From an uncultured Fibrobacter sp. (GTDB lineage: Bacteria; Fibrobacterota; Fibrobacteria; Fibrobacterales; Fibrobacteraceae), in contig CAMHDS010000016.1 in NCBI GenBank assembly GCA_946183925.1, forward strand, positions 1-36,127: a stretch of 36,127 nt of DNA, given 5' to 3'. Made by a program: the position numbers and the translations under genes. This document shows positions 1-36,127 of this stretch, piece by piece (the first letter of the stretch is position 1; each line of letters starts with the position of its first letter). Under the pieces are notes generated by a model. The model did no database searches. It saw only the letters and a list, made by a program, of their open reading frames with translations, and had not been told where the DNA came from.

Positions 1-935
1 TCCGGCGATTCGATTTCCTTCTTGAGTTCGAGGACGGTTGACTGGGGAAGCCCCGTATTGCGGGACACTTTTTCAACAGAATCCCCGTCCAGAAGGAGGT
101 TCTTTGCGACTTCCTTCTTCGCTTTCCGGGCCGCGCCGTATTCCCAGTACGACTTGTCGATGTCTTTCATGATGTTGCTGAGCATATATCCTGCACTAAA
201 GTTACACAATTTCACCTCGTTTTGCAATACCCTGAACACGGGATCGGTGGCGAATTCGCTGAAATCGGCTTCGCGGTTGAGCGTGTCAATGGAACGGAGC
301 CACTGGGCGATGCGGCTGCGGTCGCCGGCGAACTGTTCGGCGTGCCTAAGGAACTTGTTCACCTCGATAAGGGTTACGGTCTGCCGTTCGAAATACACAC
401 GCTGCTCCTGGTTGCGCAGCTGCACCGTGTGGAGGTAGTTCGGCGAGCCCTTGAAGGCGTCGAAGAACTGGAAACTCACCACATGCAGGTTCTCGAGCGG
501 GGTGAAATCGCCCGGCTTTTCCATACTGCTCGTAAGGCGCGCCACATAGAGGACCAGGCGGTCGCTGTACAGCGAATCGTTGTTCTCGTGCTGGACCTCG
601 ATGGAGATGCGGTCGCGGGGCACGCCGTTGCCGCGGTCGTTGGTCAGGAGCAGGTCGGGTTCGACACTACGGTACCCAAGCTCGCCTGGAATGAATGGGT
701 TCACGAGTTGCGGGTTCTCGATGCGGTCCGAACCCACAAGGTTCAACGCCGCGTTGATAAGGTCGGTAGTGAGCGTCAGGTTCTTCTCGCTGGCGAGAAT
801 CTTCTTGATGCACCCGTCGTTGTAGAAATAGACGTTCCGGTGCTCGTATTCCTTGACGATGGCATCGACATCGTGTCCGTTGTCGTTTGCGGTCTTGAGT
901 TGCTTGAGAAAGTTTGCGAATTCTTCTCTTGTCAT
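1..935 (-). CDS. Rpn family PD-(D/E)XK nuclease / putative transposase (3' end outside window)
   Basis: Reading the minus strand from an ATG at 935 gives 311 codons with no stop before the window edge, so the C-terminus is missing. The protein matches the Rpn (recombination-promoting nuclease, YhgA-like, TIGR01784-type) family. The nuclease core is visible as Asp94 in EPDLLL followed by Glu113-Val-Gln115 in SIEVQ, the usual D...ExQ variant of PD-(D/E)XK. The C-terminal part holds the family's helical segment AKNLLLDGDSVEKVS followed by TGLPQSTV. Rpn proteins are DNA endonucleases linked to RecA-independent recombination and, in some cases, phage defence. A diverged partial copy lies at 11818-12183, and both loci share the leader described at 953-1035. 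The gene is divergent from the pilin operon. The family call is confident; the role in this cell is unknown. Confidence 0.88.
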   Translation of the reverse strand, partial: MTREEFANFLKQLKTANDNGHDVDAIVKEYEHRNVYFYNDGCIKKILASEKNLTLTTDLINAALNLVGSDRIENPQLVNPFIPGELGYRSVEPDLLLTNDRGNGVPRDRISIEVQHENNDSLYSDRLVLYVARLTSSMEKPGDFTPLENLHVVSFQFFDAFKGSPNYLHTVQLRNQEQRVYFERQTVTLIEVNKFLRHAEQFAGDRSRIAQWLRSIDTLNREADFSEFATDPVFRVLQNEVKLCNFSAGYMLSNIMKDIDKSYWEYGAARKAKKEVAKNLLLDGDSVEKVSRNTGLPQSTVLELKKEIESP

Positions 936-952
936 TTTTATTCCGTTAAATG

Positions 953-1035
953 CGGGAACGCGCCCGTATCGCGGACAGGGAAAAAGCCCCGTCTGTGTAT
1001 AAGACGCTTTTTTGAGGGAAAACTTGCCTGGCAGT
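953..1035 (-). repeat. Conserved leader of the rpn gene (copy 1)
   Basis: About 30 bases (953-981) are identical to 12558-12586, and similarity continues patchily to 1035, where both copies read roughly TTTTTGAGGGAAAA and then TGCCTG. In the sense of the rpn gene the block contains a short hairpin (CGTCT...AGACG, about 987-1005) followed by a T-rich stretch, then the strictly conserved part, then the start codon about 18 bases on. It probably holds the promoter or an untranslated leader; which of these is not clear from sequence. Confidence 0.6.
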
Positions 1036-1165
1036 TTTAAATTGATGCATTTTACTCACATTCGACGCATTTCTTGCGTTAAACCATCGCGTTCCACCCC
1101 CTCTACCCTCCAAAACCGCCGTTTTCACTCCGAAAAGGCAGTTTTAACCCCCTTTGTAAAATATT

Positions 1166-1196
1166 TTGAACTATTTACGAAAAAAAAAGCTATTTT
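1166..1196 (+). promoter_or_regulatory. Possible promoter of the first prepilin operon
   Basis: TTGAAC (1166-1171) and TATTTT (1191-1196) are separated by 19 bases, inside an A-tract-rich stretch about 50 bases upstream of the first pilin start. The spacing is long and the -10 match weak, so this is only a candidate. No other promoter-like pair upstream of the operon looked better. Confidence 0.3.
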
Positions 1197-1247
1197 AACT
1201 CGGACGGTGTATTCTGCGCCGGTTTTTAGCGTATGGGAAGAGATTTT

Positions 1248-1820
1248 ATGAATGCTGGGGTTCCAACATCCGTGGAAAAGTTGAGAAGGCGCTGTGCGGG
1301 TGTCACCATGGTCGAGTTGGCGGCGGTTGTTGCCATTATGGGTATTCTCGCTGGTCTAGGGGTATCGAAACTACAGGGGGCCATTGCCAATGCTAACATC
1401 AAGGATGCGGCTTTCAACGTAACGGCCTTTATGGAACGCACCGCAAACGAGGCCCGCAGGATGAGTACCACGTTATGCGTGCAGGTGGATGCGAACAGTG
1501 CCCAAAAACTGGTGGCGTATAGGAGTTCTTGCACATCTGTAGCAGATGCCGCAAGGGTGGACAGCATCGTGCTAGAATCCCCGAACAGGATTCTTGCCGA
1601 CAACGAGGTGAATGCAAATGCGACCATTGGGAACGTAAACTTTGCAACGTCGGGAGCCGAATTTAAGCCGAAGCAAGGGCTTTCTGCTGCTCCTTCCCAG
1701 GGATTCTTTGCAGTGCAGTATGGTGGCAGGGGTGTTTTTGGAGCTGCTGTCAAGTTGAAGGACCGGAACACCTTTATTCCCATGATGAAATTCGAAGACT
1801 CCAATTGGTCAGGAATTTAG
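1248..1820 (+). CDS. Prepilin-like protein, GspH/FimT type (first gene of tip operon)
   Basis: A 190-residue protein with a class III (prepilin peptidase) leader: a basic stretch ending RRRCAG, cleavage after Gly18, then VTMVELAAVVAIMGILAG with Glu at mature position 5. The mature part starts with a hydrophobic helix that runs into an amphipathic helix and a beta-rich globular domain, as in GspH/FimT minor pseudopilins. The ATG at 1248 is preferred because GGGAAGAG lies just upstream. An in-frame ATG at 1233 has no visible ribosome-binding site and would add five residues. It heads an operon of four prepilin-like genes with gaps of 9 bases, -4 bases and 9 bases. In T2SS and T4P systems the H-I-J-K minor pilins build the fibre tip; that is the likely role. 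Assignment to H rather than another class rests on gene order and length. Confidence 0.8.
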   Translation: MNAGVPTSVEKLRRRCAGVTMVELAAVVAIMGILAGLGVSKLQGAIANANIKDAAFNVTAFMERTANEARRMSTTLCVQVDANSAQKLVAYRSSCTSVADAARVDSIVLESPNRILADNEVNANATIGNVNFATSGAEFKPKQGLSAAPSQGFFAVQYGGRGVFGAAVKLKDRNTFIPMMKFEDSNWSGI

Positions 1821-1829
1821 GGGGTTGCG

Positions 1830-2351
1830 ATGTTTTCACGGTGCATGGACCCGACAGCAAAGAAGTTCCGCCGCAAGCGCGGCATTGGCATTATGGAAAT
1901 CGTGGTGGCTGCCATGGTGCTAGGTATCCTTTACATGGGTGTTTCGAATTTGCAGAAGGGCAACCGAGAGGCGTTGTTGCGCATTAGAGGGCGTGATGGC
2001 GCCATTACGGTGGCCCAGAATATCATTGACAGCCTTGGGTCCCTTGGTCTTGCAAACTTTACGGATGAAGCTCTACCCAAGGACGATGTTGGCGATATTC
2101 GGTGGACCCTGGATACCATCAACACGAGACGTATATGGTTGGGTCAGCCGGGCCTTTTACAGGACACCATGAAGGTTGATTACTTTGCCGTGGTCACCAT
2201 ATCCCCCGACAGCGTCTACAAAGCGAAGGCGACCTCCTTGTATCGCCCGGATAGTATCTCCCATGTTTTCGCCAAGCGCCTTGATGTAAAGGTGGGCTGG
2301 TATTTCAAGGGCTCTGAGCAGTCCATTTCCGTTTCGGGGGTAATCAGATGA
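1830..2351 (+). CDS. Prepilin-like protein, GspI/PilV type
   Basis: A 173-residue protein with ATG at 1830, preceded by AGGGGG. The prepilin leader is FRRKRG (cleavage after Gly18), followed by IGIMEIVVAAMVLGILYMGV, which puts Glu at mature position 5. The rest is a short mixed domain (residues 45-173) with the periodic hydrophobic pattern of GspI/PilV minor pilins. The gene ends in a 4-base ATGA overlap with the next one, so translation is probably coupled. By position it is the I-like member of an H-I-J-K set. I-like subunits normally link the J-K tip to the rest of the fibre. It could equally be called PilV; the sequence alone does not separate T2SS from T4P use. Confidence 0.8.
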   Translation: MFSRCMDPTAKKFRRKRGIGIMEIVVAAMVLGILYMGVSNLQKGNREALLRIRGRDGAITVAQNIIDSLGSLGLANFTDEALPKDDVGDIRWTLDTINTRRIWLGQPGLLQDTMKVDYFAVVTISPDSVYKAKATSLYRPDSISHVFAKRLDVKVGWYFKGSEQSISVSGVIR

Positions 2352-3772
2352 TTCGTTTTGGACGAAAGTGCGGTTTCACCCTGGTAGAACTGCTGGTCTA
2401 TATGGCCCTGCTGAGCATTATCGTTTTGGTGGCTGGTCGGGCCTTCTCCGATTCCACCAAGTTCCGTGTCCGTACGCAGAACATGCTCCGCGCTACCCAG
2501 GAGGCGGAAAATGTTGCAATGCTTTTTAAGTCCGACGTTTCCCAGATGGGAGCCAAAAGGTCAGTAAATTCAGGAACCCCGGCAAGCGGGACGGCCGGTG
2601 ACAACTTCAGCAACGTTTACGGGGATGTGTTCATAGACCCGGACAATAGTGACTCTTCCTCCTTCCAGTTGGATTCCTCCGGCTTTTCTTTCCGTTATGT
2701 CCGCTATGATGCTCAGGGACACTATGTTGGGGTTGATGAAGCCCACTGGTTTGTAGTGGATGAAGTTTTGAAGCGTGCCTGTCGCAACATTTCGGGGGCC
2801 GCGGACTCCAGTTCCTGCAAAAGGCAGTCTGTGGACGAGGCAAAGGAGAATGCGGTAGATATTGCGACGGGAGTGAAATTCTTCCAGGTTCTTCCGGCTA
2901 GGCCGAATACGCTCGGCGGCGACGAACAGCTGTTCCCGCCCGCTATTTCCGGGGACAGTTCTTCTGTGGATTACTTTAGGCTTGTTCCCAGAAACGACGA
3001 TATAGGGAAGTTCGCGACCGTGCATGTGGAGAATGCTCTGGGCGAGGCTAATTTTGCGGGGACGGGCCAAAAACTGGGAGGCTCTGCAGGGCCGTTCTTT
3101 TCGAACTACGACAATGAGAACCAGCAGATTCTGGGTGCGGGACGCAAGGTCAGCGAACTCATCGCCATTGGTAAAGACAACTCCGCGGGGGGAGGTCTTG
3201 CCCTTTGCAAACTTCGCGGTGGCAAGCACAATGGCCGCATACTTCTTGAAAAGGATGCGGAGTACGAACTGACCTTCTATGTACCGCGGCCTTCGAGTAA
3301 CGCGGATAAGAGTTTGCTCTTTGTTCCTGGCAAGGACCACATGTCGGTGGGCTTTAGGAACTTCTTTACTGGGGAACCGCCCATGAAAACTGTAGGTGAA
3401 TCTCAGATCCGCTTAATTGATGACTTTATGTTCTTTCCGCCGCTGTCTACAAGGACTGGCGAGGGACGGAGGGTCATGCGCTTTACGGTTCCCGAAGATA
3501 TCGATTCCCTGTGTATCGCTTTCACATTCGCATTCTATTCGCCCCTGGCTTCAAAGGGGTCCATTACCATAGAAAACTTGAAACTTCGCAAACTTGCGTA
3601 TGCGAACTACGAATTTGCGGAAGGGTATAACCCAAATCCTGTGGATAAGCAAAATGTAAGGGCCATGAGATTATCTCTGCATGTTGCCCGAGGTGGGAAA
3701 GGCGGGCTGCATGGAGAAACGGACTCCATCGTTGTTGTCGTCCCAACCCCTAGCAACGGACCCAGAGATTAG
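2348..3772 (+). CDS. Prepilin-like protein, GspJ/PilW type, with extra jelly-roll-like domain
   Basis: A 474-residue protein overlapping the previous gene by ATGA. The leader MIRFGRKCG is cleaved before FTLVELLVYMALLSIIVLVAG, a textbook N-terminal helix with Glu5. GspJ/PilW proteins are usually near 200-350 residues, so this one is long. The extra mass lies about residues 245-420. There, a strand pattern (EKDAEYELTFYV, MRFTVPEDIDSLCIAF, GSITIENLKLRKL) resembles CBM4/9- or galactose-binding-type jelly-roll domains, in which an ordered beta-sandwich ends in a 'gxixIDNvxl' strand. That match is by pattern only. The C-terminus (MRLSLHVARGGK...DSIVVVVP) looks like the usual end of PilW/GspJ proteins. 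If correct, a sugar-binding-like module is built into a pilus-tip subunit. The pilin call is strong; the domain call is tentative. Confidence 0.78.
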   Translation: MIRFGRKCGFTLVELLVYMALLSIIVLVAGRAFSDSTKFRVRTQNMLRATQEAENVAMLFKSDVSQMGAKRSVNSGTPASGTAGDNFSNVYGDVFIDPDNSDSSSFQLDSSGFSFRYVRYDAQGHYVGVDEAHWFVVDEVLKRACRNISGAADSSSCKRQSVDEAKENAVDIATGVKFFQVLPARPNTLGGDEQLFPPAISGDSSSVDYFRLVPRNDDIGKFATVHVENALGEANFAGTGQKLGGSAGPFFSNYDNENQQILGAGRKVSELIAIGKDNSAGGGLALCKLRGGKHNGRILLEKDAEYELTFYVPRPSSNADKSLLFVPGKDHMSVGFRNFFTGEPPMKTVGESQIRLIDDFMFFPPLSTRTGEGRRVMRFTVPEDIDSLCIAFTFAFYSPLASKGSITIENLKLRKLAYANYEFAEGYNPNPVDKQNVRAMRLSLHVARGGKGGLHGETDSIVVVVPTPSNGPRD

Positions 3773-3781
3773 GAGGGATTT

Positions 3782-6700
3782 ATGAAGTGTGCAACGCGGA
3801 AAGTGAAATGCGTAATGAGAAAAACTGGTGTTTCCCTCATTACCGTCCTTCTGTTGATGCTTGTGGCCACCATTGCGGCCACGGCCACTTACAAGTGGAT
3901 TACCAGCGAGGGGCGTTCTAGCGCAAGTCGCCTAAGACAAAGTGAGGCTTACCAGAGTGCTGTGGCAGGCATCGAGAATACCCGGTCCTGGATGACGTTC
4001 CATGCCAACGATGTTGGCGCCCTTATCCGCCAGTACATGAACGATCAGTCCAACCCTCGAAAGGCCATAAATTTGGACAGCCGTCTCCGCTCTTTCCAGC
4101 AGGCAGGACAGGATTACCATGTGTGGCTTACCGGCGTAAACGTTGATGGAAACACCTACAAGTTGAAAATCCTTTCTAGCGGCGAAGCGGCCAACGGTTC
4201 GCGTCATAATGAGGCGGCCATACTGGTGGTGGACGGTCTTTACCAGGTCACGCTCCCGCAGACGGAACACCATGCGCACATTGATTTTGATTTTGCCTAC
4301 TATGGGGGGTCCTATACCTCTTCGGGAAAAACGGTGATGACGTCGGGAGTGGTGAACGGAAACTGGAGCGGTAACCCGCCGGAAGTAACCAACAACTGGA
4401 TTGTGACGGGAAACGCTACGTTGTCCGGAAATGACTTGAAGGTGGGACAGACTACCTGCATAGGCGGAAACCTTTCGGTCGAAAACAACGGTATTACCAC
4501 TACGGATCTCTATGTGGGCGGTGAATTTGACGGGCTCATCAAGAGAGCCAGCGGCAGTGTTTACTTTAACGGCGATGCTAAACACTCCGGAACGGGCTCC
4601 ATGGTTATAGATGGGAACCTTACCGTAAACAACATATACAGTACGGCCCAGAATGCAACTGACCGTGCTACTAGGGTGGGGGGCAACCTGTGCGTTTCCG
4701 ATTCAGGGACAATCCTTTCCAAGGGCGTTTCGGATGTGTTTCAGGTCAGCGGAAATGTGTGGATGCCGGGTCCCCAGAATTTATGGTACGGCTCTGTGGA
4801 CAAGTATGGTTGCGTGTGTAACATTTACAGCCCTGCATGGGCCAGCGATGCGAGCCATCTCGTTTCGTCTGGAACGCCGTGTACAAAATCCGGTGCTGAT
4901 TGGGGCGAAGGGAGAAATTACGTCCAGACTAGTTGCACAGGCAAGCGTCTGGCTGCCAGCGATGGCGACGTAAACACCAACAAGGGTTCCTTCAACAAAA
5001 TCATCCTAGGTACGGATGCCTCGTCCGAGGTCTACATCAACAGTGCCATAACTACGTCGACATACAATAGCCTGGCGGCAAGGTCTTACACGGAAAATTC
5101 CACCTGGAAAAGAAATTGCCCCGAAGCTAACAAGATTTCCACCAATGATGAATTCAGCATCACGATAGGTGACGGTGGCTCGAACCATGAACGTTATCCG
5201 GCCGCAAAGAATCTTTGTGGATCCTGGAGTGCCCCGCAATGGCATCCGACAGGCTTGACCGATGACTATTATCCGACCTATACGCGGGGCTGGAACAACT
5301 GGGGGGGAAGTTCCTATGCGCCTTACTCTCCGGCGGTTGCCGTTTCCGATACCATGTTTGCCATGTATTACACAGGTGGTGTGGAAGACGTGAAGTTTGG
5401 CACCTATAACCTGACAGACTGGAAAGTTTTCAAAAGTGGCGTGGATAGCAGAATCAAGTTGGGCTATGTTCGTGGAGACGGTTCTCGCTTCAACTCCAAT
5501 GTCTTTAAGCCGGTTTCCTCGGAAATTTCAAACAAGTTCTCTTCTCCTGCAGTCATCGGGGCCTACATTGTGGGCGGGGAACTGTTCTTTGACCCTAGGG
5601 ACAACGCTTATAAAGGATATAATTACGATATCGCTGCGGGCAAGGCGACGGGGTCGCCCTTTTGCAGAAAGAAATCCGGAAACGATTGGGAACCGGAATG
5701 CCGCGTGACTCCCTGGTTCAAGTCCAAGGGGACCGTTTCTAGTTCCATGCCCAACGAAAGGGAATTCGGCTGTGCCGAGGACGTGATGACAAACTGCTTT
5801 GAAATTTGGGAGCCGAGCGACAACGGTTGCGACAATTCCAAGTACTTTGTGGACGACCCGCTGGTTACGTGCTACGACGATTATCTGCCGTATGCAGAAA
5901 AGGGATGTGCTGCAAGCATTACTACGTGGCCGCAGAGTGGCTTTGAAACGGCGCTCAATAATTGCTACAGTCAAACAGTTGAAGACGATTCTCTCAGAGC
6001 AGCCAACCTTTACGGTGGTTACCTGGTGGTACACATAACCGGAGCCAATCCCGGATACAACTACGGGACTAGTGGAACCTTGAACGGCAAATTCCTCATT
6101 ATTGTGGATAACCGGGTCAAGGCGCAGAACGGTTTTCCCAAGACATCGGCGGATTCAAAGGTTTTCCTTTATCTTGAACAGGGTGCCGACAAAATTCAGG
6201 GGACTCTCGAACATTACTTTATTTACACCAAGGTGAATACTGGAACGTCTGACCAGCTCAACTTGACGGGAACCCTCTACTCACCGGCGGAACTTTGTGT
6301 AACGAACCGTTTCCAGAGTTCTACCTTGACTGTTGACCTTCCTTTAATCCAGGACCTTCGCGATGCCGGCATCATTACCGAGAATGATGGTTCCGCCTCG
6401 TGTGGTTCTGGTGGCGGTGGTGGTGCCGGTGCCGGTGGTGGTGGCGGTGCCGGTGGTGGAGCCGGAGGCGGAGGTGATGTTGTCATCATCGATAGCGACA
6501 CCAAGGACGCATACTATATTTCTATGGCCCCGCAGTTGGGTGTTTACGTGGAAACGCAGTATGAATCCGGGGAGACGTTGCCTGCAGGCAACAATAACGT
6601 GGATGTCGTGGATTCGTCATTCGTTGTGTTGCCCAGAGTTATCTACCTTCCGAGGGATCCCTATGGCACACTTTCCGACTACTACAGCATTGTTCCCCTT

Positions 6701-9700
6701 AACGGTTCTTCTCTACAGCAGAGTGGAGTGAATATCCAGTGCCCCGCGGGACTCCCTACAGATGGGGATCTCTATTCTGGTACTCTCCTGGACCAGAAAG
6801 TTTACAGATGTACCGCCAGTGCGTCGGGTTATACCAGCGTCCCGTTCTGGGTCGCGGTCAGCGAAGTACTGAGAGGAACCCCGCAGGTCTATTTTGTGGA
6901 ATCCGTCCAGGAGATGGCCCCTTCGGGTTCTGCCGAGGTCCACGCCTACATTCCTCCCCACGCAAATTCCATAACGGTCCTTGTCTCTTGCCCCACCAGT
7001 TTGCCCGGTGGCTGGACTGTCAACCCGTATAACGCCGACCCGTCGCCTGCCGCTGGGGTCTGCTCGTTTACCTTCCTCCCGGGGCAGGAGGGGGCGCAGA
7101 AGTTGTTCGACGTTACGACCAGTGGCGCAAGCAACGGAACCATCTTCTTCCAGTTGCTCCATGGCGAGGGCTATGCCCTGTCGAACCCGTTCATTTCGGA
7201 ACTTCATGTGTCCAATGTGGCTACCATCAATCGAATAGACCCGACTCCCGAAGAAATCGACGCCTATTGCGAAGCTATTCCTGATGACTGCCCCGAAGTG
7301 GGGCACCGTGACGCATCGGAATGGCCCGATTGCAAGGTGGACTCCATTACCTGGATAAAACCCTCGACGTATGCTTCCATTGTTGATACGAATAATTCCT
7401 GGACCATTCCTGCGGGAGGTGCCGGGCAACTGACTCTTATCGAGGATGAACCCATACCCGGTTGCGTGGTCATTATCCCTATGGACAACAATACCCTCAG
7501 TCGCGACACCGTCAAAGCAGACCGCTTCTACGAGCTCAGGGCCATTGCAAAGGCAAAGAAGAGTTCTGTAAAGGTGGGCTTCGCGGGCGACGTGGGCGGA
7601 AGAAATGCCAATGTGGTTATTGCCTCGGGTTCCCGTGAAGTTTCGTGCTTCTACGAAGATGTCAAGGACAGCGTTCCCAAGGCGTGTACGTTGGACCTTT
7701 ACACGGGCGATACGGTCGAGGTCTCCATTTCAAAAACTGATGGCCGGAATTCGGACTTCAATTACTGGAAATGCGAGAACAACGGCGGCAACACTTGCCC
7801 CACCACGGACCCCATTTCCAGTGCGGCATACAGGAAATTCACCATAAAGGACAACAGGGCCATTATCTACGCCCATTTTGGCGAGGTGGACCAGCACTGT
7901 TTCTTTGACGAGTTTAAGCAGGGCGGTGTGGAATGCCACGCCGGCAATCAGCAGTACTGCATAGACAAATGCGGAAACAATGCTAATTCCGTGTGCGTAA
8001 ATGCCCTTGACGATGGATCCTACTCCGATTCCAAGTGGCACCTGGTGGAAGGTTCCCTCAGCAGCATCGAGGATTCTTACGAAAGGATATCCATAGACAA
8101 TGACGCGTCCAGGGGCGATAACCGTGCCAATAGGGAAGCCGTCAAGGTGATGAGTACCACCAAGCCGGGCTTGCGCGGAACGCTCAAGGCCCTGGTACAA
8201 TTGCCAAAGGCCACCGCCAGTTACGGAAGTTTGTCCAACAACATCTCCAAATCGGGTTTCCTGCTTCATTCCAATACTACGGGAACCGAATTCCTGATGC
8301 TCAATGTCTTTGTGAACACTGCGGGCAAGTTGGCTGCAAATGTTTGCGTCAATGGTCAGGGCGGCGAATGCCGCTCGGAAACACCCAAGAGGAACGGCAA
8401 CACTCTTGATGTATCCCCGTCTTCCATGGTGATGGTGGAGGCTACGCTCACGGATTCCAATACGCTGGAGTTGACGGTGTTCTCCGGAAATTACTATGGG
8501 ACTCCGGATACCTACACAAGTTCCATTAAACTGTACGAACTTTCCACCACCTACAGTGACCGAGAACATGAGTACTTGGGCTTTAGTATGGCCGACCCCA
8601 ATTTCAAGATTTACGGCATTGGCTGGAACAGTGACGATTATGGGGCTGACGAATGCTGGGATACCTTCCCGACGGTCAAGTGTTCCTTCTCCGCCAAGGC
8701 GACTAATGGCGTTATTCCTACGGATACCATCGTGGAACCCTGGCTCGGTCATTCCGGATGGTTCGACAGCAAGAACTGTACTCCTGAGTATTATTATTAC
8801 AATGGCACGGATGCGTGCAGTGGGCAGGCCGGCATAGAGGTAGGTTGCCCCAATTCGGGATTCTACTTTAGCGGCGAAGGTGCCGGGCAGCATGGTTACC
8901 GTGATAACGGTGAGGATGTCAAGGCTGCCAAGGCTTGGCTGAGTTGCCTTAGCAACGATGACCAGGTGGTGGCATGGGCGGCCGGTACGGAAACGCGCCG
9001 TGCCCACTGCGGTCTGTTCTGGACCGGGAAGTTTGCGGAGTGTACAAACCACGCTGATTTTGGCGTGCTGGCCTCCATCAGTTCTGGGCTAGAAGGAACC
9101 TTGACCCTGGTGGGTACTGCGAACTTGCGCGACGCCAGGTTGAACATCACCCTGGAGAACCCAAACAATAGCGAAGTGGAAGTCTGGCTCCTGAGCGAAA
9201 ATGCCACATGGGGCGCAGACAATTTTGCAAGCAACTCGGTGAAGTTTACGGGAACGAGCGTGAGTTTTGACGTGGGAACATCCTTTGTGGAGGGTGCCCA
9301 GGGATTCGACCCGGAACATGTAAAGCAGGTGGTGGTCAAGAACCTTGACGATTACTCCGTGACCAATGTTTCTGTCACATCGACATGTTCGCACGCTGTG
9401 GGAATTTCCAATTGCCAGGCTGCATACAATAACCAGACGGGCAAATGGGAAATATCGGCCGACGTGAGCAACAGTGGCAAGGTGTCTGCCTATGCCATAA
9501 CAGGCCAGGTGAGTTCTTCTGACGTGGTTTCCTCTACCGATGAACCCACGGAATGGAACGACTCCCGTGCCACCTGGAAGATAACGCATAACCCCTATGG
9601 CTCTTACCAGGGCAGTACCTTTGACTTTACGGCTTCTGTTACAAACGCCAGCGGCGAGACCTTCTCCACCTCCTGCGGGAGCGTGACTATCGGCAGCACT

Positions 9701-11716
9701 ACCTGCAGCAACTACTCGTCAAGCAACATTGCCAGTGGTGCCGCGTGGCCTGCCTTTAACTTTAGGCTGAACAACTGCCCCCAGAACAGTTGCGATTACG
9801 ACATCTATTTTGACGGGTCCCTCTTGAGCGGGAACAGCGCCTGTACCGACGGCTCGTGTTCCGGTTCGTGTTCCAATACGGGCTGCAATTCCCTGGCAAA
9901 GACCAAGGAAGGAAATGCAGAGGAATGTACCACCGACGGTGGCTGTAGCCACACCTACGAGGTGCGCAGTTCCAATGACGACAAACCGTTTACTCCGTGT
10001 GAAGTGTCCTTCAAGGTAGCCAAGAAGGTTTCCACGGAGGTGACGGCAACCTGTAGCGTGGGCGGAAGTTTGTATCAGGGACAGCAGTTAACGCTTAATG
10101 TGTCAAATATTACCAATGTTCCAAACCTTAACAATAATGTGCAAATGGTATGGACATTTAACGGCTCTTCAAAGACCATTGATTGCGGTTCGAGTAACTG
10201 TTGGAACAATACGATCACAGCTCCAGCGCCAGGTACCTACTCGTATTCGTTGTCTTACAATGGGAACCCGGTTGAAGGATGTTCTGGTACAGTGGAAATA
10301 GGCTCGATACTTACATGTTCTGTATCGCCGACCACAGTGGATAAAGATGGAACTTATGCATTTACGGCAAATGCAGCTGTAGGTTGCAGTAACTGTTCCT
10401 TTACAGATGCTACGGGTGCTGTGGAGAACAACCTTAGTCTCCAAGCAGGAGGAAGCTTAACAAGAAATAAAACAGCAAGTAGTACAGGAAGCAAAACTCT
10501 TTCTTTTGCTTGTAATTCATGCAACAACAATGTTAGCACTTCCTGTTCGGCATCTTTGACTGTTAATGCTGTGGCTCCATCGTTTAGCTGTCCCACAAAT
10601 CAGACAGAAACTGTGAGTACATCTGTTTCGATAACACCGCAGAATCTAACAGGTTGTGAAGACGGTTGTAGCTATACGATTTCAGGAACTTCTATTACCG
10701 GAAATGGATACACTGGCGGGGCTCTACCCGGCTTTGTCGGGCCTTCTTCTGCGGGTACGGTGTCTTATACAGTGAGTTTGACAAATACAGCCGGAACTGC
10801 TTCCCATAATTGTTCCATAACATATAACGCGGCAACACCTGTAATATGCCATTGTGCAGATTACTGTGGAAGCGGATGCGAAGATAATATTGTTACGGGT
10901 AATGTCTTCCAAAATCCGTTTACCGGTTGCATATTTGTAGTTTCTGCAACTAGACTTGATATTAATCAAGGATATACCGTTAATGGAAGTACTCCGTCAA
11001 CTGGACAACTGTGTTATGACAACGCCACAAATTGTTCAAATGCCCTTGCAAATTATTCGGCAGTAGATGGCGGATGGTATTTCTATGTAGTGAATAAATA
11101 TACAGATGTCCGTTCTACTGGGTACAATCCCTGCGCGCCTAATGTTCAACCTGTACTTGATGATTGTCCCGTTGTGTCAACAACAGTATCGCCGGGATCA
11201 CCTGTGGTAATTACTCCGGCTTTATCGACCGATTGTAACACGCAGAACGGGTGTACCTATGCAATTTCTGGGGATTTCTCTACAACTGGATCATATCGTG
11301 CTGGAAATATTGAATTTACCGATACGGGTGCATCCAACGGGAGCAGTCGAAATTACTCCCTCGTTATATCAAATAGTGAAGGATCCTCTGGAGCTTGTTC
11401 TATTGGTCCAATAACATATTCTGCTGCTGCAAGTATTCAAATAACAAAAGGTGATAATAACGTTTCTGTTCCCTGTGGCAAAACCATACACCTCACAGGG
11501 ACCTGCAATGAAAACACGTGGGGACCATTCTACTTGCACGTTGAGTGCTCTGGACAGTTCACGAAAACTGTGGGAGGTGTAAGTGCTGGTCAGTATAACG
11601 TAGTTAACTACGGTGCAGGAAATGCTTATAATGGAATGGATGTAAACTTAACAACATCATGTGATCCTTCGCCTAATACAATGAGCTGTAAAGCTTGGTG
11701 CGATTGGAATCCGTAA
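3782..11716 (+). CDS. Giant (2644 aa) GspK/PilX-like prepilin with multidomain extracellular region; putative pilus-tip adhesin
   Basis: The ATG at 3782 follows AGGAGGG. The leader ends RKTG, cleaved after Gly16, then VSLITVLLLMLVATIAATAT; position 5 is Thr, not Glu, as in GspK-like tip subunits. GspK is normally about 300 residues and PilX about 200. Regions by pattern: 1-170 pilin part; about 185-330 repetitive beta-helix-like segment (many 'xxVxGNLxV' turns); to about 870 further beta-rich sequence; 875-898 almost pure Gly/Ala linker; about 1260-1370 an InlB-B-repeat-like stretch ending IIYAHFGEV; about 1373-1640 a concanavalin/LamG-like sandwich; about 1900-2644 Cys-rich Ig-like repeats and two further compact Cys-rich domains. 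The last gene of the H-I-J-K-like operon, it is probably carried at the fibre tip and exposed outside the cell. The 3' fifth is clearly AT-richer than the rest. Ligand unknown. Confidence 0.85.
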   Translation: MKCATRKVKCVMRKTGVSLITVLLLMLVATIAATATYKWITSEGRSSASRLRQSEAYQSAVAGIENTRSWMTFHANDVGALIRQYMNDQSNPRKAINLDSRLRSFQQAGQDYHVWLTGVNVDGNTYKLKILSSGEAANGSRHNEAAILVVDGLYQVTLPQTEHHAHIDFDFAYYGGSYTSSGKTVMTSGVVNGNWSGNPPEVTNNWIVTGNATLSGNDLKVGQTTCIGGNLSVENNGITTTDLYVGGEFDGLIKRASGSVYFNGDAKHSGTGSMVIDGNLTVNNIYSTAQNATDRATRVGGNLCVSDSGTILSKGVSDVFQVSGNVWMPGPQNLWYGSVDKYGCVCNIYSPAWASDASHLVSSGTPCTKSGADWGEGRNYVQTSCTGKRLAASDGDVNTNKGSFNKIILGTDASSEVYINSAITTSTYNSLAARSYTENSTWKRNCPEANKISTNDEFSITIGDGGSNHERYPAAKNLCGSWSAPQWHPTGLTDDYYPTYTRGWNNWGGSSYAPYSPAVAVSDTMFAMYYTGGVEDVKFGTYNLTDWKVFKSGVDSRIKLGYVRGDGSRFNSNVFKPVSSEISNKFSSPAVIGAYIVGGELFFDPRDNAYKGYNYDIAAGKATGSPFCRKKSGNDWEPECRVTPWFKSKGTVSSSMPNEREFGCAEDVMTNCFEIWEPSDNGCDNSKYFVDDPLVTCYDDYLPYAEKGCAASITTWPQSGFETALNNCYSQTVEDDSLRAANLYGGYLVVHITGANPGYNYGTSGTLNGKFLIIVDNRVKAQNGFPKTSADSKVFLYLEQGADKIQGTLEHYFIYTKVNTGTSDQLNLTGTLYSPAELCVTNRFQSSTLTVDLPLIQDLRDAGIITENDGSASCGSGGGGGAGAGGGGGAGGGAGGGGDVVIIDSDTKDAYYISMAPQLGVYVETQYESGETLPAGNNNVDVVDSSFVVLPRVIYLPRDPYGTLSDYYSIVPLNGSSLQQSGVNIQCPAGLPTDGDLYSGTLLDQKVYRCTASASGYTSVPFWVAVSEVLRGTPQVYFVESVQEMAPSGSAEVHAYIPPHANSITVLVSCPTSLPGGWTVNPYNADPSPAAGVCSFTFLPGQEGAQKLFDVTTSGASNGTIFFQLLHGEGYALSNPFISELHVSNVATINRIDPTPEEIDAYCEAIPDDCPEVGHRDASEWPDCKVDSITWIKPSTYASIVDTNNSWTIPAGGAGQLTLIEDEPIPGCVVIIPMDNNTLSRDTVKADRFYELRAIAKAKKSSVKVGFAGDVGGRNANVVIASGSREVSCFYEDVKDSVPKACTLDLYTGDTVEVSISKTDGRNSDFNYWKCENNGGNTCPTTDPISSAAYRKFTIKDNRAIIYAHFGEVDQHCFFDEFKQGGVECHAGNQQYCIDKCGNNANSVCVNALDDGSYSDSKWHLVEGSLSSIEDSYERISIDNDASRGDNRANREAVKVMSTTKPGLRGTLKALVQLPKATASYGSLSNNISKSGFLLHSNTTGTEFLMLNVFVNTAGKLAANVCVNGQGGECRSETPKRNGNTLDVSPSSMVMVEATLTDSNTLELTVFSGNYYGTPDTYTSSIKLYELSTTYSDREHEYLGFSMADPNFKIYGIGWNSDDYGADECWDTFPTVKCSFSAKATNGVIPTDTIVEPWLGHSGWFDSKNCTPEYYYYNGTDACSGQAGIEVGCPNSGFYFSGEGAGQHGYRDNGEDVKAAKAWLSCLSNDDQVVAWAAGTETRRAHCGLFWTGKFAECTNHADFGVLASISSGLEGTLTLVGTANLRDARLNITLENPNNSEVEVWLLSENATWGADNFASNSVKFTGTSVSFDVGTSFVEGAQGFDPEHVKQVVVKNLDDYSVTNVSVTSTCSHAVGISNCQAAYNNQTGKWEISADVSNSGKVSAYAITGQVSSSDVVSSTDEPTEWNDSRATWKITHNPYGSYQGSTFDFTASVTNASGETFSTSCGSVTIGSTTCSNYSSSNIASGAAWPAFNFRLNNCPQNSCDYDIYFDGSLLSGNSACTDGSCSGSCSNTGCNSLAKTKEGNAEECTTDGGCSHTYEVRSSNDDKPFTPCEVSFKVAKKVSTEVTATCSVGGSLYQGQQLTLNVSNITNVPNLNNNVQMVWTFNGSSKTIDCGSSNCWNNTITAPAPGTYSYSLSYNGNPVEGCSGTVEIGSILTCSVSPTTVDKDGTYAFTANAAVGCSNCSFTDATGAVENNLSLQAGGSLTRNKTASSTGSKTLSFACNSCNNNVSTSCSASLTVNAVAPSFSCPTNQTETVSTSVSITPQNLTGCEDGCSYTISGTSITGNGYTGGALPGFVGPSSAGTVSYTVSLTNTAGTASHNCSITYNAATPVICHCADYCGSGCEDNIVTGNVFQNPFTGCIFVVSATRLDINQGYTVNGSTPSTGQLCYDNATNCSNALANYSAVDGGWYFYVVNKYTDVRSTGYNPCAPNVQPVLDDCPVVSTTVSPGSPVVITPALSTDCNTQNGCTYAISGDFSTTGSYRAGNIEFTDTGASNGSSRNYSLVISNSEGSSGACSIGPITYSAAASIQITKGDNNVSVPCGKTIHLTGTCNENTWGPFYLHVECSGQFTKTVGGVSAGQYNVVNYGAGNAYNGMDVNLTTSCDPSPNTMSCKAWCDWNP

Positions 11717-11727
11717 CTTTTTTTACA

Positions 11728-11752
11728 AAGGCTCCCCCACCGGGAAGCCTTC
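11728..11752 (+). terminator. Possible terminator after the giant prepilin gene
   Basis: AGGCTCCC (11729-11736) pairs with GGG and AGCCT (11742-11750) around a short loop, 12 bases after the stop codon. The following TCCCTTTA is only weakly U-rich, so termination strength is uncertain. Confidence 0.4.
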
Positions 11753-11764
11753 CCTTTACCCCAA

Positions 11765-11800
11765 AAAATAAAAGCCCCAGGACTCACCGTCCGGGGCCTT
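11765..11800 (-). terminator. Rho-independent terminator, best oriented for the minus strand
   Basis: GCCCCAGGAC (11774-11783) pairs with GTCCGGGGC (11789-11797), leaving one bulged A and a 5-base loop. Read on the minus strand the stem is followed by TTTTATTTTTT, a good U tract, so it fits the end of the rpn remnant transcript. It may also help stop plus-strand transcription. Confidence 0.7.
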
Positions 11801-11817
11801 TACCGATAAGGGGAGGA

Positions 11818-12183
11818 CTACCGGTTGCTAGGAGATTCCTTGGCTTTCTCCGCTGCGATTTTTCGGGCTTTTTCGATTAAGTCGGCTGGCGCACCAAGTG
11901 ACTCTAAAATATCTATTCCCTCAGCACGACCTTCTGCTAACCCTTCGGCACGGGCGTGCTTCTTTTCTACGTACATTTCGTATAGTCGGTCGCTCATGTT
12001 CATTGCCTCGCTTACCAGGAACTCTTCGGTAAATATACTCAATTTGGCCTTCTCCTGCAAGCAGGCGAACAGCGAACCTTCGGGCACGGGAACGGGGTTT
12101 TCCTTGTTCAGACCGTCGATCACCCGGAGCCACTGGGCGATGCGGCTGCGGTCAGAGCTGTGGATGGAGCATTCTTTGCGCTT
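11818..12183 (-). pseudogene. Rpn family nuclease remnant (C-terminal part only)
   Basis: The minus-strand frame from about 12153 reads DRSRIAQWLRVIDGLNKENP and continues to a stop at 11818. It aligns with residue 205 onward of the intact gene at 1-935, which has DRSRIAQWLRSIDTLNRE, and the DNA of the first ten codons is nearly identical. The nuclease core (residues 1-204 in the intact copy) is absent. Upstream the frame meets stop codons inside the inserted palindrome and GIY-YIG gene. A GTG at 12123 could still express about 101 residues of helical, charged sequence, including the AEGLAEGRAEGIDIL segment typical of Rpn C-termini. Some Rpn genes do make a separate C-terminal product from an internal start, so a residual function is possible but not shown. 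Confidence 0.75.
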
Positions 12184-12497
12184 GTCATGCCCGCCTCCGA
12201 GCGGGCATCTCCTATTTCATTCGTCAAATCAACCCATTGCGGATTAAATTTCTCAATCAAGTCGATCTTCCATTTGCGCGTCCATCGTTTCAATCGTTCT
12301 TCCCGCTTTATGGCGCTTTCAATGTTGTAGAATAGTTCGTAGTAGACAAGGATATCTGTGTTATATTTTTCTGCAAAACCATGATGTATCTTCATCTTGT
12401 GTTCAAGAGTTCTTCTGTATAGATTGTTTGTGACACCTGTATAAAAGACAGTTTTATATTTGTTTGTAAGTATGTAAACGTAGTAGTTATAGTTCAT
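12120..12497 (-). CDS. GIY-YIG endonuclease domain protein (UPF0213-like)
   Basis: A 125-residue protein. The ATG at 12497 is preferred over an upstream TTG because GAGG lies 5-6 bases before it. The single GIY-YIG domain shows YYVYIL (residues 5-10), FYTGVTNNLYRR (18-29) with the catalytic-type Tyr and Arg, Glu32, and the usual KREERLKRWTRKWKIDLIE helix (64-82). Homologues normally end soon after the 'NPQWxDL' motif seen at 85-91. Here about 30 further residues (from about 96) are read out of a REP-like palindrome and then, out of frame, out of the rpn remnant, so the tail is probably accidental. The gene lies between two inverted palindromes and replaces the N-terminal half of an rpn gene. 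It is likely a small selfish or repeat-associated nuclease. The domain is certain; the cellular role is unknown. Confidence 0.82.
   Translation of the reverse strand: MNYNYYVYILTNKYKTVFYTGVTNNLYRRTLEHKMKIHHGFAEKYNTDILVYYELFYNIESAIKREERLKRWTRKWKIDLIEKFNPQWVDLTNEIGDARSEAGMTSAKNAPSTALTAAASPSGSG
12184..12212. repeat. REP-like palindrome (left end of GIY-YIG unit)
   Basis: TGTC, then ATGCCCGC, a 6-base loop, GCGGGCAT and CTCC. This is the inverted form of the palindrome at 12518-12547 (GGAG...GACA). It lies inside the out-of-frame tail of the GIY-YIG gene, a few codons from the point where rpn homology resumes. Confidence 0.7.
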
Positions 12498-12517
12498 AAG
12501 AATCCTCAAAGGTTAAA

Positions 12518-12547
12518 GGAGATCCCCGGTCAAGCCGGGGATGACAG
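12518..12547. repeat. REP-like palindrome (right end of GIY-YIG unit)
   Basis: GGAG, then ATCCCCGG, a TCAA loop, CCGGGGAT and GACAG. It sits just upstream of the GIY-YIG start and is inverted relative to 12184-12212, so the pair brackets the nuclease gene. The rpn leader copy begins about 10 bases to its right. Confidence 0.7.
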
Positions 12548-12557
12548 CGGGGAATTC

Positions 12558-12640
12558 CGGGAACGCGCCCGTATCGCGGACAGGGAAGGGCCCTATCTGC
12601 TATATAGACGATTTTTGAGGGAAAATATGCCTGAAAATTT
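12558..12640 (-). repeat. Conserved rpn leader (copy 2), separated from its gene
   Basis: Positions 12558-12586 are identical to 953-981. The remainder is similar to 982-1035 with small changes. It marks where the start of the second rpn gene used to be: the coding part next to it is gone and the GIY-YIG unit follows instead. Confidence 0.65.
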
Positions 12641-12668
12641 TGTTTACGGTGTGGATTTTACAAGTGAA

Positions 12669-12698
12669 GGGAGATCCCCGCCTTCGCGGGGATGACAA
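12669..12698. repeat. Third REP-like palindrome plus decayed copies
   Basis: GGGAGATCCCCGC, a CTTC-containing loop, GCGGGGATGACAA. Downstream, to about 12753, are partial echoes of the right half (CGGGGATGACAG, CCGGGATGACAG). It has the same orientation as 12518-12547. It lies just beyond the stop codon of the SulP gene and may act as that gene's 3' structure. Confidence 0.6.
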
Positions 12699-12767
12699 AG
12701 AGAGTGTGCGGGGATGACAGTGGAAGGGCAGCCGGGATGACAGCAGGATGGGCGGGGGTGCCCTGCC

Positions 12768-14678
12768 CTATTTCCCGGTTTTTTCCTCGATCTTCACGAT
12801 GGGTTCGTCCATCATGCGCTCGGCGATGACTTCGGGAGTCTCTTCGGCAACGGCGGCGTTGGATTCTTCGGGCATCCAGGGCTTGTCCAGGCTCTTTTCC
12901 CAAGAAACGGTAGGCGCCTGCACCACCTCGTGAGACGTATCCACCACAGGGAGGCCCAGAATTTCGCGGGCCCGGTTCAGGGCGGCATCGATATTGCCCA
13001 AAGCATTTTCTTCGCCCAGCTGTTTCAGCACCCCTGCGCGGGTCAGTGCCACCACGGGCTGGGCATGCACACCGCTCAAGAGCAGCTGAGTGCCTTCGCT
13101 ATTGCAGCGGTTCAGCAGGTCCTCGATCATCTGGATACCGGCGGCGTCAATACTGGACACGCTCCGCATACGCAAAATGAGAATCTTCGGCCTGTCGGAG
13201 ATGCGGGCCATGGTATCCTTGAACTTGTCCACGGCCCCAAAGAACAGGGAGCCGGCCAGCTCGTAAACGGCCACGCCCTTGGGCACCTGGCGGCTGAGCT
13301 CATTGTGGGCCGCCTCTTCGTCGTCTTCCCTGAGGGCCTCGGTCACCGTTTCCACTTCGGCAACGTCGCTCATGCGCTTGATGAAGAGGACCGCCGCCAA
13401 GAGCACGCCCACTTCGATAGCCACCGTCAAATCAATAATCACCGTGAGGAAAAACGCCACAAGCATCACAATCACGTCGCTCTTGGGAGCCTTGAACATC
13501 TTGATAAAGCTCCGATAGCCGCACATGTTGAAGGCCACCTGGAAAAGCACGGCAGCGAGAGCCGCCATCGGGATCATTTCGGCATACTTGCCAAGCACCA
13601 GCATAATGAGCAGGAGCACCACCGCATGCACCAGGCCCGAAACCGGGCTCACTGCGCCGTTACGGATGTTGGTCGCGGTACGGGCAATCGCGCCCGTCGC
13701 GGGGATACCGCCAAAAATCGGGGAAAGGATATTCGCCACGCCCTGGCCAAAGAGTTCCGTGTTGGAGCGGTGCTTGGTAGAGGTCATACCGTCGGCCACC
13801 ACGGCACTGAGCAAGGACTCGATGGCCCCCAGCATGGCGATGGTCAAGGCCGGCTGGAATACCTTCTGCATCATCTCGAGGCTAATGTTGGGCAAATGGG
13901 GCACTGGGAATCCGCTGGGGATATGGTTTTTCATGCCGATGGTCACCACGCCGTGACCGTTCACCGGGTCGTCCCAGCCCAGCACCTTCACAAGGACCGT
14001 GGCCACCACGATGGCCACCAGGGAACCCGGAACCTTCGTCGTAATTTTCGGCCACAAGATACATACAGCCAGGGCTACCAGGCCAACGATAACCGCATAT
14101 ATATTTACAGTGTCAAAGGAGGAGGCGTAAAGCTTGATCTTGCCTACCGCGTCGGCAGGGTCCTTGGCCAAGAACCGCAGGCCAAAGAAGTTGGGCACCT
14201 GGCCCAAGGCGATGATGATGGCAATGCCCGCCGTAAAGCCCACGGTCACCGGGTAGGGGATAAACTTGATGATGGCGCCAAACTTCGCCAACCCGAAAAT
14301 CACCAGGAAGATACCGGCAAGCAAAGTAGCCGAAGCTAGACCATCGTAGCCATACTGGCTCACGATGCCATAGACAATCACGATGAAGGCACCGGTGGGC
14401 CCACCAATCTGGAAACGGGAGCCGCCCAAGAGGGAAATGGCAAAGCCCGCGATGATGGCGGTGTAAAGCCCCTGCTCGGGACCCACGCCCGAAGCGATGG
14501 CGAAGGCGATTGCCAGCGGAAGCGCCAAGATGCCCACAATAATCCCGGACATCAGGTCGCGGGTAAACTCCTTGCGGGTATAGCCCCGCTTTATGGTACG
14601 GGCAATTTCCGGGGTAATCGTCGTCTTGACGCCAGACAGGAAACTCTTGACAGATTCCTTGGCATGGATATTAGTCAT
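12768..14678 (-). CDS. SulP family anion transporter with STAS domain
   Basis: A 636-residue SLC26/SulP permease. ATG at 14678 is chosen because GGAG lies 7 bases upstream; a TTG at 14708 has no such site. The membrane domain starts about residue 37 with the family pattern LMSGIIVGILALPLAIAFAIASGV and then GLYTAIIAGF. Roughly 10-14 hydrophobic segments run to about residue 430. The STAS domain spans about 468-577 (GVAVYELAGSLFFGAVDKF, then SSIDAAGIQMIEDL). After it comes an unusual acidic tail of about 60 residues (578-636). Members move sulfate, bicarbonate or C4-dicarboxylates across the inner membrane; the substrate cannot be told from sequence. A TusA-like sulfur-carrier gene lies 1.1 kb upstream, which would fit sulfate but is weak evidence. 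The gene stands alone between structured intergenic DNA and REP-like palindromes. Confidence 0.92.
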   Translation of the reverse strand: MTNIHAKESVKSFLSGVKTTITPEIARTIKRGYTRKEFTRDLMSGIIVGILALPLAIAFAIASGVGPEQGLYTAIIAGFAISLLGGSRFQIGGPTGAFIVIVYGIVSQYGYDGLASATLLAGIFLVIFGLAKFGAIIKFIPYPVTVGFTAGIAIIIALGQVPNFFGLRFLAKDPADAVGKIKLYASSFDTVNIYAVIVGLVALAVCILWPKITTKVPGSLVAIVVATVLVKVLGWDDPVNGHGVVTIGMKNHIPSGFPVPHLPNISLEMMQKVFQPALTIAMLGAIESLLSAVVADGMTSTKHRSNTELFGQGVANILSPIFGGIPATGAIARTATNIRNGAVSPVSGLVHAVVLLLIMLVLGKYAEMIPMAALAAVLFQVAFNMCGYRSFIKMFKAPKSDVIVMLVAFFLTVIIDLTVAIEVGVLLAAVLFIKRMSDVAEVETVTEALREDDEEAAHNELSRQVPKGVAVYELAGSLFFGAVDKFKDTMARISDRPKILILRMRSVSSIDAAGIQMIEDLLNRCNSEGTQLLLSGVHAQPVVALTRAGVLKQLGEENALGNIDAALNRAREILGLPVVDTSHEVVQAPTVSWEKSLDKPWMPEESNAAVAEETPEVIAERMMDEPIVKIEEKTGK

Positions 14679-14765
14679 CGGGCACTCCGTTCTAAAGAAC
14701 GGCGCCAAATTTAGAAAACTTTACAAGCCCCGTTAAGGGGGGAAAGGGGAAATAAAGTCAGTAAG

Positions 14766-14866
14766 CAGTGGTTAGTAATCAGTAAACAGGGCGGCTTCGC
14801 CGCGACAAACAATCCTAATTACAGACCTTCGGTCCTAATCACTAACCACGAACCACTAACCACTTA
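14766..14866. repeat. Structured intergenic repeat element (long inverted arms enclosing two TTCG hairpins)
   Basis: Outer arms GTGGTTAGTAAT (14768-14779) and ATCACTAACCAC (14838-14849) match at 11 of 12 positions. Inside are two perfect small hairpins with TTCG tetraloops: GCGGC-TTCG-CCGC (about 14791-14803) and GACC-TTCG-GTC (14824-14834). The right arm is followed by a second near copy (CACGAACCACTAACCACTTA) that runs into the stop codon of the next minus-strand gene. Confidence 0.6.
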
Positions 14867-15199
14867 CAAAAGTCCTTTCTTCGCGGAGCGCATCAGGTTC
14901 TTGACCTGCTTGTTGGTCAGCTGGGGCACGTCGGCGTCACGCTCGCGGCGGGACTTGGGAGCGCATTCCTCGCACAGGAGTCTTGTCACCGTACCGAAGC
15001 TGGTAGCGCCATCCATCTTGTCGGCCTGGCGGGAGCGGTAGGGCTTTACCAAAGCTTCCTTGTGGCACTTGTCGCAGATGCCCATCTTGGGGGGAGCGGG
15101 TTCACGTTTCTCTTTTTTCTTCTTCTCTTCTTCGTCCATGGCCCAGGCGCGAGCGCTCGCGGCATTCTTTGCGGCAAAATGATCATCAAAAAGACTCAT
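14864..15199 (-). CDS. Small zinc-ribbon-like protein of unknown function
   Basis: 111 residues, ATG at 15199 with a strong AAGGAG site 6 bases upstream. A charged N-terminal helix (about 20-38, Glu/Lys-rich) is followed by CDKC at about 42-45 and CEEC about 35 residues later, which together could bind one zinc. The segment between them (KPYRSRQADKMDG...TVTRLLC) is basic. The C-terminal helix VKNLMRSAKKGLL is also basic. I do not recognise a named family. It is the third gene of a probable minus-strand operon after the TusA-fusion and SGNH-like genes, with a 13-base gap. Nucleic-acid or ribosome binding would fit the charge pattern, but this is a guess. Confidence 0.75.
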   Translation of the reverse strand: MSLFDDHFAAKNAASARAWAMDEEEKKKKEKREPAPPKMGICDKCHKEALVKPYRSRQADKMDGATSFGTVTRLLCEECAPKSRRERDADVPQLTNKQVKNLMRSAKKGLL

Positions 15200-15212
15200 G
15201 GTAACTCCTTTT

Positions 15213-15797
15213 CTATTTCAACTCTTTCAATATACAATCTTCCAGGAACATGGATAGCAGGGTGATGCATAAAGAGGTAGGTTTGGAGGTCTCCGAAAAG
15301 AGGCTACGGCCGAACTTTCCCCGTTCTTCCTGCTTTTCCTGGAACTTCCGCACGTGGGATTCCCAGTCAAAAATTCCGATGCGTTCCGGCGCCAGGTCCG
15401 CAAAGCCCCGTATGGCCTGGTTCAGCTGTTCCACCTGGTCCGCCCCTTCAGGGAGCATTTCGGTAGGAATAGTAAGCAGGTCCATTTCGGACTGGGTCTT
15501 TTTCAAAAGTTCGTCCAAGAGCGTGCGGTAATTTGCAGCTACGGCTTCGGCACTCCCCCGTTCCCGTTTCAGGTCAGAGAGTCCTAAGGCAAGCACGATA
15601 CGCCCCGCCTTCTTGCCGATAACATCAGAAGAGGCCCGAGCAAAAAGCTGGGGAATCGACAGGGGCAAGGGAGCGTTGATGGAAAACTGCATGGGCCGGT
15701 TGGGCTCTGCGCACAGCAACATCTCCGAACAGCGGAAGGCGGCTTCGCCCTCGCTTCCGAGCAGGTCATCTCCGATTATCAGGATTCGGTTTTCCAC
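15213..15797 (-). CDS. SGNH/GDSL-like protein, catalytic Ser apparently replaced
   Basis: 194 residues with GTG start at 15797, 9 bases after the stop of the upstream gene; AGAAG lies just before it. The fold is suggested by RILIIGDDLLG at residues 4-14 (block I of SGNH hydrolases is GDSx, here GDDL) and by VLALGLSDLKRERG in the middle (block III, usually GxND). Between them is a stretch matching the usual 'NAPLP...IPQLFARASSDVIGKKA' layout. The C-terminal DxxH block is not obvious; IGIFDWESHVRKF is the best candidate. If Ser is really replaced by Asp the protein may be inactive as an esterase and act as a binding protein. No signal peptide is seen, so it is probably cytoplasmic. Confidence in the gene is high, in the family moderate. 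Confidence 0.7.
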   Translation of the reverse strand: MENRILIIGDDLLGSEGEAAFRCSEMLLCAEPNRPMQFSINAPLPLSIPQLFARASSDVIGKKAGRIVLALGLSDLKRERGSAEAVAANYRTLLDELLKKTQSEMDLLTIPTEMLPEGADQVEQLNQAIRGFADLAPERIGIFDWESHVRKFQEKQEERGKFGRSLFSETSKPTSLCITLLSMFLEDCILKELK

Positions 15798-15806
15798 ACT
15801 TCTAAT

Positions 15807-16325
15807 CTACACATTCTCATCCGGCTTGACCACCGTAAGCACCCAATAATTTCCCGTTTTCTTCCGGGAAAACACCTTTATGCCGTCGGCCACCAGGGAG
15901 CCCGGCACGTTTTCGATAGGGGAACCATCGTCCAGGTATATTTCCAGCGGCCGACCCGCAGGAAACCCCGCCATCACCAGGCGGGACCGGACCGAATTCC
16001 CGGGGCAGGCCACGCCCCGCAAGTCCAGCACCTTCGGAAACTCCATCTTCAGGCTCTCCGGAATGGGAGCCGTCTTGGACCGCTCGCAAAAGTCCACGAT
16101 CGCTTCGGCGTGTTCCTCCGGACTCTGCACCCACTCCCCCACGGGAATTTCGGCAGGAGCCTTCGCCAAAAACCAGGCTAGACCGTCGGTGCCGGTAAGA
16201 CTTGCAGAACACTCCCTGCGGACCCAGTCCGTGCAGGCATACCCCAAAAGCTGGACCAAAGACTTGCCGAAGCCCTCTTTTTTCCGGTTGTTTTCAACCC
16301 AAACTAAAAGCGGATTTTTGTCCAT
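15807..16325 (-). CDS. Fusion protein with C-terminal TusA/SirA-like sulfur-carrier domain
   Basis: 172 residues; ATG at 16325 is preferred over a TTG at 16343, with AAGG about 10 bases upstream. Residues 98-170 match the TusA fold: VLDLRGVACPGNSVRSRLV, then GRPLEIYLDDGSPIENVPGSL and a final beta strand. Cys107 is the conserved sulfur-accepting Cys; the second Pro of the usual CPxP motif is Asn here. Residues 1-90 form a separate part (LVQLLGYACTDWVRRECSA, WFLAKAPAEIPVGEW) with two more Cys. I cannot assign it. TusA proteins pass persulfide sulfur in tRNA thiolation or sulfur-compound metabolism in the cytoplasm. It heads the minus-strand group with the SGNH-like and zinc-ribbon genes, divergent from the GT2 gene at 16493. 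Confidence 0.75.
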   Translation of the reverse strand: MDKNPLLVWVENNRKKEGFGKSLVQLLGYACTDWVRRECSASLTGTDGLAWFLAKAPAEIPVGEWVQSPEEHAEAIVDFCERSKTAPIPESLKMEFPKVLDLRGVACPGNSVRSRLVMAGFPAGRPLEIYLDDGSPIENVPGSLVADGIKVFSRKKTGNYWVLTVVKPDENV

Positions 16326-16447
16326 CTGGCAGTGCCTTGTCAAGGGGTAAAACCGAGAAAAATTTCTTTTTTTTCAAAATTTTCAAAAGCGATAAAAAAA
16401 CTATCAAAAAATTCGTACAAGGTGTAGAAAAGTTTTGTTAACCTTTC

Positions 16448-16453
16448 TATAAT
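16448..16453 (+). promoter_or_regulatory. Probable -10 element of the processive GT2 gene
   Basis: A perfect TATAAT lies 40 bases upstream of the start codon. The position 17 bases further upstream reads TAGAAA, a poor -35 box, so recognition may rely on the -10 element and the very A/T-rich upstream tract (16360-16440). Confidence 0.5.
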
Positions 16454-16492
16454 TGGCGTCAAGCATTCAAGTATGCAAAGGTTTTTGGAATT

Positions 16493-18028
16493 ATGATAAA
16501 CAGTGTCCTACTCTATGCGATGTTCGTGGTGTACGTCATCGCAGGCGTTGGCTTGGTCATTTACGGTTTTAGTTGCTATTACAGTATTTACCTGTTCCTG
16601 AAAAACAGCCGAAAGACCCGTCTTACCGACCGCAAGAACATTCTCCAGTTTTACCGTGAACATTCCATGGCGGACCTGCCCCAGGTTACCACGCAGCTGC
16701 CCGTGTTTAACGAGGCCAACTGCGTGGAGCGACTGCTGGAGGCGGTCTGCGCTATCGACTACCCCAAGGACAAGCACGAAATCCAGGTTCTGGACGATTC
16801 CACCGACGAGTGCTACGAAGTAGCCAAGAAAAAGGTGGAAGAACTGGCAGCCAAGGGTTACGACATCAAGCTCATCCACCGCACCAACCGTTCCGAATTC
16901 AAGGCCGGCGCCCTCAAGGAGGCCATGCAGGTTGCCAAGGGCGATTTCCTCGCCATATTCGACGCGGACTTCGTGCCCGAGAAGGACTTCCTCCTCAAGA
17001 CCATTCCCTACCTGGTAATGGACGAAAAGATTGGTCTTGTCCAGGGACGCTGGGGCCACCTGAACCGCACCGAATCCGGTCTTACCCTTGCCCAGTCCAT
17101 CGGTATCGACGGACACTTCGTGGTGGAACAGTCCGCCCGTAGCTGGGGCAAGCTCTTCATGAACTTCAACGGTACCGCCGGCGTGTGGCGCAAGCAGGCC
17201 ATCTACGGCGGTGGCGGCTGGGAGGGCGACACCCTGACCGAAGACATGGACCTCTCCTATCGGTCCCAGCTCGCCGGCTGGAAGATGAAGTTCGTGTTCG
17301 ACGTGATTGTGCCTGCCGAACTCCCCAACGACATCAACGCCTTCAAGGCACAGCAGTTCCGCTGGGCCAAGGGTTCTATCCAGACCGCCATCAAGATTCT
17401 GCCCCGGGTGCTCAAGGCGAAGGTTCCTCTCCGCGTAAAGATCGGCGCCATCCTCCACACGACCCACTACTCGATCCACCCCTGCATGTTGTTTACCGCT
17501 CTCTGCGCCTGGCCGTTGCTTGCCTTCTTTGAACCGGTGGCACACCTGCCGGGCTGGGCCTACACCATTGGTTTCAGCTTTATCTTCCTTGCCGCTATCG
17601 CTCCTTCTGTGCTTTACTTTGTGGCCCAGCGCTGCTCCGGCTACACCGGCTGGAAAATCCGCCTGCTGAGTTTGCCTATCTTGATGGCCCTTGGCGTGGG
17701 CATCGCCGTAAGCAACTCCCGTGCCGTATTCTCCGCCGTCATCGGAAGCAAGGGCAGCTTTGTCCGCACGCCCAAGAGCGGCGGCTCCAAAAAGAAGGCC
17801 AAGAGCCACTACGCCCAAAAGTTCCCCTGGCAGGCCGTAGTGGAACTGGGAGTGGGCGTTTACTGCATCTTCGGTCTTCTGGAATACATCGGCGCCCAGA
17901 AGTTCATCATCGGACCGTTCCTCGCCCTTTATGCCGTCGGTTTCCTTTCCGTGAGCGTGCTTTCCTTTATGCACTACATCGGAAACATCATCGAGATGCA
18001 CCGGGCAAAGAAGAATTCGGAATCCTGA
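16493..18028 (+). CDS. Processive family 2 glycosyltransferase, cellulose-synthase-like (CslA/CslC-type)
   Basis: 511 residues starting at ATG 16493. An N-terminal membrane helix (about 6-36) precedes the catalytic domain, which shows all processive GT2 marks: VLDDSTDE (Asp101/102), FDADF (157-159), TEDMDLS (249-251, catalytic base) and QQFRW (287-291). About five membrane segments follow (about 320-345, 355-378, 395-415, 440-470, 480-505). There is no PilZ domain, so no sign of c-di-GMP control. Such enzymes build a beta-linked glucan or mannan from UDP-glucose or GDP-mannose and pass it through the inner membrane. No bcsB, bcsC or cellulase partner is adjacent, so the product is unknown. 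Plant Csl-like bacterial members of this type are often annotated simply as cellulose synthase family. It is convergent with the pseudopilin operon. Confidence 0.88.
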   Translation: MINSVLLYAMFVVYVIAGVGLVIYGFSCYYSIYLFLKNSRKTRLTDRKNILQFYREHSMADLPQVTTQLPVFNEANCVERLLEAVCAIDYPKDKHEIQVLDDSTDECYEVAKKKVEELAAKGYDIKLIHRTNRSEFKAGALKEAMQVAKGDFLAIFDADFVPEKDFLLKTIPYLVMDEKIGLVQGRWGHLNRTESGLTLAQSIGIDGHFVVEQSARSWGKLFMNFNGTAGVWRKQAIYGGGGWEGDTLTEDMDLSYRSQLAGWKMKFVFDVIVPAELPNDINAFKAQQFRWAKGSIQTAIKILPRVLKAKVPLRVKIGAILHTTHYSIHPCMLFTALCAWPLLAFFEPVAHLPGWAYTIGFSFIFLAAIAPSVLYFVAQRCSGYTGWKIRLLSLPILMALGVGIAVSNSRAVFSAVIGSKGSFVRTPKSGGSKKKAKSHYAQKFPWQAVVELGVGVYCIFGLLEYIGAQKFIIGPFLALYAVGFLSVSVLSFMHYIGNIIEMHRAKKNSES

Positions 18029-18086
18029 TTTCGGAGTTCGGAATTATCGAAGGACTCAAGAAGTTCTGAGAAATTCGAGAAAGTAA

Positions 18087-18311
18087 TTAATAACGATTAG
18101 AGATTGATTTCGGGTCTGGGTTCACCACGACCCGGTTTTTAGTTTGTATCAAGTCCTGCAAGAGAGCCCCCGTGCTGGTCTGGTAGTCCCTCTGCAGCCG
18201 CACGTAATCCCCGTGCATGCCTTTCCACACGCCAAATGCCACCAGTGCCACGATTCCCGCGCAAGCCATGGTCACCACCAGCTCCATCAATGTGAATCCG
18301 TCTCTTCGCAC
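18087..18311 (-). CDS. Very short prepilin-like protein (74 aa), last gene of secretin operon
   Basis: The GTG at 18311 is taken as start: AAGGA lies about 8 bases upstream and the frame gives MRRDG, cleaved before FTLMELVVTMACAGIVALVAF with Glu5. The mature protein is only about 69 residues: the hydrophobic helix, an amphipathic extension (HGDYVRLQRDYQTSTGALLQDLI) and a short tail. Pseudopilins normally have a globular beta domain after the helix and reach 100-200 residues, so this is either a minimal helix-only subunit or a truncated gene. It overlaps the preceding pilin gene by 25 bases, implying translational coupling. A longer frame starting at 18374 would bury the leader peptide and is unlikely. 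Confidence 0.68.
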   Translation of the reverse strand: MRRDGFTLMELVVTMACAGIVALVAFGVWKGMHGDYVRLQRDYQTSTGALLQDLIQTKNRVVVNPDPKSISNRY

Positions 18312-18673
18312 CGTACAATCCTTTTCAAGGTCAAGTCGTTCCAGTATCCCGAGGTTTCGTGAACGGCCACCCACTGCAGGGGGACACTCCCCGGTACGCG
18401 TTCAAACGACAGTGAAAAATCTATCCCCTGCCTCGACACCGGAACCGAGGTCAAGGCCGTGTCGGCCGGGTCGCGCCTAGGCTTTACACAAGGGGCAGGC
18501 TTTGCCACCTGTTCTTCCATCAGAGCCACCGCCTCCAAGAGGGAGTGTCCCTTTTGGGACTCCCTCTCCTTTATCTGAGAAAAACTGACAATGGTATGCC
18601 CGATTCCCATAGCCCCGATAGAGAGCACCACCACGGCCACCATGACCTCCATCAAGATAAAGCCCCGTTTCAT
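18287..18673 (-). CDS. Prepilin-like protein, GspI/PilV type
   Basis: 128 residues, ATG at 18673 in a 4-base ATGA overlap with the upstream gene. Leader MKRG, cleaved before FILMEVMVAVVVLSIGAMGIG with Glu5, then a short globular part (residues 35-128). Size and pattern fit GspI or PilV minor pilins. It sits between a K/PilX-like gene and the 74-residue pilin in the secretin operon. This is the second set of minor pilins in the window; the first is at 1248-11716 and is much larger in its J and K members. It probably forms part of a fibre tip or a short pseudopilus with its neighbours. Confidence 0.8.
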   Translation of the reverse strand: MKRGFILMEVMVAVVVLSIGAMGIGHTIVSFSQIKERESQKGHSLLEAVALMEEQVAKPAPCVKPRRDPADTALTSVPVSRQGIDFSLSFERVPGSVPLQWVAVHETSGYWNDLTLKRIVRCEETDSH

Positions 18674-19548
18674 AGGCGCCCCCAGATTTTACGTTTGCCC
18701 TCTATAAAGGCGGGGAACAGAATCCCGCCAGGAGCATCCTCAGAGTTCTGCGCAGTCTCATTCTCGTCACTTTCGGACCAGGTTGCCACTATAGCCGTCG
18801 GAAACAGACTCCGGGCACGGTCTTGCATCCGGAAACTTGAAGCAAGTACCACCCCCCGAAAACACGCATCCTCTTCGGCACGGAAACCGCCTCGAGTGAA
18901 GAGCTCTAAGTACCCGACAGACATCTCTCCCTGAAAAACGACATCGCCCAAGGAATATAACCGGAGCGTATCAAAATGGGCCCTTCCGCGAATAAGGACG
19001 GAACCTTCCACCCAGAAGCTAGCCGAACGAATGCTGTCGGAAAAATTCATCTCGAGATCGCCCTGATGAATAGCGCCCGACATAAACTGTTCGGCCTGAA
19101 AATAACGCTTGTTTCCGTACAGGTCTTTTTCCGCCGTCATCTCCTGCAGCCGCTTTTCCAAATCGGCCCTGTAAGCAGACATCCCGTTCGACCATTCCCA
19201 AAAAGAAACGTCGTGAGGTTCCGTTCCCGCCACAAAGCAAAGCTCCCCCACGCCCGACGCCTTGCCGGAACTGTCCACGACAGCAGAAGCACAAATCTTT
19301 TCCCAAGGGCCGAAGGGTTCCGCCTGCACGGGAGGCAGTTCCGGATAATACCCCGACGGAAACCCCTGCAGGTGAAGCAGCACGGCAGATTCCGCCTTGT
19401 AGAAATTCTCGAAATCCGACTTGAAGCGGGCATACACCGGATTCATGTGTCCTACCGTTTTCAGCAGAGTGGTAAAGAGCAGCGTCAGGCTCAGCAGCAG
19501 AACCGCCACCAGGGGCAGCACGAACCCGCGGGAACTAGGGCGCACCAT
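18670..19548 (-). CDS. GspK/PilX-like prepilin protein
   Basis: 292 residues. ATG at 19548 is chosen because GGAGG lies 7 bases upstream; a GTG at 19569 lacks one. Leader MVRPSSRG, cleaved before FVLPLVAVLLLSLTLLFTTLL; position 5 is Leu, not Glu, as in K/PilX-like subunits. After the pilin helix comes a region with Cys residues. At about 175-250 a beta-helix-like series of short strands follows (SFWVEGSVLIRGRAHF, LYSLGDVVFQGEMSVGYLELFTRGGF), similar in style to the N-terminal third of the giant prepilin. It overlaps the upstream gene by 14 bases. Likely the tip subunit of the fibre assembled by this operon. Confidence 0.75.
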   Translation of the reverse strand: MVRPSSRGFVLPLVAVLLLSLTLLFTTLLKTVGHMNPVYARFKSDFENFYKAESAVLLHLQGFPSGYYPELPPVQAEPFGPWEKICASAVVDSSGKASGVGELCFVAGTEPHDVSFWEWSNGMSAYRADLEKRLQEMTAEKDLYGNKRYFQAEQFMSGAIHQGDLEMNFSDSIRSASFWVEGSVLIRGRAHFDTLRLYSLGDVVFQGEMSVGYLELFTRGGFRAEEDACFRGVVLASSFRMQDRARSLFPTAIVATWSESDENETAQNSEDAPGGILFPAFIEGKRKIWGRL

Positions 19549-20599
19549 TGAGCACCTCCCACTCCGCACCTCCGCACTCCAGCACCACCCGGTCCCGAAG
19601 CACGGATTTCACCCGGTACGACTCCAAGGAATCCCCCGCCCTTTTCACGACCCGCGCACCGGCGAACACACCCGAAAACAGCCTGTCCCCTACGATTCCC
19701 TGAACGGAAATAGACGGCCTTGGGCACTCGGTAGCCGCCTCTCTGGCTTTCGGGCGCGAGCTTTTTGCAGTTTTTTGGATACGGGGCTCTTTTGATATGG
19801 GCCCTGTCGCGGGTGTGGATAGCACAGGGGCTTCCGGAGACGGCAGCGCTACGCCGCCGGCATCAAGATTTTCCCGCACAAGAATTCCCGCAAACATCAT
19901 CAGGAAAAATAGCATTAAAGAAAGTGCCGCCGCCCTCCCCCGCTTTGGGGATTCAAGATGCAGGCCCTTCCAGAACGGATCCTTTGCGGCTTTTCCAAGC
20001 TGTACCACCCATACCGCCGCAGGGTCGCCGAAGTCCACTTCCAGGAATTCCAGCTCGCCATGCCGGAAATTTTCCGCTTTCGAGAACAGCGGGTCCTGCC
20101 GCAAGAATTCGTCCATCCGCGCAAGCCGATTTAACGCAAGTTCTTTTCCGCAGGCTCCCTCGTAACCCCGTTCTTCGGACCAGTGGCAAAGCCTGCCCTC
20201 GTAAAAGACCAGCACGTACAAGGTGCCGTTCACGATAGCGGCATAGCGAAAGTTCTCGTAGCTCTCCCAGGATTCCATCTGGGCATCGGCCCTGGCGTAC
20301 AGGAACAGGGAGCGAGGCAGGGCGCGCCTTCCCCGCCAACAACACTTGCCGAAACCTTTTTCGCCGTCGCTTGACCCAGGCGAGCCGAGGATTACCAGGT
20401 ATCGGTGCCTTCGGCCCTCCGGCGAATTGAAGGACACCATCTTCCAGAATTTTGGAATACCTTCCACTTCCGGAAAATCCCTTCGGAAAAAATCCCTTCG
20501 GAAATATTCCAGCAGGTTTTCGGGGGCAAGACTTTCTTCAAATCCCGTCACCAGCTCCCAGGTGCAAATCCGGGCGTCAACGCCCTGAACGCGGGCCAT
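19535..20599 (-). CDS. Inner-membrane assembly protein with C-terminal PilP/GspC-like domain
   Basis: 354 residues; its ATG overlaps the secretin stop codon (TGATG). The first about 225 residues are cytoplasmic by prediction. A piece RYAAIVNGTLYVLVFYEGRL resembles the actin-like fold of PilM or the cytoplasmic part of GspL, but this is weak. A single membrane helix follows at about 226-247 (AALSLMLFFLMMFAGILV). Then comes a Pro/Ser/Ala-rich linker, and a periplasmic domain from about 297 (ISVQGIVGDRLFSGVFAG...GDSLESYRVKSVLRDRVVLECGGAEWEVL). That last domain has the homology-region pattern shared by PilP and GspC, which bind the N-domains of the secretin. Position next to the secretin supports it. 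It may combine jobs split among PilM/N/O/P elsewhere. Function moderate, gene certain. Confidence 0.68.
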   Translation of the reverse strand: MARVQGVDARICTWELVTGFEESLAPENLLEYFRRDFFRRDFPEVEGIPKFWKMVSFNSPEGRRHRYLVILGSPGSSDGEKGFGKCCWRGRRALPRSLFLYARADAQMESWESYENFRYAAIVNGTLYVLVFYEGRLCHWSEERGYEGACGKELALNRLARMDEFLRQDPLFSKAENFRHGELEFLEVDFGDPAAVWVVQLGKAAKDPFWKGLHLESPKRGRAAALSLMLFFLMMFAGILVRENLDAGGVALPSPEAPVLSTPATGPISKEPRIQKTAKSSRPKAREAATECPRPSISVQGIVGDRLFSGVFAGARVVKRAGDSLESYRVKSVLRDRVVLECGGAEWEVLNGAP

Positions 20600-22305
20600 C
20601 AGAACTTCACCTCCGGAGTGATGAAGATGGCAAGTTCGCTTTCTTCTTCCTCCTCACTCTCGTAGCTGAAAAGTTTCCCGATAAGCGGAAGGCTCCCCAA
20701 AAAGGGTACAGCCGTGCGCACCTCGGTCTTGTTCTTGCGCACCAGTCCCCCGAGGCAAAGGGTTTCCCCGTTTTTCAAAAGCACCATGGTCTTTAGGTTC
20801 CGGGTGCTGATGTCCCGCGGGCCGTCACCGGAGCTGCGTCCCGCCGTCTTGATTTCGGGAGCCACGTCCAGAGTGATTACGCCCTCCCGGGTTACCGATG
20901 GCGTAAGCTCCAGAGAAATGCCGTCGTTGAAGGAGCGGTAATCCGTAATGGGGTAACCTTCGGCGCTGACCTGGCTCACCAGGTAATAGACCGTATTGGT
21001 CACGTTCAGTTCCGCCTTGTTGCCGTTCAGGGTGGTAAGCCGCGGGCGGGCAAGGACCTTCGCCTGGTTGTTTTCTTCCATAGAGGCAAGCTCCAGCTCG
21101 AATCGGTCCGGCAAGATGCCGATTTTACCGACGGCCCCCTTGCCCGAAGCATCCTTTCCCAAAAAATCCAGGAAACCTTTCAGTCCCAAATCGCCCTCCT
21201 TGGTGCGGCGACCAGAGCCTCCCCGTAGCCCGATTTCAAAAGCGCTCCCCTTCCGGAATTCCACAATCACGCAGGAGAGTGTCACCTGCATCAGGGGAAC
21301 GTCTATTTTCTGTAAAAGGGCCTCCGCCGATTCAATCCGATCGGTGGCTCCCGAAAGCAGCACGGCATTCTGCTCCTTCACTTCCGAAACCGCCATTTCC
21401 GTTCCAGAAAACATCTTTCCCAGCTGTTGCAGGGCGTGCTCGCCAGAGACGTGTTTCAGCGGGTAAAGTTTCGTCACCGAAAGGGGATTCCGGTTTCCTC
21501 CCTCCGATACAGACAGCGTATTGGAATCCAGCCGGAAGGCGTATCGGCTCCCCCGGAACAGGGCCTCCAAAAAATCCTGGAGGCGCACGTTTGAAAAATC
21601 CAGGCGGACCTTTTCGTCCAGGTTCCCGTACATGGCAAGGTTCAACTCCGCAAGGGCGGCCAGTTCCTTTACGGCCTCCCCTATGGGGACGCCGTCCAGA
21701 TGGGCTTCGTAGAGCGAATCCTCTTTCCAGATTCGTGCAGACGATTCCGGTTGTGCGCCCGCGGCCTCCCTGCGGTCCCCCGCCTGCACCATCCGGACCA
21801 TCAAGCAGCCATTCTTCTTTTCTACAGCAAAGCCGTTGACTTCTAGCAGGGAGCGAAACGCACGCTCCAAAGGCAGACTGCGGATACTTCCGGAGAGATT
21901 CCCCTGGACATCCGGCTTCCACAAGATGTTCAGCCCCGTGGTGGCGCTGAACTCTTCCAGAAATTCAAGAACGTCCTTGTCCTGCACCTGGACCGACACC
22001 AGGGAATCCTGCAGGCGGATGTCGCTTTTCCCGCGAAGCTTTTGGGGCTCTATTACCAGCAGGTTCTCCTTCTGGACTAGTTCCAGCCCGTTGGATTCAC
22101 ACAAGGCGGACAAGCCCTCCAAAAGGGAAACTCCTTCCAAATGGAATGTGACCCGACGGTCCACGCCGGCATCCACCATTACGGGAACATCGTAGGCCAG
22201 CGACAAAGAACGGGCCACCTCCTGCACGGGAGTGTCCACAAAATCAAGGGTTACAGCGCCCGACGCAAGGGCGGCCAACAAAAGAACTAGGGGGAGGGCA
22301 CGCAC
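20599..22305 (-). CDS. Secretin (PilQ/GspD family outer-membrane pore)
   Basis: 568 residues, GTG start at 22305 with GGAGG 8 bases upstream. A signal peptide (residues 1 to about 17, LPLVLLLAALASGA) is followed by short N-domains: STN-like (about 18-70), then two KH-like repeats (about 95-165 and 185-260) and another at about 265-345. The C-terminal secretin domain covers about 350-568, with VLARPRLTTLNGNKAELNV, the TPSVTREGVITLDVAPEI strands and the signature GGLVRKNKTEVRTAVPFLGSLPLIGKLF near the end. It forms the outer-membrane channel for a type IV pilus or type II secretion machine. It is the first gene of an operon followed by the PilP/GspC-like protein and three pseudopilins. It lacks an AMIN domain, so PilQ versus GspD cannot be settled. 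Confidence 0.9.
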   Translation of the reverse strand: MRALPLVLLLAALASGAVTLDFVDTPVQEVARSLSLAYDVPVMVDAGVDRRVTFHLEGVSLLEGLSALCESNGLELVQKENLLVIEPQKLRGKSDIRLQDSLVSVQVQDKDVLEFLEEFSATTGLNILWKPDVQGNLSGSIRSLPLERAFRSLLEVNGFAVEKKNGCLMVRMVQAGDRREAAGAQPESSARIWKEDSLYEAHLDGVPIGEAVKELAALAELNLAMYGNLDEKVRLDFSNVRLQDFLEALFRGSRYAFRLDSNTLSVSEGGNRNPLSVTKLYPLKHVSGEHALQQLGKMFSGTEMAVSEVKEQNAVLLSGATDRIESAEALLQKIDVPLMQVTLSCVIVEFRKGSAFEIGLRGGSGRRTKEGDLGLKGFLDFLGKDASGKGAVGKIGILPDRFELELASMEENNQAKVLARPRLTTLNGNKAELNVTNTVYYLVSQVSAEGYPITDYRSFNDGISLELTPSVTREGVITLDVAPEIKTAGRSSGDGPRDISTRNLKTMVLLKNGETLCLGGLVRKNKTEVRTAVPFLGSLPLIGKLFSYESEEEEESELAIFITPEVKF

Positions 22306-22368
22306 CGCAAGACCTCCATGAAAGACATATTCAAAAGAGATTCCTGCGGAATCCGCCGAAGAACGACG

Positions 22369-22385
22369 CTAAAGAGAATCTTTAG
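22369..22385. promoter_or_regulatory. Palindrome upstream of the secretin operon
   Basis: CTAAAGA-GAA-TCTTTAG is a perfect inverted repeat with a 3-base centre, about 65-80 bases upstream of the secretin start. No tract follows that would make it a terminator. It could be an operator, but this is based only on its symmetry and position. Confidence 0.3.
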
Positions 22386-22403
22386 GCATTCCGCGGGGTA
22401 AAA

Positions 22404-22440
22404 TACAAAAAAGAATTCCCCGAGAGTAGCCCGGGGAATA
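22404..22440 (-). terminator. Rho-independent terminator after pilT
   Basis: On the minus strand ATTCCCC (22439-22433) pairs with GGGGAAT (22421-22415), followed by TCTTTTTTGTATTTT. It lies 25 bases after the pilT stop codon and separates the pilT operon from the secretin operon. Confidence 0.8.
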
Positions 22441-22464
22441 AAGAAGCAACAATCCGAATAGAAT

Positions 22465-23565
22465 TTACATCCAGCCGCGTTCAGATGTACCGGTAATGCC
22501 GCGAATCTTCAGTTCGAAGTCGTCCCTGTTGGTAGCCGCATTCAAGGCCACATCCAGAGAAATCTTTTCTTCGTTGTAGAGTTCCAGCAGGGACTGGTCG
22601 AAGGTCTGGCTATGGTACTGCATGTGGCCTTCGGCAATGGCCGTTTCCACCATAGGAAGCTTGTCCTTGTCCTTGATGTATTCCTTGATGGCCGCCGTAT
22701 TCACCAGGATTTCGGCGGCAGGCACGCGGCCCTTGCCGTCCTTAGTGGGCAACAGGCGGAGCGAAATTATGCCGGCCAGAACTTCAGCCAGCAACAAGCG
22801 GATTTCGTCGTGCTGGTGAGGCGGGTACATAGAAAGCACACGCTGAATTGTTTCGGTAGCGTTGGTGGTATGGATGGTGGCAAACACCATGTGACCCGTA
22901 TCCGCTGCCGTAAGCGCAATGGCCATGGTCTCCAGGTCACGAATTTCACCCACCAGAAGCACATCCGGGTCCTGACGGAGGGCTGCACGCAAGGCGTTGG
23001 CGTAAGAAAGAGTATCCACGCCCAGTTCACGCTGAGAAATAATGGCCTTGTTGTCGTTGTACAGGTATTCGATAGGGTCTTCTACCGTAATGATGTTCAC
23101 CGACTCGTTCTGGTTGATGTAATCCAGCATAGAGGCGAGAGTCGTAGACTTACCGGAACCCGTCGTACCCGTCACCAGAATAAGACCGCGGCGGGTCAAA
23201 GCCAGGTCCTTCACCACATCGGGGAGACCCAGTTCTTCGAAAGGCGGAATCTTTGCCTTGATGTGACGAATCACCACGGCAATGGTACCACGCTGGCGGA
23301 ACACGTTCACACGGAAACGGCCCATGTCGCGGGCGCCCACGGCAAAGTCGCATTCCTTGTTGGTCTCAAAGCGTTGTTTCTGGTCCCGGTTCATGATATC
23401 GTCCAAAAAGGAATCCATCATGGCGGGGTCGATGCGGGTATCAAAAATTTTTACCAGGGAGCCGTTGATGCGGAAAATAGGAGGAGTCCCAACACGAATG
23501 TGCAAGTCAGAGGCTTTGCTCTTTACCATTTCGCGAAGTAACTGTTCAATCCTTAAATCAGCCAT
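22465..23565 (-). CDS. pilT: Type IV pilus retraction ATPase PilT
   Basis: 366 residues, the usual PilT length. ATG at 23565 has GGAGG 7 bases upstream. The N-terminal PAS-like domain (about 1-110, SDLHIRVGTPPIFRINGSL) is followed by the RecA-like ATPase: Walker A GTTGSGKST (133-141), Asp box VEDPIEY (161-167), Walker B with DVLLVGEIRD (201-210), and His box TGHMVFATIHT (223-233). A form of the retraction motif AIRNLIRE is present as AIKEYIKD (292-299). PilT is a cytoplasmic hexamer that depolymerises type IV pili, so real retractile pili, not only a secretion pseudopilus, are likely in this organism. It is the last gene of an operon with a Trm112-like and a TPR gene, ending at the terminator at 22404-22440. 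Confidence 0.95.
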   Translation of the reverse strand: MADLRIEQLLREMVKSKASDLHIRVGTPPIFRINGSLVKIFDTRIDPAMMDSFLDDIMNRDQKQRFETNKECDFAVGARDMGRFRVNVFRQRGTIAVVIRHIKAKIPPFEELGLPDVVKDLALTRRGLILVTGTTGSGKSTTLASMLDYINQNESVNIITVEDPIEYLYNDNKAIISQRELGVDTLSYANALRAALRQDPDVLLVGEIRDLETMAIALTAADTGHMVFATIHTTNATETIQRVLSMYPPHQHDEIRLLLAEVLAGIISLRLLPTKDGKGRVPAAEILVNTAAIKEYIKDKDKLPMVETAIAEGHMQYHSQTFDQSLLELYNEEKISLDVALNAATNRDDFELKIRGITGTSERGWM

Positions 23566-23568
23566 CTA

Positions 23569-26190
23569 CTAGCCTCCAAACTTTTCATTGTAAATCTTGC
23601 GCACCTGTTCCAGGCGTTCCTGAATATCCTTGTTCTCGGGTTCCTTCTTGGCCAGGTCTTGGTAGATTTCCAAAGCCTTGTCGCAGATTCCCTGTTCCAG
23701 GTAGATTTCTGCCATGGTACGGGTATTCTGGCTTGCTTCCAAGTCGGCATTGACGCTGTCCAGAGTAGCCGAAGGATCCTTCACAAGGCCTGCAGAAACC
23801 TCGTCATCAGAATCGCCGGACATCAAGAAGTCCACACCCTTGTTGGAAGGCTTTTCGACCGGAAGGTCATCGTCATCGCTTTCGAAGAGGCCCTTGAAGG
23901 CTCCAGAAACTTCGGATTCTAAATTGTCGAAATCCGTTTTCGGAGCAGCAGCTTCGGCCTGAGGCGCAGCAGGTTGTTCTTCTACAGGAGCGTCCGCCGT
24001 CGGCAAATCTGCAGCCACATCGTCGTTTCCTCCGAACAAATTATCAAAGGACTTGTCCAGACCTTCTTCCAGAGATTCTGTCGAGATGTTCTTTTCTTCG
24101 ACGGCAGCACCGGTATTTTCTTCTTCGCTACCGAACAGGCTATCGAAGGCACCGCCCATCTCCTTTTCAAAGTCGCTTGCGCTTTCTGAGAAGGTTTCTG
24201 CACTGGCGGCAGGTTCTGCGGCAGGAGCTTCTGCGGCGGATTCTGCAGCAGGCTGTTCTTCTATAGTTGCAGTTTCACCACCCACAGCAAGGTCTTCTTG
24301 CGGAAGGTCGTCATCGTTTCCGAAGATGGAACTGAAAGCGTTATCAACACTGCTTTCCACTTCCTTGTTTTCTTCGGCAGGCATTTCCAATTCTGCGGCA
24401 GGTTCTTCGATTGCAGATTCCGCAGTCTGTTCAACCGACGGTTCCTCAATGGCAGGCTCTTCAGTAAAGGTTTCGGTTGCCGAGTCCACCGCATCGCTCG
24501 AAGGGGCCGCCGTTTCGGCAGACTTCTGGAAAAGTCCAGACTCTTCGGGCAAGTCTTCGTCGGCGCCAAAGAGCGAATCAAAGGCTCCGCCAACACTGTC
24601 AGAGGATTCTTCCTTGACCGGTTCCGCTTCCGCAGACTTTTCGAACAGGGAATCTCCCGATGCAGGAGCTTCTTCAACAGGCGTTTCTTCAGACGAAGCC
24701 TCTGCGGATTTCTGGAACGGGGACCAATCACTTGCATCCACAGGAGCGTCGTCAAGACTCAAAGAGTCGTCGCGGGATTCAGCCGGCTGTTCCACTTCTG
24801 CAGATTTCTGGAACGCGGCGGGCTCCTCAGGCAATTCATCTTCACCAAAAATGTCACCGAAAGCGTCATCAATGCTCTGAGGCTTATCTGCAGCAGGAGC
24901 TGCCGGAGCTACTTCTGCCACTGCCGGTTCAACTTCGGCCGGGGGTTCCACCTCGGCGGACTTTTGGAAGGCTGCCGGTTCTTCGGGCAGTTCGTCTTCG
25001 CCGAAGATATCACCGAAAGCATCGTCAATGCTCTGGGGCTTGTCTGCGGCAGGGGCTGCAGCTGCCGAAGCTTCAGCAGATTTCTGGAAGGCAGCAGGTT
25101 CTTCGGGCAATTCATCTTCGCCAAAGATGGATCCGAAAGCGTCATCCACACTCTGAGGTTTGTCTTCGGGTGCAGGGGCGCTGAACACCTTATTTGCATT
25201 TTCTGCCGCAGCAGGTTCGTCGTCGATACCCGCAGAAAGGTTCAGGTTGGAGAACGGAGAGGCCGGGGCCGCAGGTTCTTCGGGTTCCAGGTCATCGTCC
25301 ACACCAAAGAAGCTGGACATGGCGGAATTCACGTCACCGCTAGAAATGTCGTCGTCGGCAGGGAACACTTCTGGTGCCGAAGGTTCCTCGGCACTGATGG
25401 ATTCCATGGCGGAATCTAGGGATGCCTGCAGGCTATCCATGGCGGCCTCGTCACCGGCATCGGCATCAGGAATCAAGGCGGACAGTGCGGCAAAGGGATC
25501 ATCAGCATTGCCAGCTTCTGCAGCCAGGGATTCAAACGCAGTCGTTTCAGGAGCGGCTGATTCAGGCTCCGCCGTCGCGGTTGCCACATCCGGTTCCTCG
25601 TTTACAAATTCAAAGCCACTGCCAAACTTGGGACCCTTTTCTTCAGGTGCACCCGCCTCTTCGGGAGATTTCTCAAAGAAGGGCGCATCATCACCCATAG
25701 AGAATTCCATGGGCGAACCGGCATCCGCCGTTTCCAGTCCAGGCATAGACAAGTCCATCTCGCCCAGTTCTGCACCGGCTGCAGCAGCCGTGGCCGCCGC
25801 CACCACATCGTACTCGTCTTTCCAGAACTGGTCCAGAGGATCCATATCGTGAACCTTGCGATAGCACTGGTTTCTTTCATTTACTTTTTCCAGTTTATCG
25901 TAGGCATCTCCCATACGTTTTTGGGCGGACAAGCAGAAGGGGTCAAGCTTGAGGACCTTGGCACATTCTTCAATGCAACCTTCGTAGTCCTCCTTTTCAA
26001 ACAGAATCTTAGTACGGACAAGGTGTGCAGCCAGATCCCCCGGATACAAGGTTAGGCCGCCATCAATGCGTTCCAAGGAGGTTTCCAGGTCACCGGCATC
26101 CCTTTCAAGATCGGCAAGCCAAGCAAAAGCCTGGGTATTCACCTTCTTTTTACCGATGGACTTTCTCAAAGATTCCAGCGTTACCGTCAT
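23569..26190 (-). CDS. TPR protein with long acidic repetitive middle, next to pilT (FimV-like layout)
   Basis: 873 residues; ATG at 26190 overlaps the upstream stop (ATGA) and has GGAGG before it. The N-terminus (about 1-130) holds TPR repeats (ADLERDAGDLETSLERIDGGLTLYPGDL, KEDYEGCIEECAKVLKLDP). Residues about 135-800 are Glu/Ala/Pro/Ser-rich and disordered in style, with about nine copies of a short motif like DDAFGDIFGEDELPEE. Three of these are near-identical units linked to PAAFQKSAE. The C-terminus (about 815-873) is a final TPR pair (MAEIYLEQGICDKALEIYQDLAKKEPENKDIQ). TPR at the ends with an acidic linker recalls FimV/TonB-like pilus-localising scaffolds, but there is no signal peptide or membrane helix, so it is probably cytoplasmic. 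Only 3 bases separate it from pilT. Function inferred from context. Confidence 0.8.
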   Translation of the reverse strand: MTVTLESLRKSIGKKKVNTQAFAWLADLERDAGDLETSLERIDGGLTLYPGDLAAHLVRTKILFEKEDYEGCIEECAKVLKLDPFCLSAQKRMGDAYDKLEKVNERNQCYRKVHDMDPLDQFWKDEYDVVAAATAAAAGAELGEMDLSMPGLETADAGSPMEFSMGDDAPFFEKSPEEAGAPEEKGPKFGSGFEFVNEEPDVATATAEPESAAPETTAFESLAAEAGNADDPFAALSALIPDADAGDEAAMDSLQASLDSAMESISAEEPSAPEVFPADDDISSGDVNSAMSSFFGVDDDLEPEEPAAPASPFSNLNLSAGIDDEPAAAENANKVFSAPAPEDKPQSVDDAFGSIFGEDELPEEPAAFQKSAEASAAAAPAADKPQSIDDAFGDIFGEDELPEEPAAFQKSAEVEPPAEVEPAVAEVAPAAPAADKPQSIDDAFGDIFGEDELPEEPAAFQKSAEVEQPAESRDDSLSLDDAPVDASDWSPFQKSAEASSEETPVEEAPASGDSLFEKSAEAEPVKEESSDSVGGAFDSLFGADEDLPEESGLFQKSAETAAPSSDAVDSATETFTEEPAIEEPSVEQTAESAIEEPAAELEMPAEENKEVESSVDNAFSSIFGNDDDLPQEDLAVGGETATIEEQPAAESAAEAPAAEPAASAETFSESASDFEKEMGGAFDSLFGSEEENTGAAVEEKNISTESLEEGLDKSFDNLFGGNDDVAADLPTADAPVEEQPAAPQAEAAAPKTDFDNLESEVSGAFKGLFESDDDDLPVEKPSNKGVDFLMSGDSDDEVSAGLVKDPSATLDSVNADLEASQNTRTMAEIYLEQGICDKALEIYQDLAKKEPENKDIQERLEQVRKIYNEKFGG
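24799..25166 (-). repeat. Three near-identical 95-base coding repeats in the TPR gene
   Basis: Copies at about 24799-24893, 24954-25048 and 25074-25166 encode almost the same 31 residues (KPQSIDDAFGDIFGEDELPE, then EPAAFQKSAE). Spacing is 155 and 120 bases. Further diverged copies of the core AFxxLFGxDED occur elsewhere in the gene. Such repeats can change in number by recombination. Confidence 0.75.
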
Positions 26191-26447
26191 TTTTCCTCCA
26201 ATGAGAGCAAAATCGCCTCGTCGGCCAACAGAACAGGGATTCCTTCGCGGACAGGATAAACTCGTTTCTTATCCGCCGTGACTAAAGCTTCCGTTAGGGG
26301 TTCGACCACTTTCTCGCCAGCAACATTTTTCACAGAACCTGCAGAAATGGCACTATTCAACGCGGAAAGTAGGGCTTCGTCCGCCATACCGAGTTCACCC
26401 CTAGTTTCGGGGCAACAAAGAATATCTAGAAGGGCTTGATCAAACAT
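26187..26447 (-). CDS. Trm112-like / UPF0434 small protein
   Basis: 86 residues from ATG 26447. The start FDQALLDILCCPETRGELGMAD and end RVYPVREGIPVLLADEAI match the Trm112/UPF0434 (YcaR-like) family, in which the N-terminal Cys pair and the 'YPIRdGIPvLL' strand are typical. In eukaryotes and archaea Trm112 partners activate methyltransferases; in bacteria the role is poorly known. Here the middle insert (LNSAISAGSVKNVAGEKVVEPL) is longer than in the about 60-residue family norm, and only the CC pair is seen, so zinc binding is doubtful. First gene of the pilT operon, overlapping the TPR gene by 4 bases. Confidence 0.8.
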   Translation of the reverse strand: MFDQALLDILCCPETRGELGMADEALLSALNSAISAGSVKNVAGEKVVEPLTEALVTADKKRVYPVREGIPVLLADEAILLSLEEK

Positions 26448-26524
26448 AACACCTTAAAAATCAACAACTTACACAAGAATAAAAATAACTCTATTTTGAC
26501 AATATCGCAAAAATAAAGTCGATT

Positions 26525-28156
26525 TTAGTGCAAATATTTAAGGTTTATCAGGGCGAAATTGCCATTTTTCCCATTTCCGATAAGCAAATAAACCCTCAAA
26601 CCGAGTTTATTGAGCCAACCGATATCAAAATCCTCGCGATAACCAGAGAAATTGGAAACCACTAGAAGCTCCCGGCAACCGGTACGGCAGCAAATGGACT
26701 CCATATCGGAAAGACGCCCAAGCAGGTGTTGACGATTCTCTTCGGAAAGTTCTTCTGGTTCGCTACTCACGCAACCGAGAATTTCAATACCAGGAATCAC
26801 ATTGTAACTATCAAACCAGTTGGTAAGTGAATCTTCTCGCCCACCAAGCAAAATAGAACGATGGCGTTTTTTTGCAAAGATGCGGTAGAAATAGTTGATC
26901 CAGAAAGCAACGCGACGCCATGCAAGCATCGCAAAAGGAATAAAGATGCTGGAACAAGCGACAAGAAGAACCCCTTGCATATCGCTTAGAAAGCTTCCAT
27001 TTTCTCCATCAATAGCAAAATACGTATTAAAAGAACGGAAGGCTGTATAGCCAAATAAAGCAAGCAAGTTCAACGGAACCAAATAACGCAGAAACTTTTC
27101 GCCATTAAGACTTGATTCCGTATATTCCCCGCGGAACATAAGGAAAGCCAAATTTGCAAACGTAACAACGCCAACAAGCCAATTATCTCCAAAACACGCC
27201 AGAAAATTTTCAGAAAAAGAATTACCACTTTCGCGGAACAGCAAAGCAAGTAATAACGACCATATCGCAATGACTCCTAAATCCAAAAATATCTTCCAGA
27301 ATTTGGGAATAAGACGAGAAAAAACGCCCATAAAAGCGGCAAATAAAATACCAAAAGATACTAGAAAATTTGGAACAAAGTAAAGGTCCTTGTGTTTTTT
27401 CACAAAGATAAGCATCGCCTTGTAGAAATCCAGGTAGGAATTCCAACGGCGGGTACGGCAGCTCTGGCCCTTAAAATGCAAAATATTCGTCGATGGTGTG
27501 TAGTAGTTCTTACATCCAGCAACTTTCGCCCTGAAGCACAGGTCCAAATCCTCACCATACATGAAAAAGTCTTCGTCGAAACCGCCCAACTTTTCGTACA
27601 GGTCTCGGCGCATACAGAAGAACGAACCACTGATAGCATCGACCTCGGTCACTTCATCCGGGTCGGCGTAAGTCATGTTGTATCTTGCAAGAATCTTGTT
27701 TTTTGGAAAAAGCGCGGCAAGACCAATTGTCTTAGAAACAGCAGAAACAATTGTCGGAAAAGACCGCCGACAAGCCCATTGTATAGAGCCATCCTCGTTC
27801 AAAATGCGGCAACCAACCGTTCCCGATTCAGGATGATCTGCCATAAAATCAAGGACCTTGGTAAACGAGTCCCGTGAAACCACCGTATCAGGATTGATAA
27901 AAAAGAGGTAAGGTTTGGTCGCTTGCTTTTCCGCAAAATTGCATCCCTTGCCAAATCCCAGGTTTTCCTCAGAATCAAGCCAAAGTACGTCAGGAAAAAA
28001 TTTCTTTATTTCAGGAAGAATCGGTTCCGAAGATCCATTATCCAAAACGATAATCTGCGAGTCCACACCTTCGCACGCATCACGTACAGACTTCAGGCAC
28101 GCCGGCAAAAAGTCGCAGGAATTGTAGGCAACGATGATAATGGAACAAGAGGGCAT
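26525..28156 (-). CDS. Family 2 glycosyltransferase (rhamnosyltransferase-like) fused to membrane and nucleotide-binding-like domains
   Basis: 543 residues, ATG at 28156 without an obvious ribosome-binding site. Residues 1-240 form a GT2 domain of the WbbL/rhamnosyltransferase kind: IIIVAYNS, VLDNGS (38-42), FINPDT (86-91, the DxD equivalent) and FFMYGEDLDLCFRA (197-210). About five membrane helices follow (260-280, 290-307, 326-342, 357-374, 395-415). The last part (about 430-543) starts HRSILLGGREDSLTNWF and reads like the Rossmann-type CoA_binding_3 domain found at the front of WcaJ/PglC-type sugar-phosphate transferases, but the transferase itself is absent. The AT content is higher than in neighbouring genes, as often in surface-glycan loci. 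It likely adds a sugar to a lipid-linked or surface glycan. Substrate unknown. Confidence 0.8.
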   Translation of the reverse strand: MPSCSIIIVAYNSCDFLPACLKSVRDACEGVDSQIIVLDNGSSEPILPEIKKFFPDVLWLDSEENLGFGKGCNFAEKQATKPYLFFINPDTVVSRDSFTKVLDFMADHPESGTVGCRILNEDGSIQWACRRSFPTIVSAVSKTIGLAALFPKNKILARYNMTYADPDEVTEVDAISGSFFCMRRDLYEKLGGFDEDFFMYGEDLDLCFRAKVAGCKNYYTPSTNILHFKGQSCRTRRWNSYLDFYKAMLIFVKKHKDLYFVPNFLVSFGILFAAFMGVFSRLIPKFWKIFLDLGVIAIWSLLLALLFRESGNSFSENFLACFGDNWLVGVVTFANLAFLMFRGEYTESSLNGEKFLRYLVPLNLLALFGYTAFRSFNTYFAIDGENGSFLSDMQGVLLVACSSIFIPFAMLAWRRVAFWINYFYRIFAKKRHRSILLGGREDSLTNWFDSYNVIPGIEILGCVSSEPEELSEENRQHLLGRLSDMESICCRTGCRELLVVSNFSGYREDFDIGWLNKLGLRVYLLIGNGKNGNFALINLKYLH

Positions 28157-28165
28157 GAGATAGTT

Positions 28166-28258
28166 ATCAGTTTTCAGTTTTCAGTTGTGAGTACTGCGAA
28201 TTTCAAGAAGCTACATTCAAAAAACACACAGCTCATACGCGGTACTCAAAACTCATTA
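28166..28258. repeat. Structured intergenic repeat element
   Basis: Short direct repeats (TCAGTTT three times, about 28167-28186) lead into an inverted repeat: AGTTGTGAGTACTGCG (28183-28198) and CGCGGTACTCAAAACT (28238-28253), complementary at 14 of 16 positions. The right arm ends at the stop codon of the next gene. It has the same general design as 14766-14866 and 33505-33680. Confidence 0.55.
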
Positions 28259-28969
28259 GGCGAGTCCGAGCCTTAGTTTTAAAACGAGGAAAAACGCCTC
28301 GGAAATGATACCGCCACTCATCTTGGAGGTCCCGCGAGTGCGATCGGTGAACACGATGGGGATTTCTTTCACCCGAAGGCCCTTCTTCCAAATCTTAAAG
28401 GTGGTTTCAATCTGAAAGCAGTAGCCGTCACTCTTCATCTTGTCAAGATTCAAAGCCTGTAGGGCCTCACGTCGGAAGCACTTGAAGCCGCCGGTGGCAT
28501 CGCTTACCGGAAGCCTGGTCACAAGGCGGGTATAGACGTTAGCGCCATAACTCAAGATAAGACGGCGCAAATCCCAGTTCACCACGCTGATACGGCGGTC
28601 CTGGTAACGGCTACCCAGAACCAGGTCGGCATCCTCCGCCGTTTCCAGAAAACGGTTCAGGTCCGTAGGGGAATGACTAAAGTCCGCATCCATTTCAAAG
28701 ACGCGCTGGTAGTCCCGTTCCAAAGCCCACTTGAATCCGGTAACATAAGCCGAACCGAGGCCCATCTTACCCTTACGGCGAATCAAGTGAATCCGCGGGT
28801 TCTTTTCCGATTCCGCCTGCACCAGGTCTCCCGTACCATCAGGACTCCCGTCGTCCACCACCAAAATTTCCAGACAGGAATTCTGCTCCAGAATGGCCGG
28901 CATAATGAGAAGAATGTTTTCCTTCTCGTTATAGGTGGGGATGATGACCAGGCTTTTCGGATAAGACAT
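28256..28969 (-). CDS. Polyprenol monophosphomannose synthase-like GT2 (DPM1 type)
   Basis: 237 residues. ATG at 28969 has GAGG 6 bases upstream and is preferred over a GTG at 28987. The whole length matches the soluble DPM1/Ppm1 type: LVIIPTYNEKENI, VVDDGSPDGTGDLV (38-50), KMGLGSAYVTGFKWAL, MDADFSHSP (93-101), LVLGSRYQ, and C-terminal GGFKCFRREAL and IPIVFTDRTRGTSKMSGGII. These enzymes move mannose (or a related sugar) from a nucleotide sugar to a polyprenyl phosphate at the inner face of the membrane. The product serves as donor for GT-C enzymes working outside. A DUF2723 enzyme of that class lies two genes upstream, which fits. The sugar itself cannot be proved from sequence. Confidence 0.88.
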   Translation of the reverse strand: MSYPKSLVIIPTYNEKENILLIMPAILEQNSCLEILVVDDGSPDGTGDLVQAESEKNPRIHLIRRKGKMGLGSAYVTGFKWALERDYQRVFEMDADFSHSPTDLNRFLETAEDADLVLGSRYQDRRISVVNWDLRRLILSYGANVYTRLVTRLPVSDATGGFKCFRREALQALNLDKMKSDGYCFQIETTFKIWKKGLRVKEIPIVFTDRTRGTSKMSGGIISEAFFLVLKLRLGLA

Positions 28970-29002
28970 AAATTCCTCTACATTCACTTACAATCTACAA
29001 AA

Positions 29003-29926
29003 TCATTCCTTGCCGAGAGTATCGGCTATGGGGAAAGTCTGCTTGCGGTGGCCGTTTACCATCTCCCCAAGAAGCCCAAGAGAGAAAAACTGCACGCTCA
29101 TCACCAGAGCAAAGCCGCCAGCAAGCAGAAGCGGACGCACATGGAGCGCCCCCGTCTGAAGCCATTCGTAGCCAAAGAAGCCGCAAATACCCAGGCCTAC
29201 CAGCATAAACAAGAGGCCTATCAAGCCAAAGAAATGGAGCGGCTTGGTAGAGAAGCTCCGCATAAACATCAGGGAAACCAGGTCTAGAAATCCCGAAACC
29301 AAGCGGGAAATGCCGTACTTGGACACCCCGTGGACGCGGGCCCTGTGAGCCACAGGCATTTCGGTGATGCGGAATCCCTGCCACTTGGCCATCACCGGAA
29401 TAAAACGGTGGTAGTCGCCATAAAGCTCGATATAGCGCACTACGGAGCGACGATAAACCTTGATTCCGCAGTTGAAATCGTGAAGGCGTTTGCCGCATAC
29501 CATAGAAACGGTCAAATTGAAAAGTTTGGAAGGCCAGGTCTTGTGCCAAGGATCCAAACGGTGAATTTTCCAGCCAGACACCAGGTCGTAACCCTCGTCC
29601 AGAATCTTGATCATCTTGGGAATTTCCAGAGGGTCGTCCTGAAGGTCCCCATCCAAGGTGGCCACATAGTTGCCCTTGGCCTTCGAAAAGCCCAAGGCAA
29701 GAGCATCTGCCTTACCGCAGTTGAACTGGAAACGGAACCCGCGAATAAAGGGGTATTCCTTAGAAAGGCTTTCTACAACATCCCAGGTATTGTCTCTGCT
29801 GCCATCATCAATGATAATGGCCTCATAACTGAAACCCGTAGGCTCTATGGCGGCTACGATTTCCTTGAGCAGTTCCGGAAGATTCTCGCTTTCTTCCTTG
29901 ACCGGGATGACCAACGACAAATCCAT
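29003..29926 (-). CDS. GtrB/ArnC-like membrane glycosyltransferase (GT2)
   Basis: 307 residues. Two adjacent ATGs exist (29929 and 29926); the second has the better spacing to GAGG. The GT2 domain shows LSLVIPVKEESENLPELL, IIDDGSRDNTWDV (38-50), GKADALALGF (71-80), LDGDLQDDP (91-99) and SGWKIHRLDPW. Two C-terminal membrane helices (about 232-256 and 268-290) are as in GtrB, ArnC and DPMS-like proteins that make undecaprenyl-phosphate-linked sugars. It lies 9 bases after the DUF2723 gene and upstream of the DPM1-like gene, so the three are probably co-transcribed. Likely role: making or modifying a lipid-phosphate sugar donor for surface glycosylation. Confidence 0.88.
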   Translation of the reverse strand: MDLSLVIPVKEESENLPELLKEIVAAIEPTGFSYEAIIIDDGSRDNTWDVVESLSKEYPFIRGFRFQFNCGKADALALGFSKAKGNYVATLDGDLQDDPLEIPKMIKILDEGYDLVSGWKIHRLDPWHKTWPSKLFNLTVSMVCGKRLHDFNCGIKVYRRSVVRYIELYGDYHRFIPVMAKWQGFRITEMPVAHRARVHGVSKYGISRLVSGFLDLVSLMFMRSFSTKPLHFFGLIGLLFMLVGLGICGFFGYEWLQTGALHVRPLLLAGGFALVMSVQFFSLGLLGEMVNGHRKQTFPIADTLGKE

Positions 29927-29938
29927 CATGACCTCGAT

Positions 29939-32900
29939 TTACTGAGCCATCGCTACGGTAGGAGTGGAATCAGAAGCTTCAACGGTAGAATCCTGGACGC
30001 CACCTGCGGTATCACCCACACCGTTAGACGAATCCGTCTCAGGAAGAGGTTCCTCTACCTGCAAAGGTTCATCCGGCATAGCCGAAATCTGCTGCATGCT
30101 CATGGCTAGACGAGCCTTGCCCCCTTCTTCGTAGTCGGGAATAGCAGCGATACCCTTGCCCAAGACATTCAATGCCTCCTGTTTCATACCGGCGGCCTCG
30201 AACACGAAAGCGGCCGCCCAGTAGCAACGCCATTCCTTGGGGAACTGGTACATACCCAATTCTAGGTACTTGGTGGCCTGCAGGGCAAGACTATCCACGA
30301 TAGCCTTCTTTTCCTTGGTAAAGGGGTGTTCCTGACGAAGTGCCGAAATTTGATCACGAACGTCAAAGGAAATCTGCAAGTACAGCGAAATGTAACCAGA
30401 AAGGAGTCTTTCCGTTTCGGAATTGACATAGGCAGTTCCATCGCCCAGACCACGGAATTTATACACCGTATCGATAAGAGCAGCCGTATAGGCGGCATCA
30501 AAGGCGTTGCGCTTGGGTTCCAAATCACCCTTCACGAAATTATAAACCATGCCCTCCTGAACCATGTATTTTTCCAAGCCCATGAAATTGGAGGTTCCCA
30601 CCGTCGTGGAAATTTCAATGGGTTTGTCCATGTTCTGCAGGGCAAGGTCAATGACCAGCTTGTGCTGGGTCAGCATCATGCTGCTGCGGGTTCGGTTCGC
30701 CCAATCCACAAAGGCATCCCATACCTGATAGTGCACCTTGAACTGCAATAGTTTTGCGGAATCCGCAGAAGACAATTCCTGGCCTTCCATCTGGTCGATA
30801 CGGGACTTGAGCTGGGGCATCAAGCGGTTGGCGTTCTTGACCCAGGTAGAGACCTGATGGTTCGGGTTAGAAGCGGAACTGTTATCCAGCACCATGTCGC
30901 TGTCGATAGTCTTCTTGTCGTAACTGAGCTTCAAGACCGGTTCGTTATCCAGCATTTGCTTGATGTACCAATCCGTATTGCCAAGGGAAAGGTTCACCAC
31001 ACGCACATCCTTACGAATGCCGGCCACCTCCTGCGCAAACCAAAGCGGGAAGGTGTCGTTGTCGCCGTTGGTAAAGAGGATGGCATTGGGCCTACAGCTG
31101 TTCAGCAGGTTATAGGCGTAATCCCAAGGAACCCACAAGCCGGAACGGTCGTGTTCCTTGTAGTTCGAAATGCAGGGAACAAGGAACGAGACCAGCACAA
31201 GCACTGCAGCAACAGGACTTGCAAAGGCGGCGTAGGCACCTGTGGCGCAGGTCAGCACCAGAATGCCCGCACCAATTCCAAGAATCAGGCTCATGAAAAT
31301 AAAGGCCGGCGTGTAGAAGTAGTCACGCTCGCGGACCTCCATGTGGACCGCTTCAGGGAAAGGAGCCCTAGCGCCTACCTGGGCAAAGCCACTTTCTATT
31401 TTCTGCCAGGCCTGCCAGGCCGTAGCATTTTGCAAAGAAGCCAACTGCTTTTCCAACTCGGCAATTTTCGGAGCTGGAGTATTCCGCTGGCGAAGCACTT
31501 CGATGCGAATCTTGGTGCGTTCTATATCCTGACGCAGGTCAATCAGGTCGTTGGGATCGGGAACCATGGGAATAGCGGCACCACGACTGTTCAAATCCTG
31601 AACATTCCGGGTCATGACGCTCACCCAATAATCGTGTTCCCGCTGTTCCATACGGGTTCCATCGGCAAAGTTGATGTAGAACAGGAGTCCCAGGCTGCAA
31701 AGCACGTACAACACAGACGTATAAATTCCCAAGCGCCGGTTACGTTTCCAGATAAATACGCAGACCATCACGATAAGGCCGTTCATGAGAACGAATATCA
31801 GGAACTGCGGAAGCACCGCATCGCCCATGAAGCTCATCTGGGTGGGGAACTTGATACCGAAACGTTCCAGGGGTTCGTTCTCAGAGGCATCGAAAGTATA
31901 GACCCCGTTGGCGTAGTTTACACCGCCCACCTTGTAGGGCAAGTACTGAGCCATCTGGTAACCACCGTAGCTCATGCTGGGGAAAGAGAACAATTGGTGA
32001 GTGATGCGAGAACGGCGGTAGAAAGCACGACTAATCATGCTTTCAGAACCGTACTGTTTGCGTTCCACAAAGTTATTGAAGGCTTCCCAGTTTTCGCTCT
32101 TGAGCAGGTTGCCCAACTGCAGGTTGCCCTGGTCGTCACGAATATTGATTTCCGGGTCGTTTTCATCAATGATGGGGTTCAACTCGGAACGAATGGGAAT
32201 GTAAAGGTGGGTGCTATAACCCACAAGGGCGAAGAAAGCAAAGGCAAGGGAAAGGCGAACCGCCTTGTTCACATTGGGGGAGAACGGCTTAATGGCCGTA
32301 AGAACCGCTAAAACCACAAGGCAAGCGAGAGAAATCTCGATAAAAGCGGACACCATGTAAATCACAGAGCAGAGAAGTATACCCGTAATCCAAATGGGAA
32401 TGCGCTCCACAATCTTCTTAGGTTGGGCCACCAGCAAAAGGACAAATACTGCAGGCACCGTAAGCATGGTGTAGAGGTGGGCGCCGATACCGAGGAATGC
32501 GATATAGCAGATGAAAATCAGAATCTTGTCGCTGCCGTCTTCGTCCCTCTTGTTGTACCAGGCCAGGCCAAGGTAAGAGACCAACATCAAAATGAACATG
32601 GCCACGCCATAGACTTCGGCTTCCACCGCGTTGAACCAGAAAGTATCAGAGAAAGTCAGCAAGAAACCGGCAACGAGAGCTGCAGTACCGAGTACGATGG
32701 TGCGAACCTTAGAAGAAATCTTTTCGGCAAGGGAGTCCGTCTTGAGGACCGTCGCCAAAAGATCCCAGGCAAAGAGGGCCGTCACATAGACTGTCGCCGC
32801 AGAGCTCACCACGGAGATGTAGTTCACCCGCTTCGCAATTTCTTCGACAAAGGGGAGCAGTACAATGACCGCACGGGCAAAGAACACGAAGAAAGGCGTT

Positions 32901-33058
32901 CCAGGGGGATGCGGAATACCCAGGGTGTTTGCGCAGGCCACAAATTCACCGCAATCCCAGAAAGAGACCGTGGGCGCCATGGTCATGGCATAGACAATCA
33001 GGGCTACAAGGCTAGCAATCCCTGCAAAAATATGTTTCATCCACTTTTCTTTAATCAC
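29939..33058 (-). CDS. DUF2723 (TMEM260-like) membrane glycosyltransferase
   Basis: 1039 residues. The start is taken as GTG 33058, 3 bases after nusB, with AAGGA 9 bases upstream. An ATG at 33040 ([11 protein letters not shown]) is equally possible. The N-terminal motif [32 protein letters not shown] is diagnostic of DUF2723, with the acidic pair Asp/Glu that is catalytic in GT-C folds. A multi-pass membrane part runs to about residue 450, with more helices around 565-625. A soluble region follows, and the Thr/Ser/Pro-rich C-terminal tail (about 995-1039) has an odd low-complexity make-up. The human homologue TMEM260 is a protein O-mannosyltransferase; bacterial members are thought to glycosylate proteins or envelope glycans with lipid-linked sugar donors. 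The two downstream GT2 genes could supply that donor. Confidence 0.9.
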   Translation of the reverse strand: [1039 protein letters not shown]

Positions 33059-33060
33059 GA

Positions 33061-33498
33061 CTAATTATCCTTTTTTTGAATTCCTGTGCTGATTCCGCGC
33101 TTGTTCATGAACCCCGACAAAAGCCCGTTCACAAAAGCTCCCGACGAATCGGTACTGTACTTGGTGCTAATCTGTACCGCCTCGGACAGAGCCACCTTTA
33201 CGGGAATATCCGGCACAAAAAGCAGTTCCACCATGGCGATACGAGCCACGATGCAGTCAATCTTTGCAATGCGGTCAATTTCCCAATGCACGGAACAGGC
33301 CTTGATGTCTTCGTCCAGTTCTTCGCGATGAGCCTGCACCAAATCCACCAACTTCATCCCGTACTTTTTCTGGTCATCTTGCAGGGGCTGGGATTCCAGA
33401 ACTCCTGGAAGGGCCTCTCCTGCCGTAGAGCCCGTAATCTCCATGGCATACAGGAGCTGCATGGCAAAAACTCGGGCGGGTCTGTAAGTTTTATTCAT
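33061..33498 (-). CDS. nusB: Transcription antitermination protein NusB
   Basis: 145 residues, all-helical, full length for the family. Marks: RPARVFAMQLLYAMEITG at the start, EELDEDIKACSVHWEIDRIAKIDCIVARIAMVELLF in the centre and PVKVALSEAVQISTKYSTDSSGAFVNGLLSGF, the most conserved part. NusB with NusE (S10) binds boxA RNA and aids rRNA transcription antitermination. ribH-nusB pairing is common in bacteria, and ribH lies just upstream here, so the cluster is canonical. The start at 33498 has no clear ribosome-binding site. The 182-base gap to ribH holds a structured repeat. Confidence 0.95.
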   Translation of the reverse strand: MNKTYRPARVFAMQLLYAMEITGSTAGEALPGVLESQPLQDDQKKYGMKLVDLVQAHREELDEDIKACSVHWEIDRIAKIDCIVARIAMVELLFVPDIPVKVALSEAVQISTKYSTDSSGAFVNGLLSGFMNKRGISTGIQKKDN

Positions 33499-33504
33499 AG
33501 TCGG

Positions 33505-33680
33505 GTTTCAAGTTTTAGGTTTTAGGTATGAGGTCGCTCCCTACGGTCGCTTTGAGGTTTGAGTTCGGGCACCCTATCACTTCGTTCCAGAGCGCCCTTT
33601 GAGTTATGAATAATCGCGCCACAGGCGCCACTATCTAGCTCAAAGCCTTGCCTAAGCAAGGCGACCTCACAACTCATAGC
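33505..33680. repeat. Structured intergenic repeat element between ribH and nusB
   Basis: Direct repeats of TTTTAGG (33513-33526) precede GAGGTCGC (33530-33537), which pairs perfectly with GCGACCTC (33661-33668). Inside are CTTTGAG (33597-33603)/CTCAAAG (33639-33645) and a perfect hairpin GCCTTGC-CTAA-GCAAGGC (33645-33662). No coding sequence was recognised here. Confidence 0.55.
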
Positions 33681-34145
33681 TCACACCTCTTTGTATAAAT
33701 TCGCCATTTCCACGGCGGTGGCGGCCCAGTTAGATCCCAGGTTTCCAGCCTTGAGGCCTGCGCGGTTCATGGCCTGGTCCACAGTGTCGGTGGTAAGAAT
33801 CCCGAGAATCACCGGGAGTTTTCCTTCGGCGGCAATGCTTGCCACACCGCCGGTAGAGGCGTTCACCACCACGTCGTAGTGGCTGGTCTCCCCACGGATC
33901 ACGGCGCCGATGGCCATCACGGCACTGTACTTGCCACTGTCGGCAAGCCTGCGGCACACGCCCGGCAGTTCGAAAGCGCCAGGAACATGCACCACGTTAA
34001 TGTCCTTGTCGGCAACGCCCAGCAGTTCCAGTTCACGGACAGCCCCTTCCAGGAGCTTGTCGGTGACCACCTCGTTGAAGCGGGCGACGGCTATGGCCAC
34101 CTTGAGGCCTGCACCGTTCAGAGAATTCTTGATTTCGTTCACCAT
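33681..34145 (-). CDS. ribH: 6,7-dimethyl-8-ribityllumazine synthase
   Basis: 154 residues, ATG at 34145 with AGAGGA upstream. Motifs: ARFNEVVTDKLLEGA (21-35), VHVPGAFELPGVCRRLA (52-68) and GAVIRGETSHYDVVVN (80-95), with His89 the catalytic residue. It joins 5-amino-6-ribitylaminouracil with 3,4-dihydroxy-2-butanone 4-phosphate, giving the direct precursor of riboflavin, in the cytoplasm. It is the third gene of ribE-ribBA-ribH, 15 bases after ribBA. Its substrate partner comes from RibBA and its product goes to RibE, both encoded upstream. Confidence 0.97.
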   Translation of the reverse strand: MVNEIKNSLNGAGLKVAIAVARFNEVVTDKLLEGAVRELELLGVADKDINVVHVPGAFELPGVCRRLADSGKYSAVMAIGAVIRGETSHYDVVVNASTGGVASIAAEGKLPVILGILTTDTVDQAMNRAGLKAGNLGSNWAATAVEMANLYKEV

Positions 34146-34160
34146 GTTAGTATCCTCTTT

Positions 34161-35408
34161 TTAAACCTTTTCACTGGACACTTCGCCGGTCGCGGCGGGG
34201 TCGCTGTCCACATGCAACTGGTGTCCCATCTTCTTCTGCTTGGTCAGCAGGTAAAACCTGTTCTTCTCGTTGGGCTTGATTTCGATGGGCACCCGCTCCA
34301 CAATCTTGAGTCCGTAGGCCGAAATGCCCGAAATCTTGCTGGGGTTGTTGGTCAAGAGACGCATCTCCCGCACCCCCAGGTCCGCAAGAATCTGGGCTCC
34401 CGTGCCGTACTGGCGCAGGTCCGACTTGAACCCCAGGTGAAGGTTCGCCTCCACCGTGTCCATGCCCTTCTCCTGCAGTTCGTAGGCCCGGAGCTTGTTG
34501 CACAGCCCGATTCCCCGGCCCTCCTGCCCACGCAGGTACAAAAGGACGCCGCCGTGTTCGCCGATGAACTTCATGGCCGAGGCCAGCTGTTCGCCGCAGT
34601 CGCAGCGCAGACTCCCGAAAATGTCGCCGGTAAGGCACTCGCTATGGACGCGCACGTAAATCGGCTTGCTGAAATCGGGGTCGCCCGCCACCCAGGCCAC
34701 ATGCTCCACGCCGTCGGTCTTGCTCCTGTAGGCGTAGGCGGTAAAGTCGCCATACTTGGTGGACACGTGGGGGGCAGCCACACGTTGCACCAGTTTTTCG
34801 TTTCTCAGGCGGTAGTCAATCAGGTCCCGGATAGAAATAATCTTGAGGCCGAACTTCTTGGCCACTTCCATCAATTGCGGAAGACGGGCCATGGTGCCGT
34901 CCTCGTTCATGATTTCGATGAGGGCGGCGGCAGGCCGAAGCCCTGCAAGCTTTGCCAGGTCCACGGCGGCTTCCGTATGGCCAGCCCTGCGAAGCACGCC
35001 TTCTTCCTGGGCATACAGGGGCGAAATGTGTCCCGGCCGGCCAAAGTCACCGGGTTTGGAGTTCGGGTCGGCAAGGGCCTGGATGGTAGCCGCACGGTCA
35101 TGGGCCGAAACCCCCGTAGTGCAGCCTTCAATCTTATCTACCATGATGGTAAAGGGTGTTCCCAGCATGGAAGTGTTCTCCGCCGTCTGGCGGGTCAAAT
35201 TCAGCTCGTGGCAGCGGGAAATAGGCAGCGGTGCGCAAAGCACGCCCCTACCCTCATGAAGCATGAAATTCACCTTTTCAGGCGTAATCTTCTCGGCGGC
35301 GATGACAAAATCGCCCTCGTTCTCGCGGTCTTCGTCATCGACTACGATAAGGAACTTTCCGTTCCTGAAATCCTCTATGGCCTCTTCGATGGTATTAAGC
35401 AAGGTCAC
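34161..35408 (-). CDS. ribBA: Bifunctional 3,4-dihydroxy-2-butanone 4-phosphate synthase / GTP cyclohydrolase II
   Basis: 415 residues. The first about 200 are the RibB domain ([10 protein letters not shown] at 24-33; [31 protein letters not shown] about 126-156). Then comes the RibA domain with its zinc ligands Cys258, Cys269 and Cys271 in [17 protein letters not shown], and GQEGRGIGL (294-302). It starts both branches of riboflavin synthesis, from ribulose 5-phosphate and from GTP. The GTG at 35408 overlaps ribE by 14 bases, but AAGGA is only 2-3 bases before it. A TTG at 35402 would have better spacing (8), so the true N-terminus is uncertain by two residues. A non-conserved tail of about 15 residues follows the RibA domain. 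Confidence 0.97.
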
Positions 35409-35994
35409 GTTCCTTCAGATAATTCTCGATATACTTGCCCAGCATATCCACTTCCACGTTCACGACGGTTCCTGCCACCCAGTTGCGGAGGTTGGTACGG
35501 GCGAGGGTCTCCGGGATAATGCATACCCGGATGGAATCCTCAAACTTTTCGGCCACCGTAAGGCTGATGCCGTTCAGGGAGATGGAGCCCCGGCGGATAA
35601 TGTAGCGCTTGAGGTCCGCAGGCATCTTCAGGTCCACCTCGACACCGGTTTCACGAGGCACCACCTGGATAACCTCGGTCACGCAGTCCACGTGGCCCAT
35701 CACAAAATGCCCACCCATAAAACTGTCAGCGCGGCAAGGCAGTTCCAGGTTCACCAGCTTGCCGGGAGCGGCTGCCTTGAAGGCGGTGTTTTCCACCGTT
35801 TGGTGCATCAGGCAAAAAGTCGCCTCGTCTGCGGTGCAGGATTCCACCGATAGGCACACGCCGTCGTTGGCCACGCTGTCGCCCAGTTTGCAGTCCTTGA
35901 AAAAGCCCGGAGCCCGGAGCACCATGGAAAGGGCGTCCCCGCGGGGCACAAGGGAAACAATCTCACCCGTCGCTTGAATGATACCTGTAAACAT
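35395..35994 (-). CDS. ribE: Riboflavin synthase alpha subunit
   Basis: 199 residues with the two-fold lumazine-binding repeat. The first half starts [20 protein letters not shown] and has [15 protein letters not shown]. The second half starts [19 protein letters not shown] and has [34 protein letters not shown]. The enzyme dismutates two lumazine molecules to riboflavin. It is the first rib gene visible; ribD may lie outside the window. No FMN riboswitch (RFN) consensus was found in the 133 bases upstream that are visible. It overlaps ribBA by 14 bases. Start by homology: MFTGII is the invariant N-terminus. Confidence 0.97.
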
Positions 35995-36089
35995 ACGGGG
36001 GCAAATGTAGAAATTTCGGAATTCAGAATTCGCATTTCGGAAGCAATCAAGCGGTAAAAATGATTCTTGCCAAAGGAAAACCTAAGCGT

Positions 36090-36123
36090 GGGGCTAGGGG
36101 GTAGGAATGTGGGGTGGGGGGGG
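36090..36123 (+). other. G-rich tract at the window edge
   Basis: Four G runs of 4, 5, 4 and 8 bases lie within 34 bases, matching a possible G-quadruplex on the plus strand. On the other strand it is a C-rich tract about 95-130 bases upstream of ribE. No gene is seen in 35995-36127. Confidence 0.4.
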
Positions 36124-36127
36124 AGCC

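Follow-up and report, generated by a model that had tools for sequence, protein, structure and literature searches.

A giant modular minor pilin in a four-gene prepilin cassette of Fibrobacter, a candidate type IVa pilus tip adhesin for plant polysaccharide

The attachment of Fibrobacter to cellulose has long been an open problem, in which a part has been ascribed to fibro-slime proteins and to type IV pilins, and we found no named tip adhesin of Fibrobacter in the literature. Type IV pilus assembly genes are present in all the Fibrobacteres examined (PMC4704652), and mutants deficient in cellulolysis are reported, in a passage relaying earlier work (PMC6851124), to lack a type IV pilin. Among the described systems closest to the locus studied here, PilB and PilC of Streptococcus sanguinis (PMC8179133, PMC9934059) join a small pilin module to grafted adhesive modules, which in PilC are Ig-like and ConA-like lectin modules, and are predicted to sit at the pilus tip. 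ComZ of Thermus thermophilus, for which a tip position has been argued, is a pilin of ~554 aa with a large inserted beta-solenoid, and binds DNA (PMC6561018). In Myxococcus xanthus, clusters 1-3 (PMC7541494) combine four minor pilins, FimU-PilV-PilW-PilX, with the variable tip adhesin PilY1, and provide several alternatives on one machine. The type II secretion system (T2SS) has a tip made of GspH-I-J-K, in which the fourth protein lacks Glu5 and carries an extra domain. Finally, the tapirins of Caldicellulosiruptor, whose genes lie close to those of type IV pili, are cellulose adhesins and, to our knowledge, have no domain train past their solenoid, unlike the protein described below.

The window, by which we mean the whole stretch of 36,127 nucleotides of an uncultured Fibrobacter sp. 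that was analyzed, contains at 1233-11716 four co-directional prepilin genes in the order H-I-J-K (Table 1), based on open reading frames and direct reading of the sequence. The four consecutive genes with class III leaders that a preliminary description of this DNA had proposed were thus recovered, the leaders being ...RRRCAG/VTMVE, ...RRKRG/IGIME, MIRFGRKCG/FTLVE and, in the fourth and giant protein (giant K), MKCATRKVKCVMRKTG/VSLIT, with the hydrophobic alpha1 continuing as VSLITVLL.... The operon start had been placed at 1248, in the right frame but at an internal ATG of the first open reading frame. Position +5 is Glu in genes 1-3 and Thr in gene 4, in agreement with the claimed absence of Glu5, and both the abundance of Cys and the Gly/Ala hinge could be confirmed in the window's giant. 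Genes 1 and 3 score above the cut-off of the Pfam N_methyl model, which is also found in the J-type pilin of 40/40 relatives. The I-type pilin is well conserved in an alignment of relatives, with a mean column identity of 52%.

Table 1. Positions of the cassette genes and of the predicted regions of giant K (K, residue numbers) in the window
Feature	Position	Strand	Remarks
H-type minor pilin	1233..1820	+	195 aa; cleavage after Gly23; Glu5 present; N_methyl above cut-off
I-type minor pilin	1830..2351	+	173 aa; Glu5 present
J-type minor pilin	2348..3772	+	474 aa, ~2x usual size; extra module of ~180 aa
K-type giant modular tip pilin (predicted)	3782..11716	+	2,644 aa; without Glu5; 92 Cys
Pilin helix alpha1 and three-stranded pilin sheet, K ~19-153	3836..4240	+	model
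Beta-solenoid and cap, K ~167-871	4280..6394	+	length-variable insert inside; structural matches
Gly/Ala hinge, K 875-898	6404..6475	+	not conserved in relatives
Calx-beta/Ig-like domain, K ~1032-1146	6875..7219	+	3e9t, Z 11.4, 98 aligned, 2.4 A
Concanavalin-A/L-type-lectin-like domain, K ~1368-1621	7883..8644	+	8zdo, Z 15.9
Jelly roll like GH2 N-terminal domain, then two Ig/FN3-like domains, K ~1755-2087	9044..10042	+	Z 9.2-9.6
Hypervariable C-terminal region, K 2091-2644	10052..11713	+	predicted extreme fibre end

The designation of giant K as K-like holds for its position, as it lacks Glu5 and is encoded by the fourth gene of an H-I-J-K operon, but not for its family, given that both the GspK and the PilX thresholds were missed. 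The GspK model (NF037980) gave 14.2 bits, over residues 15-72 only, against a cut-off of 130, and PilX_N (PF14341) was faint at the N-terminus, at 11.2 bits with a gathering cut-off of 25.5, which the giant of a complete relative genome (G144) also failed to reach with 21.0 bits. Gene 1 scored 23.3 bits with the GspH model. No domain exceeded its cut-off in Pfam and NCBIfam scans of giant K, sequence-profile searches of the PDB with this protein yielded nothing significant and no match to a solved structure, and one such profile did not return tapirin chains from the PDB at E <= 10. Carbohydrate-binding module (CBM) matches in cassette proteins are few and marginal, and among J relatives amount to a faint CBM_11 in one (E 0.012) and a faint CBM_4_9 in one (E 0.047). 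The Verru_Chthon cassette, a prepilin cassette of four genes of which one encodes a large protein, was considered as a counterpart and rejected, in that genes 1 and 3 are similar at the N-terminus only, far below cut-off, and the giants gave no match.

Single-chain AlphaFold models of giant K, within the part before residue 2091, were obtained using 47-53 relatives, and structural matches were ranked by VIA-align Z-scores, which are evidence of fold and not of function; beta-solenoids are, moreover, a common arrangement. The N-terminal model (mean pLDDT 86) contains a helix at residues 11-78 and pilin strands at 102-141, and residues 35-144 find their best pilin-fold match in the S. sanguinis minor pilin PilA (7o5y, Z 8.8), with EpsI/EpsJ (2ret, Z 6.0) and XcpV/XcpW (5bw0, Z 5.8) also matching the pilin part. 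The pilin-type fold on which the preliminary description had staked its case is therefore present in the models. In the solenoid, which begins at 158 in the model and whose cap extends to 862, the best matches are the C-terminal domains of tapirins (4wa0, 6n2b, 6n2c), with 286-299 residues aligned at 10-15% identity and Z-scores of up to 18.3, followed by 16.8 and 16.0; the top match, 4wa0, covers 293 of 358 residues at 3.6 A and 10% identity, and what giant K is predicted to share with these cellulose adhesins is the fold only. Ice-binding proteins follow at Z 13-14 and ComZ at Z 10.6 (6qvi), and the solenoid appears to lie within a pilin framework in the manner of ComZ, probably as an insertion but perhaps as a C-terminal addition. 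Besides the match listed in Table 1, the lectin-like domain resembles the bean amylase inhibitor in 1dhk (Z 12.3), an ERGIC-53-type carbohydrate-binding domain (4gkx, Z 11.7) and the mannose lectin YwfG (Z 9.6-9.8). Its superfamily also includes the module with which the tip pilin PilC binds glycans (PMC9934059). Foldseek gave zero matches at E <= 0.001 for a first model of giant K, and mostly trains of Ig-like domains for a second one. On the whole, the models agree with the many beta-rich domains noted earlier, and show a solenoid, Calx-beta/Ig and lectin-like domains and further beta-sandwiches, among them folds that are usual in carbohydrate binding.

With a leader and helix, a pilin alpha/beta fold and extra non-pilus modules, giant K has the make-up of a modular type IV pilin, and would extend this class to ~3 times the size of the longest one named in a published survey (860 aa). 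Like PilC, it combines Ig-like and ConA-like lectin folds, but it differs from both S. sanguinis proteins in lacking Glu5, in having a solenoid beside the pilin sheet and a hypervariable outer region, and in being encoded in multiple J-K pairs. We found no description in the literature of a tip pilin of such size and domain mix, as had been surmised. In M. xanthus PilY1 is a separate, non-pilin protein, whereas in Fibrobacter the putative adhesin is covalently the fourth pilin; the PilY1 beta-propeller (PF05567) is absent among the Pfam matches of giant K, and a search for a PilY1 gene matched in 0/168 genomes, the control genomes giving no match either.

Giant K is not a single curiosity, as might have been gathered from the window, but a family-wide gene family, often multi-copy. 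Its N-terminus was found in 58/61 genomes of the genus, including 29/29 of good quality, with long open frames devoid of stops, which argues against a chance occurrence, and giants occur throughout the family Fibrobacteraceae at one to several per genome, with lengths of about 2,000-3,100 residues in rumen Fibrobacter and relatives. The gene order is shared as well, with J immediately upstream of K in 63/69 giants and the full H-I-J-K order, by a strict motif, in 34 of 69; most of the six giants without J have their start close to the end of a contig; at least two of the six are unexplained. In S85, locus tags Fisuc_0251-0253 (PMC3079729) may correspond to H-I-J. The hinge does not generalize, since a comparable Gly/Ser/Ala run occurs at this site in only a few of 24 giants. 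The C-terminal region (the last ~550 residues in the window) varies in length from 10 to 1186 aa, with a median pairwise identity of 14%. CBM64 exceeded its cut-off in a single case in 77 genomes, at the C-terminal end of one giant. We also observed that PDDEXK_2 genes cluster around the cassettes.

As for the machine, the G144 genome has a full H-I-J-K cassette, with a K of 2,448 aa, and one secretin, sited in a pilM-N-O-...-Q cluster where PilM_2, PilN, PilO and Secretin all exceed their cut-offs; its ATPases are one PilB-like and two PilT-like. PilM was found in 8/8 genomes, and PilT exceeds its cut-off in the window. In most genomes of the genus tested there is a second secretin, as well as an additional GspE-like ATPase, and in genomes other than G144 this secretin is on different contigs from the giants. 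The secretin/pseudopilin operon and pilT of the window, suggested previously as the assembly machine, are for these reasons probably not a dedicated one, and we set them aside as such. Because G144 has the cassette with only the PilMNO-Q type IVa machine, the cassette can do without a second secretin such as that of the window.

Based on these data, we think it probable that the products of this locus make up the tip of a retractile type IVa pilus, with a giant K cap that binds plant cell-wall polysaccharide. The most likely role of giant K is that of a modular tip pilin binding such polysaccharide, and we infer its location at the tip from the missing Glu5, its bulk and the gene order. H, I and J would prime and connect the pilus tip, and giant K would cap the fibre, with no subunit above it because its pilin domain lacks Glu5. 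From the cap outwards, a Cys-rich beta train would follow, made of the tapirin/ComZ-like solenoid, the hinge, Ig-like spacers, the lectin-fold domain, sandwiches and a fast-evolving end; this train would bind plant cell-wall polysaccharide, its outer part possibly binding surfaces particular to a species or substrate. Retraction powered by PilT would then pull the cell onto the plant fibre. Passage through PilQ, retraction and the ligand are likewise presumed, and it is a difficulty for this model that a folded, Cys-rich train of 2,600 residues has to get through the secretin. The giants are strong candidates for the grip on plant fibre, and provide a concrete, family-wide and testable adhesin candidate.

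Other readings were weighed against this one. It is improbable, in our opinion, that the cassette represents the GspH-I-J-K of a T2SS pseudopilus in which giant K gates or feeds substrates, such as cellulases, through the secretin. The gene order, the slight resemblance of the N-termini to GspH and GspK, and the presence of the second secretin and the GspE-like ATPase would be in line with this, as would the listing of a type II pathway in the S85 genome paper (PMC3079729). GspK, however, has an alpha-domain in place of a beta-solenoid, giant K fails the curated GspK score and occurs beside a type IVa machine, second secretins are not near the giants, and G144 has the cassette with its sole secretin in the pilM-N-O cluster and two PilT-like ATPases. 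Very improbable is a tip for DNA uptake, in which giant K would serve a competence pilus as a DNA receptor like ComZ, even though a pilin with an inserted beta-solenoid matches ComZ and, because ComZ binds DNA, a solenoid tip alone does not imply carbohydrate; the solenoid of giant K is closer to tapirins and ice-binding proteins, more than 1,700 further residues follow, a lectin fold among them, where ComZ has no domain train, and several divergent copies per genome with a hypervariable outer region fit surface recognition better.

Recognition of other cells, host mucus or phage instead of plant fibre (in kin recognition, biofilm or as a decoy), with antagonism driving the variable tip, is rather unlikely, and would account for the outermost region being the fastest-evolving and dissimilar even in close relatives (the giant of the window and that of L073 are 70% identical in the core and 22% in the C-terminal region) and for the PDDEXK_2 genes, which could be expected at recombination-prone loci. 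It fits less well with a giant that is universal in a genus specialized on plant fibre, with tapirin-like and lectin-like folds kept in the less variable part, and with the CBM64 match in one tip.

Returning to the adhesive pilus tip, a more elaborate version can be put forward only tentatively. In it, retractile type IVa pili of Fibrobacteraceae would grip the fibre via a single giant tip adhesin, in which the pilin is joined to a tapirin-like solenoid that binds cellulose and to a long train with a lectin. The adhesin would be delivered as J-K cartridges for a common H-I base, and recombination, with which the PDDEXK_2 genes at the cassettes would agree, would exchange its outermost domains to match different plant polymers. 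If this version is true, giant K would be a primary adhesin with which these bacteria hold the fibre that they degrade, and its arrangement a new type IV pilus tip layout. In the model favored above, J and K would form a replaceable pair, and one H-I with two or three J-K cartridges would yield alternative tips for one machine, a system unlike the whole-cluster duplication of Myxococcus, where each cluster duplicates all minor pilins while Fibrobacter often duplicates J-K only. J-K distances correlate with rho 0.57, compared to a permutation maximum of 0.19, a value confounded by shared ancestry and therefore not taken as proof of contact. J-K pairs appear to be exchangeable tip cartridges that use a common H-I base: J and K have the same copy number in 12/12 genomes, and four genomes that carry 2-3 J-K pairs have only one I, located on a separate contig, with H adjoining it wherever the flank is readable.

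The preliminary description reported four consecutive prepilin genes ending in a giant, and this observation was confirmed both in sequence and in gene order on the contig under study, which belongs to a metagenome-assembled genome (MAG) of 2.76 Mb that is 81% complete. Genes 1, 2 and 3 (H, I and J) each encode a prepilin leader and a glutamate at position +5 of the mature pilin (Glu5), and the fourth gene, K, encodes 2,644 aa. K too has a prepilin leader; its hydrophobic helix (VSLITVLLLMLVATIAATATYKW) is of the classical kind, and its residue at +5 is Thr. A Gly/Ala run was also verified, at K residues 875-898; a comparable run occurs in only a few of 24 giants. For this cassette we computed sequence, gene order, conservation, predicted folds and J-K pairing. 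The reading of K as a pilus-tip adhesin was right in outline, with tip position and fibre binding as candidate roles, but its machine, scope and family label all needed correction.

With regard to scope, 58 of the 61 genus genomes, all 29 good ones among them, carry a relative of the N-terminal 867 residues of K, as open frames of about 1,700-3,100 aa without internal stops. A profile matched 97 of 168 genomes and 12 of 41 genera in the phylum, nearly all inside one family, and the named loci carrying a giant belong to Fibrobacter and Fibrobacteraceae, such as that of F. intestinalis ATCC 43854 (L075). Beyond the genus there are also smaller K proteins, of 925 aa (genome G146), 1,500 aa (G101, from another family of the order) and 2,040 aa (G104), each time with a J gene upstream. 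J lies directly upstream of K in 63 of the 69 giants compared, and the full H-I-J-K order, scored with a strict motif, was seen in 34 of 69. Fibrobacter-type giants were also seen on three contigs labelled Bacteroidales or Paludibacteraceae (L105, L126, L140), which are probably misbinned MAG contigs.

The number of J genes equals that of K genes in 12/12 genomes (1-3 each), and I occurs once, on a separate contig, in G045, G047, G006, G004 and G060; of these five, all but G060 carry two or three J-K pairs. Wherever the flank could be read (G045, G006, G060), H sits beside I. These data suggest one shared H-I pair and exchangeable J-K pairs, in the manner of cartridges. Myxococcus is arranged differently: there, three entire clusters, each with PilY1 and the full set of minor pilins, share one machine (PMC7541494), whereas here it is often the J-K pairs alone that are multiplied.

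The secretin operon and pilT of the window had been put forward as a plausible assembly machine; however, this PilT (462 bits, over cut-off) and the PilQ-like secretin beside it count among the equipment that the genus generally has. Genomes of the genus commonly hold the second secretin; it is missing in G144, and in other genomes it lies on a different contig from the giant. G144, a single-contig genome from another genus of the same family, has the cassette (178, 157, 436 and 2,448 aa) and a sole secretin, clustered with PilM, PilN and PilO (each over cut-off), together with one PilB-like and two PilT-like ATPases, names that rest on size and score. Because of this genome, the cassette would most simply work with the type IVa pilus machine. 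PilM was found in 8/8 genomes tested, and although the 2011 genome paper (PMC3079729), which reported three consecutive pilin genes, called the pilus gene set incomplete, an inventory of the type IVa machine for the phylum found that every Fibrobacteres genome has the genes needed (PMC4704652).

The pilin part is the best conserved portion of K, with a median pairwise identity of 53%. Identity is moderate (21-27%) in a core up to residue about 2,090, which has numerous invariant cysteines, and drops to its lowest values in two regions: a variable stretch spanning residues 316-615 (16%) and the last 550 residues (14%), a region of 10-1,186 aa across relatives. Two AlphaFold2 models were built, from 53 and 47 related sequences. 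The model of residues 10-880 (mean pLDDT 86, pTM 0.73) runs from a long helix through a three-stranded pilin sheet and a beta-solenoid to a cap, and that of residues 898-2090 (mean pLDDT 82, pTM 0.58) is a beta-sandwich train whose relative placement is not reliable. Foldseek alone gave no significant matches for the first model. In VIA-align comparisons against the PDB, S. sanguinis PilA matched the pilin part at Z 8.8 and minor pseudopilins of the T2SS did so at about Z 6, and the solenoid and cap best matched three solved tapirin C-terminal domains (Z 18.3, 16.8, 16.0), followed by ice-binding proteins (Z 13-14) and ComZ (Z 10.6). In the second model, residues 1032-1146 resembled Calx-beta domains (Z 11.4). 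Residues 1368-1621 gave concanavalin-A/L-type-lectin-like domains at Z scores of up to 15.9, and their matches include several carbohydrate-binding proteins (Z 9.6-11.7). For residues 1755-2087 the matches were jelly rolls of the GH2 type and pairs of FN3/Ig domains (Z about 9-10).

Such predicted likeness does not establish function; the tapirin-like solenoid and the lectin-like domain inside the conserved core would each be a hint of carbohydrate binding, weak by itself. The same holds for putative CBM-like similarities in J and K. CBM64 exceeded the cut-off in a single case among 77 genus genomes, at a giant's C-terminal end, and marginally (25.9 bits against 25, 42/74 positions); a recurring C-terminal domain, with a marginal CBM64 match in one genome, is shared by 11 of the 65 complete giants and sits at the extreme end in 9. 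In the K-like pilin of G101 (L147), one stretch resembles CBM_5_12 at a score below cut-off (E 3.6e-4); this protein is possibly a smaller relative with a recognisable binding module. J has an additional module, roughly 180 residues long, and its relatives show faint similarity to CBM_11 in one case and CBM_4_9 in another; J itself is possibly a further tip adhesin of smaller size.

Modular pilins have been argued to occupy the pilus tip in a survey whose most extreme multidomain case named has 860 residues (PMC8179133). S. sanguinis PilC joins a pilin to Ig-like and ConA-like lectin modules and binds glycans (PMC9934059), and ComZ joins one to a beta-solenoid (PMC6561018); the Fibrobacter giants differ in combining both plans and adding a hypervariable outer region. 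The F. succinogenes adhesion papers PMC3079729, PMC4668043 and PMC6851124 mention pilins and fibro-slime proteins, and the giant is not described in the adhesion literature we found, these three included.

Several neighbours of the cassette are listed in the table. In five genomes, six PDDEXK_2 genes lie within 10 kb of K genes against 0.45 expected (Poisson p about 7e-6), half of them from a single genome (G050). Of 54 giants, 10 are followed by such a gene within 2.5 kb. The glycosyltransferase genes are possibly a surface-protein glycosylation cluster.

Features of the window and of the giant pilins
Feature	Position	Strand	Remarks
H-I-J-K cassette	1233-11716	+	four genes, one common strand; ORF reading
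J pilin	2348-3772	+	
PDDEXK_2 (PF12784) gene	3-935	-	upstream of cassette
PDDEXK_2 remnant; adjoining GIY-YIG-like ORF	11818-12123; 12120-12509	-	directly downstream of cassette; ORF assigned by eye
Extra secretin operon	18287-23565	-	second PilQ-like secretin, PilT, pilin-like protein, two family-less proteins (354, 299 aa)
Three glycosyltransferases and adjoining TMEM260-like protein O-mannosyltransferase	26525-33058	-	O-mannosyltransferase of 1,039 aa
Recurring C-terminal domain	residues 2801-2893 of the L130 giant		also in 10 other giants; often ends in an aromatic residue
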